Source of the DNA: Kosakonia oryzae
GTDB lineage: Bacteria; Pseudomonadota; Gammaproteobacteria; Enterobacterales; Enterobacteriaceae
Assembly (NCBI RefSeq): GCF_001658025.2
Contig: NZ_CP014007.2
Coordinates: 2,356,001-2,420,000, forward strand
Reading direction: 5' to 3'
DNA: 64,000 nt
Part shown: in pieces, positions 1 through 64,000 of the stretch
Position numbering within the stretch: position 1 is the first letter of the stretch
Layout of the letters: each line of letters opens with the position of its first letter
Notes under the pieces: generated by a model
What the model saw: only the letters and a program-made list of their open reading frames with translations
Told to the model about the DNA's origin: nothing
Database searches by the model: none
Translations under genes and position numbers: made by a program

Positions 1-22
1 GTGCGCTTAACTTGACAATCCG

Positions 23-51
23 TTGACAGTTAGTTGCCTGGTCAGTAGTTT
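23..51 (+). promoter_or_regulatory. Probable sigma-70 promoter of the marR-emrAB-like operon
   Basis: A perfect TTGACA lies at 23-28. A TAGTTT hexamer follows at 46-51 after a 17 bp spacer. A second TTGACA at 12-17 has no convincing partner. The -10 region sits inside the left half of the operator palindrome, so repressor binding would block RNA polymerase. Inferred from motifs only. Confidence 0.5.
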
Positions 52-75
52 CAATTGTAATTACTGACCAGGCAA
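34..75. promoter_or_regulatory. Palindromic MarR operator
   Basis: A perfect 14 bp inverted repeat, TTGCCTGGTCAGTA at 34-47 and its complement at 62-75, is centred on a CAATTG palindrome at 52-57. It ends 5 bp before the marR start codon and covers the likely -10 region. MarR-family repressors usually autoregulate through such dyads, so this is the likely binding site of the adjacent regulator. Symmetry and position are directly visible; the binding protein is inferred. Confidence 0.7.
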
Positions 76-80
76 ACATC

Positions 81-536
81 ATGACGGACACAACGGATAC
101 CCCCATTCCCAAACTGCATCTTGGCTTACTGATTCATCTGGCGAATCAGTTTAAAGACCAGCTTATTAGTCAGTATTTTTCGTCGGCGGATATCACCGCC
201 GCGCAGTTCAAGGTGCTGATCAGTATCTACAAAGGTTTTAACAGCCCGGTTGAAGTGAGCAAAAACTTGCTGATGGATGCCGGAGCAATGAGCCGCATGT
301 TGGAACGAATGGTGAAACGCGATCTGATCGTGCGCAACACCAATCCGGAAGATAAACGCCAGGTGATCCTGGCTCTGACCGAAAAAGGGCAGCAAATCTG
401 CGAACGTTTCCAGAATGAGGCGCTGGCCTCGATTCTCAGTTCGCTGACCAGCCGCCTGACATCCGAAGAGTCCCGATTGCTGGTCGAACTGCTGATAAAA
501 ATGTTGCCGGACGAGGCAACTCGCCCACATCGCTAA
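81..536 (+). CDS. MarR-family transcriptional regulator of the efflux operon
   Basis: This 151-residue winged-helix regulator has typical MarR length. The DNA-binding region (about residues 45-110) contains the conserved Met-Ser-Arg-Met-Leu helix and the wing motif NPEDKRQV. Its gene is first in an apparent operon with an EmrA-like adaptor (23 bp downstream) and an EmrB-like transporter, the order known from emrRAB. The large palindrome directly upstream suggests autorepression relieved by a small hydrophobic or phenolic ligand. It is shorter than E. coli EmrR (176 residues) and is probably a paralogue, so no symbol is given. Confidence 0.9.
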   Translation: MTDTTDTPIPKLHLGLLIHLANQFKDQLISQYFSSADITAAQFKVLISIYKGFNSPVEVSKNLLMDAGAMSRMLERMVKRDLIVRNTNPEDKRQVILALTEKGQQICERFQNEALASILSSLTSRLTSEESRLLVELLIKMLPDEATRPHR

Positions 537-558
537 GTTGTCCAATAAGGTATTTACG

Positions 559-1737
559 ATGCAAACTTCATCTGCACAAGCCGAACGCGCGCCCAGCAAA
601 CGTAAGCGCAACTTCGCTATTCTGTTCCTCATTCTGTTGGCGATCGCCGCAGGATGTCTGGCCTGGTACTTTTTGTATGCCCGCTATTACGAAACGACCG
701 ATGACGCTTATGTCAATGCCAACCTGGTGACGCTGACGCCGCAAATCGCCGGTACCGTCACGCAAGTTGCCGTTGATGAAGGTGATTACGTAGAAAAAGG
801 GCAGCCGCTGGTGCTGCTCGATCCAAGCGATACAGAAATCGCCCTGCAACAGGCGGAAGCCAACCTTGCCAGCACCGTGCGCCAGGTGCGCGGGCTTTAC
901 AGCACCGCCGATAACTATCGCGCACAGGTCGCAGCGAAACAGGTGACGCTGCAAACTGCGCAAAATGACTATGCGCGGCGGCAAAAGATCTTTGCCAGCG
1001 GAGCGATTGCCGCTGAAGATCTGGCGCATTACCGCGATGCGGTGACCACTGCGAAAAGCGATTTGGCGGCGGCGCAACAGGCGTTAACCACCAATCTGGC
1101 GATGGTCGATGACACGGTGATCGACAGCCATCCGGAAATCAAAAGCGCGGTCGCCACGCTGCGCCAGCGCTACCTCGACAATGCCCGTAGCACCATTGTT
1201 GCGCCGGTGAGCGGCTTTGTTGCCAAACGCGCGGTGCAGCTCGGCATGCGGGTTGATTCCGGCACTACGTTGATGTCGATTGTGCCGCTGGATCAGGTCT
1301 GGGTGGATGCCAACTTTAAAGAGAGCCAGATGGAGACCATGCGGCTGGGGCAGAAAGTGACGCTGACCGCCGATCTCTATGGCGATAACGTTGAATACCA
1401 CGGGGTCATTGAGAGCCTTGGTATTGGTACCGGCAGCGCCTTCTCGCTGCTGCCCGCGCAGAACGCCAGCGGTAACTGGATCAAAATTGTCCAGCGTCTG
1501 CCGGTGCGCATCACCCTCGATCCGCACGATATGCAGAAACACCCGCTGCGTGTTGGGCTGTCGATGTTTGCCCGCGTGGATATCCGTGATACGGGCGGTC
1601 ACCTGCTGCCGCAACAGACCGTTGCCGCGCCGCGCTTCACCACCGACGTGTACCAGAACGCGCTGCAAAATGCCGATCAACTGGTGGCGAAAATTCTTCA
1701 TGACAACAGCCAGGCGGTAGCGTCCAGCGCCCGCTAA
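559..1737 (+). CDS. EmrA-like HlyD-family efflux adaptor
   Basis: A 392-residue membrane fusion protein. A basic N-terminus (KRKR at 14-17) precedes one membrane segment at about 19-41. A biotinyl-lipoyl-like half follows near residues 60-95 with motifs such as GDYVEKGQPL, then a coiled-coil hairpin and a second lipoyl half (VAPVSGFVAKR). Such proteins link an inner-membrane MFS pump to an outer-membrane TolC-type channel. I chose ATG 559 over TTG 538 because AATAAGG at 544-550 sits 8 bases upstream and TTG 538 overlaps the marR end without a ribosome site. Drug specificity is unknown. Confidence 0.9.
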   Translation: MQTSSAQAERAPSKRKRNFAILFLILLAIAAGCLAWYFLYARYYETTDDAYVNANLVTLTPQIAGTVTQVAVDEGDYVEKGQPLVLLDPSDTEIALQQAEANLASTVRQVRGLYSTADNYRAQVAAKQVTLQTAQNDYARRQKIFASGAIAAEDLAHYRDAVTTAKSDLAAAQQALTTNLAMVDDTVIDSHPEIKSAVATLRQRYLDNARSTIVAPVSGFVAKRAVQLGMRVDSGTTLMSIVPLDQVWVDANFKESQMETMRLGQKVTLTADLYGDNVEYHGVIESLGIGTGSAFSLLPAQNASGNWIKIVQRLPVRITLDPHDMQKHPLRVGLSMFARVDIRDTGGHLLPQQTVAAPRFTTDVYQNALQNADQLVAKILHDNSQAVASSAR

Positions 1738-1747
1738 GAGAGACGTT

Positions 1748-3286
1748 ATGCAAGATAAGTCGGCGTTTACGCCTCCCAGCCTGCTGCTGGCGACGATTGC
1801 GCTGTCGCTGGCAACGTTTATGCAGGTGCTGGATACCACCATCGCCAACGTGGCGCTGCCGACCATCGCCGGTAATCTCGGCGTCAGCTCGGATCAGGGC
1901 ACCTGGGTGATTACCTCGTTTGCGGTGTGCAACGCCATTGCGCTGCCGCTGACCGGCTGGTTCACCCGACGCTTCGGCCAGCTCAGGCTGTTTGTCGGTT
2001 CGGTGGCGCTCTTTACCCTGACCTCGTTCCTTTGCGGCTTTGCCCACAGCATGACCGAGCTGATTATTTTCCGCGCCCTGCAGGGCTTTTTCGCCGGGCC
2101 GATGTTCCCGATGTGCCAGACGCTCTTGCTGGTCATCTTCCCGACCAGCAAACGCAGTATGGCGCTGGCGCTGCTGTCGATGGTGACCGTCGTGGCGCCG
2201 ATTGTCGGGCCGATCACCGGTGGCTGGATAACCGATAACTACTCATGGCCGTGGATTTTTTACATCAACGTGCCGATCGGGATTTTTGCCGCCATTACCG
2301 TCTGGAGCCAGCTTCGCGCCAGGGAAGAGACCACCACCACTGCGCCGATTGATTACATTGGCATTGCACTGCTGGTTCTCGGCGTTGGGCTGTTGCAGGT
2401 GGTGCTCGACAAAGGCAACGATCTTGACTGGTTCAACGCGCCGGAAATCATCGTCATGTCAGTTATCTCGGCGATTGCGCTGGTGTCGTTTGTGATTTGG
2501 GAACTGGGGGAAAACCACCCGATTGTGAACCTGCGGCTGTTTAAGGATCGTAACTTCGCCATCGGTACGGCAACGCTGACGCTCGGCTATGCGGCGTTTT
2601 TCGCCATTAACATTATTCTGCCGCAGTGGCTGCAAACCCAGATGGGCTACACCGCCATCTGGGCCGGGCTGGCCGCAGCGCCAATGGGCTTTTTGCCGCT
2701 GCTGCTGACGGCGTTTATCGGCCGCTATGCGCACAAAGTGGATCTGCGAATCCTGGCCACGCTGTCGTTTATGACGATGGGCATCTCGTGCCTGCTGCGC
2801 GCGCAGTTCAACACCAGCGTCGATTTTCGCACCATTGCCGAAGTGCAGATGTTTATGGGCATCGGCGTAGCGTTCTTCTTTATGCCGATCACCACCATTG
2901 TGCTGTCGAATTTGAACGGTGCTGAAGTGGCGGAAGGCTCCGGGCTGGCGACCTTTTTCCGCGTGCTCGGCGGTTCCTTCGCCTCGTCGCTCACCACCTG
3001 GATTTGGTCGCGACGTGAGGTTTATCACCATGCTAACCTCACCGAGAGCGTCACCACCTATAACCCGGCGGCAATGGATTACCTGCATAAGATGGGCGGT
3101 GTGACGCAGCAGCACCTTGCGGCCGTGGATAAAACCATCGAACAGCAGGCCTATATGATGTCAACCATCGACTATTTCTGGCTGTTAGGCTGGGGTTTTA
3201 TGGTGCTGATGGTGTTGATTTGGTTTGCCCGCCCGCCGTTTGTGCGATCCGGCGTGTCTGGCGCGCCGCCTGCGGCAGGGCATTAA
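1748..3286 (+). CDS. EmrB-like DHA2-family MFS drug exporter
   Basis: A 512-residue transporter of the 14-helix DHA2 (EmrB/QacA) group, the family's usual length. The first helix carries the signature LDTTIANVALPTI. The region near residues 105-165 shows the motif-C-like sequence VAPIVGPITGGW in helix 5. It starts 10 bases after the adaptor stop with a GAGAG ribosome site, so the two are translationally linked. Together they should form a proton-driven tripartite pump with TolC. It resembles E. coli EmrB closely over its whole length but sits in a different context, so it is called a paralogue. Confidence 0.92.
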   Translation: MQDKSAFTPPSLLLATIALSLATFMQVLDTTIANVALPTIAGNLGVSSDQGTWVITSFAVCNAIALPLTGWFTRRFGQLRLFVGSVALFTLTSFLCGFAHSMTELIIFRALQGFFAGPMFPMCQTLLLVIFPTSKRSMALALLSMVTVVAPIVGPITGGWITDNYSWPWIFYINVPIGIFAAITVWSQLRAREETTTTAPIDYIGIALLVLGVGLLQVVLDKGNDLDWFNAPEIIVMSVISAIALVSFVIWELGENHPIVNLRLFKDRNFAIGTATLTLGYAAFFAINIILPQWLQTQMGYTAIWAGLAAAPMGFLPLLLTAFIGRYAHKVDLRILATLSFMTMGISCLLRAQFNTSVDFRTIAEVQMFMGIGVAFFFMPITTIVLSNLNGAEVAEGSGLATFFRVLGGSFASSLTTWIWSRREVYHHANLTESVTTYNPAAMDYLHKMGGVTQQHLAAVDKTIEQQAYMMSTIDYFWLLGWGFMVLMVLIWFARPPFVRSGVSGAPPAAGH

Positions 3287-3290
3287 TAGA

Positions 3291-3312
3291 GTACCCAAAT
3301 GATTCGAGTTGC
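3291..3312 (+). repeat. Possible copy of an enterobacterial intergenic repeat
   Basis: The sequence reading ACCCAAATGATTCGAGTTGC resembles a short motif I recall as recurring between genes in many enterobacterial genomes. It lies in the 147 bp gap between the EmrB-like gene and the next MFS gene. Only one partial copy is present here, so the identification rests on memory of the motif. Confidence 0.3.
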
Positions 3313-3433
3313 CGGACAAAACGTTTTTCCGTGTTGAACAGGCCCCGAAGAGGGAAGGCATCAGGGATGCGCCGAACAGGAAAGCCAACGCACCTGCAAC
3401 TTGAAATATGACGGGAATAAGATGAGATAAACT

Positions 3434-4669
3434 ATGGCACCCGTATTACCCGGCAGTGATGGTCGTTTATTGCAGCACCGTTCGTTTGTGGCGTTCTGGC
3501 TGGCGCGAACCAGTTCCAGCTTTGGTTTTCAGATGTTATCCATCATTGTCGGCTGGCAGATCTATTCCCAGACGCAAAGCGCCTTCTGGCTGGGGATGAT
3601 TGGTCTGGTGCAGTTCGTTCCTTCGGTCACGCTGGCGCTGCCTGCCGGGCATATCGCTGACCAGTTTGATCGGCGCCGCGTGGTGCTGATCGGCCAGATT
3701 TGCGAATGGCTGGCGATTGCGGCGCTGGCCTGGCTGACGTGGCAAGGCGACGCCAGCGTCTGGGTGATCCTGCTGCTGATTTTTATTATCTCCTGCGCCA
3801 AAACCGTCGAATCACCGTCGATGATTTCGATGCTGCCGGCGCTGGTTCCGGCCTCGATTTTACCCCGCGCCACCGCCGCCAATGCGGTTTCCGGCCAGGC
3901 GGCGCAGATTGTCGGCCCGGCGCTGGGCGGTTTTCTTTATGCGGCGGGCGCGGATGTGGTGTACACCGCCACGGCGGGGTTGTATCTGGTGTCGCTTCTT
4001 TTGGTGAGCACGCTGCGCTATGAACAGGCGCAGCCGAAACGCACCCCGGCCACGCTTTCATCGCTGTTCGCCGGGGTGAATTTCATCCGCAATCGCCCGG
4101 ATGTGCTCGGCGTAATCTCCCTCGATCTGTTTGCCGTATTATTGGGCGGGGCGACGGCGCTGCTGCCCATTTTCGCTCACGATGTCCTGCATACCGGTCC
4201 GCTGGGGCTGGGTTTGCTACGCAGCGCGCCTGCGGTCGGGGCGCTGCTGGTGGGCTTCTGGCTTAGCCACCGAACGCTTACGCGCAACGTTGGCATGATC
4301 ATGTTTATGAGCGTCGCCGGGTTTGGCGTGGCGACGCTGGTGTTTGCCTTTTCAAACCTGATGTGGCTGTCGCTGCTGGCGCTGTTCGCCCTCGGCGGCT
4401 GCGATATGGTGAGCATGGTGATCCGCGGTTCGCTGGTGCAACTGGATACCCCGGATGAGATGCGCGGGCGGGTCAATGCGGTTAACTCGATCTTTATCAA
4501 CACCTCGAACCAGCTTGGCGAATTTGAATCCGGGATGCTCGCTGCGTGGCTCGGCGCGGTGCCCGCTGCGGCGTTGGGCGGTATCGGCACGCTGTTGGTG
4601 GTGGCGCTATGGATGAAGATGTTCCCTGGCCTGCGGCACCGCCAGCGGCTGGAGAGCAACGCAGCATAG
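3434..4669 (+). CDS. EntS-like MFS exporter (MFS_3 family)
   Basis: A 411-residue MFS protein with about 12 hydrophobic segments. It begins with a short polar stretch and LLQHRSFVAFWLAR, typical of the MFS_3 group that includes the enterobactin exporter EntS. The loop after helix 2 has a motif-A-like AGHIADQFDRRRV. Substrate is unknown; no siderophore genes are nearby. It follows the EmrB-like gene by 147 bp on the same strand and ends in its own terminator, so it may be read with or apart from the efflux operon. The ribosome site before ATG 3434 is weak (GATGAGAT), leaving some doubt about the start. Confidence 0.8.
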   Translation: MAPVLPGSDGRLLQHRSFVAFWLARTSSSFGFQMLSIIVGWQIYSQTQSAFWLGMIGLVQFVPSVTLALPAGHIADQFDRRRVVLIGQICEWLAIAALAWLTWQGDASVWVILLLIFIISCAKTVESPSMISMLPALVPASILPRATAANAVSGQAAQIVGPALGGFLYAAGADVVYTATAGLYLVSLLLVSTLRYEQAQPKRTPATLSSLFAGVNFIRNRPDVLGVISLDLFAVLLGGATALLPIFAHDVLHTGPLGLGLLRSAPAVGALLVGFWLSHRTLTRNVGMIMFMSVAGFGVATLVFAFSNLMWLSLLALFALGGCDMVSMVIRGSLVQLDTPDEMRGRVNAVNSIFINTSNQLGEFESGMLAAWLGAVPAAALGGIGTLLVVALWMKMFPGLRHRQRLESNAA

Positions 4670-4720
4670 CCGGGCGCATTTGCCCACGCCGGGCGAAAGC
4701 AGGCTATGCTTTCTTTTTTG
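4663..4720 (+). terminator. Rho-independent terminator after the MFS_3 gene
   Basis: AGCATAGCC at 4663-4671 pairs with GGCTATGCT at 4702-4710 and is followed by a T-rich run to 4719. The left arm overlaps the stop codon of the MFS gene. GC-rich inner arms (GCCGGGCG and CGCCGGGC) extend the structure. It separates the exporter from the exported hydrolase. Confidence 0.75.
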
Positions 4721-4744
4721 CTCTCTATTCAAGGAGGAACACTC

Positions 4745-5758
4745 ATGCAATCTGGAATGAAAAAATGTCTGCCGCTGATGCTGCTCGCGGCGCTGTATAC
4801 CGGGTCTGCCAGCGCGGACGACACACCGTCGTACGGCGCGCAACTGGAAGGTTTTGCCTATCCATATCCTAAGCAAACGTTCGCTTTTACCTCGCAAGGC
4901 GAGAAGCTACAAATGGGCTATATGGATGTTGCGCCGGTCGGCAAAAGCAACGGCAGGGCGGTGGTGCTGCTGCACGGCAAGAATTTCTGCGGCGCTACCT
5001 GGGAGAGCACGATCGCGGCGCTGAGCCAGCAGGGTTACCGGGTTATCGCGCCGGATCAGGTCGGTTTTTGCACCTCCAGCAAGCCCGCGCATTATCAGTA
5101 CACTTTTCAGCAATTAGCCGACAATACCCACGCTTTACTGCAAAGACTGGGGATTTCCCGTGCGGTGATCGTCGGCCATTCCACCGGGGGAATGCTGGCG
5201 ACGCGCTATGCGTTGATGTATCCGCAAGCCGTTGAACAACTGGTGCTGGTGAACCCGATCGGTCTGGAAGACTGGAAAGCGCTCGGCGTGCCGTATCGCA
5301 CGGTGGACCAATGGTACCAGCGGGAGCTGAAACTCTCGGCGGCGAGTATCCGCGAATATGAACTGAAAACTTACTACGTCGGGCGCTGGAAAGCGGAATA
5401 CGAGCGCTGGGTGACGATGCTGGCAGGGTTGAATAAAGGGCCGGGGCATGAGCGGGTGGCATGGAACTCGGCGCTGATCTACGACATGATTTTCACTCAG
5501 CCAGTGTTCTATGAGTTTAAGGATCTGCAAACGCCAACCACGTTAATGATCGGCACGGCGGATACCACGGCCATTGGCAGCGACATTGCGTCACCGGCGG
5601 TGAAAGCGAAGCTGGGCCACTATGCACAGCTCGGTAAAGCAACGGCGAAAGCGATTCCCGGCGCGAAGCTGATTGAGTTTGACGGGCTGGGCCACGCGCC
5701 GCAGATGGAAGAGCCGACGCGTTTTAATCAGACGCTGCTGGAAGCCCTTCGCCAGTAG
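4745..5758 (+). CDS. Exported alpha/beta hydrolase
   Basis: A 337-residue protein with an N-terminal signal peptide: a positive start, a hydrophobic core LPLMLLAALY, and a likely cleavage after ASA near residue 22. The mature part is an alpha/beta hydrolase: oxyanion region VVLLHGKNF, nucleophile elbow GHSTGG, acid region GTADTT, and histidine in GLGHAPQ. It should act in the periplasm on an unknown ester, lactone or amide. ATG 4745 is preceded by a strong AGGAGG at 4732-4737. The gene abuts, tail to tail, a large LuxR-type regulator with no intervening base. Confidence 0.85.
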   Translation: MQSGMKKCLPLMLLAALYTGSASADDTPSYGAQLEGFAYPYPKQTFAFTSQGEKLQMGYMDVAPVGKSNGRAVVLLHGKNFCGATWESTIAALSQQGYRVIAPDQVGFCTSSKPAHYQYTFQQLADNTHALLQRLGISRAVIVGHSTGGMLATRYALMYPQAVEQLVLVNPIGLEDWKALGVPYRTVDQWYQRELKLSAASIREYELKTYYVGRWKAEYERWVTMLAGLNKGPGHERVAWNSALIYDMIFTQPVFYEFKDLQTPTTLMIGTADTTAIGSDIASPAVKAKLGHYAQLGKATAKAIPGAKLIEFDGLGHAPQMEEPTRFNQTLLEALRQ

Positions 5759-8467
5759 TCAGCGTAACAGTTGCTGTTTACGTGCCTGATTGACCGCCTG
5801 AATGCGCCCCTTCACCTGCAACTTTTCATAGAGCTGTTTCAGGTGCCATTTGACGGTTTCTACAGAAATCCCCAGCGAGCGGGCGATCTGTTTGTTGGAA
5901 TGGCCATCAGCAATTAAGCACAACGTTTGCTGTTCGCGCTCCGTTAACCGCAGGCCTGCGGTTACGGAGGCGGGCAGCATCGTGCTTAGCTGGTTAAGCA
6001 GCGTGCGGATAACTGCATCCTGCGCGGGCTGCTTACTCAGGTGAGCCAGCCACAAGGCGAGATCCGGGCCGAGGTCTTGCAGGCTGCGGCGCAGATTTTT
6101 CGCCACCGCGCTTTGCAGCGCCGGTAAACCCACCCCGGCCGCCTGGGCGATGTCTCCGCCGCGGAACAGGGCAATGGCTTCCAGCAAGCGCCAGCGCACA
6201 GCACTCAGCCATTCGCCGCACTCCTCAAGCGCCTCTACCTGCGCGTGCAGTAACCTTGCCGCCGCCAGCGGTTCGCCGTTTGCCATCAGTATCCGACACT
6301 GGCTGATGGCGCTGTACCTGTCGATAAGCGTTTGTTGATGAGGGTCCGCCGCGCGAATCCGCAGCAACTGTGCCAGCGCAGTTTCGGCGGCATCGTGATG
6401 ACCCGCCAGCAGATAAAGCGCCAGCCGCTCAGCGAGCAGAAAAGCGCGGATGCGCAACCAGCCGCGCCGCTCAGCCAGTTGTTCAGCATGCTGTAACAGC
6501 GCCTGCGCTTCGAGGGGCTGGTTGTTTTGCTGCGCATGACGTGCCAGTACACGGTAGCAACTGCTCAGACCGTCCGGCGGGCAGACGTCATCAATGGTTT
6601 GCCGCCGCAGGGTCAACAGCGCTTCGATATGCTCATCGCTTCCTCGTTCCCAGGCGATTTCTGCCAGCACCGGTGCCAGCGTTGCGCTGCTGCTGGAATT
6701 GGTGCCGGTATGCAGTTGCGCATGACACAACGCGCGGGAAGCCAACTGCTCAGCCTGCGTTAAATCCCCCTGGCGCAGACAGGCCTGCGCCATCACGAAA
6801 GCGCGATAAACCTCCACAAACAGATTGCGCTGGGGCGCTTGCGCAATGGCGATACGCTGATGAACAGCCAGTGCCTGCTGCGGGCGTGAAGCGACAAGGT
6901 AGCCGTAGCTAAGAATATTGCACACCAGGCCATCTACCCAGATATCGCCGCAGGGCACCGCCTGCAACAGCGGCTCCACAATCGCGAGACTGGCGGCAAT
7001 ATTTTCGGCGAAGGCTTCGCAAATCGCCCGCACCACGCGTAATTTGATGCGGGCAGGGTGGGCCAGCGCCGGGTTTTTTGCCGCCAGTGCGTCAAGCTCA
7101 TCCAGCAGTTGGCGCGCATCGTCAAACCGGAAATAGTGCGCCAGCGCCCATGCGAGATTGATTTGCAGTTCGATACGCGCGGGTGTCACGTCCGCAGGCA
7201 GATAGCGCATCCAGCGCACCATGGTATCGATATCGCCCTCTTCAGCCAGCGATTGCGCCCCGGCAACCGCATGAGGGGTCATCGGTTTACCGGCAGCGAG
7301 CGTATGGCGGATGGCTTCAGCCCACAGTTGCTGGGCGGCAAACCAGGTGCTGGCTCGTTCATGCAGCACATTCACGGCTTCCAGCCCATGGCGTTGTAAA
7401 CGCGTTAATAATGCATCGCGCATGAGTGGGTGGTAACGAAACCAGAATCCCTCGTCATCAAGGGTGGAGAGAAACAGGTTGCGCCCGGCTATCCAGGCGA
7501 GCATCTCCTCACCGTTATGCAGACCGGTTACGGCATCACACAATGCCGGATGGAGACGATTAAGCAGAGACGTTTGCAGCAGAAAATCAAACACGTCAGC
7601 CGGTAGCGGGGCAAAGACCACCTCATCCAGATAGCGCGAAACTGACCGGGAACTGGCCCGCAGGCTTCCCTCGTTATCGGTGTGACCGTGCGGGGCAAGC
7701 GCGGCCATTTTCATGCCTGCAATCCAGCCTTCAGTGACCGAAATCAGGCGGTGAAGCGTCTCTTTTTTTACCGATGTTGCGGTGGTCGCGGAAAACCACG
7801 CGTGCGCTTCATCGTGGGTAAAGCGCAGCGCGTCATCATCGATCTCCAGCAGTTGATCCTCGATTTGCAGGCGGCTGAGCGCCCATGGCGGCGGACAACG
7901 GCTGCCTAACACCAGATGCAGGCAGGCGGGCGCATGGGCCAACAGCCAGCTTATCCCGGCATGGATCTCCGGGTGCTGAATGTTCTGGTAATCATCAAGA
8001 ATGAGGTACAGCGGGCGCGGCTGCGTGTGCAACAGGTTAACGAGCGTGGCGCAGAAGTGGGCTAAATCATTCGCGAGTTCGCCGCCAGGCACCGGAGATA
8101 GTGGCGTTTTTTCCTGCTGGCTGAGCGGGCGTAACGCCTCCTGCACGTAACGCATAAACAGCAGCGGCGAGTTGTCATCCTCTTCCAGGCTCAGCCAGGC
8201 GATGCTGTCGCCCCGCTGTTGGCGGCGATGATACCACTGCGCCAGCAGCGTCGTTTTGCCAAACCCGGCGGCAGCGCGCACCAGCGTCAGGTTACGGGAA
8301 GAAGCGCCATCAAGCTGCTGTAACAGCCGCTCACGCTGCACTAATGTGCCCGGCGAGCGCGGCGGCGTGAGCTTGGTGAGGATCAGCGGTAACGCGCGGG
8401 CGAAACGGAACGGTTCATCGTGCGTCTCCACTGCGGGTAGATCCCTGGTTGAGGATAAAAACGCCAT
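5759..8467 (-). CDS. MalT-type (LAL) ATP-dependent LuxR-family regulator
   Basis: A 902-residue protein, about the length of MalT. Residues 66-72 form a Walker A motif (AAGFGKT) and LILDDYQ near 157 is the Walker B. A long helical TPR-like middle follows, and the C-terminal 60 residues are a LuxR helix-turn-helix (LTEREQQTLCLI and NKQIARSLGIS). LAL regulators are signal-responsive activators that oligomerise with ATP. Its target is unknown; the divergent SDR gene and the convergent hydrolase are the nearest candidates. It starts at ATG 8467 behind GAGGGAGA. Confidence 0.88.
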   Translation of the reverse strand: MAFLSSTRDLPAVETHDEPFRFARALPLILTKLTPPRSPGTLVQRERLLQQLDGASSRNLTLVRAAAGFGKTTLLAQWYHRRQQRGDSIAWLSLEEDDNSPLLFMRYVQEALRPLSQQEKTPLSPVPGGELANDLAHFCATLVNLLHTQPRPLYLILDDYQNIQHPEIHAGISWLLAHAPACLHLVLGSRCPPPWALSRLQIEDQLLEIDDDALRFTHDEAHAWFSATTATSVKKETLHRLISVTEGWIAGMKMAALAPHGHTDNEGSLRASSRSVSRYLDEVVFAPLPADVFDFLLQTSLLNRLHPALCDAVTGLHNGEEMLAWIAGRNLFLSTLDDEGFWFRYHPLMRDALLTRLQRHGLEAVNVLHERASTWFAAQQLWAEAIRHTLAAGKPMTPHAVAGAQSLAEEGDIDTMVRWMRYLPADVTPARIELQINLAWALAHYFRFDDARQLLDELDALAAKNPALAHPARIKLRVVRAICEAFAENIAASLAIVEPLLQAVPCGDIWVDGLVCNILSYGYLVASRPQQALAVHQRIAIAQAPQRNLFVEVYRAFVMAQACLRQGDLTQAEQLASRALCHAQLHTGTNSSSSATLAPVLAEIAWERGSDEHIEALLTLRRQTIDDVCPPDGLSSCYRVLARHAQQNNQPLEAQALLQHAEQLAERRGWLRIRAFLLAERLALYLLAGHHDAAETALAQLLRIRAADPHQQTLIDRYSAISQCRILMANGEPLAAARLLHAQVEALEECGEWLSAVRWRLLEAIALFRGGDIAQAAGVGLPALQSAVAKNLRRSLQDLGPDLALWLAHLSKQPAQDAVIRTLLNQLSTMLPASVTAGLRLTEREQQTLCLIADGHSNKQIARSLGISVETVKWHLKQLYEKLQVKGRIQAVNQARKQQLLR

Positions 8468-8641
8468 GTCTCCCTCTCTCGCCCTGTGCTTGCCCCCCCA
8501 TCAGAGGGGGTAGGCCATCTCTGTTCGTGTCTATAGAGTAAATAACCATCCACCGCCGATGTATAGTCAGGCCTTTTTGCCCATCAGACTGTGCGCCAGC
8601 GGGCAGAATAACCGTTAATCAGGATGAGGTAAGTAGAGATT

Positions 8642-9421
8642 ATGGCTATCGAAAATAAAGTTGCTCTGGTCACCGGCGCGGGTCAGGGAATTGGCCGGGG
8701 TATTGCCTTGCGTCTGGCAAAGGATGGCGCGTCGCTGATGCTGGTTGATGTTAAGCGCGAAGGGCTGGACGCGGTTGCCGCAGAGATCAAAGCGCTGGGA
8801 CGTCAGGTTGCCACTTTCGTGGCGGATATTGCCGATCGCGAGCAGGTGTATGAGGCCGTCAACCAGGCGGAAAGAGAGCTTGGCGGCTTCGATATCATCG
8901 TCAACAACGCGGGTATCGCGCAGGTGCAGGCACTGGCGGATGTGACGCCGGAAGAAGTTGATCGCATTATGCGGATCAACGTGCAGGGAACGCTGTGGGG
9001 CATCCAGGCGGCGGCGAAGAAATTTATCGACCGTAAACAGAAAGGGAAAATTATCAATGCCTGTTCTATTGCCGGGCATGATGGTTTTGCGCTGCTCGGC
9101 ATCTACTCCGCAACGAAATTTGCTGTTCGCGCGCTGACGCAAACGGCGGCGAAAGAGTACGCCAGCCGTGGGATCACGGTGAACGCTTATTGCCCGGGGA
9201 TTGTCGGCACGGGGATGTGGACGGAAATCGATAGGCGCTTCTCAGAAATCACCGGCGCCGCGATTGGCGAAACCTGGAACAAATACGTCGGCGGCATCGC
9301 GCTTGGCCGCCCCGAAACGCCGGATGATGTCGCAAGCCTGGTCTCTTATCTGGCTGGCCCGGATTCCGATTATGTCACCGGGCAGTCAATCCTGATTGAT
9401 GGCGGTATTGTTTACCGTTAA
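8642..9421 (+). CDS. Acetoin/diacetyl reductase-like SDR (BudC family)
   Basis: A 259-residue classical short-chain dehydrogenase. The nucleotide motif TGAGQGIG is at residues 11-18, NNAG near 89-92, and the catalytic Ser...Tyr-x-x-x-Lys is in GIYSATKFA. It resembles the (S)-acetoin-forming diacetyl reductase/2,3-butanediol dehydrogenase group over its whole length and has the expected size. The budAB genes are not in the window. It is divergent from the LAL regulator, with 174 bp between the starts, and may be its target. Substrate assignment within the SDR family is uncertain. Confidence 0.8.
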
Positions 9422-9427
9422 GTCAGA

Positions 9428-9459
9428 GAGCCGGAACGGGTGATACTCAGTTCCGGCTC
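9428..9459. terminator. Shared hairpin between convergent genes
   Basis: GAGCCGGAAC at 9428-9437 pairs perfectly with GTTCCGGCTC at 9450-9459 around a 12-base loop. It follows the SDR stop codon and overlaps the stop of the convergent diguanylate cyclase. There is no U-tract on either strand, so termination efficiency is unclear. Confidence 0.5.
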
Positions 9460-10832
9460 GCTTCCAGCCGGTTGCGCCCATGGCTTTTAGCCACGTACAG
9501 CGCGCGGTCCGCTTTCTCAATTAACCGTTTGTAATCCGGGTGATAATCAAATTCAGCAAGGCCGATGCTGACGGTGACGGAAATGGGCTTACCGGGTGCG
9601 ACTTCAATCGCCAGCCCGGCGATTTTTGCGCGTAAGGTTTCCAGCATAATGGAGGCCTGCGACAGATCCGATTCCACCAGCAGCACCATAAACTCCTCGC
9701 CGCCATAGCGGAACACATAATCGCTGCTGCGGAAGTGGTCAAAAATCGCCGTCGCCACGCTTTTCAGCGTCATATCGCCCGCGTTGTGGCCGAAGCTGTC
9801 ATTGATTTTCTTGAAATAATCAATGTCGATCATCGCCAGCACAAAGGGTTTACGCACATTCAGCGCCAGCGAAATTTCCCGCCGCATAATGGTCGGAATA
9901 AAGCGGCGGTTAAACAGTTGCGTCAGCGGATCTTTGCCGTTCTCCAGCTCCACCTGCGCATCAAACATCGCCAGAAGAAGACGATGGATCTGTCCGGTAA
10001 GCTGCCGGATGGCCTGTAACAGGCTCAGGCGCGACTCCTCCGTCTGTTTTTCGCTGGCCCGCATCCGCGCCAGCCGATCGTCCGCCTGTTTAATCAGCTC
10101 ATCAATGCTGGCCAGCATCTCCGGATTACCCAGCAAATAACGGCCCTTATGCGCCAGCCACATGCCGAATTCCGACGCCGACAAGGTGATAATGTCCGCC
10201 GCCGGTAAGCCGGTAGCGATATTGTAGATAAACTGATTTTCCCAACTGGTCAGCGCGTTGATCTGCCGTTCTCGTTCAACGTTCACGTCATCATAAATGG
10301 ATAACAGGCGATACTGCTCCTGCGCCCGCATGGAGTTTTGATAGCCCGGCGACCAGGAAACTGTCATCGCTTCGATGGCGGTATCCATCGCCAGGCTACT
10401 GAAACAGATAGCGTCGTTGAGCAGCGAAGCAGGAATGGTTTCTTTGGCCTGAAGCAGACGATAAAGCTCATTCTTGAGTTTGCGCGCGCCGCGCGCCACC
10501 AGATCCAGCGGTAAGCCAATGCGCGCATGCACAATGCCGATGGCCCGCTGATTCTCTAGCAGTTGCGGCAGATCTTCACCAGCACTGCCGAGCACGCTGC
10601 GTAACCAGTGGAACATACTGTGGCTAAGCCGCGAATTGACCTGATCGGTATTTAAAAACAGTTCACTTTCAGAATGTGAAAGCATGTAGTCATAAAAAGC
10701 GGTCACCAGATGACGGATTTCCTCATCGCTGAGTGCCGTCAAAATGTCGTGAACCTGCGGTGAAGTCTGGTTAAGCAGATCCTGCCACTCGCTGAGCAGC
10801 AACGTATTATCACTGTGTTCAACCTGTTCCAT
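9447..10832 (-). CDS. dosC: Globin-coupled heme-sensing diguanylate cyclase, DosC-like
   Basis: A 461-residue protein, one residue longer than E. coli DosC if the ATG at 10832 is used. The N-terminal globin sensor has the motif VHARIG with His102 in the proximal heme-ligand position and Tyr47 where DosC has its distal tyrosine. A middle domain links to a C-terminal GGDEF domain whose active site is GGEEF at 377-381. An RxxD inhibitory site (RSSD, 368-371) lies exactly five residues upstream. It should make cyclic di-GMP under control of O2 or another gas. DosP is not adjacent, unlike in E. coli, and a chemoreceptor gene lies upstream instead. An in-frame ATG 15 bases earlier is possible. Confidence 0.85.
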   Translation of the reverse strand: MEQVEHSDNTLLLSEWQDLLNQTSPQVHDILTALSDEEIRHLVTAFYDYMLSHSESELFLNTDQVNSRLSHSMFHWLRSVLGSAGEDLPQLLENQRAIGIVHARIGLPLDLVARGARKLKNELYRLLQAKETIPASLLNDAICFSSLAMDTAIEAMTVSWSPGYQNSMRAQEQYRLLSIYDDVNVERERQINALTSWENQFIYNIATGLPAADIITLSASEFGMWLAHKGRYLLGNPEMLASIDELIKQADDRLARMRASEKQTEESRLSLLQAIRQLTGQIHRLLLAMFDAQVELENGKDPLTQLFNRRFIPTIMRREISLALNVRKPFVLAMIDIDYFKKINDSFGHNAGDMTLKSVATAIFDHFRSSDYVFRYGGEEFMVLLVESDLSQASIMLETLRAKIAGLAIEVAPGKPISVTVSIGLAEFDYHPDYKRLIEKADRALYVAKSHGRNRLEASRN

Positions 10833-10978
10833 GTGTATGCCAACCATTAATATTGATGATGTATGGCGCAAATAGTACGGGCAGGCACCGGGGCAAGGTC
10901 AAGCAAAAAGCGGTCCGGCGATGCGCTGATTGTCGGCGGGATATTGCCGGATATGCTGCGCAGGCGCGGGGCGGGGCG

Positions 10979-11008
10979 AAAAACATCCACGCCGTAGCGT
11001 GGATGTTG
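10979..11008 (-). terminator. Terminator after the chemoreceptor gene
   Basis: A perfect 11 bp stem (10983-10993 with 10998-11008) closes a 4-base loop. On the minus strand it is followed by a T run read from 10982 down to 10979. It lies 25 bp beyond the stop of the chemoreceptor gene and separates it from the diguanylate cyclase. Confidence 0.8.
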
Positions 11009-11033
11009 TCGGTTTAGCCTGTGGCAGACTTCC

Positions 11034-12653
11034 TTAATTGGCGTGAGCCAGCGCCATTCCCTGTGGTCCGGGGTGGCGGCCATTTCCTGATTGCAGCGAT
11101 GCGTCATCAACGAGGAAGCGTGTGACAGACTGCTGCAAATTCACCACCTGCTGTTGCAGGGCGCTGGCGGCGGTCGCGACTTCGGAAACCAGCGATGCGT
11201 TCTGCTGAGTGACGCCGTCCATCTGATGAATGGCGATATTCATTTGCGAAATACCGCGCGTCTGCTCGCCGGAAGCCAGCATCACGTCATCCATGATCTC
11301 GACCACTTTTTTCACATCGACCATCACTTCGTTCATCGTCGCGCCAGCTTCTTTCACCAGCCCGGAACCCTGTTCGATGCGGCTAAGTGAATCACTGATC
11401 ATCGTGCCAATCTCTTTTGCCGCCGTGGCGCTGCGCTGCGCCAGCACGCGCACTTCCGATGCCACCACCGCGAAGCCGCGTCCGGCCTCCCCGGCGCGGG
11501 CCGCTTCGACGGCGGCGTTCAGCGCCAGCAGGTTGGTCTGGAAGGCAATTCCATCAATCACACCGACAATATCGCCAATTTGCGCCGAGCTTTTTTCGAT
11601 AGCATTCATGGTAGAAACCACTTCCGAAACCACGGTTGCGCCACGCGAAGCGGTGTCCGAGGCTTTTTGCGACAGTTCGTTCGCTTTGCGTGTGTTGTCT
11701 TCGTTATTTTTTACCGTCGCCATAATCTGCTCCATGCTGGAGGCGGTTTCATCCAGCGAGGCGGCCTGTTGCTCGGTACGGCTGGAGAGATCGATATTGC
11801 CGGAAGCAATCTCTTCCACGCCGGAGCCGATGGCATCCGTACCGCTACGCACCATGCGCACCATATTCTCCAGACCATCGCGCATACGCCGTACGGCGGC
11901 GAAGAGTTGGGCGATTTCGTTTTTCCCGGCAACATCAATGCGCGCGCGCAAATCGCCCTCGGCAATACGGTCAAACACAGTAATCACGTTATTGAGCGGT
12001 TTGACAATCAGGTTGGTCATCACTGACCACGCCAGGCCCGCCAGTACCAGCGCACAGGCAATTGAGAAGTAGAGAACAAACTCCATGCGTTTAACGCGGT
12101 TGTTGGAGTCATCATAGGCGTGGTCAATGCTTTTAATTTTAAACGCGACCAGCGATTTGGAGGCCTTATCAAATGCCGCATACAGCGCGGTTGATTTCCC
12201 GGCACGCTGGCGATATTCGTCAAGTTTGCCCGCTTTCAGCGCCGCAAAGGCCGGATCGATAAATTCATTCATCAGCGCGGCGCGGGTGGTGGCCATTTCA
12301 TTGGCGATAACTTGCTCTTCAGCCGATTGCGGATATTTCAGGTACTCCTGCCATTTGCCGCTGGCGCTATCAATTTTGCCGCGTGCGCGCTCCAGCGCGA
12401 CGTTGGCTTTCTCGGTTTCGCCGTTACCGACCAGCGATTCATACAAGCGTAAATCCAGACGACCACGCAGTAGTAGCTCGGAACTCTCATTTAAGGCAAC
12501 CAGACCGGGCAAGACTTCCGTATCAACGCGGGCAAAGGATTTATTCCCGGATTGCACTGCCACCAATCCCAGAATACCCACGAACAGTAATAAGGCCGTC
12601 AGTGAAAATATCATCATGCTAAGAGCAGTACGGATCTTTATTCGACGAAACAT
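11034..12653 (-). CDS. Methyl-accepting chemotaxis protein
   Basis: A 539-residue chemoreceptor. A first membrane segment at about 10-32 is followed by a periplasmic four-helix ligand domain (about 33-190) and a second membrane segment near 192-214. A HAMP linker and a cytoplasmic signalling coil follow. The hairpin tip contains the conserved FQTNLLALNAAVEAARAGE run, and methylation helices have the E/Q-rich EQQAASLDETASSMEQI. The C-terminus lacks the NWETF-type CheR-docking pentapeptide, so it probably depends on other receptors for adaptation. Ligand unknown. Confidence 0.92.
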   Translation of the reverse strand: MFRRIKIRTALSMMIFSLTALLLFVGILGLVAVQSGNKSFARVDTEVLPGLVALNESSELLLRGRLDLRLYESLVGNGETEKANVALERARGKIDSASGKWQEYLKYPQSAEEQVIANEMATTRAALMNEFIDPAFAALKAGKLDEYRQRAGKSTALYAAFDKASKSLVAFKIKSIDHAYDDSNNRVKRMEFVLYFSIACALVLAGLAWSVMTNLIVKPLNNVITVFDRIAEGDLRARIDVAGKNEIAQLFAAVRRMRDGLENMVRMVRSGTDAIGSGVEEIASGNIDLSSRTEQQAASLDETASSMEQIMATVKNNEDNTRKANELSQKASDTASRGATVVSEVVSTMNAIEKSSAQIGDIVGVIDGIAFQTNLLALNAAVEAARAGEAGRGFAVVASEVRVLAQRSATAAKEIGTMISDSLSRIEQGSGLVKEAGATMNEVMVDVKKVVEIMDDVMLASGEQTRGISQMNIAIHQMDGVTQQNASLVSEVATAASALQQQVVNLQQSVTRFLVDDASLQSGNGRHPGPQGMALAHAN

Positions 12654-12717
12654 AGCGTTTTCCCTGTTACCGATGAATGAAAAAAGAAAAGAGGGGTGAA
12701 AATAACGTTGTTATGCG

Positions 12718-12749
12718 AAAAATCAGGAAGCAACGTGCGTCGCTTCCTG
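12718..12749 (-). terminator. Terminator after the MetX-like hydrolase gene
   Basis: CAGGAAGC at 12724-12731 pairs with GCTTCCTG at 12742-12749. On the minus strand the stem is followed by five T residues (12722-12718). It lies just past the hydrolase stop codon. Confidence 0.75.
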
Positions 12750-12759
12750 GGTAAAGAAA

Positions 12760-13836
12760 TTACTTTTTATCCTGCCGTTGAGGTGTGGCGGCCAAAAAAG
12801 CGCGCAGTTTGTCGCGGTAAAATTTTGCCGACATCATGGTGCCGTGGCCGCTGGTTTCCACGCTGGCTGGAATAAGAAAAAGCTCAGCCTGTTTTATTTT
12901 GTGGAGCTCGCCGCTGAGGATCCCGGTTTCTACCGGATTACGTTCATCATCGGCGGAGTTAATGATCAGCATTGGCGCGGTAATACGGTTTAAGGCCGGT
13001 AACGCGTTATAGTTCGCCGAAGAGCCCCAGATATAAATAAAGTCGTTGGCATCCGCAGTGACCGGCGCGGCCAGACGTTCATCCACCAGTTTATCGGCCA
13101 GCGCACGGGTTGGCGCTTTATGCTGGTAATTCAGCGTGCCGCCGGTGGTGGCAATACTGAACATAATATTGGCGGTCTTCAGCGCAGGCGGTTGCTGCTG
13201 GTAATTGCCCTGCGCCCAGGCCGGATCGGCTTTAATCGACTCAATTAACATGCGCCGCATCATCCAGTTACGGCCAGAAAGCTCGTTGGGCTGTGAGGCC
13301 ATCGGCACCAGCGCATCCATCATCGTCGGGTATTTTTCCCCCCACAGCCAGGTCTGCATACCGCCCATCGAATAACCCATCACCAGGCGCAAATGCGAAA
13401 TACCGAGTCCTTCTTTAATTAAGCGATATTGCGCGGTCACCATATCGTCATAATCGTAGTGCGGAAAGTTCATGCGCAAACCATCTGACGGTTTGGAGGA
13501 TTTCCCCGAGCCAATACTTTCCGGGATGATGATGAAATATTTACTGCTATCGAGCGCTGCGCCGGGGGTAAATAACTCACCGGCAAATCCTGGGGCCAGC
13601 AACGCTTTAATCGGCTGGTTCGTTCCGTGCAGGAGTAATACCGCAGGTTTGCTGCGATCGCCGAGCGTGTAGTAATGAATACGCAGATCGTTGAGTTTTT
13701 CACCGCTATTAAAGGTGAATTCGTTGGCGACCCAGTCGCCTTCCTGAACAGTGGGTGCTGAATTTGCTGCGTGAGATAAAGGTGATAAAGCTAACAGAAT
13801 GGCGAGCGTCGTTCCTGATATTATGCGAAAGAACAT
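12760..13836 (-). CDS. Exported alpha/beta hydrolase, MetX-like
   Basis: A 358-residue protein with a signal peptide (hydrophobic ISGTTLAILLALSPL, likely cleavage after SHA). The mature part matches the homoserine O-acetyltransferase-like branch of alpha/beta hydrolases: HGTNQ oxyanion region, nucleophile elbow GYSMGG, acid in NSADDERNP, and histidine in TSGHGT. An exported protein is unlikely to be a cytosolic methionine enzyme, so a periplasmic hydrolase is inferred. ATG 13836 is preferred over the upstream ATG because AAAGAG lies at the right distance and it gives a clean signal peptide. Confidence 0.8.
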   Translation of the reverse strand: MFFRIISGTTLAILLALSPLSHAANSAPTVQEGDWVANEFTFNSGEKLNDLRIHYYTLGDRSKPAVLLLHGTNQPIKALLAPGFAGELFTPGAALDSSKYFIIIPESIGSGKSSKPSDGLRMNFPHYDYDDMVTAQYRLIKEGLGISHLRLVMGYSMGGMQTWLWGEKYPTMMDALVPMASQPNELSGRNWMMRRMLIESIKADPAWAQGNYQQQPPALKTANIMFSIATTGGTLNYQHKAPTRALADKLVDERLAAPVTADANDFIYIWGSSANYNALPALNRITAPMLIINSADDERNPVETGILSGELHKIKQAELFLIPASVETSGHGTMMSAKFYRDKLRAFLAATPQRQDKK

Positions 13837-14012
13837 AAAGTAACTCTTTAGTATGTGCAGGTTCCGGGAATTCGATAGTAATTTCAATTCAGATAAATCC
13901 CAATTAATATCAAAAACATCACCAGAAAATAATATTCTGTCCTCCTTTTTTGCGTTTTAACGAGACGTTTTTAATACAGTTTCTCTTATGTAAGATGCAT
14001 CGGGTTCATCTC

Positions 14013-15338
14013 TTAATCCTGCTCCCACTTGCGGCGCAGCCTCAGTAACGGAGTGACCGAGATACCGTGGATCAGCACGCTGAAGGTCACTATCGTAATG
14101 GCGATATCCGCCAGTTCGCCCGCGCGGGCGCTGTCCAGCCCGTGCATATACGCATACGCAATATAATTCAGGCTGCCGATGCCGCGGATCCCCAGCCATC
14201 CGAGGCTCAGACGGTGAAACAGCGACTCTCCCGAACGCCAGGTCAGCAGCAGCACCGACAGCGGTCGAATAATGACGAACAGCATGAAAGCCAGCACCAG
14301 GGCGGGCATATCCCAGTGCTGTGCCAGCGTGACGCCGAGAATAATCACCAGCACCGCCGCAAATATCCGCTCAACCGTATCGCCAAAGGAGAGGGCATCG
14401 CCAATCACCAGCCCCACCGATTTGATCGGGTTATGTTCTTCCAGCGCGTGCCGCGCGTGGGGATTGACCTGCATTTCCGCCGGTAAGTCGTGCTCAACCT
14501 CTTTCTGGTCCGGATGCCTTTTCTGCACGCTGACTTCGGCGCTGCGCAGCCCAACCCCGGCAGCAAACGCGGCCAGAAAACCGGAGGCGCTGACGGCCAT
14601 GGCAAGGGAGAAACTGAGGCAGATCAGCGATAGCGCGACAAAATCGCTGGGGGCCACTTCACCCTGAGCATGCCGCGAGCGGGTGGCGATAAGCCCAATG
14701 CTGCGCCCCAGCAAAAAACCGATAGCCAGCCCGCCCACCAATGCCCACACCAGATCGATGCTCAGCCAGCTAAGCCACTCATCGGTGCTGATGCTGCCGC
14801 CAGCCCGATGCCAGATCAGCGCCAGCATCAAAAATGGCAGAGCGGTGCCGTCATTCAACCCGGCTTCGCTGGAGAGGGCGATTCGGAGCTGGTCGCCATC
14901 TCTGGCATCGTTGATGGAGACCAGGCTTGCCAGCACCGGATCGGTCGGGGCGAGGATCGCGGCAAGCGCCAGCGACAGCGGCCAGGAGAGATCGGCCATG
15001 AAATGGGCGGCCAGCATCATTCCGCCGATAGTGAGCAACATGCCGGGTAGCGCCAGTTTGATTCCCATCTTCCAGTAAGGCGACGTCAGCGGCAGGCGAA
15101 TTTTTAACCCGGTAATAAACAGCGAAGCCGCCATGGCGATTTCCGTCACCCGGCTGGTCAGCGTGGCGTGCGCGGCAATATCAATATTGAGAATATTAAA
15201 TACCCAGGGACCGCAGGCAATACCCACCAAAAGATAAAGGCCAAAAACCGACACCGGTGCACGGCTTATCCAGCCATAAGAGAGTGACATCAATAATAAT
15301 AAACAGCCGGTTGCTGCCGTCCACGCCAAATATCCCAT
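14013..15338 (-). CDS. CPA1-family Na+(K+)/H+ antiporter
   Basis: A 441-residue membrane protein with about 12 hydrophobic segments. It has two hallmark motifs: APTDPVLASL near residue 130 and the ion-binding NDG pair in GLNDGTALPF near 162. A hydrophilic loop around residues 275-305 (acidic and histidine-rich) interrupts the membrane part. It should exchange Na+ or K+ for protons at the inner membrane. It stands alone, divergent from the YghA-like gene with 197 bp between the starts. Confidence 0.88.
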   Translation of the reverse strand: MGYLAWTAATGCLLLLMSLSYGWISRAPVSVFGLYLLVGIACGPWVFNILNIDIAAHATLTSRVTEIAMAASLFITGLKIRLPLTSPYWKMGIKLALPGMLLTIGGMMLAAHFMADLSWPLSLALAAILAPTDPVLASLVSINDARDGDQLRIALSSEAGLNDGTALPFLMLALIWHRAGGSISTDEWLSWLSIDLVWALVGGLAIGFLLGRSIGLIATRSRHAQGEVAPSDFVALSLICLSFSLAMAVSASGFLAAFAAGVGLRSAEVSVQKRHPDQKEVEHDLPAEMQVNPHARHALEEHNPIKSVGLVIGDALSFGDTVERIFAAVLVIILGVTLAQHWDMPALVLAFMLFVIIRPLSVLLLTWRSGESLFHRLSLGWLGIRGIGSLNYIAYAYMHGLDSARAGELADIAITIVTFSVLIHGISVTPLLRLRRKWEQD

Positions 15339-15535
15339 ATCTCTCCACTGTGTCGTTTAGCTATTTAAAAGGGTATAGACGCTGCAGAGACGATATTCCA
15401 GAATATTGCAAAGCGAGGCGGTAAATTAGCTGTCGTAAACGGTGAAATATTATTTTCAGCTTCGTTATTTTTATTCATCGCTATTTTTGTTCTACCCTTT
15501 ATGTTCGTGGTAATTAAACATGAAGAGGTAAGCGA

Positions 15536-16444
15536 ATGGATAGCACAAATAACCCGAAGCACACCACAAATCAGACTAATACCGAAAACTACCCGGTTCC
15601 GCCATTTCCACATCAAAAACAGCCGTTCCCGGGCCTTATCGGGAAAATGGAGCCGCGTCCCGATCACGGTGAAAAAAGTTACCAGGGCAGCGGTCGGCTG
15701 AATGGCCGTAAGGCGCTGATCACCGGCGGCGATTCCGGTATTGGCCGCGCTGTTGCCATTGCCTTTGCCCGCGAAGGCGCCGATGTGGCTATCAACTATC
15801 TGCCAGCGGAAGAGGATGACGCGCGGGAAGTGATTGCCCTGATCCAGGAAGCCGGGCGCAAGGCAGTGGCAATCCCCGGCGATATCCGTGATGAAACGTT
15901 CTGCCAGCAATTAGTGGAACAGGCCAGCGAAGCGTTAGGCGGGCTGGATCTGCTGGTGAATAACGCCGGGCGTCAGCAATTCTGTGAATCGATAGAAGAA
16001 CTGACCACCGAAGCGTTTGATGCCACGTTCAAAACTAACGTCTACGCGATGTTCTGGATAACGAAAGCCGCGCTGAAAAAGATGTCCCGCGGGGCGGCAA
16101 TTATTAATACCACTTCCGTTCAGGCGTACGAACCGAGCGAAATACTGCTCGATTACGCCCAGACCAAAGCGGCTATTGCGACGTTTACCAAATCCCTCGC
16201 CAAACAACTGGGGCCGAAAGGGATCCGCGTGAACGCCGTTGCGCCTGGCCCATACTGGACCGCGCTGCAATGTTGCGGCGGACAGCCGCAGGAAAAAATC
16301 GAGCAGTTTGGCGCTTCCGCGCCGCTCGGCCGTCCAGGCCAGCCGGCAGAGATTGCGCCGCTGTATGTCACCCTGGCTTCGTCTGAAAACAGCTATGCGT
16401 CGGGCCAGGTCTGGTGTTCTGACGGTGGTACGGGAACCGTGTAA
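15536..16444 (+). CDS. yghA: YghA-like NADP-dependent aldehyde reductase (SDR)
   Basis: A 302-residue SDR with the polar N-terminal extension typical of the YghA/YhdF group ([18 protein letters not shown]). The nucleotide motif TGGDSGIG is at 63-70, and NNAG and DYAQTKAA (catalytic Tyr and Lys) follow. E. coli YghA, about 294 residues, is a broad aldehyde reductase and aligns along the whole length. It is 38 bp upstream of a zinc alcohol dehydrogenase and then a CinA-like gene, forming an apparent three-gene stress operon ending at the terminator near 18298. Confidence 0.82.
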
Positions 16445-16482
16445 CGCGCCGCCCTTTTTTATCAACGTCAGGAGAATCGCCT

Positions 16483-17676
16483 GTGAAAGCATTAACGTAT
16501 CACGGACCTCATAGCGTCAAAGTCGAGAATGTCGCCGATCCGGGGCTGGCTGCCCCGGACGACATCATTCTGCGCGTGACCGCGACAGCGATTTGTGGCT
16601 CCGATCTGCATCTGTACCGCGGCAAAATTCCGGGTACGCATCATGGCGATATCTTCGGCCACGAATTTATGGGCGAGGTTGTCGAAGCCGGGCCGGAAGT
16701 GAAAAACGTCAGCAAGGGCGATCGGGTGGTGATCCCGTTTGTGATCGCCTGCGGCGACTGTTTTTTCTGCCGGTTGCAGCAATATTCGGCCTGTGAAAGC
16801 ACCAACAGCGGGCGGGGCGCGGCGCTGAATCGCAAGAGCATCACGCCGCCCGCCGCGCTGTTTGGCTACAGCAGCCTGTACGGCGGTGTTCCGGGCGGGC
16901 AGGCGGAGTATGTCCGCGTGCCGAAAGCCAACACCGGGCCTTTTAAAGTCCCGGACATTCTGCCGGATGAGAAGGTGCTGTTCCTCTCCGATATTCTGCC
17001 GACGGCCTGGCAGGCGGTGATCAATGCCGAAGTGAAACCGGGTTCGCGGGTGGCCATTTACGGTGCCGGGCCGGTGGGATTGCTGACGGCGGCCTGCGCG
17101 CGCTTTAAAGGCGCTGAGCAGATTTTTATCGTCGATCACAACGATTACCGGCTGGAGTTCGCCCGGCAACGCTATGGCGCGATCCCGATTAACTTCGATA
17201 AAAACGACGATCCCGCGGCGTGGATTATCGAAAATACGCCGGGCAACCGGGGCGTTGATGCGGTCATTGATGCTGTGGGCTTTGAAGCGAAAGGCAGCAT
17301 CACAGAAACCGTACTGAGCACGCTCAAAATTGAAGGCAGCAGCGGGAAAGCGCTGCGGCAATGTATCGCCGCGGTGCGGCGTGGCGGCATTGTCAGCGTG
17401 CCGGGCGTCTACGCCGGGTTTATCCATGGCTTTATGTTCGGCGATGCCTTCGATAAAGGGCTGACCTTCAAAATGGGGCAGACGCATGTTCATGCCTGGC
17501 TGCCGGAATTGCTGGCGCTTGTCGAACAGGGACACCTGACGCCGGAGGAGATTATTACTCACCATATGCCGCTGGAAGAGGCGGCGCGTGGGTATGAAAT
17601 CTTCGAAAAACGCCAGGAAGAGTGCCGCAAAGTGATTCTCGTGCCCGGCATGAAGGCGGAAAAAGCTACCGTTTGA
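16483..17676 (+). CDS. Zinc-dependent alcohol dehydrogenase (formaldehyde dehydrogenase-like)
   Basis: A 397-residue medium-chain dehydrogenase. Catalytic zinc ligands are Cys38 (CGSDLH) and His60-Glu61 (GHEF). The structural zinc lobe is Cys90, Cys93, Cys96 and Cys104. The Rossmann motif GAGPVG is near 185. The long insert after the zinc lobe and overall length place it with FdhA-like enzymes rather than short ADHs. It uses GTG at 16483 behind AGGAG. Neighbouring aldehyde reductase suggests aldehyde or alcohol detoxification; the true substrate is unknown. Confidence 0.85.
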
Positions 17677-17726
17677 TTCTTCAACAGGCGCAGCGCCGTC
17701 TGCGCCTTTACTCTGAGGGCGATTTG

Positions 17727-18221
17727 ATGACCACACCTTCGTTATCTATTGCCAATGAACTGGGGCGGTTGTTAACGGAAAAGAAGCTGCAACTGGCGAC
17801 GGCGGAGTCCTGCACCGGCGGGATGATCGCCTCGTCGTTATGCGCAGCGGAGAATACCCCGTCGTTTTATGGCAGCGGGTTTGTGACCTTTACCGACGAA
17901 GCCAAGATGATCATGCTTGGCGTCAGTCGCGAAACCCTTACCGAGCACACGGCGGTAAGCGAACAGGCCGTTATTGAGATGGCGGCGGGCGCCGTGCGCC
18001 AGTCGCAGGCGCATATCGGCATTGCGGTTAGCGGCTACGCCGGGCCGGACGGCGGCGAAGATGGTACGCCAGCGGGCACGATCTGGTTTGCCTGGCAGCT
18101 TGCTGACAACAGCATTCATACCCGGGTGAAACAGTTTACCGGCGACAGCGAAGCGAATATCAAAGAGGCAACCAATTATGCTCTCGGCCGATTAATTCGC
18201 TTATTAGCCGAATCGGACTAA
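17727..18221 (+). CDS. CinA C-terminal-domain protein (PncC/YdeJ-like)
   Basis: A 164-residue protein, the size of the single-domain NMN amidohydrolase PncC. The signature ESCTGG is at residues 27-32 and GYAGPDGG near 113. PncC hydrolyses nicotinamide mononucleotide in NAD salvage; YdeJ is a paralogue of unclear activity, and the sequence alone does not separate them. ATG 17727 has TGAGGG 7-12 bases upstream. It closes the operon with the YghA-like and alcohol dehydrogenase genes. Confidence 0.8.
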   Translation: MTTPSLSIANELGRLLTEKKLQLATAESCTGGMIASSLCAAENTPSFYGSGFVTFTDEAKMIMLGVSRETLTEHTAVSEQAVIEMAAGAVRQSQAHIGIAVSGYAGPDGGEDGTPAGTIWFAWQLADNSIHTRVKQFTGDSEANIKEATNYALGRLIRLLAESD

Positions 18222-18250
18222 ATGCTGAAGAAGGGGTACTGAAATAAAAC

Positions 18251-18298
18251 AAGCGCAGCGGGAAATATACTCTTCCTGCTGCCGCTTGGCTGTTTTTT
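18251..18298 (+). terminator. Terminator of the yghA-adh-cinA operon
   Basis: An imperfect 14-15 bp stem (18251-18264 with 18273-18287, one bulge and one wobble) is followed by a run of six T residues at 18293-18298. It lies 30 bp past the CinA-like stop codon. Confidence 0.7.
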
Positions 18299-18348
18299 CC
18301 TTTACCGGGCTATAGTGAAAAATCTGCGTAAATAATGAGGAGGTAACA

Positions 18349-18426
18349 ATGTTACAGGTTGAAAAAGACGATCCCCATGAAGCACCGGAATCCGGCGATA
18401 AAAAACCCGTTCCGCCAAAAAAATAA
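18349..18426 (+). CDS. Putative 25-residue charged small protein
   Basis: A 25-codon ORF (begins MLQVEKDDPHEAPE, ends in a Lys/Pro-rich tail) is preceded by an unusually strong Shine-Dalgarno GAGGAGG at 18337-18343. A hairpin terminator begins 11 bp after its stop. It has no hydrophobic stretch and looks disordered. Ribosome site, ORF and terminator form a complete miniature gene between two stress loci. I do not recognise the protein, and no function can be assigned. Confidence 0.5.
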   Translation: MLQVEKDDPHEAPESGDKKPVPPKK

Positions 18427-18436
18427 TCGTAAACCG

Positions 18437-18458
18437 GGCCACATGCGTGGCCTTTTTT
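18437..18458 (+). terminator. Terminator after the 25-codon ORF
   Basis: GGCCAC at 18437-18442 pairs with GTGGCC at 18447-18452 around a 4-base loop, then six T residues follow. Compact and typical in form. Confidence 0.8.
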
Positions 18459-18665
18459 AACGACATAAGAAAATACCTAAATATCTCTGGATAAGGCGAT
18501 AACCGCCTGACAATTTGGCTTCCATCAAGCAGCCGCGCCGCCAGAAACGCAAAAATTTCTGCTGATCAGTTTTGCGTTACTGGTGTCTATTACACTGCTT
18601 TATATATAACCGCTGGGGATTTCGCGTTTTCAGCGGCAAGATTGAGTAACCCTTCCTGCGCTGCC

Positions 18666-18794
18666 TTACGCGCGTAGCCCGGCCATTGACATCAGCAGCC
18701 TGAGCACAGAGCTGACGAGAAACAGGGCCAGCACGCTGGCAAACCACAGCCCAACAAACCACATGATTTTCGGTGCGATACGTTTAAATGACAT
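18666..18794 (-). CDS. DUF2474-type small membrane protein of the bd oxidase operon
   Basis: A 42-residue single-pass membrane protein: a basic start (MSFKRIAPK), one hydrophobic helix at about 12-35, and a short tail. Its ATG shares the A of the preceding cioB TGA stop, so it is translationally coupled. Small one-helix proteins such as CydX and the DUF2474 family accompany bd oxidase subunits and support assembly or heme stability. That role here is inferred from size and position. Confidence 0.75.
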   Translation of the reverse strand: MSFKRIAPKIMWFVGLWFASVLALFLVSSVLRLLMSMAGLRA

Positions 18795-19804
18795 CAGTGA
18801 TACCCCGCGCCATGCTGGATTTTTCCGCGAAACACGTAGTAGCTCCAGAAAGTGTAAACCAGGATCACCGGAATAATCAGCAGTGCGCCAACCAGCATAA
18901 AGCCCTGGCTTTGCGGCGGCGCGGCGGCCTGCCACAGCGTGATATCCGGCGGAATAATATGCGGCCAGATACTGATGCCCAGCCCGCTAAAGCCGAGGAA
19001 AATCAGCCCCAGCGTCAGAATGAACGGCAAAATATGGTATTGCGCATTGCTCAGCGTATGCCATAACCAGACGCTAAAGAGGATCGCCAGCAGCGGAACC
19101 GGGGCAAAAAACCAGATATTCGGCCGGCTGAACCAGCGTTCGGCGATCGCTGCATGGGAAAGCGGTGTCCACAGGCTGATCGCGGCCATCGCCACCAGCA
19201 GCGCCAGCAACAGCGTTCTGGCGACAACACGCATTTTCTGTTGCAGGTTTCCTTCGCTTTTCATCACCAGCCAACTGGCACCCAACAGGCCATACGTGAT
19301 GACCAGACCAACGCCGCAGAACAGGTTAAAGGGCGTTAGCCAGTCGAGCGAACCGCCGCTGAAAGTACGGCCGGTGACAGGAAAACCGTTGATCACCGCG
19401 CCGACTACCACGCCCTGCATAAAGGTCGCCAGCAGCGATCCGGCGAGAAAGGACTTATCCCAGAACGGCTTATGATTCGGAGTGGCTTTAAAACGGAACT
19501 CAAACGCCACGCCACGAAAAATAAGACCGATCAACATTAATGTCAGCGGAATGGCCAGCGCATCGGCGATCACCGCATAAGCGAGAGGAAACGCGCCAAA
19601 AAGCCCGGCGCCGCCGAGCACCAGCCAGGTTTCGTTGCCATCCCACACCGGCGCGACGCTGTTCACCATAATATCCCGTTCGCCGCCATCCTGAATCGCC
19701 GGGAAGAGAATACCGATGCCCAGATCGAAGCCGTCCATCACGATATACATCAGCGTGGCAAAGACGATGATGACAAACCAGATCAGCGATAAATCGATGC
19801 CCAT
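18794..19804 (-). CDS. cioB: Cytochrome bd-type (CIO) quinol oxidase subunit II
   Basis: A 336-residue polytopic protein with the subunit II start MDGFDLGIG and VWDGNETWLV, and about eight to nine hydrophobic segments. It pairs with subunit I, whose stop codon overlaps this start by one base (order A-B-DUF2474). Length and sequence fit the cyanide-insensitive CioB type rather than the CydB of aerobic E. coli. Location downstream of a Mn catalase operon points to a role under oxidative or stationary-phase stress. Confidence 0.88.
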   Translation of the reverse strand: MGIDLSLIWFVIIVFATLMYIVMDGFDLGIGILFPAIQDGGERDIMVNSVAPVWDGNETWLVLGGAGLFGAFPLAYAVIADALAIPLTLMLIGLIFRGVAFEFRFKATPNHKPFWDKSFLAGSLLATFMQGVVVGAVINGFPVTGRTFSGGSLDWLTPFNLFCGVGLVITYGLLGASWLVMKSEGNLQQKMRVVARTLLLALLVAMAAISLWTPLSHAAIAERWFSRPNIWFFAPVPLLAILFSVWLWHTLSNAQYHILPFILTLGLIFLGFSGLGISIWPHIIPPDITLWQAAAPPQSQGFMLVGALLIIPVILVYTFWSYYVFRGKIQHGAGYH

Positions 19805-21204
19805 TATTTTTCCTCCTCCGCCTGCAAATGCTCACCCGCCGCCGAGAGCGGGCGCGCCGGTCTGCCGTCTGTTGCATGTTCATCCCAGGGCTGCGGCCCT
19901 TTCTTAATCAACCGCACCATATAGCTGTAGCCGACGCCGAAGACCGAGGTGTACACCACGATAAAGGCCAGCAGGCTCAGGCTCATCTGTAAGGTGCTAT
20001 GCAGGGAAACCGCATCCGCCGTGCGCAGCAGCCCATAGACGACCCAGGGTTGTCGCCCGACTTCGGTGGTCACCCAACCGGCAAGAATGGCAATCAACCC
20101 CGCCGGGCCCATGCACAGCGCGAAGTACAGGAAGGGGCGCGATGTATATAGCCGCTGGCGGAAACGTAACCACAAAGCGGCAACGCCGAGCGCAATCATC
20201 AATAGCCCCATCCCGACCATCAGACGAAATGACCAGAAGACAATCGTGGAGTTGGGCCGATCCGCTTTCGGGAAATCTTTCAGCGCAGGCACTTGTTCGT
20301 GCAGCGAGTGGGTGAGGATCAGGCTGCCGAGAGAAGGGATTTCCACCGCGTATCGCGTGCGCTCTTGTTCCATATCCGGCAAGCCAAACAGCAACAACGG
20401 CGTGGCTTCGCCGGGCGGATTTTCCCAGTGCCCCTCAATGGCGGCGATCTTCGCGGGCTGATGCTTCAGCGTGTTCAGGCCATGCATATCGCCAATAAAG
20501 GCCTGGATCGGCGCAACGGCCAGCGCCATCCACATCGCCATCGACAGCATCTTGCGAATTGCCGGTGTGTCATTGCGGTGCAGCAAGTGCCAGGCGGCGG
20601 AAGCGCCGACGAAGAGGGCAGTGCTGAGAAACGCGGCAATGGTCATATGCAGCAAACGGTACGGGAATGACGGGTTAAAAATGACCGCAAACCAGTCGAC
20701 AGGGATCACCTGACCATTTTCAATGGCAAACCCTTGCGGCGTATGCATCCAGCTATTGGAGGCCAGGATCCAGAACGTAGACATCAGCGTGCCGAGCGCC
20801 ACCATGCAGGTGGCAAAAAAGTGCAGCCCCGGCCCCACTTTATTCCAGCCAAACAGCATGACGCCGAGAAAACCCGCCTCAAGGAAGAAAGCGGTCAGCA
20901 CCTCATAGGTGAGCAATGGCCCGGTAATACTGCCGGCAAACTGGGAAAAGCCGCTCCAGTTGGTACCAAACTGATAGGCCATTACCAGCCCGGACACCAC
21001 GCCCATACCGAAGTTGACGGCGAAGATCTTCAGCCAGAAGTGATACATCGCGCGCCAGTCGGGATTTTTGGTTTTCAGCCATAACCCTTCAAGCACCACC
21101 AGATAGCTGGCGAGCCCGATAGTGATGGCGGGAAAAATAATGTGAAACGAGACCGTAAAGGCGAACTGAAGCCTTGCCAGATGGAACGCATCGAATTCGA
21201 ACAT
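19804..21204 (-). CDS. cioA: Cytochrome bd-type (CIO) quinol oxidase subunit I, short Q-loop
   Basis: A 466-residue protein. His21, in the position of the conserved heme b595 ligand, lies in FHIIFPAITIG, and the conserved GWVTTEVGRQPW is near residue 390. The Q-loop is shorter than in E. coli CydA (522 residues), as in CioA-type oxidases. It should oxidise ubiquinol and reduce O2 without pumping protons. The start is only about 16-22 bases beyond the katN terminator, leaving no room for a private promoter. The C-terminal tail is charged (AEEEK). Confidence 0.9.
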   Translation of the reverse strand: MFEFDAFHLARLQFAFTVSFHIIFPAITIGLASYLVVLEGLWLKTKNPDWRAMYHFWLKIFAVNFGMGVVSGLVMAYQFGTNWSGFSQFAGSITGPLLTYEVLTAFFLEAGFLGVMLFGWNKVGPGLHFFATCMVALGTLMSTFWILASNSWMHTPQGFAIENGQVIPVDWFAVIFNPSFPYRLLHMTIAAFLSTALFVGASAAWHLLHRNDTPAIRKMLSMAMWMALAVAPIQAFIGDMHGLNTLKHQPAKIAAIEGHWENPPGEATPLLLFGLPDMEQERTRYAVEIPSLGSLILTHSLHEQVPALKDFPKADRPNSTIVFWSFRLMVGMGLLMIALGVAALWLRFRQRLYTSRPFLYFALCMGPAGLIAILAGWVTTEVGRQPWVVYGLLRTADAVSLHSTLQMSLSLLAFIVVYTSVFGVGYSYMVRLIKKGPQPWDEHATDGRPARPLSAAGEHLQAEEEK

Positions 21205-21219
21205 GCCCGGTTACCCCAC

Positions 21220-21246
21220 AAAAAAACACCCCTAAACTAAGGGGTG
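21220..21246 (-). terminator. Terminator between katN and the bd oxidase operon
   Basis: The 7 bp stem CACCCCT/AGGGGTG (21227-21246) is followed on the minus strand by seven T residues (21226-21220). It lies 24 bp after the katN stop and 15 bp before the cioA start codon. Its position suggests attenuation with partial read-through rather than a full operon end. Confidence 0.8.
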
Positions 21247-21270
21247 AATATGACAGGTTATCAATAAGTA

Positions 21271-22146
21271 TTATTTCTCTTGCGGCTCGCCGCTACCGAG
21301 CTCAGCACCGGTCAGCGGATCAACACCAGGATCGGATTGCGTACGTTCCGCCATCGCTTTCAGCAGTGCACGCTGTTTATCGTTGAGTTGCACCGTGGCG
21401 AGGCCATCGCCGCCATCCACGGCAGGTTGCGGATCGGCCACGTAGTCGAAGTTCTCGTCGCTATTCCAGCTTCCGCGCGGATCATCGCCTTCGGACATGT
21501 TGTAGTACACATTGCTGTACTGTTCGATGGGCGGCAATTTACCAGGCGGGAAGTTATTACGAATGGAATAGAGCGCCTTCTCGAAGGAGAGCTGATGCGC
21601 CGCTTCTCGCGTCATCAGGAAACTCAGCGCATCTTTAACGCCCGGATCGTCCGTGACATTAATCAGCCGTTCGTAAATAATTTTCGCGCGCGCTTCCGCC
21701 GCAATATTGGAGCGCATATCCGCCGTGACTTCGCCAATGGTATCAATATAAGCCGCCGTCCACGGCACGCCGCCGGAATTCGTCAGGGCAGGGCCACCGC
21801 CATATAATAGCGAGGTAATATGGCTGTCATTGCCATTGGCGGTTAATGAGCGATAAAGTTCCGCCTCTTTTTCTGTCCCTTCTGCCAGCTCGCCTTTCGC
21901 GCCTTTATTCAGCATGCCGACCAGAGTTCCAATAATTTCCAGATGGCTTAATTCTTCGGTGGCAATATCCATCAACATCTCTTTGCGACCCACATCGTCA
22001 TCACCCAGACCCTGGGTGAAATAACGGCAGGCGGCCGCCAGCTCGCCTTGCGGGCCGCCGAACTGTTCCAGTAAGAGGTTTGCCAGCCCTGGGTTTGGCT
22101 CACTGACGCGTACGGTGTACTGTAGTTGTTTTACGTGTCGAAACAT
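21271..22146 (-). CDS. katN: Non-heme manganese catalase KatN
   Basis: A 291-residue ferritin-like di-manganese catalase. Metal-ligand motifs occur in order: Glu in GELAAACRYF, Glu and His in EELSHLEI, Glu in EARAKIIYERL, and His in REAAHQLSF. The C-terminal 80 residues form the tail seen in enterobacterial KatN. It dismutates H2O2. It is last in the yciG-yciF-yciE-katN run, an arrangement known as an RpoS-dependent operon in Salmonella. The start has AGGAGA upstream. Confidence 0.93.
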   Translation of the reverse strand: MFRHVKQLQYTVRVSEPNPGLANLLLEQFGGPQGELAAACRYFTQGLGDDDVGRKEMLMDIATEELSHLEIIGTLVGMLNKGAKGELAEGTEKEAELYRSLTANGNDSHITSLLYGGGPALTNSGGVPWTAAYIDTIGEVTADMRSNIAAEARAKIIYERLINVTDDPGVKDALSFLMTREAAHQLSFEKALYSIRNNFPPGKLPPIEQYSNVYYNMSEGDDPRGSWNSDENFDYVADPQPAVDGGDGLATVQLNDKQRALLKAMAERTQSDPGVDPLTGAELGSGEPQEK

Positions 22147-22167
22147 AAATTCTCCTGATGATTTTGT

Positions 22168-22674
22168 TTATTTTTTAGCTTCCACACCAGCGGCGGCATC
22201 GCGAAGTAAAAATTGTTCGGTAACGTCGGGTAAATGATTAAATGCCCATTCAGCCATCGCTTTCTCTTCGGCGAGAATTTGTTTGAAAATATCGATGCTG
22301 GCAATATCACCGACTTTTTCTGCCGCTGCAATTAACGACGTATAACAGGCAATTTCAAATTGCTCAAATACGTAGCTGCTAATTGAGCCTTTGACAACTT
22401 CATCAGAAGCAAACATGCCTCCAACAGCCTGACCCATCGCACTCATTTTACTGGTCGCATCTTTCATTAATGAGCGATTAATATTGTTGCGATCGAGAAC
22501 CTCTTCCAGAAGTTTAATCTGTCCTTGAGTTTCAGTTAAGTGCTGCTCAATTCTTGCACGCAAGTCGGGATAATTTTCGATGCGGCTGCTCATTGCGCTG
22601 AGCATCGATTCGGCTTGTTTTTCCATGGCGTGTGCGTCGCGTAGCCAGTCATGATAATTTTCTTGCGGTGTCAT
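22168..22674 (-). CDS. yciE: YciE, ferritin-like DUF892 protein
   Basis: A 168-residue all-helical DUF892 protein that closely matches E. coli YciE along its length (start HDWLRDAHAMEKQAE, central VKGSISSYVFEQFEIA, end GVEAKK). Conserved Glu and His residues of the ferritin-like bundle are visible (AMEKQAE, EQFEIA, EEKAMAE). Biochemical role is uncertain; family members are stress-induced. It sits between yciF and katN with short gaps and an AGAGGAA ribosome site. Confidence 0.92.
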   Translation of the reverse strand: MTPQENYHDWLRDAHAMEKQAESMLSAMSSRIENYPDLRARIEQHLTETQGQIKLLEEVLDRNNINRSLMKDATSKMSAMGQAVGGMFASDEVVKGSISSYVFEQFEIACYTSLIAAAEKVGDIASIDIFKQILAEEKAMAEWAFNHLPDVTEQFLLRDAAAGVEAKK

Positions 22675-22752
22675 AGTACATTCCTCTATTTTCGGGCTGT
22701 CTCACTGACCCTGAAGAATAATATTATCAGGGATGACATGTGCTGGCGGTTA

Positions 22753-23247
22753 TTAGCTTCCAGCTTTCTGATTAATACTTGAAGTGGCTATTTTGGTAAG
22801 TAATGTATCGGTGGTTTTTTCTTCTTCTAAGGTTTCAGCAAGTAATTGCTGCGCCTTTTTCAGACCTAACTGACTGGCGAGGGTACAAAGTGTACCGTAG
22901 GAAGCAATTTCGTAATGTTCGACTTTTTGCGCTGCTGCAATCAGCCCGGCATCACGTACGCTGCCTTTTTCCGTGGCTTCAATGACCTCATTGGCTTCAT
23001 CGATCAGCCCTTCCATAGCGTGACATTTCATGCGCTTAAGCTTGATTTCAGGCTCTGCTTCTACCAACTGGTCGAGGCGCTCAATCTGCCCCTGGGTTTC
23101 TTCATAGTGCTTTTTAAAAGCCTCAGACAGCTCGCTGCTTGAAGACTCACGCGCCAGTTTGGAGAGAGCGCGGGTCAGTTGCTTTTCCGCGCTGTAAATA
23201 TCAGAGAGGGAATGAATAAATAGATCAGTAAGGGAATTAATCTGCAT
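22753..23247 (-). CDS. yciF: YciF, ferritin-like DUF892 protein
   Basis: A 164-residue DUF892 four-helix protein near-identical in pattern to E. coli YciF (SDIYSAEKQLTRALSKLAR, then HYEIASYGTL and EEEKTTD). The ferritin-like metal residues are present (SAEKQ, HYEETQGQ, HYEIAS). YciF forms dimers and is a general stress protein of unknown reaction. Second gene of the yciG-F-E-katN operon. Confidence 0.92.
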   Translation of the reverse strand: MQINSLTDLFIHSLSDIYSAEKQLTRALSKLARESSSSELSEAFKKHYEETQGQIERLDQLVEAEPEIKLKRMKCHAMEGLIDEANEVIEATEKGSVRDAGLIAAAQKVEHYEIASYGTLCTLASQLGLKKAQQLLAETLEEEKTTDTLLTKIATSSINQKAGS

Positions 23248-23344
23248 AGCGAATTACCTTTCATGCAAGAGAAAATAATGGCGAGCCGTTTCGACTCGCC
23301 GTAAAATACAAATAACTTAATGCTCGAAGCAAGGTGGTTAGGTA

Positions 23345-23527
23345 TTATTCGCCTGATTTTCGGCCGCCGCCATGGCTATTTTGACCGCCTTTTTTCCCGG
23401 CTTCAGATGCGCGTTGCGGATCATTTTTGAAATTACCGCCGCTATGTTGACCACCTTTACGACCAGCTTCGGATGCTTTATCACGATCTTCTGCGAAATT
23501 ACCAGAACCGCCACGATGTTCAGCCAT
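23345..23527 (-). CDS. yciG: YciG, KGG-repeat stress protein
   Basis: A 60-residue highly polar protein with two KGG motifs (GRKGGQHSGGNF and GKKGGQNS) and a Gly/Ser-rich disordered composition. It matches YciG/stress-induced KGG proteins. ATG 23527 follows GGAGAAATAAC. It is the first gene of the katN operon, so the promoter should lie in the AT-rich stretch upstream of 23527. In Salmonella and E. coli yciG is RpoS-controlled. Confidence 0.92.
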   Translation of the reverse strand: MAEHRGGSGNFAEDRDKASEAGRKGGQHSGGNFKNDPQRASEAGKKGGQNSHGGGRKSGE

Positions 23528-24313
23528 GTTATTTCTCCAGTTTCGTTGTTTAAAATAAAACGACATATTTTGCATCTCAATGTCGTCGGTGTTCGTAATT
23601 AAAGTTAGTCGCTATCGATAATTAGTCAAACCGAAGCGGGAAAAATTGCCATGATGAAAAATTAGTCACTGAATGGATATTCCAGATTTGTTGTATCGGT
23701 CATATATCTTTGCAGATAAAGAAGTTATGGCCTGTTTTTATAGAAATGAAATAGTAATCATGGTTACAAAATGCCTGAAATGACGGCAAAATAGCCGAAA
23801 TAGTGACTTTTGTTTACGCACCGGCATTGTCCTGCAATGAATTTATATAAATTTTGTTAATCTTTTTAAGACAAATCTTACCGGGAGAGGAGATGAAGCT
23901 GTGATGTATCGCACAGTTAACTTCTATTTTCTGCAGGACGCAGGAGTCGGCGCTTTAGCTGAAATAAAAAAACCTTCAGGAACAGCAAATCCGGACCGAT
24001 CCTGAAGGCATGCAAATGCATATTCGCTACCGGGATTAGTCTGCTAACAATTAAGAAAAGCGCCCTCAGAATAGTCCTGGTTAAGTTGCATCATCAATGG
24101 ATGTTACTATTTCGCAGCGTAAATAATTAGATGGCACTTATTTTAACTTATTGATTTTAAGTGTTTTTAATTTATTTTTGTTGAACAACATTTCTGCCGG
24201 GAAATATTTGCGCTGTGTTTGAATGCCTTATTATTGTGCAGAAAAAATTAATAATTCGCGTAAATGCAGCCTTCGTACACACTTAATATCTTCGACAACA
24301 GAAGGAGGAGTTT
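23528..24313. other. AT-rich intergenic region upstream of yciG and the copper-storage-like gene
   Basis: About 790 bp without a convincing protein gene. It should hold the minus-strand yciG promoter and the plus-strand promoter of the cysteine-rich protein gene. The only clear structure is a minus-strand terminator at 23966-24008 with no annotated gene upstream of it. A 16-codon minus-strand ORF (begins MMQLNQDYSE) ends about 45 bp before that terminator but lacks a ribosome site. Confidence 0.5.
23966..24008 (-). terminator. Orphan minus-strand terminator
   Basis: CCTTCAGGA at 23973-23981 pairs perfectly with TCCTGAAGG at 24000-24008 (9 bp, 18-base loop). On the minus strand it is followed by seven T residues (23972-23966). 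No protein gene ends here, which suggests an unannotated short transcript such as a small RNA. Confidence 0.65.
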
Positions 24314-24640
24314 ATGCAAACCGAACATAAAACCTGTAGCGATGCCTGTTACCAATGCGCCATTGCCTGCGAGCATTGCGCCGCGAGTTGTCTGAATGAA
24401 GAGGATATGGCAATGATGCGTGACTGCATCAAACTGGATCTCCAGTGTGCGGCGCTCTGTCGGCTGGTGGGGCAGTTCATGGCGCTGGAGAATGACTATC
24501 TGCAGCCGCTGTGCCGGGTGTGCGTGGATATCTGTAAATCCTGCGCTGAAGAGTGCAGCAGACACCCGCACGATCACTGCCAGCAGTGCGCGCAGGCGTG
24601 TCGAACCTGCGCGCAAGCCTGTTTGCAGATGGCCGCCTGA
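24314..24640 (+). CDS. Cysteine-rich four-helix copper-storage-like protein (Csp/DUF326)
   Basis: A 108-residue protein with 19 cysteines, spaced mostly as CxxC and CxxxC (8, 12, 15, 19, 22, 26, 38, 45, 49, 67, 70, 74, 77, 81, 89, 92, 96, 99, 103). This fits four amphipathic helices lining a thiolate core, as in Csp proteins that store Cu(I). There is no signal peptide, so it would be cytosolic like Csp3. It is preceded by a strong AGGAGG and stands alone beside the stress cluster. Metal identity is inferred from the family. Confidence 0.85.
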   Translation: MQTEHKTCSDACYQCAIACEHCAASCLNEEDMAMMRDCIKLDLQCAALCRLVGQFMALENDYLQPLCRVCVDICKSCAEECSRHPHDHCQQCAQACRTCAQACLQMAA

Positions 24641-24669
24641 TGCGGGCATAAGCGCGGTGGCGCTGCCCG

Positions 24670-27060
24670 CTATTCCGGCGCAGCGTCGCTGCCTTGCTGT
24701 GACGGCCATTTCCAGTTCTGCACTTCCGGCAGATCTTCACCGTATTCGCGGACATAACGATGATGGGCGGCGATTTTCTCCTGTAACACATCAAGGATCG
24801 CGTCCGCTTTCCCCTGCAGCGACGGCACGCGTAATATCGCTTCCTGCGCCAGATGAAAGCGATCCAACTCATTCAGCACCGTCATATCAAACGGCGTGGT
24901 GGTGGTGCCTTCCTCCATAAAACCGCGCACGTGGAAATTGCGGTGGTTATGGCGCAGGTAGGTTAACCGGTGGATCAAACTGGGGTAACCGTGGAAAGCG
25001 AAAACTACCGGTTTATCGACGGTGAAAAGGGCATCAAACGCCTGCTCGCTCAGGCCATGCGGGTGCTGATCGTGGGTCTGTAACGCCATTAAATCGACGA
25101 CGTTCACCACCTGAATGCGCAACGCTGGCAGGAATTCACGCAGCAGGTCGACCGCCGCGAGCGTCTCCATGGTGGGCACGTCACCGGCACAGGCCATCAC
25201 CACATCCGGCGTTTCACCTTCCTCAACTGTGCCCGCCCAGTACCAGATCCCCATTCCATCCGCGCAGTGCTTTGCGGCACCCTCCAGCGTCAGCCACTGC
25301 GGCGCAGGCTGTTTCCCGGCGACAATCACATTGATGCGATCCCAGGTTTTCAGGCAGTGATCCGCCACACAGAGCAGCGTGTTGGCATCCGGCGGCAGAT
25401 AAATGCGCACAATATCGGCTTTCTTGTTGGCAACGTGATCGATAAAGCCGGGATCCTGATGGCTATAACCGTTGTGATCCTGGCGCCAGACATGGGACGA
25501 GAGCAGGTAATTCAGCGAGGAAATGGGAGCCCGCCACGGCAATTTGCGCGTCACTTTCAGCCACTTGGCATGCTGATTAAACATCGAATCGACAATATGA
25601 ATAAACGCTTCGTAACAGTTAAACAGACCGTGCCGCCCGGTGAGCAGATACCCTTCCAGCCAGCCCTGACACTGGTGCTCGCTGAGAATTTCCATTACCC
25701 GGCCATCGGGCGCGAGCTGTTCATCCCACGGTTTTTGCGCCGCCTGCCACGTGCGGTTGGTGACATCGAACACCTTACTCAGGCGATTAGATGCCGTTTC
25801 ATCCGGGCCAAAAAGACGGAAGTTATCCGGGTTTTGCTGGAAGATGCCAGCCAGATATGCGCCGAGCGCCGCTGTGGATTCCGCCTGGATTTCACCGGGC
25901 GAGGTGACCTCCACGGCGTACGATTGCAATGCCGGTGTCACCAGTTCGCGGCGTAACCGCCCGCCATTTGCCCACGGCGACGCGCCCATGCGTTTATCCC
26001 CGGACGGTGCCAGCGCGCGCAGTTCCGCCTTTAACTGACCGTGTTCATCAAAGAGATCCTGCGGCTGGTAGCTTTGCATCCAGCGCTGCAGGATCTGGCG
26101 ATGCTCGTCGTTTTCCCGGCATGAAGAGACCGGCACCTGGTGCGCGCGCCAGAAATCTTCCACCTTTTTGCCGTCCACGGTTTGTGGACCGGTCCAGCCT
26201 TTCGGGCTACGCAACAGAATGAGCGGCCAGCGCGGTAAACGCTCTGCTGCCTGATGGCCGCGCGCCTGCTGCTGAAAATCCGCAATGCGGTCAAGGGCGC
26301 TGTCCAGTGCCTGCGCCATATCGCGATGCATTTGCTCCGGCTCATGCCCGCTGACCAGCAGGGGTTCATACCCGTAGCCGCGAAACAGTTGAAACAGATC
26401 TTCATCGCTGGCGCGTCCGAGGATCGTCGGGTTAGCAATCTTGTACCCATTCAGATGCAAAATCGGCAGCACCGCGCCGTCGCGCGCGGCATTGAGGAAT
26501 TTAATTCCGTGCCAGCTTGCGGCCAGCGGGCCGGTTTCCGCTTCGCCATCGCCAATCACGCAGGCGGCAATTAACGACGGGTTATCAAATACCGCGCCAA
26601 AGGCATGCGCCAGCGAGTAACCCAACTCGCCACCTTCATTAATAGAACCGGGCGTTTCCGGCGCGGCATGGCTGGGGATGCCGCCGGGAAAAGAGAACTG
26701 GCGGAACAATTTTTTCATCCCCTGCGCATCCTGGCTCACCTGCGGGTAAATCTCGCTGTAAGAGCCTTCAAGCCACGTATTCGCCACCATGCCCGGCCCG
26801 CCGTGCCCCGGACCGCAGATAGAGATCATATCGAGATCGCGCTGGCGTATCACGCGGTTGAGATGGGCATAAATAAAGTTAAGGCCGGGCGTGGTTCCCC
26901 AGTGTCCCAGCAGGCGCGGCTTGATGTGTTCCGGCTTGAGGGGTTCGCGTAGTAAGGGGTTATCCATCAGGTAAATTTGTCCGACGGAGAGGTAATTCGC
27001 GGCGCGCCAGTAGCGATCGATCAACTGGATGTCATGGTCAGATAGGGAAGATGCCGTCAT
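24670..27060 (-). CDS. xfp: Xylulose-5-phosphate/fructose-6-phosphate phosphoketolase
   Basis: A 796-residue thiamine diphosphate enzyme of full family length. Visible motifs are [35 protein letters not shown] and the ThDP-binding GDGEAETGP near 180. The C-terminal domain ends with the usual [10 protein letters not shown]. It cleaves xylulose 5-phosphate or fructose 6-phosphate to acetyl phosphate and an aldose phosphate, giving a short route to acetate. It has an AAGGAG ribosome site and no operon partner. Its placement beside RpoS-type genes is notable. Confidence 0.93.
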
Positions 27061-27215
27061 GCGTTCTCCTTTTGTATGGTTGCGATGAGCTAGAGGGAGC
27101 TCCTGTAAAAATGGGTTCCCCTTAAGCCTGGCATAGATGTTAAGGAGGGGCGTCGGGACGCGATTTCTGGCCGATGTTGTAAGCTTGATAGAGGTTCATC
27201 CAGCGGAGACGGTCA

Positions 27216-27539
27216 ATGGCGAAAACAGTGATGCAGGAATATCTGGTTCTGGGCGGCGAGCACCATGGCGAAGTCTGGCGCGGCGTTTACCCGGCGCTCT
27301 GGTTAACGCTGCCGGATAACGATAAACGCGCCGGGCAGTTTTATACGCGCGACAGCGGAGAGAAGATCGTGTTACGCCCGGACGCGCAGCTTTTTATTAC
27401 CGAATGGAAATCGCCGCAAGGTTCGACCTGGTTACTGATTGCCGAAGAAAATTTAACCGAATTTGATATTGCCGAAGAGATCGCCCGCATTTTCCCGCCG
27501 CTGCGCCCTCTGGATGGGCCGTCCGACGATTTCGCCTGA
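27216..27539 (+). CDS. Uncharacterised 107-residue protein
   Basis: A small soluble protein, not recognised. The start at ATG 27216 follows GGAGACGG. It has no signal peptide or membrane segment; aromatic residues cluster in the middle (VYPALWLTLP, FITEWKSPQGSTWLL) and the C-terminus is acidic. It lies between the phosphoketolase gene (divergent) and a membrane-protein pair. Reading frame, ribosome site and base composition like its neighbours support a real gene. Confidence 0.6.
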   Translation: MAKTVMQEYLVLGGEHHGEVWRGVYPALWLTLPDNDKRAGQFYTRDSGEKIVLRPDAQLFITEWKSPQGSTWLLIAEENLTEFDIAEEIARIFPPLRPLDGPSDDFA

Positions 27540-27621
27540 ATCTGATAGCGAAAGCGAGCCAGGCTGCCAGGCTTCTGGATAGTGTTTTTCATCTCTGGAA
27601 AGCGAAACGGCGAGGGACATA

Positions 27622-28122
27622 ATGAAACGCAACGAGACGTTGCCAGGCGTAGCTGAAAAGGCCTGGGCGCTGAATTTCGAAGCCGGGTTTCGGCGCATCG
27701 GGGCTTTTGTGCTGCTGGCGATTATTATCGCCGCGCTGAGCGGCGTTTTTTCCGGCGGCTATTTTAGCCCGGCTGACAAAAGTAATGCTCAGCAGACGCT
27801 GAAAATTCACTATGAGCGATTCGGGCGTCTGCAAAACGCCCAGACGCTAAAAATCACCCTGCAAACCCAGGCGGCGAAGAAATATGTCATCAGCCTCGGT
27901 GGCGCGTTCAATGAGAATTATCAACACGGCAATGTCTGGCCCCAGCCCGACAGCATGTACAGCCGGGGAGAGACGCTCTACCTGGTTTATAACAACATCA
28001 CCCGCAGCGGCGATTTTACGGTGTGGCTGAATACCACACCAGGCACGCCGGGAAAATCGATGAATACCGTCGCAGTTAATGACGAACCGGGCATCCGGTT
28101 CTGGCAGTTCATTTATCCGTAG
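27622..28122 (+). CDS. Uncharacterised inner-membrane-anchored protein
   Basis: A 166-residue protein with one N-terminal membrane segment (IGAFVLLAIIIAALSGVF, about residues 27-44) and a roughly 120-residue domain that would lie outside the cytoplasm, rich in beta-forming sequence. It is 9 bp upstream of a DUF421 membrane protein gene, so the two are probably co-translated and may act together. Family not recognised. Confidence 0.7.
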   Translation: MKRNETLPGVAEKAWALNFEAGFRRIGAFVLLAIIIAALSGVFSGGYFSPADKSNAQQTLKIHYERFGRLQNAQTLKITLQTQAAKKYVISLGGAFNENYQHGNVWPQPDSMYSRGETLYLVYNNITRSGDFTVWLNTTPGTPGKSMNTVAVNDEPGIRFWQFIYP

Positions 28123-28131
28123 GAGAACAAC

Positions 28132-28578
28132 ATGGAAATGGTGCTGCGGGCGTTGGCGATCTATTTCATCCTGTTACTGGTTTTTAAAGTGGTGGGGCGC
28201 CGCGCGTTATTAGAGATGACCAGCTTTGACCTGATTCTGCTGTTAATCATCAGTGAGGCCACGCAACAGGCGCTTCTCGGCAATGACTTTTCCGTTACCG
28301 GTGCAATGCTGACCATTATTACGCTGGTGGCGGTCGATATTTTGTTTGGGCTGGTGAAAAAATATCTCTCCGGGGCGGAGTCGGTCATTGATGGTTCGCC
28401 GGTTATCCTCGTTGAAAATGGCATTCCCCTTGTCGATAAACTGCAAAAAGTGGATGTCTCCTGCGATGATATTCTGGTCGCAGCGCGACAGAATCAGGGT
28501 ATTACCGAGTTGAGTAAAATCCGCTATGCCATTCTCGAACGCAATGGGCATATCTCCATTATTCCCGTTGAGGGGTAA
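28132..28578 (+). CDS. DUF421 (YetF-like) membrane protein
   Basis: A 148-residue protein with two to three membrane helices in the first 75 residues (IYFILLLVFKVVGRRAL, DLILLLIISEATQQALL). A small cytoplasmic alpha/beta domain follows with GSPVILVENG and ITELSKIRYAILERNG. These are signatures of the YetF/DUF421 family, members of which occur near stress genes and in spore coats. Shorter than Bacillus YetF (about 230), as is usual in proteobacteria. Paired with the upstream unknown. Confidence 0.85.
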   Translation: MEMVLRALAIYFILLLVFKVVGRRALLEMTSFDLILLLIISEATQQALLGNDFSVTGAMLTIITLVAVDILFGLVKKYLSGAESVIDGSPVILVENGIPLVDKLQKVDVSCDDILVAARQNQGITELSKIRYAILERNGHISIIPVEG

Positions 28579-28795
28579 GCCACGGTAAGCAAATGCACGC
28601 GGCGCGTTGTCCGGCTGCTTCCGGGCAACTCGCTTGTGTGCGGCGCTATTTATCTTTGCGGGCTTCGCCGCGTTTTGGATTTTTATGCTATTCGGCCTGT
28701 TTCCCCAGCCCACCAGCGCGGCGGCGTCTTGCCGGGCAAAAAAACACCAGTACAATGGGCAGACGCTGAATTCTCCCTTCTGTTAGCAGGCCGCC

Positions 28796-29581
28796 ATGAT
28801 CGTCATAAAAACCTTTTTCCTGAGCCTGCTGTGCATCACGCTGCTCTCCCTTGCCGTCAGCCTTGCTCAGGCAATGCACCAGCGGGACACGCGCACGCAG
28901 CACGGGTGGTGGGATGCCCGGCGTGATTCTGCCGGTATTGCGCCTGATGCGCGCATAAATGCCCAACTTGCTATCGTGCAGGTTTATGCCGCACCTACCT
29001 GGGGCTGGAAAGGGGCGGTGGCGGTGCATCCATGGATCATTTTCAAACGCGCCGGGGAAACACATTATAACCGCTACGAGGTGATTAGCTGGGGCGCAGG
29101 CGATAAGGTGCGGCGTAACAGTAATATTCCCGATGGCTACTGGTACGGCGCACAGCCGCGCTTGCTGGTCGATCACCGTGGCCCGCAGGCCGAAGCGATG
29201 ATCCCGCAGATTGAAGCGGCGATTGCCTCTTACCCGTGGCCGCAGACCTACCACGCCTGGCCTGGGCCGAACAGCAATACTTTTCTCGCGCATATCGGGC
29301 GCGAAGTCCCGGCGCTGAAGCTGGATCTGCCCGCCAATGCGGTCGGCAAAGATTTCCGCTCGCTGCGCAATCCGATTGGCCTGCCACCTTCCGGGCGCGG
29401 CGTGCAGGTCTCTCTGCTCGGTGTCGCAGGCGTAACGCTGGGGGCGGAAGAGGGGTTTGAACTCAATCTGCTGGGGCTGAATGTTGGGCTGGGTTTCACG
29501 CCGCTGCGCCTGCGTCTGCCGTTTATTGGCGGTCTCGGCAGCGACAATTTGCAGAAAGAGACCGCGGAACGCGCGCCGTAA
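28796..29581 (+). CDS. DUF3750 family protein
   Basis: A 261-residue protein with an N-terminal hydrophobic segment (residues 2-25, anchor or signal). A conserved domain follows with WGWKGAVAVHPW, HYNRYEVISWG and YHAWPGPNSNTF, the pattern of DUF3750 proteins. The conserved His, Trp and Asn residues suggest an enzyme, but no reaction is known. The C-terminus is glycine- and leucine-rich. Stands alone; the start has only a weak ribosome site. Confidence 0.75.
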   Translation: MIVIKTFFLSLLCITLLSLAVSLAQAMHQRDTRTQHGWWDARRDSAGIAPDARINAQLAIVQVYAAPTWGWKGAVAVHPWIIFKRAGETHYNRYEVISWGAGDKVRRNSNIPDGYWYGAQPRLLVDHRGPQAEAMIPQIEAAIASYPWPQTYHAWPGPNSNTFLAHIGREVPALKLDLPANAVGKDFRSLRNPIGLPPSGRGVQVSLLGVAGVTLGAEEGFELNLLGLNVGLGFTPLRLRLPFIGGLGSDNLQKETAERAP

Positions 29582-29646
29582 GCGCGGCGCTCCGCTGCCA
29601 GCATCCTGACCTGGCTCTGCTTATCCTCAGCCTGCAATAATGGCCT

Positions 29647-30603
29647 TCAGGGGCGCAGAATAATGCGCCCGAGCACGCGGTTCTCTTCGGCGTAACGGTG
29701 GGCTTCCACCACATCCTGTAGCGCAAACTCGCGATCAATAAGCACCCGTAACACGCCATCGCGCGCCTGCGCCAGCAGCCCGTCAACGGAGGCTCTGGCC
29801 TGTTCGTTAGCCAGTTCGCGCCCCCAGAATAGCCCGCTCAGCGTCTGATTGGCCTGCTGTAACGCCGCTAAATCGGCGCGGGTACTGCCCCCGGCGTTAC
29901 CGGCCAGCACCACGGTTCCGCCTTCTCGCAGGCAGGCGAAGGAGAGTTCCAGCGTGGAGCCCACCAGATCCAGCACGCTGTCCACGCCGCGCTGTTGGGT
30001 GAGCGTTTGCACCTCGGCCACAATATCCTGCTGGCGGTAATCAAGCGCCACATCAAGGCCCAGTTCGTGAAGTTTTGCCACGCGGGCGCTGCCGGAAAGT
30101 GTCGCCAGCACGCGCGCGCCACGCGCTTTCGCCAGTTGAATGGCCGCCACGCCAACGCCGCCCGCACCGCCCTGGATCAGCAGCGTTTCGCCCGCCTGAA
30201 GATGCAGGCGCGAAGAGAGCGCCCAGGCGGCGGTGCCAAAACTCACCGGGATCGCGGCGGCGGTCACCACATCCAGCCCATCGGGGATAACCCAGCTCCA
30301 TGCGGCGGGCGCAGCGCGGTATTGGGCATGTGAACCGTTAAGCGCAATAGTGGCAACGCGCTGGCCGGGCTGGCGGTTTTGCACATTTTTACCTACCGCC
30401 ACAATGGTGCCCGCCGCCGAATAGCCGGGGATAGTGCCCCGCGAAGAAGGGGCGGCGGTGGCGCGATTAATCACATCACCGCCTTCAAGGGCGATCGCTT
30501 CAACCTTAATCAATACCTCGTCTGCGCCGCAAACGGGCTGCGGCACATCGATATAGCGCAATACGTCCGGTTTTCCGGCCTGAAAATAGACAGCGGCTCT
30601 CAT
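29647..30603 (-). CDS. Quinone oxidoreductase-like NADPH dehydrogenase
   Basis: A 318-residue zinc-free medium-chain dehydrogenase of the QOR/zeta-crystallin type. The N-terminal GroES-like part has IPGYSAAGTIVAVG, and the NADPH-binding motif GGAGGVGVAAIQLAK is near residue 145. It probably reduces quinones or enones. The gene is divergent from the urea operon with 284 bp between starts and has no other partner. Confidence 0.85.
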   Translation of the reverse strand: MRAAVYFQAGKPDVLRYIDVPQPVCGADEVLIKVEAIALEGGDVINRATAAPSSRGTIPGYSAAGTIVAVGKNVQNRQPGQRVATIALNGSHAQYRAAPAAWSWVIPDGLDVVTAAAIPVSFGTAAWALSSRLHLQAGETLLIQGGAGGVGVAAIQLAKARGARVLATLSGSARVAKLHELGLDVALDYRQQDIVAEVQTLTQQRGVDSVLDLVGSTLELSFACLREGGTVVLAGNAGGSTRADLAALQQANQTLSGLFWGRELANEQARASVDGLLAQARDGVLRVLIDREFALQDVVEAHRYAEENRVLGRIILRP

Positions 30604-30731
30604 CTTTTCTCCTCGCTATTACGCAAAGGGCTCGCGCAGGTTTATAGGTTAATCAGGCAAAGAATAGCGGCATACCGCCATAATTGAATATTCTGATATT
30701 GCTTATAGATATCTGTTTTTCCAATAGTAAT

Positions 30732-30769
30732 TGCACTGCCATTGCGCGCAGATGTTCAGAAAGGGTGCA
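30732..30769 (+). promoter_or_regulatory. Two NtrC-like activator sites
   Basis: TGCACTGCCATTGCGCG (30732-30748) matches the NtrC consensus TGCACCAAAATGGTGCA at 10 of 17 positions, with GCAC-N7-GCGC half-sites. TGTTCAGAAAGGGTGCA (30753-30769) matches at 12 of 17 with a perfect right half. Their centres are 21 bp apart, two helical turns, and lie about 100 and 120 bp upstream of the predicted start of transcription. Match counts were made by eye. Confidence 0.5.
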
Positions 30770-30817
30770 GGTGGTTTTTGAAAAAACAGGCACAAAATAG
30801 CGTTTTTACTTTAAAAA

Positions 30818-30830
30818 CAAGGTATTGAAT
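30818..30830 (-). promoter_or_regulatory. IHF-like site
   Basis: Read on the minus strand, this 13-mer matches the IHF consensus WATCAANNNNTTR at all defined positions but one. It lies between the NtrC-like sites and the -24/-12 element, where a bend would bring activator and sigma-54 polymerase together. Confidence 0.4.
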
Positions 30831-30833
30831 TTC

Positions 30834-30849
30834 TGGCATGCCGCTTGCT
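30834..30849 (+). promoter_or_regulatory. Sigma-54 promoter of the urea operon
   Basis: TGGCATGCCGCTTGCT matches the consensus TGGCACGN4TTGCW except for one base (T in place of C at the sixth position), with the invariant GG and GC 12 bp apart. The predicted transcription start near 30860 leaves a 27-base leader to ATG 30888, which fits. This places urea import and degradation under nitrogen control. Confidence 0.75.
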
Positions 30850-30887
30850 GATTGAATTCCATCTTGTATACCAACAGGAATTCAACG

Positions 30888-32690
30888 ATGGCGTTAATGA
30901 CAGGAAAAACACTGGCTGCATGGCAGCAGCGCATCCGGCAGGAGAGTGAGTCGGTTTATTCGCTTTTAAAAGCGCATATAGATGCTTTATCCCTTGAGGA
31001 TAATGCCTGGCTGGTGATCGCCAGCGACGCGCAGTTGCAGGCGCAAATTACTGCGTTACTGCCGCTGTACCGCAATAACCCGGATGCGTTTCCGCTGTTC
31101 GGCGTACCTTTCGCCGTCAAAGACAATGTGGATGTGGCGGGCTGGCCGACCACGGCGGCGTGCCCGGCGCTCGAATTTATCGCTGAAAGAGATGCCACTG
31201 CCGTCGCCCGGCTGAAAGCGGCGGGGGCGATTGTGATTGGTAAAACCAACCTCGATCAGTTCGCCACCGGGCTGGTCGGCACGCGTTCCCCCTACGGTGC
31301 GGTGCCAAACACTTTTGATCCGGCGTATGTCAGCGGCGGTTCCAGTTCGGGATCGGCTTCGGTGGTGGCGCGTGGCCTGGTGCCGTTTGCCTTTGGTACC
31401 GACACCGCCGGTTCGGGCCGCGTGCCTGCCGGGTTTAACAATATTGTCGGGCTGAAGCCAACCAAAGGCTGGCTCTCTGCAACCGGCGTGCTGCCTGCTT
31501 GTCGTCTGAATGACACGCTGTCGGTGTTTGCCCTGACGGTGGAAGATGCGTTTTACATTGCGACGCTGGCGGGTGGCGCAGACAGTGAAGATGCCTATTC
31601 GCGCGTTAACCCGGCAACCGCGCCGGCGGCCATCCCGCAAAACCCGGTTTTCGCTATCCCGGCAGAGCTGCGTTTCTTTGGCGATGCGCAGGCTGAAGCC
31701 GCCTGGCTGAAGGCGCTGGAGGCGTTGCGTGCCGGCGGCGCAACGTTGCAGCCGATCGATTTCTCGCCGTTCTACCAGCTTGCTGAGCAGCTTTATCAGG
31801 GGCCGTGGGTGGCGGAACGTACCGCCTCTGTCGGCGAGATGCTGCAACACCCGGAGCAGATGGACCCCACCGTGCACACCATTATTTCCGCCGGGTTGAA
31901 CTACAGCGCGGTGGATGCCTTTAACGCGGAGTACCTGCGTGCAGAGCTGACGCAAAAAATTCAGCGCGCCCTGAGCGAGGTTGATGCGCTGGTGGTCCCG
32001 ACATCGCCTACCATCCATACGCTGGAAGAGATGAAGCAGGAGCCGATTCTCTTCAACTCGCAGTTTGGCACCTACACCAACTTTACCAATCTTGCTGATC
32101 TTTGTGCGCTGGCCTTGCCTGCGCCATTTCGCGCCGACGGTTTACCGGCCGGGATCACGCTGATCGCCCCGGCCTGGCATGACCGTGCGCTGGCGGATTT
32201 TGGCCTGCGCTGGCAGCAGCAACTGGCGCTGCCGCTCGGCGCGACCGGCCAGCCATTCACTCCGCCAGCGATGGCATTACCGGTTTCTCAACACCATGTT
32301 CGCGTTGCCGTAGTAGGTGCGCATCTGCGCGGCATGCCGCTGAACTTCCAGCTCACCAGCCGCGATGCCGCGTTTGTCGAAGCCACCGAAACCGCGCCGT
32401 GCTACCGGCTGTATGCACTGGCAAACACCACACCGCCCAAGCCGGGCATTGCCCGCCAGGCGCAGGGCGCGGCCATTGCGGTGGAGCTGTGGGATATCCC
32501 GCTCGCGCGTTTTGGTGAATTTGTCGCGGAGATCCCCGCGCCGCTCGGTATTGGTTCGCTGGAGCTGGCCGATGGCCGCTGGGTGAAAGGGTTTATCTGC
32601 GAACCGGCAGCGCTGCACGATGCCACCGACATTACTGAATTTAAAGGCTGGCGTAACTGGATTGCCCGCCAGGAGAGCAAACATGTTTAA
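30888..32690 (+). CDS. atzF: Allophanate hydrolase
   Basis: A 600-residue amidase-signature enzyme. The catalytic triad is visible as Lys78 (VKDN), Ser152 (GGSSSGS) and Ser176 (TAGSGR), with the usual 24-residue spacing of the serines. A C-terminal domain of about 150 residues is typical of full allophanate hydrolases. It converts allophanate to ammonia and CO2, the second step after urea carboxylase. ATG 30888 is chosen because AGGA sits 8 bases upstream and it lies just after the sigma-54 element. The gene overlaps the carboxylase start by 8 bases. Confidence 0.93.
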   Translation: MALMTGKTLAAWQQRIRQESESVYSLLKAHIDALSLEDNAWLVIASDAQLQAQITALLPLYRNNPDAFPLFGVPFAVKDNVDVAGWPTTAACPALEFIAERDATAVARLKAAGAIVIGKTNLDQFATGLVGTRSPYGAVPNTFDPAYVSGGSSSGSASVVARGLVPFAFGTDTAGSGRVPAGFNNIVGLKPTKGWLSATGVLPACRLNDTLSVFALTVEDAFYIATLAGGADSEDAYSRVNPATAPAAIPQNPVFAIPAELRFFGDAQAEAAWLKALEALRAGGATLQPIDFSPFYQLAEQLYQGPWVAERTASVGEMLQHPEQMDPTVHTIISAGLNYSAVDAFNAEYLRAELTQKIQRALSEVDALVVPTSPTIHTLEEMKQEPILFNSQFGTYTNFTNLADLCALALPAPFRADGLPAGITLIAPAWHDRALADFGLRWQQQLALPLGATGQPFTPPAMALPVSQHHVRVAVVGAHLRGMPLNFQLTSRDAAFVEATETAPCYRLYALANTTPPKPGIARQAQGAAIAVELWDIPLARFGEFVAEIPAPLGIGSLELADGRWVKGFICEPAALHDATDITEFKGWRNWIARQESKHV

Positions 32691-35600
32691 CACCGTACTG
32701 ATTGCCAACCGGGGCGAAATTGCCTGTCGCGCCATCCGCACGCTGCAACGTCTGGGTATCAAAAGCGTGGCGGTCTATTCCGACGCTGATAAAAATGCCG
32801 AACATGTCAAACAGGCCGATATTGCCGTGGCACTCGGCGGCGAAAAGGCCAGCGACAGTTATCTGCGTATCGACAAAATCATCGCCGCAGCGCAGGAAAC
32901 GGGGGCACAGGCTATCTGGCCGGGTTACGGATTTTTGTCGGAAAGCCTGCCGTTTGCCGCCGCCTGTGAACAGGCGGGCATTGTTTTTGTCGGCCCGACG
33001 GCACAACAGATTGGTGAGTTTGGGCTGAAACATCGGGCGCGCGAGCTGGCTGCCGAGGCGGGCGTGCCGATGACGCCGGGCACCGGGCTGCTCGACTCGC
33101 TGGATGCAGCGCTGGCAGCCGCAGCGAATATTGGCTATCCGGTGATGCTGAAAAGCACGGCGGGCGGCGGTGGTATTGGTCTGACGCGCTGCGCCAATGC
33201 GCAGGCGCTCCATGATGCCTGGGAGAGCGTGCGGCGGCTTGGCGAACAGTTTTTTAGCGACGCCGGCGTGTTTGTCGAGCGCTGCATCGATCGCGCGCGG
33301 CATATTGAAGTGCAGATCTTTGGCGACGGCAAAGGCAATGTCGTGGCGCTCGGCGAGCGCGACTGCTCATTGCAGCGCCGCAACCAGAAAGTGGTGGAAG
33401 AAACCCCGGCGCCAAACCTGCCAGCCACTACCCGTGAAGCGCTGCTCAGCGCGGCGGTGCAGCTTGGCAAACTGGTCAATTACCGCAGCGCGGGCACCGT
33501 GGAATTTATCTACGACGCGCAGCGGGATGCGTTCTACTTTCTGGAGGTCAACACCCGTTTGCAGGTGGAGCATCCGGTCACCGAGTGCGTTACCGGGCTG
33601 GATCTGGTCGAGTGCATGCTGCGCGTGGCGGCGGATGAAGCGATTGACTGGGGGCGTCTGCAACAGGCACCGCAAGGCGCGGCCATCGAAGTGCGTATCT
33701 ATGCCGAAAACCCGCTGAAAAACTTCCAGCCCAGTCCTGGCGTATTAACCGAAGTGGCTTTCCCGCAGGGTGTGCGTGTGGATACCGGCGTGACCACCGG
33801 CAGTGAAGTGTCGGCATTTTATGATCCGATGATCGCCAAACTGATTGTTCATGGCGACAGCCGCGAAGAGGCGCTGGCAAAATTGCAGGCGGCGCTCGAC
33901 GCCACCCGCCTGCACGGCATTACCACCAACCTGGATTATCTGCGCCAGATCACCGCCAGCGAAGCCTTCCGTCATGGCAGCATGTGGACGCGGATGCTCG
34001 ACAGTGTTGACGCGCACGCGCCGGTGATTGAGGTGCTGCAACCGGGAACCTGGAGCAGCGTTCAGGATTATCCGGGCCGCCTCGGTTATTGGGATATCGG
34101 CGTGCCGCCTTCCGGCCCGATGGATGATTTTGCTTTCCGCCTGGCCAACCGCATTGTTGGTAACCACGAGGCGGCGGCGGGGCTGGAGTTCACCCTGCAA
34201 GGTCCGGTGCTGCAATTTCACAGCGCAGCGGTGATCGCCCTGACCGGGGCAGATTGTCAGGCGACGCTGGATGGCGAAGCGGTGCCATTATGGCAACCGA
34301 TCACCGTTAACGCCGGGCAGATTCTGGCGTATGGGCGCGCGCAGGTCGGCTGCCGCGCGTATCTCGCGGTGCGTAACGGCATTGATGTGCCGCAATACCT
34401 TGGCAGCCGCTCCACCTTTGCACTCGGGCAGTTTGGCGGCCACGCCGGACGCACGCTGAAAGTCGCCGATCTGCTGCCGATTTCGCGCCCGCAACTGGCC
34501 GCCTGTACTACGCCCGCGCCGGTGAGCGAACCCCAGGCGATTAGCCCGTCGCTGATCCCGGAGTATGGCGAACTGTGGCGCATTGGTGTGCTGTACGGGC
34601 CGCACGGCGCGCCGGATTTCTTTACCCAGGACGCGATCGACGAGTTCTTCGCCAGCGACTGGCAAGTGCATTACAACTCAAACCGCCTCGGCGTGCGGCT
34701 GGTTGGGCCGAAACCAAGCTGGACGCGGCCAAACGGCGGTGAAGCCGGTCTGCACCCCTCTAACGTTCACGACTGCGAATACGCCATTGGCGCAATTAAC
34801 TTTACCGGCGACTTCCCGGTGATCCTTACCCGCGATGGCCCGAGCCTCGGCGGTTTTGTCTGCCCGGTGACCATCGCTAAAGCCGAGCTGTGGAAAGTCG
34901 GGCAGGTCAAACCGGGCGATCGCATCCGCTTCTACCCGATCAGCGTGGAAGAGGCGGTGGCGCGGGAAAAAGCGCAGGAGCGCAGCATTGAGACGCTGCA
35001 TGCCAGCCAACTGGCGGAATTCACTACGCCATCCCTTGCCGATCGCGACGGCGTTTCTGCCACCGCGCTGGTGTCGCTGCCTGCCGCTGCTGGCGCACCG
35101 GCGATTGTCTATCGCCAGGCCGGGGATAACTACATTCTGATTGAGTATGGCGACAACGTGCTGGATCTGGCGCTGCGTCTGCGTGTTCACCTGCTGATGG
35201 AACAACTGCGCAAACGGGCGCATCCGGGCGTGAAAGAGCTGTCGCCAGGCGTGCGTTCTTTGCAGGTGCGTTATGACAGCCTCGCCATTAGCCAGCAGGA
35301 ACTGGTAGCGCTGCTGCTGGAGCTGGAGTCGCACATTGGCGATGTCAGCCAGATGAAAGTGCCATCACGCATTGTGCATCTGCCGATGGCGTTTGAAGAC
35401 AGCGCCACGCTGGATGCGGTCAGCCGCTACAAAGACACGGTGCGCGCGACAGCGCCGTGGTTGCCTAACAACGTCGACTTTATTCAGCGTATCAACGGCC
35501 TGGCAAGCCGCGAAGCGGTGAAGGCGACGATTTTTGACGCCAGCTATCTGATCCTGGGCCTTGGCGATGTCTATCTCGGCGCACCCTGCGCGGTGCCGAT

Positions 35601-36297
35601 CGATCCGCGTCATCGTCTGCTGAGTTCCAAATATAACCCGGCGCGTACCTTTACCGCCGAAGGCACCGTTGGGATCGGCGGGATGTACATGTGCATCTAC
35701 GGCATGGATTCCCCCGGCGGCTATCAACTGGTGGGCCGCACGCTGCCTATCTGGAACAAGTTCCTCAAAAACGCGCAATTTGCCGCCAACGAGCCGTGGC
35801 TGCTGCACTTCTTCGACCAGGTGCGCTTCTACCCGGTGAGTGAAGCGGAACTTACTCAGTTACGTGACGATTTCCGCGAAGGCCGCGCCACCATCCGCAT
35901 TGAAGAGACGGTGTTTGATTTCCCGCAGCATTTGCAGTTCCTGCGCGATAACGCCGCCGACATTGCCGAATTCCGCACCCGCCAGGCGGAAGCCTTCGAA
36001 GCGGAAGTGGAGCGCTGGCAACTGGACGATCAGGCCAGCGTAGCGGAAAGCCAGCCGCCGGAAGCAATCGCCGAGGATGACGACGCATTGCCGGTGTGCG
36101 CCGATATGAGCGGCAACATCTGGAAGGTGCTGGTTAATCCCGGCGATGCCGTGACGGAAGGCCAGCCGCTGGTGATCGTCGAAGCGATGAAGATGGAGCT
36201 GGCCATCAACGCGCCGCAGAGCGGCAAGGTTAAACGTATTGCCTGCCAGCCGGGGCGTCCGGTTAGCCCCGGCGACACGCTGCTGTGGCTGGAATAA
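32683..36297 (+). CDS. uca: Urea carboxylase
   Basis: A 1204-residue biotin enzyme. An N-terminal biotin carboxylase (IANRGEIACRAIRT, GGGGIG, ERDCSLQRRNQK) is followed by KipA- and KipI-like carboxyltransferase halves (PGTWSSVQDYPGRLGYWDIG, YGDNVLDLALRLRV). The C-terminal biotinyl domain has Lys1170 in EAMKMEL. It carboxylates urea to allophanate using ATP and bicarbonate. Some family members are guanidine carboxylases, but the adjacent urea importer and absence of recognisable UAAP partner genes favour urea. The ATG overlaps the atzF stop region, so translation is coupled. Confidence 0.93.
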   Translation: MFNTVLIANRGEIACRAIRTLQRLGIKSVAVYSDADKNAEHVKQADIAVALGGEKASDSYLRIDKIIAAAQETGAQAIWPGYGFLSESLPFAAACEQAGIVFVGPTAQQIGEFGLKHRARELAAEAGVPMTPGTGLLDSLDAALAAAANIGYPVMLKSTAGGGGIGLTRCANAQALHDAWESVRRLGEQFFSDAGVFVERCIDRARHIEVQIFGDGKGNVVALGERDCSLQRRNQKVVEETPAPNLPATTREALLSAAVQLGKLVNYRSAGTVEFIYDAQRDAFYFLEVNTRLQVEHPVTECVTGLDLVECMLRVAADEAIDWGRLQQAPQGAAIEVRIYAENPLKNFQPSPGVLTEVAFPQGVRVDTGVTTGSEVSAFYDPMIAKLIVHGDSREEALAKLQAALDATRLHGITTNLDYLRQITASEAFRHGSMWTRMLDSVDAHAPVIEVLQPGTWSSVQDYPGRLGYWDIGVPPSGPMDDFAFRLANRIVGNHEAAAGLEFTLQGPVLQFHSAAVIALTGADCQATLDGEAVPLWQPITVNAGQILAYGRAQVGCRAYLAVRNGIDVPQYLGSRSTFALGQFGGHAGRTLKVADLLPISRPQLAACTTPAPVSEPQAISPSLIPEYGELWRIGVLYGPHGAPDFFTQDAIDEFFASDWQVHYNSNRLGVRLVGPKPSWTRPNGGEAGLHPSNVHDCEYAIGAINFTGDFPVILTRDGPSLGGFVCPVTIAKAELWKVGQVKPGDRIRFYPISVEEAVAREKAQERSIETLHASQLAEFTTPSLADRDGVSATALVSLPAAAGAPAIVYRQAGDNYILIEYGDNVLDLALRLRVHLLMEQLRKRAHPGVKELSPGVRSLQVRYDSLAISQQELVALLLELESHIGDVSQMKVPSRIVHLPMAFEDSATLDAVSRYKDTVRATAPWLPNNVDFIQRINGLASREAVKATIFDASYLILGLGDVYLGAPCAVPIDPRHRLLSSKYNPARTFTAEGTVGIGGMYMCIYGMDSPGGYQLVGRTLPIWNKFLKNAQFAANEPWLLHFFDQVRFYPVSEAELTQLRDDFREGRATIRIEETVFDFPQHLQFLRDNAADIAEFRTRQAEAFEAEVERWQLDDQASVAESQPPEAIAEDDDALPVCADMSGNIWKVLVNPGDAVTEGQPLVIVEAMKMELAINAPQSGKVKRIACQPGRPVSPGDTLLWLE

Positions 36298-36306
36298 GGG
36301 AGACGG

Positions 36307-37008
36307 ATGATGAGCGAGAAGGGCAATAAAAAACGCACCGTCGGCCTGGCGGAGCGCATTTATCACGAACTGAAAAACGACATCTTTGATTTTCGCTTAA
36401 TGCCGGGCGCGCATTTCAGCGAAAACGAGATCTCCGAGCGGATGTCGGCCAGCCGTACCCCGGTGCGGCAGGCGCTGTTCTGGCTTGAGCATGAAGGGTA
36501 TGTGCAGGTTTACTCGCGCAGCGGCTGGCAGGTAAAACCTTTTGATTTCAATTATTTCGAAGCGCTGTACGACTTTCGTATCGTACTGGAAAGGGAAGCG
36601 GTACGTCGCTTATGCGGCATGCCGCCGGGCATCTGTTCAGAACATCTGGCGCCGCTGGTCAGCTTCTGGATTGACGCGCCGCGCATGGAGCCGAGCAAAG
36701 CGTTATCGCTGCAGGATGAGCAATTTCACACCACGCTGGTACGCGCCAGCGGCAACAGTGAAATGGTACGGGTACATGTGGAGTTGACCGAGAAGATGCG
36801 CATCATCCGCCATCTTGATTTCACCCGCAATGACCGTGTGGATGCGACCTACAACGAACATGCCCGTGTTTTACAGGCGATCCTGAAACAGCAAACCGAG
36901 GAGGCGCAGCGCATTCTGACCGAGCACATTTCTCAGAGCAAAGCCGAGGTCAGGAAAATCACCTTACACATGCTCCAGCAGGCAAGTTTACAACCCGTTT
37001 CACCGTAG
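36307..37008 (+). CDS. GntR-family (FCD) regulator within the urea operon
   Basis: A 233-residue regulator. The N-terminal winged helix contains SENEISERMSASRTPVRQAL, and a C-terminal all-helical FCD domain follows (FRIVLEREAVRRL, FHTTLVRASGN). FCD regulators usually sense small organic acids or related metabolites. It lies 9 bp after the carboxylase and 65 bp before urtA, so it is probably co-transcribed and may sense urea or allophanate; that is inference. Two adjacent ATGs (36307, 36310) follow GGGAGACGG. Confidence 0.9.
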   Translation: MMSEKGNKKRTVGLAERIYHELKNDIFDFRLMPGAHFSENEISERMSASRTPVRQALFWLEHEGYVQVYSRSGWQVKPFDFNYFEALYDFRIVLEREAVRRLCGMPPGICSEHLAPLVSFWIDAPRMEPSKALSLQDEQFHTTLVRASGNSEMVRVHVELTEKMRIIRHLDFTRNDRVDATYNEHARVLQAILKQQTEEAQRILTEHISQSKAEVRKITLHMLQQASLQPVSP

Positions 37009-37073
37009 CCGTGGTTCCGCCCCGTCGTCCGGCGGGGAATTTTAATCACTCAATATCATTTAGGGGTTTTGTA

Positions 37074-38345
37074 ATGAAAAGACGTTCTTTACTGAAAGCT
37101 TTTGCCCTGTCAGCCACTTTTTTGAGCATGGGCTTGTCGTTACAGGCATACGCAGCAGACACCATTAAAGTGGGGATCATGCACTCCCTCTCCGGCACTA
37201 TGGCCATTTCAGAAACGCCGTTGAAAGACATGGCGCTGATGACCATTGATGAAATTAACGCCAAAGGCGGCGTGCTGGGTAAAAAGCTGGAGCCGGTGGT
37301 GGTCGATCCCGCCTCTAACTGGCCGCTGTTTGCGGAAAAAGCGCGTCAACTGCTGACCCAGGATAAAGCCGCGGTGGTGTTTGGCTGCTGGACCTCGGTT
37401 TCGCGCAAATCAGTGCTACCAGTGTTTGAAGAGCTGAACGGCCTGCTGTTCTACCCGGTGCAATATGAAGGGGAAGAGATGTCGCCGAATGTGTTCTACA
37501 CCGGCGCGGCACCAAACCAGCAGGCGATCCCGGCGGTGGAATACATGATGAGTGAAGACGGCGGCAGCGCAAAACGCTTCTTCCTGCTCGGCACTGACTA
37601 TGTCTACCCGCGCACCACCAACAAAATTCTGCGCGCCTTCCTGCACTCTAAAGGTGTACAGGATAAAGATATTGAAGAAGTCTATACCCCGTTTGGCTAC
37701 AGCGATTACCAGACTATCGTTGCCAATATCAAGAAATTCTCCGCAGGCGGCAAAACCGCTGTGATCTCCACCATTAACGGCGACTCCAACGTGCCGTTCT
37801 ATAAAGAGCTGGCGAACCAGGGCATTAAAGCGACTGATGTGCCGGTGGTGGCCTTCTCGGTCGGCGAAGAGGAGCTGCGCGGTATCGACACCAAACCGCT
37901 GGTCGGCCATCTGGCTGCGTGGAACTACTTTGAGTCAGTCAGCAACCCGGTGAACACCAAATTTGTTGCGGATTACCGTGCCTATGCCAAAGCGCACAAA
38001 CTGCCGAACGCCGACACCGTGGTGACCAACGATCCGATGGAAGCGACCTACGTCGGCATCCATATGTGGGCGCAGGCGGTTGAGAAAGCGGGAACCACCG
38101 ACGTGGATAAAGTCCGTGCGGCGATGGCAGGCCAGACCTTTGCTGCGCCAAGCGGCTTTACGCTGACCATGGATGCCACCAACCACCACTTACACAAGCC
38201 GGTGATGATTGGTGAAATCGAAGAGAACGGTCAGTTCAACGTGGTGTGGAATACCGATAAGCCGATCCGCGCCCAGCCGTGGAGCCCGTACATTGCGGGC
38301 AACGATAAAAAACCGGATTACCCGGTAAAAACCGGCGGTAAATAA
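37074..38345 (+). CDS. urtA: Urea ABC transporter substrate-binding protein UrtA
   Basis: A 423-residue periplasmic binding protein of the branched-chain amino acid/urea type. The N-terminus has an RRSLLK stretch before a hydrophobic core and AYA-A cleavage site, so export by Tat as well as Sec is possible. The mature part begins DTIKVGIMHSLSGTMA and contains FYPVQYEGEE and TAAP-like ligand regions typical of UrtA. ATG 37074 follows AGGGG. First of the urtABCDE run. Confidence 0.92.
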   Translation: MKRRSLLKAFALSATFLSMGLSLQAYAADTIKVGIMHSLSGTMAISETPLKDMALMTIDEINAKGGVLGKKLEPVVVDPASNWPLFAEKARQLLTQDKAAVVFGCWTSVSRKSVLPVFEELNGLLFYPVQYEGEEMSPNVFYTGAAPNQQAIPAVEYMMSEDGGSAKRFFLLGTDYVYPRTTNKILRAFLHSKGVQDKDIEEVYTPFGYSDYQTIVANIKKFSAGGKTAVISTINGDSNVPFYKELANQGIKATDVPVVAFSVGEEELRGIDTKPLVGHLAAWNYFESVSNPVNTKFVADYRAYAKAHKLPNADTVVTNDPMEATYVGIHMWAQAVEKAGTTDVDKVRAAMAGQTFAAPSGFTLTMDATNHHLHKPVMIGEIEENGQFNVVWNTDKPIRAQPWSPYIAGNDKKPDYPVKTGGK

Positions 38346-38349
38346 GACG

Positions 38350-38378
38350 TGTCAGGGGCAGGCGTACTGCCCCTGACA
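38350..38378 (+). other. Intercistronic hairpin between urtA and urtB
   Basis: A perfect 12 bp stem (38350-38361 with 38367-38378) with a 5-base loop begins 5 bp after the urtA stop. No U-tract follows, so it is unlikely to be a terminator. It probably protects the urtA mRNA 3' end, giving excess binding protein. Confidence 0.65.
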
Positions 38379-38428
38379 GTGGTTGAATGTTCCGGCCTGG
38401 CCGGATAACCATCAAAAGACGCTGACAG

Positions 38429-40003
38429 ATGAAAATATTCCCGGCTTTGGGCTTTCTCCTTTTCGGCTGCCTGCTGATGACCGCGACGGCGCAGGCCGGG
38501 CCTGCCGCTGATTATGGCAAGGCCAGCCGCACGCAGCAGGCGCAACTGCTTCAGCAGTGGTCTGCCGCGCCGGAGGCATCGCGCTTGCCGCTGTTGCAGG
38601 CGCTGAATGACGAAACGGTCGTCACCGATACGAATGGTCAACTCTTCACCGAGCAGAACGGCAAACTAACGGCGCTGGAAGGCGACGCAGCGCCTGCGGG
38701 CGCGACGAAAAAAGTGTTTATGAATAACCGCATTCGCGGGCTGGTGGCCAGCGCGCTGGCCACGCACCAACTGGTCAGCCCGGACGACAGCGTCCGTCTG
38801 CGCGCGGCTCTGACGCTACAAAACGGTGCGCAGGCCGATCAACTGCCGTTTCTCAGCGCCCGGCTGGCGGCAGAGAAAAACGACAGCGTGCACACTGCGC
38901 TGGCTATTGCGGTGGCGAACTTACAACTTGCTGATAGCCGCGCCGAACGGCGTTTGCAGGCGGTGAAACTATTGGGCGAAGCCAGCGATCCGCAGGTGCA
39001 GGCCAGCCTGCAACGTCTGACGCAGCCGCAAAATGAGCCGGACGCCGCCGTGCGCCAGGCCGCCGCTGACAGCCTGAAGCAGGTACAGCAACGCCTGAGA
39101 TGGGGCGACTGGCTCGGCCAGGCGTTCAGCGGGATTTCGCTCGGATCGATCCTGTTGCTGGCGGCGCTGGGGCTGGCGATCACTTACGGTTTGCTCGGCG
39201 TGATTAATATGGCGCACGGCGAAATGTTGATGCTGGGCGCGTACTCCACCTGGCTGGTGCAGGATCTGTTTCAGCGCTTTGCCCCCGACTGGCTGGCGAT
39301 TTACCCGCTGGTGGCACTGCCGGTGGCGTTTTTTATCACCGCCATTATCGGCATGCTGCTGGAGCGCACCATTATTCGCCATCTTTACGGACGGCCGCTG
39401 GAAACCCTGCTCGCCACCTGGGGGATTAGCCTGATGCTGATTCAACTGGTGCGCGTGCTGTTCGGCACGCAGAACCTGGAAGTCGCTAACCCGGCGTGGC
39501 TCTCCGGCGGCTGGTCGGTGTTGCCGAACCTGGTGCTGCCCTGGAACCGTATTGCGGTGATTGTGTTTGTTATCGGCGTGCTGATCCTCACCTGGCTGCT
39601 GCTGAACAAAACCCGCCTCGGCATGAACGTGCGGGCGGTGACGCAAAACCGCCGCATGGCGGATTGCTGCGGCGTACCCACCGGGCGCGTCGATATGCTG
39701 GCTTTCGGTTTAGGTTCCGGTATTGCCGGGCTGGGCGGGGTAGCGCTGTCGCAGCTCGGTAACGTCGGCCCGGAACTGGGACAGGGCTACATTATTGACT
39801 CTTTCCTCGTGGTGGTAACCGGCGGCGTCGGGCAACTGGCAGGCACGGTCGTGGCGGCGCTGGGCCTCGGCGTGCTGAACAAAGTCCTTGAGCCGCAAAT
39901 CGGCGCGGTGCTGGGCAAGATCGCGATCCTGGTATTGATCGTGCTGTTTATTCAGAAACGACCGCAGGGGTTGTTTGCATTCAAAGGGCGGGTAATTGAC
40001 TGA
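38429..40003 (+). CDS. urtB: Urea ABC transporter permease UrtB
   Basis: A 524-residue protein. It has a signal-like N-terminus, a soluble helical region of about 200 residues with HEAT-like alanine-rich repeats, then a LivH-type permease of about 290 residues (GVINMAHGEMLMLGAY, GAQ-like TRLGMNVRAVTQN, GIAGLGGVALSQLGNVGPELG). The N-terminal extension is normal for UrtB. Stop overlaps the urtC start as TGATG. Confidence 0.92.
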   Translation: MKIFPALGFLLFGCLLMTATAQAGPAADYGKASRTQQAQLLQQWSAAPEASRLPLLQALNDETVVTDTNGQLFTEQNGKLTALEGDAAPAGATKKVFMNNRIRGLVASALATHQLVSPDDSVRLRAALTLQNGAQADQLPFLSARLAAEKNDSVHTALAIAVANLQLADSRAERRLQAVKLLGEASDPQVQASLQRLTQPQNEPDAAVRQAAADSLKQVQQRLRWGDWLGQAFSGISLGSILLLAALGLAITYGLLGVINMAHGEMLMLGAYSTWLVQDLFQRFAPDWLAIYPLVALPVAFFITAIIGMLLERTIIRHLYGRPLETLLATWGISLMLIQLVRVLFGTQNLEVANPAWLSGGWSVLPNLVLPWNRIAVIVFVIGVLILTWLLLNKTRLGMNVRAVTQNRRMADCCGVPTGRVDMLAFGLGSGIAGLGGVALSQLGNVGPELGQGYIIDSFLVVVTGGVGQLAGTVVAALGLGVLNKVLEPQIGAVLGKIAILVLIVLFIQKRPQGLFAFKGRVID

Positions 40004-41079
40004 TGAGCCAACCTATTACGTTAACTATCGCCCGACGCGCGCCGCGCCTGACCTGCATGCTCGCTTCACTGCTGCTGGCCGCGCTGCTGATCCTGCCCTT
40101 TTTCGCGCTGCTCCCGGCGGAAAATCCGCTGGCGATCTCCACCTACACGCTGACGCTGATAGGCAAAATCCTCTGCTACGCCATTGTCGCGGTGGCGCTG
40201 GATTTGGTGTGGGGCTATGCGGGGCTGCTGTCGCTGGGACACGGCTTGTTTTTCGCCCTCGGCGGTTATGCGATGGGAATGTATCTGATGCGCCAGGCCG
40301 CCGGTGACGGGCTGCCGGCGTTTATGTCGTTTCTCTCGTGGACGGAATTACCGTGGTTCTGGGCCGGAACGCAGTATTTCGCCTGGGCGCTGTGCCTGGT
40401 GATCCTGGTGCCGGGCCTGCTGGCGCTGGTGTTCGGCTATTTCGCCTTTCGCTCGCGCATTAAAGATGTCTACTTCTCGATCATGACCCAGGCGCTGACC
40501 TACGCCGGGATGTTGCTGTTTTTTCGCAACGAAACCGGCTTTGGCGGCAACAACGGCTTTACCGGTTTTACCACGCTGCTCGGCTTTCCGGTATCGGCAA
40601 CTGGTACGCGCATCGCGCTGTTTGTGGCAACGGTGCTGCTGCTGGCGGGGTCGCTGGCGATTGGCGTGATGCTGACGCGCAGCAAGTTTGGCCGGGTGCT
40701 CACTGCCGTGCGCGACGCGGAAAACCGGCTGATGTTCTGCGGCTACGATCCGAAAGGCTACAAGCTTTTCGTCTGGACGCTCTCCGCCGTGCTGTGCGGG
40801 CTGGCGGGCGCGCTGTATGTGCCGCAGGTGGGGATTATCAACCCCAGCGAAATGTCGCCGACCAACTCGATTGAAGCGGCGATTTGGGTGGCGCTCGGCG
40901 GGCGCGGCTCGCTGATTGGGCCGATCCTCGGCGCCGGGATCGTGAACGGCGCGAAGAGCTGGTTTACCGTCGCTTTCCCGGACGTGTGGCTCTTCTTCCT
41001 TGGGCTGATGTTTATTCTTGTGACGCTGTTCCTGCCGCGCGGCGTGATTGGCCTGCTCAAACGGAGGAAGCATGACTGA
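40003..41079 (+). CDS. urtC: Urea ABC transporter permease UrtC
   Basis: A 358-residue LivM-type permease with about nine hydrophobic segments, including LDLVWGYAGLLSLGHGLFFALGGY near residue 65 and the EAA-like loop TAVRDAENRLMFCGY near 235. Partner of UrtB in the membrane channel. It overlaps the urtB stop by one base at the start and urtD by 8 bases at the end. Confidence 0.92.
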   Translation: MSQPITLTIARRAPRLTCMLASLLLAALLILPFFALLPAENPLAISTYTLTLIGKILCYAIVAVALDLVWGYAGLLSLGHGLFFALGGYAMGMYLMRQAAGDGLPAFMSFLSWTELPWFWAGTQYFAWALCLVILVPGLLALVFGYFAFRSRIKDVYFSIMTQALTYAGMLLFFRNETGFGGNNGFTGFTTLLGFPVSATGTRIALFVATVLLLAGSLAIGVMLTRSKFGRVLTAVRDAENRLMFCGYDPKGYKLFVWTLSAVLCGLAGALYVPQVGIINPSEMSPTNSIEAAIWVALGGRGSLIGPILGAGIVNGAKSWFTVAFPDVWLFFLGLMFILVTLFLPRGVIGLLKRRKHD

Positions 41080-41863
41080 TTCCCTTTTTACCCAGCCGCA
41101 GTTGCAGGACCGTTACCGCGAAACTACCGATCCGGTGCTGCAACTGGAAAAAATCAACGTTACGTTTGATTCGTTTCGCGCGCTGACGGATTTGTCGCTG
41201 TCGATTGGCGTGGGGGAACTACGCTGCGTGATCGGGCCAAATGGCGCAGGCAAAACCACGCTGATGGATATCATTACCGGTAAAACACGGCCGGACAGCG
41301 GCACGATCACCTACGATCAGAACATCGATCTTACCGGGATGTCGCCGGTGGAGATTAGCCGTGCGGGCATTGGGCGTAAGTTCCAGAAACCCACGGTGTT
41401 TGAAGCGCTGAGCGTGACGGAAAACCTCGAAATTGCGCTGAAAATGGATAAGTCGGTGTGGACCAGCCTGCGTGCCAGGCTCAGCGGCGAGCAGCGGGAT
41501 CGCATTGATGAAGTGCTGCTGTTGCTGCGGCTGACGGAGCATCGGCAGCGCCCGTCCGGGCTGCTTTCTCACGGGCAAAAACAGTTTCTGGAAATTGGCA
41601 TGCTGCTGGTTCAGGAACCGCATCTGCTGTTGCTGGATGAGCCTGCCGCCGGGCTGACGGATGCCGAAACGGAGTATATCGCCGAGCTGTTTCGCACGCT
41701 GGCGGGCAAACACTCGCTGATGGTGGTGGAGCATGATATGGGCTTTGTCGAAACCATTGCCGACTACGTGACCGTGCTGCATCAGGGGCAGGTGCTGGCG
41801 GAAGGTTCGCTGCGCGAGGTGCAGGCCAACGAGCAAGTTATCGACGTTTATCTGGGGCGCTAA
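41072..41863 (+). CDS. urtD: Urea ABC transporter ATPase UrtD
   Basis: A 263-residue LivG-type ATPase: Walker A GPNGAGKTT near residue 52, a signature region degenerate as LLSHGQKQFLEIGM, Walker B LLLLDEPAAGLTD, and switch His in VVEHDM. The signature SHGQ in place of SGGQ is usual for LivG-type proteins. ATG 41072 follows GGAGGAAGC and overlaps urtC. Confidence 0.92.
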   Translation: MTDSLFTQPQLQDRYRETTDPVLQLEKINVTFDSFRALTDLSLSIGVGELRCVIGPNGAGKTTLMDIITGKTRPDSGTITYDQNIDLTGMSPVEISRAGIGRKFQKPTVFEALSVTENLEIALKMDKSVWTSLRARLSGEQRDRIDEVLLLLRLTEHRQRPSGLLSHGQKQFLEIGMLLVQEPHLLLLDEPAAGLTDAETEYIAELFRTLAGKHSLMVVEHDMGFVETIADYVTVLHQGQVLAEGSLREVQANEQVIDVYLGR

Positions 41864-41864
41864 T

Positions 41865-42563
41865 ATGTTGCAGGTGAAAGAGTTAAACCAGTATTACGGC
41901 GGCAGCCACATTTTGCGCGGCTTGTCGTTCGAGACCACACCCGGTGAAATTACCTGCCTGCTGGGGCGCAACGGCGTGGGGAAAACCACGCTGCTGAAGT
42001 GCCTGATGGGTCTGATTCCGGCGAAGTCCGGCACGGTTCACTGGCAGGGCAAACTGATCAATAACAGCAAACCGCACCAGCGGGTGCAGCAGGGGATCGC
42101 CTACGTTCCGCAGGGGCGAGAGATTTTCCCCCGTTTGACCGTCGAAGAGAATCTGCTGATGGGGCTGTCGCGCTTTTCGGGACGCCAGGCGAAAACGGTG
42201 CCCGACGAGATTTACCATCTCTTCCCGGTGCTGCGCGAGATGAAACAGCGGCGGGGCGGCGATCTCTCCGGCGGGCAGCAGCAGCAGCTTGCCATCGGGC
42301 GGGCGCTGGCCTGCAAGCCGCAGTTGTTGATCCTCGATGAGCCGACGGAAGGTATTCAGCCCTCGGTTATCAAGGAGATTGGCGCGGTGATCCGCAGCCT
42401 GGCGAATCGCGGCGATATGGCCATTCTGCTGGTGGAGCAGTTTTACGATTTTGCCGCTGAGCTCGCCGATCAGTATCTGGTGATGTCGCGCGGCACCATT
42501 ATCCAGCGCGGACGCGGCGAGGAGATGGAAGCGCAGGGCGTAAGACAACTGGTGGCGATTTGA
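41865..42563 (+). CDS. urtE: Urea ABC transporter ATPase UrtE
   Basis: A 232-residue LivF-type ATPase with Walker A GRNGVGKTT near residue 32, canonical signature LSGGQQQQLAIGRAL, and Walker B LILDEPTEGIQPS. Second ATPase of the importer, one base after urtD. The operon ends at the strong hairpin 8 bp downstream. Confidence 0.93.
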   Translation: MLQVKELNQYYGGSHILRGLSFETTPGEITCLLGRNGVGKTTLLKCLMGLIPAKSGTVHWQGKLINNSKPHQRVQQGIAYVPQGREIFPRLTVEENLLMGLSRFSGRQAKTVPDEIYHLFPVLREMKQRRGGDLSGGQQQQLAIGRALACKPQLLILDEPTEGIQPSVIKEIGAVIRSLANRGDMAILLVEQFYDFAAELADQYLVMSRGTIIQRGRGEEMEAQGVRQLVAI

Positions 42564-42570
42564 AGGGTAG

Positions 42571-42604
42571 CCGTTCCTGCCGGTTATCCCGTCGGCAGGA
42601 ACGG
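42571..42604. terminator. Strong hairpin between convergent urtE and the island gene
   Basis: A perfect 12 bp GC-rich stem (42571-42582 with 42593-42604) with a 10-base loop sits in the 46 bp gap between two convergent genes. There is no U-tract on either strand, so it may act as a Rho-assisted terminator or 3' stabiliser for both transcripts. Confidence 0.6.
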
Positions 42605-42609
42605 TATAC

Positions 42610-43266
42610 TCAGACTTTGACCAGCTTCAGCCGCTGGCTCTGACCCTGGAGCTGGATATGACGTTCGAAAAGGTGGTGTTCCACTTGCTGGCCGCCATTC
42701 AACTGGGCGAGAAAATATTCTGCGTCCGCTTTAGTGGCGAAGTTTTGATGTTGCCAGTCACCTTCAAGGTTGTACAGCAGACCAAAAGCTTCGCTGCACG
42801 GTAGCCGTATCTGGAATGTGGCTCCCAGCTCGCCCTGCATATACCCGGTGAGCTGAAGCATGGCCGTTTCACTGTGATAAAACGCAATACCGTCCCGGGC
42901 TTTATTGTTATGCCACTGGCACTCGGGCATCAAATAACAACTCCCGCCGACAGACACATTTCCGTCGCTGGAGGGCGTCATATGACCACCGACGGAAAAT
43001 TCAGGATGGCTGGTGCCCGCCGGAACGGCGTTAGTAATATAGCAAGGGCTGCCTGACGGAATGCCTTTCGCAATGAGTAAATCCTTCCAGCTTTTATCTT
43101 TATATCCCGGCACTCTTTTGGGATCCGGCGTACTGCCATCAACGTTATAAAGCGTGCCACTAATATTGACGACACTGGCACCGGTAGAGGTAATGACTTC
43201 ATCCTCATTACTCACCAACAGGAGAAATTCATTAATTTTCTGTCGGTCATATTGTTCTTTGTCCAT
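42610..43266 (-). CDS. Uncharacterised 218-residue protein of the AT-rich island
   Basis: A soluble protein I do not recognise. It has no signal peptide or membrane helix. The N-terminus is helical and charged (KEQYDRQKINEFLLLV). The middle is glycine- and histidine-rich with three cysteines (SPCYITN, GSCYLMPECQWHNN), and GGHMTPSSDGNVSVGG is striking. The C-terminal part looks like a beta domain with a long polar end. It lies downstream of the RhiA-like gene on the same strand, separated by a hairpin, and probably acts with it. Ribosome site AGAAGGGG precedes the start. Confidence 0.6.
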   Translation of the reverse strand: MDKEQYDRQKINEFLLLVSNEDEVITSTGASVVNISGTLYNVDGSTPDPKRVPGYKDKSWKDLLIAKGIPSGSPCYITNAVPAGTSHPEFSVGGHMTPSSDGNVSVGGSCYLMPECQWHNNKARDGIAFYHSETAMLQLTGYMQGELGATFQIRLPCSEAFGLLYNLEGDWQHQNFATKADAEYFLAQLNGGQQVEHHLFERHIQLQGQSQRLKLVKV

Positions 43267-43297
43267 TTTATTCCCCTTCTGAAACGAATTATAAAGA

Positions 43298-43339
43298 GGG
43301 AAGGGCGTGAGGGATAAATTATGGCCTCACACCTTTCCC
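43298..43339 (-). other. Hairpin between the RhiA-like and 218-residue genes
   Basis: A 15 bp stem (43298-43312 with 43325-43339) with one wobble and one mismatch fills most of the 88 bp gap. On the minus strand only a short T-rich stretch follows. It may attenuate expression of the downstream gene relative to the RhiA-like gene. Confidence 0.55.
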
Positions 43340-43354
43340 CGCTGTTATTAACGG

Positions 43355-43972
43355 TTAACTGTTGCTGGCGACAACCCAGCTATTATTTCTTTGCAGCGTC
43401 ACATCAAGTTCATAGCTGCCCATTGGGAAAGTTAATTGCTGTGCATTGCTGATATCGCTGATCTGAATAACCTGGCCGGGGATGTAATTACCGTAAGTGA
43501 TCCAGTACGTCGGCGTAACGGAAAACACCAAATCCATATTCGGCTGCGCCGGCTGGACAAATGTTCCCGCGCCCGACATGGCGATCCCGACAGCGGCGCT
43601 ATTAACGGGGTTAATACTTTCATGGCCGGTAATAAATAAGGTGCCATTACGCCCGCCATTATTCAGCCCGGTAAAATTATAAGCGCCATTGCTGTACATC
43701 AGCGTGATATTATTATTGCCGGAGGGATCGCAGGGAACACTCTGCGACGCCGTGAATACACTGCCCACATCCAGCGGTCCTGAATCATCCCAGACAAAGC
43801 TGTAGTCAATTCCCCACGTGAAAGAGAGCAGTGTGCCGGGAAAGGCCGCTTTTGTCAGCCAGGCCAACGACATAATATTCGGATTGCTAATGTCCGGTAA
43901 TGACTGATAAATACAGAAAGAGCCAAACATCGTTGAATTATTGGTAACATTGACAGTGTATTGCTGAGACAT
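43355..43972 (-). CDS. RhiA-like protein
   Basis: A 205-residue protein that begins MSQQYTVNVTNNSTMFGSFC and contains IMSLAWLTKAAFPGTLLSFTWGIDYSF, a pattern I recall from the rhizosphere-induced Rhizobium protein RhiA. It has no signal peptide, is poor in charged residues and rich in Asn, Ser, Thr and aromatics, and looks all-beta. Function is unknown even for RhiA, which is quorum-regulated in Rhizobium leguminosarum. ATG 43972 follows AAGGTGG. Located just downstream of the Mor-like regulator, which likely controls it. The family match is from memory. Confidence 0.5.
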   Translation of the reverse strand: MSQQYTVNVTNNSTMFGSFCIYQSLPDISNPNIMSLAWLTKAAFPGTLLSFTWGIDYSFVWDDSGPLDVGSVFTASQSVPCDPSGNNNITLMYSNGAYNFTGLNNGGRNGTLFITGHESINPVNSAAVGIAMSGAGTFVQPAQPNMDLVFSVTPTYWITYGNYIPGQVIQISDISNAQQLTFPMGSYELDVTLQRNNSWVVASNS

Positions 43973-44022
43973 AATATCCACCTTGTGTATTGAGTGAAAA
44001 TAACGTGATGACAACTGCCTGC

Positions 44023-44505
44023 TTACAGATAGGTATTTCGTGATTTTATGAGCCTTATACTCCTCATGGTGACGCCAAACGTTTTCACTAACGATTTTGG
44101 TGAAACCTGGTCCTGCATAGCTATCTGCATGGCCGCGCGACGAATGGCCACAAATACGCCCCATGCCGATGGCATTTCGATGTTCCCGGCAGAATCCGCA
44201 TATTTGCATAACCGGGAATACTGTTTTTTGGGAATCTCAATCTCGTATAATTTATAGAACTTTGCCGCATCCTTGGGGATATATATTTTTCGCCCACCAT
44301 GATGAGAAATGAGCTGAAAAAGGGATTTAAACCCGCAACTACCTGCAATCTCTGAAGCCGCCCATGGCATCGCAGATAAAACATGTTCCTTATGCTGTTC
44401 GCAGAACTGCACTAACTCCCTTTCGTTTTCAGAGCTTATTGCTGGCAAGCCGGAAAATAGCAAAGGATAATCCTGTAATAAAACATCGTGTATTGTATTA
44501 TTCAC
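44023..44505 (-). CDS. Mor-like transcriptional regulator
   Basis: A 160-residue protein. GGRKIYIPKDAAKFYKLYE near residues 69-87 matches the dimerisation motif of phage Mu Mor (GGxxxYIPxG). The C-terminal SPKSLVKTFGVTMRSIRLIK resembles its helix-turn-helix. Between them is an insert of about 40 residues not found in Mor. Mor/C proteins activate middle or late phage promoters, but no phage genes are near. It probably serves the RhiA-like gene 50 bp downstream. Codon use and AT content differ from flanking genes, suggesting transfer. Confidence 0.6.
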   Translation of the reverse strand: MNNTIHDVLLQDYPLLFSGLPAISSENERELVQFCEQHKEHVLSAMPWAASEIAGSCGFKSLFQLISHHGGRKIYIPKDAAKFYKLYEIEIPKKQYSRLCKYADSAGNIEMPSAWGVFVAIRRAAMQIAMQDQVSPKSLVKTFGVTMRSIRLIKSRNTYL

Positions 44506-45032
44506 ATTTACCTCATGCCGATGGTCTTATTTCGTAAGGGCTACCACAGTTGTGAGATAAAGTATTAACCGCGAATATCCATGGCAGCACGGAGGAAGTG
44601 TTCCCCCGCAAAGCGCGTGGGTACAACAAGAGTAGTGGTACGATTAACCGATATATAATATGTGCGTGCTGAAAACGTTTATCGCGAATGTACACACCGC
44701 GAAATGTATTACATCAGAGCCGTGGATTGCTGCGTGAATGAAGGCGAGAAGCGCGTAATGATGAAGAACGCGGCGTTATTATTTCGGAATTATCATGCGA
44801 AAAAGTCGCCGTTCGCTATTAACCGATCTGCCTCTCGTGTCCATTCTTGCAAGGCAACGATCAATATCGTGACGCTTTTCCACCAAGGGGGAAGTCAATA
44901 CGCTTTTCGAACATTGGAATGCGCATTGGGGGAATATGCCCGGCTGTTTGGTTTACCGCCTTCCGTCGATCGCCGACAAATACGAAAAAGATAAGATCTT
45001 CAACAATCTGTACCGGAAAAAGTGTTTTTATT
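44506..45032. other. AT-rich non-coding stretch with a broken ORF
   Basis: About 530 bp between the Mor-like gene and the EAL gene. It should contain the promoter of the Mor-like gene, but no clear -35/-10 pair stands out. The only protein-like signal is an interrupted plus-strand reading frame at 44795-45013, listed separately. Confidence 0.5.
44795..45013 (+). pseudogene. Possible interrupted gene remnant
   Basis: One frame starts at ATG 44795 (MRKSRRSLLTDLPLVSILAR), meets TGA at 44870-44872, then continues open with a strikingly protein-like stretch. This includes LFEHWNAHWGNMPGCLVY and RLPSIADKYEKDKIFNNL. The second part has no good start before ATG 44936. It is not recognised. It may be the remnant of a gene broken by a stop codon beside the transferred island, or chance. 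Confidence 0.25.
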
Positions 45033-46598
45033 TCAATTCACTATGTCGTGAACATCCTCTTTTTCCCGCGTTGCATCATCCACAGCGACCTTCACTTTGG
45101 GTTTTGACAGCAGAATTTTGATCAGCTCCTGAAAGTTGACCGGCTTATAGAAGTAGTAACCTTGCAGGAAAGTGATGTTGTTTTGATTCAGGTAATCGAG
45201 CTGTTCTTTCGTTTCGACGCCTTCGGCGACAATGCTTAACGAGAGTTTGCGCGCCAGATCCAGCACGCAGTCTAAAATCCGCGTCGAGTCCTGCTCGGCA
45301 TTCACTCTGGCAACGAAACTCTGGTCGATTTTAATGTAATCAATATGCAGATCGTGCAGGTAAGAGAGCCCTGAGTAGCCAGTACCGAAATCATCCAGTG
45401 CGATAACAAATCCATTTTCATGCAGGACATTCAGCCGATGCACCAGATCTTCATCCACGTTTAAGGGTTCGCGTTCGGTCACTTCAATTACCAGATTGAG
45501 CGCAGGGTGATTGAAACTCTCTTTGAATTTCAGACACTCCGCGACAAAATCGGGCGAAGTGATATGGGACGCGCTGAAGTTAATACCGATGTGAAAACCT
45601 TCCTGCAACATGTGAGCAATGGCGTTCATATTGGCCACGACCTGCCGCATCAGGCTTTGCGTTAGCGGTATGATCAGATCTGATTTTTCAGCTAAAGGGA
45701 TAAAGGATACGGGCGGGATATAGCCGGATTGCGGGTGTTTCCAGCGCGCCAGTACTTCGACGCCGCGCAGGGTTCCCTCTCTGCCATTCACCACCGGCTG
45801 GTAAAAAGGCACGATCTCACCGTTGGTAATGGCCCGGCGCAGCGTCTCTGCCGGTGTGGCATTTTTATTCAGGTATTTAACCAGCGCGTAGGCCGCCGCG
45901 CAGGAGATGAACAGGATGAAAATCAGGATGCCCGGCCCCAAAGAGACGAGCCGGAACACGCTAAACAGCGGCGGTTGATTGTAAATAATACTGAAGGGAT
46001 AGGCTTTCGAATTGACTTGACCCGAAGGGGGCGTGCTGGCGTTAAGCGCGGCGATATCCCCCGACAGGCCGATCACATTGTTCCCGACGCGCAATCGGTA
46101 GATAACCCCCTCTAACGGCGCATTCAGCGCCTCGCGAATATGCTGATCGCTGATGGTGACCAGCACGCGGCTTGCGGCAAATCGCGTCTGATAGACCAGA
46201 AAGGGCTGTTCGTTTGCCGCGTCCTCTGCCGGTGCGAGAAACAGACTGGCCGCAGACATTTTGGGAATACGCGCCAGCAGCCCGCGATTTCCCGGTAGCG
46301 ATGAGCACCAGACTTCCCGGCCTTTAACAATCAGGATCGTGCGCAGATGGGGCTGCAGGGCGGCTTCAGTGCCGAGCTGAAATTGTCCCTCCGGATCGCA
46401 TCCTTTCCCCGCGATGTCAATGGCAAGATGGGTAGCATGGGACGCTTCATCAAGAATGTTATTGATATTATTCACCGCGTATATGGCACCTTCAAGGCGC
46501 TCCGCCCGGGTGGAGTACCAGAGCTGCATATTAAGAATAAAAACGCCGGTAATAAAAAGAAGCACAGCCGTGATGAGAGGGATAAGGGCATTGCGCAT
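45033..46598 (-). CDS. CSS-EAL cyclic di-GMP phosphodiesterase
   Basis: A 521-residue membrane protein. One helix at about 5-25 precedes a periplasmic CSS domain with the redox motif Cys-Ser-Ser (VWCSSLPGNRG, near 100), and a second helix lies near 225-245. A C-terminal EAL domain has EVLARW in place of EAL, INFSAS, VIEVTERE, DDFGTGYS, IKIDQSF, AEGVE and LQGYYF. All metal and catalytic residues look intact, so it should hydrolyse cyclic di-GMP. In the PdeB/PdeC group, periplasmic disulphide state controls activity. ATG 46598 follows AGGA at 8 bases and removes a non-coding extension. Confidence 0.9.
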   Translation of the reverse strand: MRNALIPLITAVLLFITGVFILNMQLWYSTRAERLEGAIYAVNNINNILDEASHATHLAIDIAGKGCDPEGQFQLGTEAALQPHLRTILIVKGREVWCSSLPGNRGLLARIPKMSAASLFLAPAEDAANEQPFLVYQTRFAASRVLVTISDQHIREALNAPLEGVIYRLRVGNNVIGLSGDIAALNASTPPSGQVNSKAYPFSIIYNQPPLFSVFRLVSLGPGILIFILFISCAAAYALVKYLNKNATPAETLRRAITNGEIVPFYQPVVNGREGTLRGVEVLARWKHPQSGYIPPVSFIPLAEKSDLIIPLTQSLMRQVVANMNAIAHMLQEGFHIGINFSASHITSPDFVAECLKFKESFNHPALNLVIEVTEREPLNVDEDLVHRLNVLHENGFVIALDDFGTGYSGLSYLHDLHIDYIKIDQSFVARVNAEQDSTRILDCVLDLARKLSLSIVAEGVETKEQLDYLNQNNITFLQGYYFYKPVNFQELIKILLSKPKVKVAVDDATREKEDVHDIVN

Positions 46599-47065
46599 TA
46601 TCGTGTCCTGGGCGAAATGGGTGATTTCTCGTGTCAAAATGTCAGTACAAAAAGCATGGTTGAGAGAAACGAAAATCGCCAGCGCACGGCACGTCTCGTT
46701 ATGGTGAACTTTACACCTCTTTTTTCTGACAACGTGACAACGTCGCAATTCGCTTTGACTGCAGGTGAATAATCTGAACAATTCATACTGGCGCCGGAAA
46801 ATTACCGGTCATAACCTGCATGAAAGGTAAAATGAAATTAATGGTAATGCTGATGGGATAATTTGTTGAACAACTTATGAATGAGCATGATAGCTATTAT
46901 CATTTCAGCGTTTGGAAAAATAAAAATCAGCAGATCCTGGATTTTACTCATTCCCTCTTAATGTGACGTTAAGGCTGACAGAATAAATTAACACCTTCTC
47001 AACGCGATTTTTTAATACCCGTAATGCCAGGCAGATTCATTCACGGATAAAAGGAAAACATCATC
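46599..47065. other. Intergenic region upstream of the VIT gene
   Basis: About 470 bp of AT-rich sequence between the divergent EAL and VIT genes. It should hold both promoters. The main structure is the Fur-like dyad at 46883-46903; a TTGTTGAACAA palindrome lies just upstream of it. No small gene is evident. Confidence 0.5.
46883..46903 (+). promoter_or_regulatory. Fur-box-like dyad upstream of the VIT/cytochrome b561 genes
   Basis: GAGCATGATAGCTATTATC (46883-46901) matches the 19 bp Fur consensus GATAATGATAATCATTATC at 14 positions, counted by eye. It contains the perfect inverted repeat ATGATA-N5-TATCAT (46887-46903). It lies 163 bp before a metal transporter gene, a likely iron-regulated target. 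Confidence 0.45.
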
Positions 47066-47755
47066 ATGCATCTGGAACTTCACAGTATCGGAAGAGTGGG
47101 ATGGCTCCGGGCGGCAGTACTGGGCGCCAATGATGGCATCGTGTCAACGGCCAGCCTTGTTCTCGGGGTTGCGTCTGCGGGGAGTTCCTCCTCCGGCGTG
47201 TTGCTGGCGGGCGTTGCCGGGCTGGTCGCCGGTGCGATGTCAATGGCAACGGGAGAATATGTCTCTGTCTCATCGCAAGCCGATACCGAAAAGGCGGCGC
47301 TGGCACAGGAAAAAAGGGAGCTGGCGACGGATTATGCCGGGGAGGTGCAGGAACTGACGTCACTGTATATACAACGGGGGCTGACGCCTTCGCTTGCCCG
47401 CGAGGTTGCGGAGCAACTGATGGCAAAGGATGCGCTTGAAGCGCATGCCCGGGAAGAACTGGGCCTGACGGAGACGAATTCAGCACGGCCGCTGCAGGCC
47501 GCGATTTTTTCAGCCATCAGTTTTTCTGCCGGTGCGGTGTTGCCGGTTCTGGTGGCGTGGTTAACGCCGGCACGGTGGGTTTTGCTGTGCGTCATCCTTT
47601 CCACACTTTTTTCCCTGGCGCTCCTCGGCTATATCTCGTCGGTCGCCGGCAAAGCGCCGCCGCTGAAAGCCATTATTCGCATCACCTTCTGGAGCGCCAT
47701 GGCGATGGCGTTGTCGATGGGCGCAGGTTCGCTCGCCGGACAGGCGCTGGCTTAA
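47066..47755 (+). CDS. VIT/CCC1-family Fe/Mn transporter
   Basis: A 229-residue membrane protein with the family start GRVGWLRAAVLGANDGIVSTASLVLG and a second motif GAMSMATGEYVSVSSQ. A charged cytoplasmic helical region lies at about 65-140 (metal-binding domain with EEL/EKR repeats), then three hydrophobic segments. VIT/CCC1 proteins move Fe2+ or Mn2+ out of the cytoplasm in exchange for protons. A Fur-like box lies upstream and a cytochrome b561 gene 29 bp downstream. Confidence 0.9.
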   Translation: MHLELHSIGRVGWLRAAVLGANDGIVSTASLVLGVASAGSSSSGVLLAGVAGLVAGAMSMATGEYVSVSSQADTEKAALAQEKRELATDYAGEVQELTSLYIQRGLTPSLAREVAEQLMAKDALEAHAREELGLTETNSARPLQAAIFSAISFSAGAVLPVLVAWLTPARWVLLCVILSTLFSLALLGYISSVAGKAPPLKAIIRITFWSAMAMALSMGAGSLAGQALA

Positions 47756-47784
47756 ATAATCGTTTCATTCGCAGGAAAGAAAAA

Positions 47785-48321
47785 ATGAAAAAATACTCAG
47801 GTGGGCAGATAGCACTACACTGGCTGGTTTTATTGCTGATCGCGATCGCGTACGCGGCGATGGAATTCAGGGATATTTTCCCCAAAGATTCTGTCGGCCG
47901 TTACTGGATGACAATAACCCATTACACTTGCGGCCTCAGTGTCTTTATTCTGATGCTGGTCAGAATGGTATTTAGATTTATTTTCCCGGAACCGCCGATC
48001 GTTCCCGCTCTGCCACAATGGCAAAAACTCAGCGCCACTGTGGTGCATTTTATTTTATATGCACTGTTTATTTTTCTTCCGCTGCTGGGGGTGGTATCGC
48101 TCTATTACGGCCAGAAAGAGTGGAGCTTTCTGTTTATTAACATGCCGGTTGCGGCAGAAAAAAATAGTGTACTGCAACATAGCCTGAAAGAGATTCATGA
48201 ATTACTGGCGAATACGGGCTATTTTATCATTGGCTTGCATGCGGCAGCCGCGCTGTTGCACCACTATATACTGCGGGATAATACCTTGCTGAGAATGATG
48301 CCAGGCAAGCGCCCGGATTAA
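47785..48321 (+). CDS. Cytochrome b561 family protein
   Basis: A 178-residue membrane diheme cytochrome of the bacterial b561 (YodB/YceJ) type. It has four hydrophobic helices with heme-ligand histidines in IALHWLVLL, ITHYTCG and LHAAAALLHHYIL. ATG 47785 follows AGGAAAG. It would pass electrons between quinol and periplasmic acceptors, including superoxide in the E. coli CybB/CybA case. Co-directional with the VIT gene and probably co-transcribed. Confidence 0.88.
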   Translation: MKKYSGGQIALHWLVLLLIAIAYAAMEFRDIFPKDSVGRYWMTITHYTCGLSVFILMLVRMVFRFIFPEPPIVPALPQWQKLSATVVHFILYALFIFLPLLGVVSLYYGQKEWSFLFINMPVAAEKNSVLQHSLKEIHELLANTGYFIIGLHAAAALLHHYILRDNTLLRMMPGKRPD

Positions 48322-48434
48322 GCTGGTTTACCTTGAATGGGAAAAGAAGCGACATTCAGCCCGCTTCTTTCTCATTACCATGCGCTGGCTTACGGTACGC
48401 CAGCGCGTGGTACAGAAAGCAGAGCAACGGTGGC

Positions 48435-48911
48435 TCAAACTTTAAGCATTTTCACCGTCGCATCAATGTCGATTTCATCTTCCGAGAAAATGGACGTTGT
48501 GCCCTGAAAGGTGGTGATCGCCAGTTTTTTCACCGAGCGCATTTCGCCCGGCTTGGTGGTGCTCTTCGGCCGGATATTTTCCATCAGCAGACCCACCGAC
48601 AACACGACGTTTTCTTTATCGATGCGAGTATCAGCGGGGACTTCTTCGCTGTACACCAGATACGATTTGATCGACGCAAGCTTGAAACGTTCGCCAGCAA
48701 TATAGATGTATTTGCTGTCAGGGATAACTTTCACCGCGTAAGCCGATAACCCCTTGTTATTGGTGGTGGGTTCGAAAGTCACCGCCGCATCTTTCTTAAT
48801 TAGCTCAGGGTTAGCAACCTTAATCACATGAAAATAACGGTTTTCGCCGTTTTCATCTTTGATAAAGCCAAAACCTTTATCTTTAAACCACGTTGTGATT
48901 GTTCCGTTCAT
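48435..48911 (-). CDS. Cold-shock-domain protein with C-terminal extension
   Basis: A 158-residue protein. Residues 1-65 form a cold-shock OB fold with the RNA-binding motifs KGFGFI (RNP1-like) and YFHVIKV (RNP2-like HFHVS variant). The rest, about 90 residues, is an unrecognised beta-rich domain (SKYIYIAGERFKLASIKSYLVYSEEVP). Classical Csp proteins stop near 70 residues. Probably an RNA- or ssDNA-binding protein; the target is unknown. Confidence 0.8.
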   Translation of the reverse strand: MNGTITTWFKDKGFGFIKDENGENRYFHVIKVANPELIKKDAAVTFEPTTNNKGLSAYAVKVIPDSKYIYIAGERFKLASIKSYLVYSEEVPADTRIDKENVVLSVGLLMENIRPKSTTKPGEMRSVKKLAITTFQGTTSIFSEDEIDIDATVKMLKV

Positions 48912-49159
48912 CGCTGTACCGCCTGGTTAATCGTTTATCTACTCAGTTTTTTGCAGCGCGCAGTGTAAAGCACAATGCCTGCGCAGGCCATGCCTGGTTA
49001 AGTGTGAATGATAAATTTCTGCTCTGCGAGTGAGGAAAACCACGGAACGCCAGGCAGCAGGGGGAAAACGCCTGTCGCGCCCGTTAAGCGAACCGCCGGG
49101 TTCGCCAGTTCGGTGAAAATCCGTTATTATCCGCTGCCACTCTCCACTCGGGCTGCCCG

Positions 49160-49855
49160 ATGTCTACGATCGATACTTTTATTGCCCCGCCGTGTCACGA
49201 CAATATTGAAACGCTCTATCAGGACGAGCACCTGGTGCTGATCAATAAACCCAGCGGATTACTCAGCCTGTCGGGGAAAAACCCGCAAAATCTCGATTCG
49301 GTGCATTATCGGCTGGTGCAGATATTCCCCGGATGCACCCTGGTGCACCGCCTCGATTTTGGCACTTCCGGGTTAATGGTGGTTGCCCGCAATAAAGCCA
49401 TTAATGCCGCGCTCTGCCAGCAGTTCAGCCAGCGCAGCGTCACCAAGGTTTACAGCGCATTGCTTTGCGGACACGTGCACGACGACGAAGGGGTGATCGA
49501 TGCGGCGATCGGCAAAGACCCGGCATGCTTCCCGCTGATGTCGCTTTGTGCGGCCAGCGGCAAGCCAGCGCGTTCCCGTTTTCGCGTTATTGAGCGTTTT
49601 TACCAGACGCAGGAAGAGGGCAGATTACTGCCGCTGTCGCGCGTGGAGCTTATTCCTGAAACCGGGCGCACGCACCAGCTACGCATTCACTGCCAGCACC
49701 TCGGGCATCCGATTCTGGGGTGCGATCTGTATGGCGGTCGGCTGATGCCGGGGACTGAACGGGCACCGCGGTTGATGCTGCACGCCAGCGCGTTGCATTT
49801 TGTTCATCCTGGCAGCAACACGTGGATCAACGCCCGTCATGACAGCCCATTCTGA
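49160..49855 (+). CDS. RluA-family pseudouridine synthase
   Basis: A 231-residue pseudouridine synthase. The catalytic aspartate is in VHRLDFGTSG, and other family motifs are INKPSGLLSL, ETGRTHQLRIH and GHPILGCDLYGG. It is close to RluA (219 residues; 23S rRNA U746 and tRNA U32) in size but differs enough that it may be a paralogue with another RNA target. It converges with yaiL, with an 8 bp gap between stops. Confidence 0.85.
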   Translation: MSTIDTFIAPPCHDNIETLYQDEHLVLINKPSGLLSLSGKNPQNLDSVHYRLVQIFPGCTLVHRLDFGTSGLMVVARNKAINAALCQQFSQRSVTKVYSALLCGHVHDDEGVIDAAIGKDPACFPLMSLCAASGKPARSRFRVIERFYQTQEEGRLLPLSRVELIPETGRTHQLRIHCQHLGHPILGCDLYGGRLMPGTERAPRLMLHASALHFVHPGSNTWINARHDSPF

Positions 49856-49863
49856 AACGCGAA

Positions 49864-50403
49864 TTACCACATCAAATCATCGGGCACTTTGAAGTCGGCA
49901 TACGGATCGTCTTCGTCCTGTGCTTCCTGGGTGAGCGCGCTGTGCAGCACAATACAGTTGGCATCGCGCTGGGCAATTTTATCGGCGACAGCCGCCGGGA
50001 TAATGGCGTATTGGTTATCACCGCTGTTGTCGGCCACCAGACGGGCAATGGCGAGACGGCCATTGATCAGCTGCGCCTGAGTCACTTTATCGACTTCTAT
50101 TTTTTTAATCAGGTTATTGTCGGTGAAGTTAAAACTGATATTGCCTTTCGTTATTGTGATGCGGTTCATCTCAATAAGCTGCTTGATCTGCGCTTTATAC
50201 TCTTTCGATAACGCAGCCTGCTTTTGCTGTTCGCTGAGTTGCTTATCGCGCTCAAGTTGCGCTTTCTTATTTTCTTCTACCGCTTCTCTGGCCTCACGCG
50301 CCTGAACGCGGGACTTTTTCGCCGTTCTCTGGACTTTGGCCATTTTTTTGCTGGTGACTAATCCCGCTTTTAACAGCTGCTCTTGCAAGGTAAGTTTTGT
50401 CAT
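49864..50403 (-). CDS. yaiL: YaiL, DUF2058 protein
   Basis: A 179-residue, highly charged protein that aligns with E. coli YaiL end to end. It has an N-terminal coiled-coil-like basic region (KMAKVQRTAKKSRVQAREAREAVEENKK) and a C-terminal globular part ending in DPYADFKVPDDLMW. Function is unknown; a nucleoprotein role has been suggested for the family. ATG 50403 gives the same length as the E. coli protein; two in-frame ATGs lie 9 and 18 bases upstream. Confidence 0.9.
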   Translation of the reverse strand: MTKLTLQEQLLKAGLVTSKKMAKVQRTAKKSRVQAREAREAVEENKKAQLERDKQLSEQQKQAALSKEYKAQIKQLIEMNRITITKGNISFNFTDNNLIKKIEVDKVTQAQLINGRLAIARLVADNSGDNQYAIIPAAVADKIAQRDANCIVLHSALTQEAQDEDDPYADFKVPDDLMW

Positions 50404-50460
50404 TGTCGTCATTAAACCCATTGGTGTGTTAGCGGGATTATAACAGCCAAATGGGGCAAG

Positions 50461-51609
50461 TCAGTCAAACAACCTGCGCCGCAGGATCCCTGCATCAATG
50501 GCAGCAACATGGGTCTTGCCGCAAAAAGCCATCGACAAATCGAATTCATTACGAATGATATTTAGCGCCAGGGTGACACCTTCTTCGCCCATCGCCCCTA
50601 AGCCATACAGCATACTGCGCCCGATATAGGTTCCTTTAGCCCCCAGCGCAATCGCCTTCAGCACATCCTGCCCGGAACGTATCCCGCCGTCGAAATGGAC
50701 TTCAATATCATTACCCACTGCGGCGACAATCTCTGGCAATAAGGTACTTGATGACGAGACGCCATCCAGTTGACGGCCGCCGTGATTAGAGACAATAAGC
50801 GCATCCGCGCCTGCCGCCACCGCCAGGCGGGCATCTTCTACGTCCATAATGCCTTTTACGATCAGCTTGCCGCCCCAGCGCCGTTTAATCCACTCAATAT
50901 CCTGCCAGGAGAGGCGCGGATCGAACTGCTGCGCTGTCCACTCCACCATGGCATCAATGTTATTAACACCGCTGGCGTGACCGATAATATTGCCAAAGTT
51001 ACGGTTGCGGGTTGCGAGCATATTGCGGCACCAGCGGGGTTTGCTGGCAATATTCAGCAGGTTGCGCAGCGTCATTTTCGGCGGCGTAGACAGGCCATTT
51101 TTAATGTCTTTATGGCGCTGCCCAAACACCTGGAGATCCATCGTCACGACCAGCGCACCGCAGTTGGCGGCCTTTGCGCGATCGATAAGATTCGCGACAA
51201 ACTGGCGATCGCGCATGACATAGAGCTGGAACCAGAAGGGATGGTAATCCGTAGCCTGCGCCACGGTTTCAATGGAACAAATACTCATTGTCGAAAGCGT
51301 AAAGGGGATGCCGAACGTTTTCGCTGCCCGTGCCGCAAGGATTTCGCCGTCGGGATGGATCATGCCGGTTAACCCCGTGGGGGCAATGGCTACGGGCATT
51401 GTTACAGGCTGTCCAAGCATCATGCTGGCGGTGCTGCGGGCGGTAATATCGACCGCCACGCGCTGGCGAAACTCAAGGCGACGTAAATCCGCTTCATTGG
51501 CACGATAGCTATATTCGCTCCACGAGCCGGCATCGACATAATCGTAAAACATTTTGGGCACCCGCTTACGCGCCAGTTGCCGGAGATCTTCAATGCAGGT
51601 GATGATCAT
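50461..51609 (-). CDS. FMN-dependent alpha-hydroxyacid dehydrogenase/oxidase (LldD-like)
   Basis: A 382-residue TIM-barrel flavoenzyme. It begins MIITCIEDLRQLARKRVP as in LldD. The active-site His-Gly-Gly-Arg is in SNHGGRQLDG, FMN contacts are in APTGLTGM and DGGIRSGQDVLKA, and the tyrosine is in QLYVMRD. It oxidises L-lactate or a related 2-hydroxyacid to the keto acid. ATG 51609 is preferred over GTG 51654 because it matches the family N-terminus. It lies downstream of the importer and monooxygenase genes, so a non-lactate substrate is plausible. Confidence 0.85.
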   Translation of the reverse strand: MIITCIEDLRQLARKRVPKMFYDYVDAGSWSEYSYRANEADLRRLEFRQRVAVDITARSTASMMLGQPVTMPVAIAPTGLTGMIHPDGEILAARAAKTFGIPFTLSTMSICSIETVAQATDYHPFWFQLYVMRDRQFVANLIDRAKAANCGALVVTMDLQVFGQRHKDIKNGLSTPPKMTLRNLLNIASKPRWCRNMLATRNRNFGNIIGHASGVNNIDAMVEWTAQQFDPRLSWQDIEWIKRRWGGKLIVKGIMDVEDARLAVAAGADALIVSNHGGRQLDGVSSSSTLLPEIVAAVGNDIEVHFDGGIRSGQDVLKAIALGAKGTYIGRSMLYGLGAMGEEGVTLALNIIRNEFDLSMAFCGKTHVAAIDAGILRRRLFD

Positions 51610-51680
51610 GTTGTTATCCAGGACGGTGTGGCTAAATAACGATGATTTAGCCACCGGTGACGATCAGAATACGTGGACAA

Positions 51681-52931
51681 TTATGATTTAACGTAGTCGG
51701 TATAAGCGTTCTGCAAAACAATATGATCGGCAATGTATTTCGCATCGTGCCATACACCATAAATAAACGATGATGCCCGGTTTACTAAATTAGGCAGGCC
51801 GAGAAAATAGATACCGCGCTCGGCGGAAATACCGCGTTTATGGAATGGCAGGCCTTTTTCGTCGAAGGCATCCACTTGCAGCCAGCTAAAATCAAATTTA
51901 AAACCCGTCGCCCAGATAATGGTGGTAATACCCGCTGCGGCAATATCTAATTGCGCCAGCGGATTGAGCAGACATTGCGGATCCGGCAGCAGTTCCCACG
52001 CCTGCGGCTCGGGCGGCAGATCCAGCCCGTTGCGTTCGATGTAAGCATCCGCATCGCGCAGCACGTCAAAGTAGGCGTTATCACCCGCAGCGATATTCTC
52101 CGCCAGGCCGTCGGCAAAGCTCAGGACACCGTTATCCCAGCTTTGGGTGATGCCCACCAGCGTAATACCCATATGCGCCAGGCGACGGAAATCGACGGTT
52201 TTACCGCCTTCATAGCCGCTTACCGCAAAAGCAACGTGCTCTTTTTTCGGTTTTATTTTCACTTCATCCCACAGGCCAAGCGCGCCGAGCCACCAGCAGT
52301 AATCACGGTCACGGTAGGCGCGCGGCGGGCGATAATGTTCGCCGACCGACAGATAAACGTCCCGGCCCGCTTTACGCAGCTCTTCGGCAATTTGCGTACC
52401 GGAAGCGCCAGCACCCACCACCAGCACGCCGCCTGAGGGCAGTTGCTGCGGGTTTTTGTAGACGGAAGAGTGAATCTGCTGCACGCCTGCGCTTTGCGGC
52501 ACGATCTGCGGGAATGAGGGTTTCTGAAACGGGCCGGTGGCGGCCACCACATTCGCGGCTTCAAATTCACCGGCGGAGGTCACCACTTTGAATCCGCTGC
52601 GTCCCGCCAGGCGCACAACCTGATGTACCTCAACGCCGGTGCGTACGGGAGCGTTAATCATCCTTGCATAGTCTTCAAAATATTGCGCCATGCGCTCTTT
52701 CGGCGGAAATGCTTCCTGGGAAATATTGTCGAATTTCAGCGATGGAAAGCGGTCGTGCCACGCGGGACCGTTCGCTACCAACGAATCCCAACGTTCAGAA
52801 CGCCAGCGTTCAGCGATGCGGCTGCGTTCCAGTACGACGTGGGGCACGCCCATTAATGCCAGATGCTCGCTCATGGCAATACCGGCCTGACCTGCGCCGA
52901 CAATGACGGTATTAATTTTTTCTACTGACAT
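51681..52931 (-). CDS. Flavin-containing monooxygenase-like oxidoreductase
   Basis: A 416-residue class B flavoprotein. The FAD motif GAGQAGIA is at residues 12-19. The FMO/BVMO-like region lies near 140 (GPFQKP), and the second Rossmann motif GAGASGTQIAEEL near 173. ATGF near 345 is the usual C-terminal motif. It may hydroxylate a nitrogen or sulfur, or act as a Baeyer-Villiger enzyme. It lies 130 bp after the importer permease genes and 71 bp before the hydroxyacid oxidase, same strand. Ribosome site AGGAATTC. Confidence 0.85.
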   Translation of the reverse strand: MSVEKINTVIVGAGQAGIAMSEHLALMGVPHVVLERSRIAERWRSERWDSLVANGPAWHDRFPSLKFDNISQEAFPPKERMAQYFEDYARMINAPVRTGVEVHQVVRLAGRSGFKVVTSAGEFEAANVVAATGPFQKPSFPQIVPQSAGVQQIHSSVYKNPQQLPSGGVLVVGAGASGTQIAEELRKAGRDVYLSVGEHYRPPRAYRDRDYCWWLGALGLWDEVKIKPKKEHVAFAVSGYEGGKTVDFRRLAHMGITLVGITQSWDNGVLSFADGLAENIAAGDNAYFDVLRDADAYIERNGLDLPPEPQAWELLPDPQCLLNPLAQLDIAAAGITTIIWATGFKFDFSWLQVDAFDEKGLPFHKRGISAERGIYFLGLPNLVNRASSFIYGVWHDAKYIADHIVLQNAYTDYVKS

Positions 52932-53061
52932 GTTGAATTCCTGGATATAAGCGACCCTCGATAGTTTTATCGCGAAGCGTAATCGGGTGTCGTATTAATG
53001 ATAATCAGGCGTCTTAAAGGCAGCGCACGGGAAATTCCAGTGCGCCTTCATTCACGGTTAA

Positions 53062-53880
53062 TTAATGTCTGGTCTCAATGTTCAATATTTTCCCCAGGCC
53101 TAAAAACTTATTGGCAATAATTAATAAGGTGGCGGTGACGGCAATATAAATAACCGACAGGGCCGCCAGTGTCGGGTCAGCAAATTCACGCACATAGTTG
53201 TACATTGCCACCGGTAAGGTCTGTGTTGCCTGGGTAGTAATAAACAACGACGCGGTAAATTCGTTAAACGAGAGGATCGCGGCAAACAGCCAGCCGCCAA
53301 ACAGGCCCGGCAAAATCAGCGGTACGGTGATGGTCCACACCACGCGCAATGGCGATGCGCCAAGGCTTGCTGCTGCCAGTTCAATGCGCTGTTCAAGGTT
53401 TTTTATCGACACATAAACGCTGCGCAGCACAAACGGCAGGACCAGCACGATGTGGCAGAAAATCACCAGCGGATAACCGCGCCCCAGGTTGAGTTGCGAC
53501 ACCAGCATCAGCAGGCCCAGGCCAATGGTGAAATGCGGGATAAACAGCGGCGACAGCAGAATCCCTTCCAGCACCTGCTTACACGGAAACGCATAGCGTT
53601 CGATAGCAATCGCCAGCGTGGTGCCGATGATCACCGCCAGTGACGATGCCCATGCGGTAACAATCAGCCCGGAGTAGAAGCCGTGACGGAAATCATCATA
53701 ATTCACCGCGCGCTCGAACCAGCGCAGCGACCAGCCTTTCGGCGGAAAGAACAACACGGCGGTACTGCTGAACGAGGAGATCACTACCACGATCGTCGGC
53801 AGCATCACAAAGAGCAGAATAGCAGCGACCAGCAGGCGGCCCGCCAGTACAGTCAGTTTGTCGTTGAGCGAACGGGTCAT
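53062..53880 (-). CDS. Spermidine/putrescine-type ABC permease (PotC-like)
   Basis: A 272-residue permease with six predicted membrane helices and the EAA loop EQRIELAAASLGASPLRVVWTITVPLILPG. The start is one base after the stop of the partner permease. The group imports polyamines, opines and related cations; the substrate here is unknown. Confidence 0.88.
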   Translation of the reverse strand: MTRSLNDKLTVLAGRLLVAAILLFVMLPTIVVVISSFSSTAVLFFPPKGWSLRWFERAVNYDDFRHGFYSGLIVTAWASSLAVIIGTTLAIAIERYAFPCKQVLEGILLSPLFIPHFTIGLGLLMLVSQLNLGRGYPLVIFCHIVLVLPFVLRSVYVSIKNLEQRIELAAASLGASPLRVVWTITVPLILPGLFGGWLFAAILSFNEFTASLFITTQATQTLPVAMYNYVREFADPTLAALSVIYIAVTATLLIIANKFLGLGKILNIETRH

Positions 53881-53881
53881 A

Positions 53882-54736
53882 TCAATGCTCTCCCATCGTG
53901 CGCAGGAATCGGGTCATGCGTTTGAGTGCCAGCAACAGCAGGATGGTCAGGATCAAACCGGCGATGCTCAGCGCGGCGGCAAACGGGAAGTTCATCGACG
54001 AGAAACCCAACTGATAGACCATGGTCGCCACGGTGCTGACGCGTCCGCCGCCAATAAGCTGCGGTGTGGCAAAGGCGCTAAAGGTCCAGGCAAACGCGGT
54101 AGTGAGGCTGGAGACAATGCCGGGGATCGAGAGGGGAATCGTCACGGTCAGCAGGGTACGGATCGGCCCTGCGCCCAGGCTGGCGGCGGCTTTCTCATAA
54201 TCCGGGTTGATGTGCGACAAGGCGGTCGCCAGCATCAGCACCATGATTGGCATGGTCACGTGCACCAGTGCCAGCACCACGCCGGTTTGCGTAAACATAA
54301 ACTGAATCGGCGTGGAGATAACGCCCAACGCCAGCAGCAGACTATTAAGGAAGCCGCTGTTACCCAGCACGATAATCCAGGAATAGGTGCGCACCACTTC
54401 GCCGAGAAACATCGGCGTAATCGCAATGATCAAAATCGCGGATTTGATCCATGTGGTGCGGGTGCGCACCAGCGCATACGCCAGCGGGTAGCTCATCAGC
54501 AGGCCAAAAATAGCGGTTTTCGCACTCAGCACGACGGTGTTAATAAACGCATCGGCATAGATGCTTTTGAACAGGCCTTTGAAGTTCGCCAGCGTAAATC
54601 CGCCCACGTCGAGCGAACCGGGAATATACGCCCGCACGCTGAACTGCATCACCGCGAACATCGCGACAACCAGCCCGACAGCGGCGAGCGTCGCGGGGAT
54701 GATGAACCAGGGTAAAAATGTCGGTTTTCTCGTCAT
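53882..54736 (-). CDS. Spermidine/putrescine-type ABC permease (PotB-like)
   Basis: A 284-residue permease with six helices and the EAA loop EKAAASLGAGPIRTLLTVTIPLSIPG. It follows the binding-protein gene by 65 bp. ATG 54736 is chosen because it begins directly before the first helix; the in-frame ATG upstream adds a non-hydrophobic 23-residue leader overlapping the preceding gene. Confidence 0.88.
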   Translation of the reverse strand: MTRKPTFLPWFIIPATLAAVGLVVAMFAVMQFSVRAYIPGSLDVGGFTLANFKGLFKSIYADAFINTVVLSAKTAIFGLLMSYPLAYALVRTRTTWIKSAILIIAITPMFLGEVVRTYSWIIVLGNSGFLNSLLLALGVISTPIQFMFTQTGVVLALVHVTMPIMVLMLATALSHINPDYEKAAASLGAGPIRTLLTVTIPLSIPGIVSSLTTAFAWTFSAFATPQLIGGGRVSTVATMVYQLGFSSMNFPFAAALSIAGLILTILLLLALKRMTRFLRTMGEH

Positions 54737-54801
54737 AGACCTTGCTGCCTGAGTAATGTGCTGCCGGTAGAACCCGGGCGGCCCGCAAGCCGCCCGATAA
54801 A

Positions 54802-55833
54802 TCAATGAGACATGATGTTTTCAGAGAACCACTGACGCCACTCTGCGGTTTTCTCGGCGCGCAGTTGCGGATCGGTATTGATGGTGGCATTCCACTGTGC
54901 AGGCGTGGTGAGCATGCCCGGCAGTTTCGCCAGCTCAGGATCGATATGCGCGTTGGTTACCGTTGGGCTGCCGTGATAAATCTTTGCCACCTGCTCCTGA
55001 ATGTCGGGCTTCAGGGCAATATTCATGAACTTATATGCAAGATCGCTATGTTTGGTGCCTTTGTTGATACCAATGGTATCGACGCCCAAAATCGCCCCCT
55101 CTTTGGGGATCGCCAGTTTGACGTCCACCCCTTCAGCCATCATGTTGTAGGCGTTCATCGACAGCATCACCTGTACCGGGGTTTCGCCCGTGGAGATCAA
55201 TTGCTGGCTGTTGGCATCATCGGTATAGAACGATTTGATATTCGGGATCAGCGCTTTCAGCTTCGCCTGGCCTTGCTCCCAGTGCGCCGCATCGCTGCCG
55301 GAAAGTTTGGCGGCCACCGCAATGATATGGCTCGGATCCCAGTCTGGCAGCGCCAGCGTACCTTTCAGCTCGGGCTTCCACAGATCGTTCCAACTGGTAA
55401 AGGTTTCACCTTTGGGCACCAGATCCGGACGATAGCCGATGGTGTAAACGTAGCCCCACACGCCGAGGTGATAAGGGCTGACTTTCGCCTGTTGCACCAG
55501 GTTTGCTGCGTTCGGGATTTTGCTCATATCGAGTTTTTCAAACAGGCCTGAGTTGGCGTACAGATAGCCCACATGCGCGGTGGTAAAGGTCACGTCAGTT
55601 TCCGGTGAACCGCCCGCCAGCTTGGCTTTGTTCAGGCGATCAATGGTGCCGCCAGTGACAAACTGCACTTCTACGCCGGTCTCTTTGGTGAACTCTTTGG
55701 CAATGGTTTCATCGATCAAATCTTTAAAACCGCCGCCCCAGGTGCTGACAATCAGCTTGTCAGCGGCCATCGCATTGCCTGCACTGAGCACGCATGTGGT
55801 CAACAACGTTAAGGCACAAATCTTACGCAACAT
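54802..55833 (-). CDS. Periplasmic binding protein of a polyamine/opine-type importer (PotD-like)
   Basis: A 343-residue protein with a clear signal peptide (LTLLTTCVLSAGNAMA, cleavage before ADKL). The mature part begins LIVSTWGGGFKDLIDET, typical of extracellular-binding family 1 proteins of the PotD/spermidine-putrescine class. The aromatic-rich region FTTAHVGYLYAN may line the pocket. First gene of the left arm, divergent from the LysR gene by 343 bp. Confidence 0.9.
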   Translation of the reverse strand: MLRKICALTLLTTCVLSAGNAMAADKLIVSTWGGGFKDLIDETIAKEFTKETGVEVQFVTGGTIDRLNKAKLAGGSPETDVTFTTAHVGYLYANSGLFEKLDMSKIPNAANLVQQAKVSPYHLGVWGYVYTIGYRPDLVPKGETFTSWNDLWKPELKGTLALPDWDPSHIIAVAAKLSGSDAAHWEQGQAKLKALIPNIKSFYTDDANSQQLISTGETPVQVMLSMNAYNMMAEGVDVKLAIPKEGAILGVDTIGINKGTKHSDLAYKFMNIALKPDIQEQVAKIYHGSPTVTNAHIDPELAKLPGMLTTPAQWNATINTDPQLRAEKTAEWRQWFSENIMSH

Positions 55834-56176
55834 ATTCTCATCCCCATCTTATGAAATGGCTGTTGTAGCAATCTGAAACCCGGCGCGCCGGAACGGTGCA
55901 AACGGTGTTCCCTGGTGTGAAAGCGATAATGACGTTGCGAGTTGATTCCGTAAAACAGCCTTTTCCTCGCCGTTGCATCAGGATTTCTGACGCTAAAAAA
56001 GGCGCTGCTTTGCAACGGATTTTCTTAACCAGTGATAAGGCTGAAGGGAAGGGCGGTACAACAAAACCAGGGAATTATGCTGTTATTTGTCGTTTGGCAT
56101 GATAAGTGCATAAAAATAAGCACTATTAGAATGACTGACGCGACATGATCGCGTCGGCGATCTCAGGAGAACCTGC
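55834..56176. other. Divergent control region of the importer and LysR genes
   Basis: 343 bp between the binding-protein and LysR starts. The right end holds the sigma-54-like element and the AGTGC dyad at 56095-56124. No convincing small gene was found. The left part should hold the importer promoter, not resolved by eye. Confidence 0.5.
56095..56124 (+). promoter_or_regulatory. Sigma-54-like element overlapping a candidate LysR dyad
   Basis: TGGCATGATAAGTGCA (56095-56110) matches TGGCACGN4TTGCA at 10 of 12 defined positions with correct GG-GC spacing. It overlaps the inverted repeat AGTGC-N10-GCACT (56105-56124), a possible LysR operator. The LysR ATG is 67 bp beyond the element. Either reading could be chance. 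Confidence 0.3.
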
Positions 56177-57139
56177 ATGCTCAGTCGCATAACCCAGCGT
56201 CAGCTGGAATATTTTGTCGCCTCGGGAGAGGCGGGCAGCATCATTGGCGCTTCAGAACGTATCCACGTTTCGTCGCCGTCGATCTCGGCTGCTATCACCC
56301 ATATCGAATCTGAACTTGGCGTACAGCTTTTTGTGCGCCATCACGCGCAGGGCGTTTCGCTCACGGCGATCGGTCATCAGGTTCTGAAAGAGGCGAAGCT
56401 CATTCTGGAGCAGATGTCGAACCTTTATACTATCGCGTCGGAATCCATGAACCATGTGCGCGGCCCGCTGCGCGTGGGCTGTCTGGATACGCTGGCGCCT
56501 ATGCTGACGCCCGAACTGGTGTTCGGCTTTGGCCGCGCGTTTCCCGGCGTGCGCATTACGCTTGTCGAAGGCAACCATGAACAGTTGCTGAAACAGTTGC
56601 GCACCGCCGACATCGATATCGCGTTGACCTACGATTTGGTTCCCGCCAGCGACATCGCATTTACGTCGCTGGCACAGTTGCCACCGTATGTGATGGTGGG
56701 TGAACATCATCCGCTGGCGACACAATCGGCGGTGACCATTCAGGATCTGGCGACGATGCCGATGGTGTTGCTGGATATGCCGTGGAGCCGTGAATATTTC
56801 CTCGGGCTGTTTAGCGAGGCGGGCGTAACGCCGAATGTGGTGATGCGCTCCAGCAATATGGAAGTGGTGCGTGCGATGGTGGCGAACGGCGTGGGGTTTG
56901 GTATCGCCAACGTGCGGCCGAAAGCGCATCTCTCCCAGGATGGCAAACGCCTGATTCGCGTACGGCTGGCCGGGACCAACAGGCCGATGCTACTCGGTTA
57001 CGCGACCGCCGCTCACACCCAGCACTCCATGGTGGTTAACGCCTTCGCTGAGCGCTGCCGCGTTTTTATCTCCGACCAGTATATTCCTGGCATGGCGGCA
57101 CCCAGTTATTTCGATCCGCAGGTGGTGCGGGTGGCGTGA
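56177..57139 (+). CDS. LysR-family regulator of the catabolic locus
   Basis: A 320-residue LysR regulator. The N-terminal helix-turn-helix is at about 3-62 (QRQLEYFVASGEAGSIIGAS). The effector domain starts with RGPLRVGCLDTLAPMLTPEL. It lies between the importer arm and the enzyme arm, so it probably controls both and senses the substrate or an intermediate. ATG 56177 follows AGGAGAA. Confidence 0.92.
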   Translation: MLSRITQRQLEYFVASGEAGSIIGASERIHVSSPSISAAITHIESELGVQLFVRHHAQGVSLTAIGHQVLKEAKLILEQMSNLYTIASESMNHVRGPLRVGCLDTLAPMLTPELVFGFGRAFPGVRITLVEGNHEQLLKQLRTADIDIALTYDLVPASDIAFTSLAQLPPYVMVGEHHPLATQSAVTIQDLATMPMVLLDMPWSREYFLGLFSEAGVTPNVVMRSSNMEVVRAMVANGVGFGIANVRPKAHLSQDGKRLIRVRLAGTNRPMLLGYATAAHTQHSMVVNAFAERCRVFISDQYIPGMAAPSYFDPQVVRVA

Positions 57140-57169
57140 TGGATGCCCGGCGGCGCAATGTAACGCCTG

Positions 57170-57205
57170 GCGCAATGTCGGCAGCATGGCTGCCAGACAT
57201 TGCGC
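57170..57205. terminator. Bidirectional hairpin between lysR and the enzyme arm
   Basis: A 10 bp outer stem (57170-57179 with 57196-57205) and a 6 bp inner stem (57180-57185 with 57189-57194), separated by one bulged base, close a 3-base loop. An extra direct copy of GGCGCAATGT at 57152-57161 could pair with the same right arm. It lies between convergent stop codons. Confidence 0.65.
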
Positions 57206-57214
57206 GGCTTTCCG

Positions 57215-58144
57215 TTAATACCCACGCTCCGGGAACACCTGATTGGTCACTGATTCACCGCGTGCGGCACGCAGGATGTTTTCTGCCACCTGCTGTGCGG
57301 CGCTGGCCGGGATGGCGACCGAGGCCAGATGCGGCGTGATCAGCACGTTATCCATCCGCCACAGCGGATCGCAGGAAGGCAGCGGCTCGCGGTCAAACAC
57401 ATCCAGCGTGGCTTCAGCAATCTGCCCTGAGCGCAGCGCGTCAGTCAGCGCCGCCTGATCGACAATCGCCCCGCGCGAAACATTAATGAACGCCGCGCCG
57501 TACGGCAGGCGCGACAGCCGCTCTGCACTCAGCAAGCCAGCGGTGTGCGGCGTGAGCGGCAGCATGACCACCAGAATGTCGCTCTGGCTGAGAAAATCAT
57601 TCAGCGACGCCAGCCCACTGCTGCACGTTATACCCGTCATCGCTTTTGGCGAACGCGACCAGCCGCGCACGTCGAACCCCTGTCGTACCAGTTCCCGCGC
57701 CGTATAGGCGCCCAACTCTCCCAAACCCAGCACACCAACCCGGATGCCGGAAGGTTTGCGTGGATGCAGGTAATGCCAGCGCTGTTCACGCTGCGCGCGT
57801 TCAAATGCCGGGATATCGCGCGCGTAGCGCAGCACGGCAAACAGCACGTACCCGGCCATCATGCGTGCCATATCCGGATCGGAGAGACGGATTATCGGAA
57901 TGTCCGGTAGATCGTCGCGTCCCACCAGCGAATCAACACCCGCGCCGAGATTCACCAACAGTTTGAGATTGCGGTACGGCGCAAAGAAGCCATGAGGCGG
58001 TTTCCATGCCAGCGCATAGTGCACCTCATCGGGGTTTTGCACCGTTTCGGCGCGGCAAATCGTCACGCCGGGCAAATGTGGGGCAAGTAAACCGGACCAC
58101 TCTTCGAAGCTGTCGAATTCGCTGTAAAACACTAATGTACTCAT
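57215..58144 (-). CDS. D-2-hydroxyacid dehydrogenase (GhrA-like)
   Basis: A 309-residue NAD(P)-dependent dehydrogenase of the glyoxylate/hydroxypyruvate reductase A type. Rossmann motif GLGELG is near 140. Catalytic Arg is in INVSRGA, Glu in DREPLP and His in ITPHLAS. It would interconvert a 2-ketoacid and a D-2-hydroxyacid. Its ATG overlaps the stop of the AroQ-like gene, so they are co-translated. Last gene of the right arm. Confidence 0.9.
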   Translation of the reverse strand: MSTLVFYSEFDSFEEWSGLLAPHLPGVTICRAETVQNPDEVHYALAWKPPHGFFAPYRNLKLLVNLGAGVDSLVGRDDLPDIPIIRLSDPDMARMMAGYVLFAVLRYARDIPAFERAQREQRWHYLHPRKPSGIRVGVLGLGELGAYTARELVRQGFDVRGWSRSPKAMTGITCSSGLASLNDFLSQSDILVVMLPLTPHTAGLLSAERLSRLPYGAAFINVSRGAIVDQAALTDALRSGQIAEATLDVFDREPLPSCDPLWRMDNVLITPHLASVAIPASAAQQVAENILRAARGESVTNQVFPERGY

Positions 58145-58590
58145 GCAGCGTGCGTTCCCAGCAGGTTGACCACCGCGTCGATCGCCAGCTCGTAACCGGC
58201 TGCGCCCAGCCCGGCAATCACACCGGTCGCCGCTTTCGACACCAGCGAGTGATGGCGGAACGGCTCGCGTTTCCAGATGTTGCTCATATGCGTTTCAATG
58301 ATCGGCCCATCAAACATCAGCAACGCATCAAGAATAGGCACCGAACTGTAGGTTAAACCCGCGGCGTTGATAATTAACCCCACCGCGTTCTGACGCGCCT
58401 CCTGAATCCAGTCAACCAATACGCCTTCGTGGTTGCTCTGGCGAAAATGCAATATCACACCATGTGACGCGGCGCGTCGCTGACAGCGCGCTTCGATGCT
58501 GACAAAACTTTCGCTGCCGTAGGTGCCGTTTTTATCCAGCCCATACAAATTGGCGTTCGGCCCATTGAGAAAATAGATCTGCTGTGACAT
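58141..58590 (-). CDS. AroQ-like (type II dehydroquinase fold) protein with altered active site
   Basis: A 149-residue protein with the type II 3-dehydroquinate dehydratase fold (NGPNANLYG, IINAAGLTYSS, PIIETHMSN, ATGVIAGLGAAGYELA). Numbering matches the M. tuberculosis enzyme without gaps through the active site. Tyr24, Asn75, Asp88, Glu99, His101 and Arg112 are conserved, but the catalytic Arg19 is Asp and His81 is Tyr. It is therefore unlikely to be a normal dehydroquinase; enterobacteria use type I AroD anyway. ATG 58590 follows AGGAG. It overlaps the hydroxyacid dehydrogenase gene by ATGA. Confidence 0.85.
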   Translation of the reverse strand: MSQQIYFLNGPNANLYGLDKNGTYGSESFVSIEARCQRRAASHGVILHFRQSNHEGVLVDWIQEARQNAVGLIINAAGLTYSSVPILDALLMFDGPIIETHMSNIWKREPFRHHSLVSKAATGVIAGLGAAGYELAIDAVVNLLGTHAA

Positions 58591-58602
58591 GCACACTCCT
58601 GA

Positions 58603-59214
58603 TTAATACGGACGCGTCGCGGCCATCGCCGGATGCGCATCGAAGAGGGCGAACCAGGCGGCGGTAAGCGGATGACCGTCGCGCCAGTTGAGCCCGGCAA
58701 AGCGGAAGTCGAGATAACCGAGCGCACAGCCAATGGCAATCAGCCCGATATCATTGGGATGAGTGCTGAAACTGCTGGCCTGGCCTTCGATCTCTGCCAG
58801 TGCGGCGGCAACTTTTTTCAGCTGCGCGTCAGCCCAGTTCTGCCACTGCTTCTCCGGGGGACGCGCACTGAATTCGTAACGTGCCAGTAATGCAGCATCG
58901 ATCATCCCGTCGCCCAGCGCCTGGCGTGCCAGACTTCTCCAGCGTGCATCACCCTGTGCCGGGTATAAATCGCCCCCGGCCCGCGCGTTGAGGTATTCGC
59001 AAATGACCCGGCTGTCATAGAGACAGAGCCCGTTTTCGGTGCGCAGCGCCGGTACTTTTGCCAGCGGATTAAACACGGCGATACGTTCGTCGCGCTCAAT
59101 TGGGTGGGCGGCAGAATCCAGCCGTTCTATCTCATCAGCCAGACCCAGTACGCTTGCGCACACCATCACTTTGCGTACATAAGCGGAGGTGGTGGCATAA
59201 AAGAGTTGCATCAT
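58603..59214 (-). CDS. Glutathione S-transferase family protein
   Basis: A 203-residue GST. The thioredoxin-like N-terminal domain has a Ser/Thr-rich start (ATTSAYVRKV) and the cis-proline and glutathione motif KVPALRTENG...YDSRVICEYL. The C-terminal half is all-helical. It may conjugate, isomerise or cleave a glutathione adduct in the pathway. ATGA overlap with the upstream quinone oxidoreductase gene. Confidence 0.9.
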   Translation of the reverse strand: MMQLFYATTSAYVRKVMVCASVLGLADEIERLDSAAHPIERDERIAVFNPLAKVPALRTENGLCLYDSRVICEYLNARAGGDLYPAQGDARWRSLARQALGDGMIDAALLARYEFSARPPEKQWQNWADAQLKKVAAALAEIEGQASSFSTHPNDIGLIAIGCALGYLDFRFAGLNWRDGHPLTAAWFALFDAHPAMAATRPY

Positions 59215-60206
59215 GGCGCCACCTGCAGCAGCACTTTGCCGATGTTGGCATTGGCCTCAAGGAGACGATGAGCGTCAGCGGCTTGCGCTAACGGTAAGGT
59301 TTGATACAGCGTCGGTGCGATTTTGCCTGCGCCGATCAGCGGCAGCAGATGTTTGTTGATGCACTGCGCCAGCCGCATTTTTTCGGCCACGCTTTTGGGG
59401 CGCAGGGTAGAAGAGGTGAGGCTCAGCCCTTTGCGCATCACCAGTTGCAGATCGAGTTCAATCTTCGCGCCCTGCATAAATGAAAGGCTGATATGACGTC
59501 CGCCCGGCGCTAACGCGCTCAGGTTGCGCGCCACGTAATCGCCACCGACATTATCCAGCACCACATCGACACCGCGTCCTTCGGTTGCGGCAAGCACGAC
59601 GGCGACGAAATCTTCGCTGTGGCGGTTGATGGCGTGCCAGACACCGAGCTGTTGCAGCGCCGCAATCTTTTCACTCCCGCCAGCCGTCGCAATCACCCGC
59701 GCCCCGCATGCCTGCGCACATTGAATAGCAAAGGTGCCAACACCGCTTGCTGCACCGTGAATCAGTACGCTTTCACCCGGCTGCAAACGCCCCAGTTCAA
59801 ACAGGTTATGCCACACGGTAAATGCCGCCTCCGGCACGCCTGCGGCCTGCGCGAGCGGCAGCGTTTCCGGCACGGATAAACAGAGTTCAGCACGCGCCAC
59901 GCAGTAGTCCGCATAACCGCCGCCATTGAGCAGCGCCATGACCGGCGAGCCAACCGCGGGGAATTCAACACCCGCGCCCAGCGCCACCACAGTACCGGAG
60001 ACTTCCAGCCCCAGCACATCGGTTACCCCTGGCGGCAACGGCATGCCATTGCGCTGCAGAATATCGGGGCGATTGACCCCCGCACTGGCCACACGGATCA
60101 GCACTTCACCGGCGCCAGGCTGCGGCACAGGGCGCTGTACGCGCTCTAACACCTCCGGGCCGCCCGGGCGGCAGGCAATCACGGCATTCATCATTTCAGG
60201 TATCAT
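59211..60206 (-). CDS. NAD(P)H quinone oxidoreductase (PIG3/QOR type)
   Basis: A 331-residue zinc-free medium-chain reductase. N-terminal VNRPDILQRNG is typical of PIG3-type quinone oxidoreductases, and the cofactor motif HGAASGVGTFAIQ is near 150. It probably reduces an enone or quinone. Stop overlaps the GST start; 6 bp after the ATPase gene. Start may be at Met5 or Met6. Confidence 0.88.
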   Translation of the reverse strand: MIPEMMNAVIACRPGGPEVLERVQRPVPQPGAGEVLIRVASAGVNRPDILQRNGMPLPPGVTDVLGLEVSGTVVALGAGVEFPAVGSPVMALLNGGGYADYCVARAELCLSVPETLPLAQAAGVPEAAFTVWHNLFELGRLQPGESVLIHGAASGVGTFAIQCAQACGARVIATAGGSEKIAALQQLGVWHAINRHSEDFVAVVLAATEGRGVDVVLDNVGGDYVARNLSALAPGGRHISLSFMQGAKIELDLQLVMRKGLSLTSSTLRPKSVAEKMRLAQCINKHLLPLIGAGKIAPTLYQTLPLAQAADAHRLLEANANIGKVLLQVAP

Positions 60207-60212
60207 TGCGGC

Positions 60213-61358
60213 TTATCCCTGCTTCGCCGTGCTAAATGCGCACACGCCTTCGTCATCGACACTCACGCCAACCAGGCTACCGACTGGCCAGCGCGTCAGC
60301 GAATTCAGGCCGGACTGGCGGGCAAACAGCGCGGCGTTGCCCAGTGCAGGCACATCAAGATGGACATCAACATGATCGCCCTGAAAGACATGGGCGATAA
60401 CCGTGGCGCTCAACAATGAATGCGGGCCAAGCGCAGCCAGTTGAATATTTTCCGGACGGACGTAGACATCAAGGCGCTCGCCAATCGTGGCATGAACGCG
60501 CTCTGCTGGCAGACGCAGCACATTACCGCCCAGATCGAGTATTGCATCGCCATCGCGACCGGCGTAGCGCCCCGGCAGAATGTTTACATCACCGACAAAA
60601 CCCGCGACAAACGGATCCTGCGGACGGCGATAAATCTCATCCGGCGTGCCGATCTGGCGTACATGGCCTGCCGACATCACCACCACGCGATCGCTCATGC
60701 TCAGCGCTTCACCCTGATCGTGCGTCACGAAAACGGTGGTGACGCCCAGCTTGCGCTGAATCGCTTTCAACTCAACCTGCATTGACAGGCGCAGGTTTTT
60801 GTCCAGTGCGGAGAAAGGTTCATCCAGCAGCAGCACTTTAGGGCGAATGACCAACGCGCGGGCCAGCGCCACGCGCTGCTGCTGGCCGCCAGAAAGTTCA
60901 CGTGGCTTGCGGTGGCCATAACCGGCAAGTTTCACCAGCGCCAGCGCCTGCTCAACGCGTTCAGCAATCTCGGCTTTCGGCACACCGCGCATACGCAGGC
61001 CGTAACCCACGTTCTTCTCGACCGTCATATGTGGGAACAGTGCGTAGTTCTGAAAGACAATGCCGATTTCACGCTGCCAGGGCGGTATATCGGTAACCAG
61101 ATCGCCATCAATGAAGATTTCGCCGCCGTCCGCTTCGGCGAAACCCGCCATCAGATTCAGCAGCGTGGTTTTACCGCAGCCGGAAGGGCCTAGCAGCGTA
61201 ATAAATTCCCCTTCCTCAATCATCAGGGAAATTTTGTGTAAGGCGATGGCATCGCCAAAGCGTTTCAGTACGCCATCAAGCCGTACGGCAACGTGAGTGT
61301 GCGCGACGGGGGGCAGCGTTGCGGGCTGCGGGAATGTGGTGACTTCTGCACTGACCAT
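60213..61358 (-). CDS. ABC importer ATPase (PotA-like)
   Basis: A 381-residue ATPase of the spermidine/putrescine class. Walker A is GPSGCGKTT near 58, Q-loop FQNYALFPHM, signature LSGGQQQRVALARAL, Walker B LLLDEPFSALD, then a C-terminal TOBE domain. It is the missing ATPase for the binding protein and permeases on the other side of the LysR gene, although encoded among the enzymes. Confidence 0.92.
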   Translation of the reverse strand: MVSAEVTTFPQPATLPPVAHTHVAVRLDGVLKRFGDAIALHKISLMIEEGEFITLLGPSGCGKTTLLNLMAGFAEADGGEIFIDGDLVTDIPPWQREIGIVFQNYALFPHMTVEKNVGYGLRMRGVPKAEIAERVEQALALVKLAGYGHRKPRELSGGQQQRVALARALVIRPKVLLLDEPFSALDKNLRLSMQVELKAIQRKLGVTTVFVTHDQGEALSMSDRVVVMSAGHVRQIGTPDEIYRRPQDPFVAGFVGDVNILPGRYAGRDGDAILDLGGNVLRLPAERVHATIGERLDVYVRPENIQLAALGPHSLLSATVIAHVFQGDHVDVHLDVPALGNAALFARQSGLNSLTRWPVGSLVGVSVDDEGVCAFSTAKQG

Positions 61359-61480
61359 GGAATCTCCAGAAACGGGCTATCAAATACTGACCACCAGCAT
61401 ACGGCTTCAGCGTGCATCATGCGGTTAGTGCTTCCTGAAGCTGGCATTTGGAAAAGTTAAAGCAGTAAAGGGTGGGGGAA

Positions 61481-61516
61481 TAAATGCCGGGCGGCCGAGG
61501 ACGCGCCCGGCATTTA
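61481..61516 (-). other. Strong hairpin between the M20 deacylase and ATPase genes
   Basis: A perfect 13 bp stem (61481-61493 with 61504-61516) with a 10-base loop. It lies in a 184 bp gap inside the right arm. No U-tract follows. It may stabilise the upstream message, act as an attenuator or be a REP-type element. Confidence 0.6.
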
Positions 61517-61542
61517 CGGTGCGATAGTGTTGGGCGGCAACG

Positions 61543-62700
61543 TTATGCTTTTTGGCACATCCATATAGCAAGACGGCGTAGCAGGGCATCGCAGGCGTCC
61601 AACTGTTCAACGGTGATAAACTCATCCGCTTTATGGCCCTGCGCCATACTGCCTGGCCCGCAGACCACGCTGGGAATACCCGCCTGATGAAACAACCCTC
61701 CTTCCGTACCGAATGCGACGGTGCTGAACGCACTGGAACCCGTGAGATGAGCAAGCAGTCGCGCCGCGGCGCTTTGCGCGGCGGTGTACAAACCGGGATA
61801 ACCGCTGATGGGATAAAAGCGGATCGCCGCATCACTATTCACGGCGTGCATTTGCGGCAGGAGTTCGCGCTGCGCGTAATGCTCCAGTTCCTCGGCTACT
61901 TCCTGCGCGTCATCCTGCGGCAATGTGCGGACCTCGAAGTCAAACGTACATTCGGCAGGCACGATATTGAGCGCCCGGCCACCCTGAATAACGCCCGTTT
62001 GCACGGTGGTAAACGGCGGATCAAAACGCGCATCCTGATGTTCCGGCGCGGCCAGCCGCTGGCCTATCACCGTAAGCTTCTGGATAAGCTTTGCGGCATA
62101 TTCGATGGCATTCACGCCCTGTGGTGCGTAGGCCGAATGGCAGGCGGCACCCTGTACTTCACAGCGCACGCCGAGCTTGCCTTTGTGGCCGAGCACGGGT
62201 TGCAATTCGGTGGGTTCGCCAATCAGGCAGATATCGGGCTTTTCCGGCCGCTGAGAGAGCGCGTCCAGCAGCGTTCGCACGCCAAGGCATCCCACTTCCT
62301 CATCATAAGAGATTGCCAGATGCAGCGGTTGCGCCAGCGGCTGCGTAAGAAAATAGGGTACGGCTGCCAGCATGCAGGCGATAAAGCCTTTCATGTCCGC
62401 CGTGCCGCGACCGTACAGTTTGCCTTCTCGCTCAGTCAGCACAAAGGGGGGAACGCTCCAGTTCTGCCCGTCAACGGGCACCACGTCGCTGTGGCCCGAG
62501 AGCATCACGCCGCCGCTACCCGATGGGCCAAGCCGGGCATACAGATTCGCTTTGCTGCGTTCGGCGTTGTGAATCAGTTCGCACTCGACACCAAGCCCGG
62601 TTAAGTAGCGACGAACAAAGTCGATCAGCGCCAGATTAGATTCGCGGCTGGTGGTGTTAAACGCCACCAGTTGTTCCAGCAGTTTGCGGCTGCTCATCAT
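61543..62700 (-). CDS. M20 deacylase (ArgE-like acetylornithine deacetylase family)
   Basis: A 385-residue zinc peptidase/deacylase. Metal motifs are GHSDVVP, GTADMKGF and the Glu pair in YDEEVGC, with GEPTELQP downstream. It has the length of ArgE. In this locus it more likely removes an acyl or amide group from an imported compound than makes ornithine. Third gene of the right arm, 15 bp after the DUF1028 gene. Confidence 0.88.
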   Translation of the reverse strand: MMSSRKLLEQLVAFNTTSRESNLALIDFVRRYLTGLGVECELIHNAERSKANLYARLGPSGSGGVMLSGHSDVVPVDGQNWSVPPFVLTEREGKLYGRGTADMKGFIACMLAAVPYFLTQPLAQPLHLAISYDEEVGCLGVRTLLDALSQRPEKPDICLIGEPTELQPVLGHKGKLGVRCEVQGAACHSAYAPQGVNAIEYAAKLIQKLTVIGQRLAAPEHQDARFDPPFTTVQTGVIQGGRALNIVPAECTFDFEVRTLPQDDAQEVAEELEHYAQRELLPQMHAVNSDAAIRFYPISGYPGLYTAAQSAAARLLAHLTGSSAFSTVAFGTEGGLFHQAGIPSVVCGPGSMAQGHKADEFITVEQLDACDALLRRLAIWMCQKA

Positions 62701-62715
62701 CAGATCTCCTTGCGG

Positions 62716-63390
62716 TTACTCGTCGCCCGGCACGCCGTAACCCGGTGCACTGCGGGGATCGAGCGCGCGGGTTAAATAGTCCTGCATCTGCGGTTTGTAG
62801 GCTTGCCAGAGCTGGCTAAGTTCAGCAATCGGATCGGCGTCCGTCCAGTCAACGCGTAAATCAACAATCGGCCAGACTGGCGAATCGACAATCGACAGCG
62901 CCGCCGAATGCACCGGGCCAGCTTCTCCGCCCGCGAGCAGGCCCGCCTGCATCGCAGCAATGAGCCTGTCAGCAAGATGCCCTGATTGCTGTTCGAAGGC
63001 GTTGACCATTGCGGTAATGACCTCCGCGTTTGCCAGCAGATTACCCGCCGCCACGCAGTTCTCCCCGCGCAGCGCGTTGTTCACTCCCAGCGTCTTTTCG
63101 CCGCTGTAGAACGCGCTTTCACCGCTGGCCGTCAGCACGGTAACCTGCCGGTACATGGCGTAGTCATCCGTACCAAGCCCGAATTGCAGCGCGGTTTCGG
63201 CAGCGTCGCCTTGCTGTAGCCGATCAAGAATGCGCGGCCCCAGCGCCGGTAAGGTGATGTTTTGCGTTGATACCGCGCCGACCTTGCTGCGCAGCCAGGG
63301 GCAGCGTGCGCCGACCGCGATGCTGGATGAGCTGATAGCAATGCCGATCTGGCCGGTTTGCGCGCAGCGTCCGATAATCGATAACGTCAT
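62716..63390 (-). CDS. DUF1028 family protein
   Basis: A 224-residue protein beginning MTLSIIGRCAQTGQIGIAIS, with AVGARCPWLRSKVGAVSTQN and the glycine-rich GNLLANAEVI, the DUF1028 pattern. The fold resembles Ntn hydrolases, which suggests amide hydrolysis; this is family knowledge and not proven here. It lies 4 bp after the RidA-like gene. Similar genes occur near amidohydrolases and RidA proteins. Confidence 0.85.
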   Translation of the reverse strand: MTLSIIGRCAQTGQIGIAISSSSIAVGARCPWLRSKVGAVSTQNITLPALGPRILDRLQQGDAAETALQFGLGTDDYAMYRQVTVLTASGESAFYSGEKTLGVNNALRGENCVAAGNLLANAEVITAMVNAFEQQSGHLADRLIAAMQAGLLAGGEAGPVHSAALSIVDSPVWPIVDLRVDWTDADPIAELSQLWQAYKPQMQDYLTRALDPRSAPGYGVPGDE

Positions 63391-63394
63391 GAGT

Positions 63395-63829
63395 TTAGGC
63401 TCCTGATTGCGGCTGCCAGTCGTCCGGAATCACCGCGATAACATCAATTTCCATCAGCCACTGCGGCTGACCAAGCGCAGAAATGACCAGTCCGGTTGAG
63501 ATCGGAAATACACCCTTCAGCCATTTGCCAACCACTTGATAAACCGGCTCGCGGTAGCGGGGGTCGATGATATAGGTGGTGGTTTTAACGATGTGTGACA
63601 GATCGCTGCCCGCTTCTTCCAGCAGTTGTTTCACGTTCTTCATCGCTTGCTCGGCCTGCGCTGCCGGATCGCCAAGCCCCACCAGGTTGCCTTCGAAATC
63701 AGTACCAATCTGCCCGCGAACGTACACGGTATTGCCAGCGCGTACCGCCTGGCAAAGATCGTTATCAAGCGACTGATTTGGGTAAGTATCTTTCGTATTG
63801 AATTTGCGAATGCGGGTATGTGTGCTCAT
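63395..63829 (-). CDS. RidA-family protein lacking the usual arginine
   Basis: A 144-residue RidA/YjgF-like protein. The trimer-interface and C-terminal regions are recognisable (VYVRGQIGTD, VKTTTYIIDP, FPISTGLVISALGQPQW, MEIDVIAVIP). The active-site arginine of RidA (Arg105 in E. coli, within FPARS) is replaced by Ser111. It therefore belongs to the non-archetypal Rid subfamilies and may not be an imine deaminase. First gene of the right arm. Confidence 0.88.
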   Translation of the reverse strand: MSTHTRIRKFNTKDTYPNQSLDNDLCQAVRAGNTVYVRGQIGTDFEGNLVGLGDPAAQAEQAMKNVKQLLEEAGSDLSHIVKTTTYIIDPRYREPVYQVVGKWLKGVFPISTGLVISALGQPQWLMEIDVIAVIPDDWQPQSGA

Positions 63830-63858
63830 GTCTGCCTGCCTGGAAATGGGTTCCCGGC

Positions 63859-63870
63859 AAGGTATACCTT
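63859..63870. promoter_or_regulatory. Palindrome upstream of the right arm
   Basis: AAGGTATACCTT is a perfect 12 bp palindrome 30 bp before the RidA-like start codon, where the right-arm promoter should be. Possible operator; no protein can be named. Confidence 0.3.
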
Positions 63871-64000
63871 CTCAGGCTACAACAAATAAAACAGAATAAT
63901 CCGAGGCGTTAGTTTAGAAAATGCGAACGCCCCCAAACCCACACCGCTTTTGTGCGCATAAAACGGCGAAGCGCCCCGGCACAAAAGGCCTGATCACGTG

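Follow-up and report, generated by a model that had tools for sequence, protein, structure and literature searches.

The window, the whole 64,000-nucleotide stretch of Kosakonia oryzae DNA that was analysed, contains a self-contained, horizontally mobile gene island, which is also carried by plasmids of Klebsiella and Escherichia coli. In a reading that we hold tentatively, a compound imported into the cell is used by this island and its core enzymes open an N-heterocyclic ring, most likely one of the imidazole-acetate type.

Layout and mobility of the island

An earlier note on this DNA had described thirteen genes around one LysR regulator as a single catabolic-looking locus with an importer split over two arms. 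All 14 open reading frames (thirteen genes and the LysR gene) were confirmed at 50461-63829, and the family assignments of the 14 proteins from Pfam and NCBIfam profile searches agreed with the earlier naming; the description of the locus is likewise supported. The features are as follows.

63830..63945, no strand: promoter region of the Rid arm, a block conserved in an alignment of 22 loci
63395..63829, minus: Rid-family protein without the RidA arginine; PF01042
62716..63390, minus: DUF1028 protein; PF06267, 225.6 bits
61543..62700, minus: M20 deacylase, ArgE-like; Peptidase_M20, NF005710
60213..61358, minus: ABC importer ATPase, PotA-like; PF00005 and TOBE_2, TIGR01187 368.8 bits, above the cut-off of 355.6
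59211..60206, minus: NAD(P)H quinone oxidoreductase (QOR), PIG3 family, perhaps an ene reductase; TIGR02824 407.9 bits, above 296.8
58603..59214, minus: GST of YibF type; GST_N/GST_C, best solved relative named YibF-like
58141..58596, minus: AroQ-like protein; PF01220 (DHquinase_II)
57215..58144, minus: D-2-hydroxyacid dehydrogenase, GhrA-like; PF02826 (2-Hacid_dh_C), GhrA model 216.8 bits, below the cut-off of 403
56177..57139, plus: LysR-type regulator; HTH_1 and LysR_substrate
55834..56176, no strand: LysR/SBP divergent control region; alignment of 21 loci and pattern scan
54802..55833, minus: periplasmic solute-binding protein (SBP), PotD-like family; SBP_bac_8
53882..54805, minus: ABC permease, PotB-like; PF00528 (BPD_transp_1)
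53062..53880, minus: ABC permease, PotC-like; PF00528 (BPD_transp_1)
51681..52931, minus: flavin monooxygenase-like protein (FMO); Pyr_redox_3, TIGR04046 346.8 bits, below 498.35
50461..51654, minus: FMN-dependent alpha-hydroxyacid oxidase/dehydrogenase, LldD-like, optional member; PF01070 (FMN_dh), 446 bits

Two minus-strand blocks, Rid to GhrA-like and SBP to LldD-like, flank the plus-strand LysR gene, which is divergent from the SBP gene across a gap of 343 bases. Profile searches of the 14 proteins revealed neither an amine oxidase nor a PLP enzyme family, and no nitrilase. The LldD-like gene, present in 12 of 29 linked clusters, is a peripheral, optional member of the set. Its GTG start (51654) is unsure: NCBIfam models reach the protein only from residue 16, the annotated lengths of plasmid copies are 368, 387 and 399 amino acids, and one stop interrupts the aligned stretch of pUUH239.2.

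Alignments showed that the block upstream of the Rid arm and the SBP-side region are each conserved across loci, and an inverted repeat in the LysR/SBP gap (55975-55993) is conserved as far as Pseudomonas in the 21 loci aligned. A LysR motif shared by both arms was rejected: the likeness was 13/20 in the block and at best 14/20 anywhere, and 20 shuffles gave 13-15/20. Scanning with a pattern returned three matches against 0.11 expected, a circular comparison since the pattern was built from the same sites; one match lay elsewhere.

Of 72,556 plasmid records, 107 contained a single region matching 80% or more of the island; Klebsiella pneumoniae accounted for 54 of the 60 matches listed, and pUUH239.2 was among the carriers. 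The plasmid hosts are Klebsiella and E. coli of human and farm origin, and all nine plasmid copies examined kept the 14 genes in the same order. Comparison with four relatives gave dN/dS values of 0.02-0.19 for every gene computed (0.02-0.04 for Rid, the most conserved protein of the set), which marks purifying selection on the genes compared. A clean empty insertion site was not found in the two relatives compared, whose matches are confined to the DUF2058 gene and its neighbour. Main-text passages of papers naming pUUH239.2 contained no mention of polyamines or transport.

Linkage across genomes and a wider core module

In 37 genome loci with an SBP relative at 48% identity or more, each gene was called at a set identity threshold of its own; 29 of these loci also carry the Rid, DUF1028, PotA, GST, AroQ-like and GhrA-like genes. 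These 29 span Enterobacteriaceae, Erwiniaceae, Pseudomonadaceae, Alcaligenaceae and Phyllobacteriaceae in different gene orders, and the arms form a single conserved unit. Rare linkage of the arms had been named in advance as grounds for abandoning the idea of one locus, and the count favours that idea. In the eight exceptions, five Bradyrhizobium and three alphaproteobacterial MAGs, only the importer is seen, although the sequences of three of the Bradyrhizobium loci (L022-L024) stop some 2 kb upstream of the match and more genes could lie beyond. In another Bradyrhizobium (L021), the importer adjoins a 2-oxoacid decarboxylase-like pair that scores below cut-offs, with related frames in L025. 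Two trees give 9 and 12 changes in the linkage of the AroQ-like gene, of which at least 6 and 8, respectively, fall on supported branches, indicating that the core and the upper arm were joined, or parted, repeatedly.

Sixty loci were examined, 52 of them with this Rid; within 10 kb, DUF1028 was found in 49 of the 52 and M20 in 33. FMO or HpaB is present in 49 of the Rid loci, in 47 inside the stretch examined (a figure read off gene-order strings by eye) and in L149 and L167 just beyond it, whereas L168, L170 and L171 have neither in the stretch examined. HpaB accounts for 13 of the 52, often together with a flavin reductase; in L034 this reductase scores best against the NCBIfam model RutF, though below its cut-off. 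The core-only loci examined showed no relatives of GST and QOR. FMO, Rid, DUF1028 and M20 are a smaller, wider-spread module with swapped importers and feeding enzymes. The view of the thirteen genes as one pathway was too simple in that it overlooked this module and the optional nature of the LldD-like gene.

The neighbours of the core vary. On Streptomyces and Pseudonocardia plasmids, FMO, Rid, DUF1028, M20 and aspartate ammonia-lyase genes stand in a row, the Streptomyces lyase scoring above one NCBIfam subfamily cut-off. The lyase adjoins the core in L198 and L205, lies within the locus in L036, L037 and L203, and is absent from the window set. Aminobacter and Paracoccus encode HutD, otherwise a histidine-utilisation protein, close to the core. 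Elsewhere the core is accompanied by relatives of alcohol oxidase, class-III aminotransferase (matching PRK07036, a model naming no substrate) or aldehyde dehydrogenase. In Leisingera it adjoins genes for flavin reductase, LLM oxidoreductase and hydrolase, a set that we take to be trigonelline-like. Cytosine-type permeases occur in several core loci, a GbcA-like Rieske protein in three and agmatinase-like neighbours at some.

Residues diagnostic of function

The importer shares its architecture and family with PotABCD, the spermidine/putrescine importer, and had been called polyamine-type. Alignment of the SBP with PotD structures showed His, Leu and Gly in place of Glu171, Trp229 and Trp255, whereas the equivalents of Asp168 and Asp257 are kept; all five are, by our assumption as to numbering and role, polyamine contacts. 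With most of these contacts gone, polyamine import appears improbable and was rejected, and the label is not supported. Judged by its family, a dedicated ABC importer probably takes up the compound used by the island.

The AroQ-like protein belongs to the DHquinase_II family (PF01220, 162.6 bits; cut-off 23.3) and has its fold family in common with type II dehydroquinase AroQ, retaining the equivalents of Asn16, Tyr28, Asn79, Glu104, His106, Ser108 and Arg117. It differs in having Asp, as do the relatives aligned, for Arg23, which in AroQ numbering we take to be catalytic, and Tyr for His85. The genome has a second, canonical AroQ at C1:493427 (204.7 bits versus 162.2 for the window copy) that keeps the catalytic Arg and adjoins a biotin-carrier (accB-like) frame; no type I dehydroquinase was found in the genome. 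Given the loss of Arg23 and the canonical enzyme elsewhere, a dehydroquinase role was rejected for the window protein, which is neither the sole nor the housekeeping dehydroquinase of the shikimate pathway.

In the alignment, the window Rid has Ser where human p14.5 (1oni) has the Arg that marks the RidA arginine position. Passages of PMC4433059 describe this arginine as carboxylate-binding, with about 10% of RidA proteins carrying Ser there, and report that Rid proteins without it are of unknown function and probably not imine hydrolases. RidA-type imine deamination would consequently not be expected of the window Rid. The protein scores 36.7 bits against the RutC NCBIfam equivalog, below the cut-off of 169.1.

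The second residue of DUF1028 is Thr in 26 of 26 aligned proteins, whose starts had been trimmed with a pattern demanding Thr or Ser there; without trimming, Thr is second in separately aligned rows and, by tblastn, in 54 of 55 loci, the exception being L202, whose match starts further in. This predicted nucleophile would be exposed after Met removal, as in N-terminal-nucleophile enzymes. The sole solved structure found at a significant E-value in the profile search was 2imh, presumably a four-layer Ntn fold. DUF1028 is a possible N-terminal-nucleophile hydrolase. M20 passes NF005710 (575.9 bits, cut-off 412) and TIGR01892 (391.4, cut-off 297.7) and fails NF003474 (266.2 versus 460); its best solved relative is the acetylornithine deacetylase 7rsf. 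The suggestion of amide cleavage stands, through M20 and possibly DUF1028. The family nearest to FMO among curated models is MSMEG_0569 (TIGR04046), whose flavoprotein we assume to belong to the Nit1C (cyanide/nitrile) cluster; the window monooxygenase differs in falling below the cut-off of that model, and the locus in having no nitrilase. Literature leads on homarine and Nit1C gave nothing usable among the matches listed.

Candidate routes and their alternatives

The reactions of the imidazole route, their order and the identity of the ring are inferred. FMO would oxidise the ring to an imidazolone; DUF1028, as an N-terminal-Thr hydrolase, would hydrolyse the lactam, giving an N-formimidoyl amino acid; the Rid without the arginine, as a deiminase acting on a formimidoyl or an enamine intermediate, would turn C=NH into C=O with release of ammonia; and the ArgE-like M20 would take off the formyl group to leave aspartate. 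The importer, GhrA-like, AroQ-like, GST, QOR and optional LldD-like proteins would cut back an oxygenated side chain before ring opening; this chain may be a 2-hydroxy or 2-keto acid. The imidazole-4-acetate branch of histamine degradation comprises imidazoleacetate monooxygenase, formimidoylaspartate deiminase, formylaspartate deformylase and aspartase. By step type, the number and kind of steps are the same (one monooxygenase and three hydrolase- or deiminase-like, with the lyase in two actinobacteria), but the 2-hydroxyacid, AroQ-like, GST and QOR upper part of the window is missing from it. Aspartate ammonia-lyase after the core in two actinobacteria would fit the end of the proposed route, and the alcohol oxidase, aminotransferase and aldehyde dehydrogenase neighbours would be in line with alcohol or amine forms feeding into an acid. 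The HutD neighbours, Thr2 of DUF1028 and the 2-oxoacid decarboxylase-like pair beside the importer in L021 also count in favour of this reading.

Several points stand against the imidazole reading. AroQ-like, GST and QOR would have no place in an imidazole-acetate route, and aspartase adjoins the core only in the two actinobacteria, is nearby in Aminobacter and is not in the window. The importer lacks the core in eight of the 37 loci over the stretch covered, three Rid loci lack FMO and HpaB, and the report on arginine-less Rid proteins (PMC4433059) disfavours imine hydrolysis. Passages of the P. aeruginosa histamine paper PMC6234866 yielded no pathway genes.

The Leisingera neighbours and cytosine-type permeases would equally suit another heterocycle. 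A pyridine-, pyrimidine- or betaine-like ring opened in a Rut-like manner, by monooxygenase, amidohydrolase, Rid and reductase, is rather unlikely but would account for HpaB with its RutF-best flavin reductase, the LLM oxidoreductase genes and the GbcA-like protein. The Rut pyrimidine pathway also unites monooxygenase, hydrolase, Rid and reductase in one set; kin of the locus, however, use FMO or HpaB rather than RutA, M20 and DUF1028 replace RutB and RutD, and the window Rid is far from the RutC cut-off. Such a substrate would leave the aspartate ammonia-lyase, HutD and agmatinase-like neighbours unexplained.

It is unlikely that the compound is an N-acylated or cationic amine (an opine or conjugate) that is taken up, cleaved at its amide and oxidised to hydroxy and keto acids. 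The M20 scores, an importer of the polyamine/opine family and the hydroxyacid enzymes point that way, but the PotD contacts are mostly gone, amine oxidase and PLP families are absent, and the separate core module would have no explanation. GST and PIG3-type QOR are typical detoxification families, and the cargo is retained on plasmids from human samples; neutralisation of an electrophilic or quinone-like plant compound by GST, QOR and FMO is nevertheless improbable, as a binding-protein importer and a hydrolase chain suggest use as food and core-only loci showed no GST or QOR relatives. That two unrelated units merely lie side by side is very improbable, since core and importer arm are each found alone but 29 of 37 loci link them over five families in different orders, with repeated changes of linkage on the trees.

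To our knowledge, old activities of the formimidoyl-aspartate deiminase and formyl-aspartate deformylase type lack assigned genes. It is possible, if doubtful, that all parts of the imidazole reading hold jointly: DUF1028 would hydrolyse the imidazolone (lactam) through its N-terminal threonine, Rid lacking the arginine would be the formimidoyl-aspartate deiminase, M20 would be the formyl-aspartate deformylase, and the island would be nutritional cargo for a histidine-derived (imidazole) hydroxy acid on large Klebsiella plasmids, including the multidrug-resistance plasmid pUUH239.2. In the openly licensed PMC literature searched, no paper on DUF1028/COG3342 or naming the gene set, and no assigned function for the 14 genes, was found, in keeping with the earlier note, which knew of no named pathway with this exact set.

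The annotations ‘acetylornithine deacetylase’, ‘dehydroquinate dehydratase’ and ‘polyamine transporter’ are mostly unsupported by the residues tested. More than 100 sequenced plasmids, many from human Klebsiella samples, carry the whole pathway, and knowing its substrate would show which benefits beyond resistance the hosts draw from them. Testable functions for DUF1028 and arginine-less Rid proteins would follow from the core module; if true, the joint imidazole reading would provide the first functions for these two unexplained protein groups.

Composition and linkage of the island

The window is part of a 5.416-Mb single-contig genome, and its positions 50461–63829 hold 14 open frames. Family matches were obtained for all 14, bearing out the gene families named in the earlier note: Rid, DUF1028, an ArgE-like M20 protein, PotA, QOR, GST, an AroQ-like and a GhrA-like protein in one arm; LysR; and the binding protein (SBP), PotB, PotC, FMO and an LldD-like protein in the other. 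The G+C content of this island is 57.1%, compared with 52.8% both in the 10 kb to its left (40001–50000) and in the 10 kb past the window end. Among the loci listed, the nearest named relative at the locus is Kosakonia arachidis (binding protein 99% identical), and the host is accordingly termed Kosakonia-like. No description of the island was found in the literature searched.

Comparison with the copies of plasmid pUUH239.2, Phytobacter, Pantoea and Pseudomonas gave dN/dS values of 0.02–0.19, with the GST and FMO ratios against Pseudomonas not computable, the LldD-like gene compared with pUUH239.2 only, and synonymous change near saturation in the two more distant comparisons. Purifying selection acts on the island genes.

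The earlier note had read the genes as one locus whose importer is split over two arms. When named genomes were scanned by pattern, with the binding protein as query, at least 77 loci were kept, and 37 among the matches listed encode a protein at least 48% identical. In 29 of these 37 the arms are linked, with Rid, DUF1028, PotA, GST, AroQ-like and GhrA-like genes all present. Within the 29, M20, QOR, FMO and LysR were each found in 25, PotB and PotC in 28 and the LldD-like gene in 12, some misses being due to loci that end early (L014, L034, L036 and L037); on the Aminobacter MSH1 plasmid, ArgE and QOR lie further along. Of the eight loci without the remaining genes, three are alphaproteobacterial MAGs and five come from Bradyrhizobium, three of the latter being truncated ∼2 kb away from the match. 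Kosakonia, Phytobacter, Superficieibacter, Trabulsiella, Pseudescherichia and Pantoea share one gene order, while Pseudomonas, Achromobacter, Pigmentiphaga and Aminobacter have the genes together in a different order; the set therefore stays linked through rearrangement. Distribution in the host family is sporadic (binding protein in 11 of 198 genomes). The two arms are one unit, not two.

The gap between LysR and SBP contains an inverted repeat (55975–55993) and a second conserved block (21 loci, Pseudomonas included), and conservation is likewise seen ahead of Rid (22 loci). The inverted repeat alone is not rare: it gave two strand matches of one site at no more than 3 mismatches, a number reached by 17 of 100 shuffles. 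No likeness beyond chance was found between the LysR-SBP gap and the Rid upstream region, and joint control of both arms by LysR is a plausible hypothesis.

Genes appear in pieces in two loci. In Phytobacter ursingii (L009, ∼3200–5000), the tblastn map places potA in two pieces with extra DNA between, and on a plasmid of Pseudomonas sp. T1-3-2 (L029), Rid, GST, GhrA-like, SBP and PotB are each in two pieces, reflecting decay or sequencing errors. Elsewhere in the window, 32620–36297 and 38429–40003 hold genes for a large urea-carboxylase-like enzyme, biotin-dependent and with carboxyltransferase domains, and for a branched-chain-type permease near it, perhaps a locus for urea uptake and use; 24670–27060 is a phosphoketolase (XFP) gene.

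Carriage on plasmids

Searched with the 13.4-kb island, PLSDB (72,556 records) yielded 107 records in which a single place covers at least 80% of the query. The best 60 of the 107 are 84.8–85.0% identical (54 Klebsiella pneumoniae and 6 E. coli, Homo sapiens being the stated source for 38), and are not independent because many are near-copies. The binding protein is encoded at E 1e-70 or better in 134 plasmid records, including 103 from Klebsiella, 13 from Pantoea and 7 from Escherichia; 96 of the 134 were typed as conjugative. All 14 genes occur in the window's order in every one of the nine plasmid regions opened.

Plasmids with the full island: p115123-KPC; pRHB39-C24_2; K. oxytoca P1; E. 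coli IncY plasmid; pKP13-53-tet(A); pUUH239.2; Kp23-unnamed1; pRHB39-C10_3; SWHE1 unnamed2

A passage of PMC12485182 describes pUUH239.2 as a multidrug-resistance plasmid. Replicons of the island plasmids vary (IncFII, IncFIB, IncHI1B, IncR, IncFIA and IncY). In six of the nine regions vapBC adjoins Rid, and in two an IS5-family transposase gene lies immediately next to the island at each end, an arrangement like that of a composite transposon. None of 5,426 complete E. coli genomes held 80% of the island in one place, and one plasmid copy among them was split over two places. The island is thus mobile cargo.

Other genes were noted next to plasmid copies. The E. coli IncY plasmid has a PAS-domain chemoreceptor gene (L192:5921–7498), with Tn3-type genes on one side and the island on the other; its product might detect the same compound. 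On Klebsiella plasmids (L189 23719–28043, L191 and L193), a sugar-type set adjoins it, consisting of an MFS porter, a ROK family protein, a SIS-domain protein and a DeoR-type regulator.

The core module in other genomes

Of 398 genomes sampled from the phylum, 37 were found to hold the Rid in a profile search, and DUF1028 was present in 38 of 299. The 40 neighbourhoods and nine plasmid records opened revealed a recurrent module of monooxygenase, Rid, DUF1028, M20 and LysR. Sixty loci were compared, eight chosen for DUF1028 alone and 52 having Rid. Within 10 kb in the 52 Rid loci lay DUF1028 (49), M20 (at least 33, a lower bound as the annotated M20 of L198 and L205 was missed by the search), AroQ-like (18) and an aldehyde dehydrogenase relative (17). 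FMO or HpaB was found within the stretch in 47 of the 52, and FMO just past its end in L149 and L167; neither was found near Rid in L168, L170 and L171. HpaB, often with a flavin reductase, was within 10 kb in 13. Importers beside the core vary, being of Pot, polar amino acid, branched-chain, TRAP, cytosine-permease or MFS type.

Linkage to the AroQ-like gene changes 9 times on the DUF1028 tree and 12 times on the Rid tree, with supported branches accounting for at least 6 and 8 of these changes; the core has repeatedly gained or lost the upper arm. Eleven core-only loci of the same class (L140–L148, L150 and L202) have a Rid 90–95% identical to that of the window, whereas their FMO, DUF1028 and M20, where found, are 59–72% identical. 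This is taken as a sign that core-only loci and the window may share the Rid substrate.

Several neighbours were recorded. Beside the AroQ-linked version, a DctP-type (TRAP) binding protein gene accompanies an Amdase-family protein (L157 5925–7735; L167 17356–19118), the assignment having been tested in L157, with relatives in L167; further Amdase relatives occur in L017, L026, L028 and L038. An LldD-like relative (65%; L209 8808–9965) lies within ∼15 kb of a core-only module in genome G473. In L170 and L171, where DUF1028 gave no match, a further Rid copy has ABC importer genes and an agmatinase-like protein as neighbours; this could be a shorter pathway acting on a guanidino or formimidoyl compound.

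Active-site residues and a possible route

In AroQ numbering, alignment shows that the window's AroQ-like protein keeps Asn16, Tyr28, Asn79, Glu104, His106, Ser108 and Arg117, with Arg23 replaced by Asp, as in its aligned relatives, and His85 by Tyr. The genome has a canonical AroQ elsewhere, beside an accB-like frame, and no type I dehydroquinase was found in it, so the AroQ-like protein is hardly a shikimate enzyme. The binding protein retains Asp168 and Asp257 of PotD and has lost Glu171, Trp229 and Trp255.

Proteasome-like N-terminal-nucleophile hydrolases use a threonine behind the start methionine. DUF1028, whose one solved relative is 2imh, has Thr2 in 26 of 26 proteins whose starts were trimmed with a pattern requiring Thr or Ser at residue 2, and untrimmed tblastn matches agree in 54 of 55 loci; Ser4, Arg81, Gln82, Gly116-Asn117, Ser162 and Asp181 are also conserved. 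In Rid, the carboxylate-binding arginine is replaced by Ser. Passages of PMC4433059 put Ser at this position in ∼10% of RidA proteins and say of subfamilies without the arginine that their function is unknown and imine hydrolysis unlikely.

The core comprises one oxygenase and three hydrolase-like proteins, which may open an imidazole-type ring as in the imidazole-acetate route. The classical route employs an FAD monooxygenase, ring opening, a deiminase, a deformylase and aspartase, and has the same shape. Aspartate ammonia-lyase directly follows the core in Streptomyces and Pseudonocardia. Other neighbours fit the route: HutD near the core in some loci; agmatinase-like proteins next to two additional copies of Rid and, with a score below its cut-offs, in Aminobacter; and, beside the core, a relative of alcohol oxidase, of class-III aminotransferase or of aldehyde dehydrogenase. 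The window's GhrA-like and optional LldD-like proteins suggest a 2-hydroxy or 2-oxo acid side chain. The importer of Bradyrhizobium L021 adjoins a pair resembling sulfopyruvate/phosphonopyruvate decarboxylase, below the cut-offs.

The window's AroQ-like, GST and QOR have no explained place in the imidazole-acetate-type proposal, and the main rival is that the set acts on another N-heterocycle. As a whole, the imidazole-acetate-type proposal is held tentatively, with confidence falling a little short of even. With the identity of its pathway standing as a hypothesis, the island is real, conserved and mobile, and in kind a catabolic operon.
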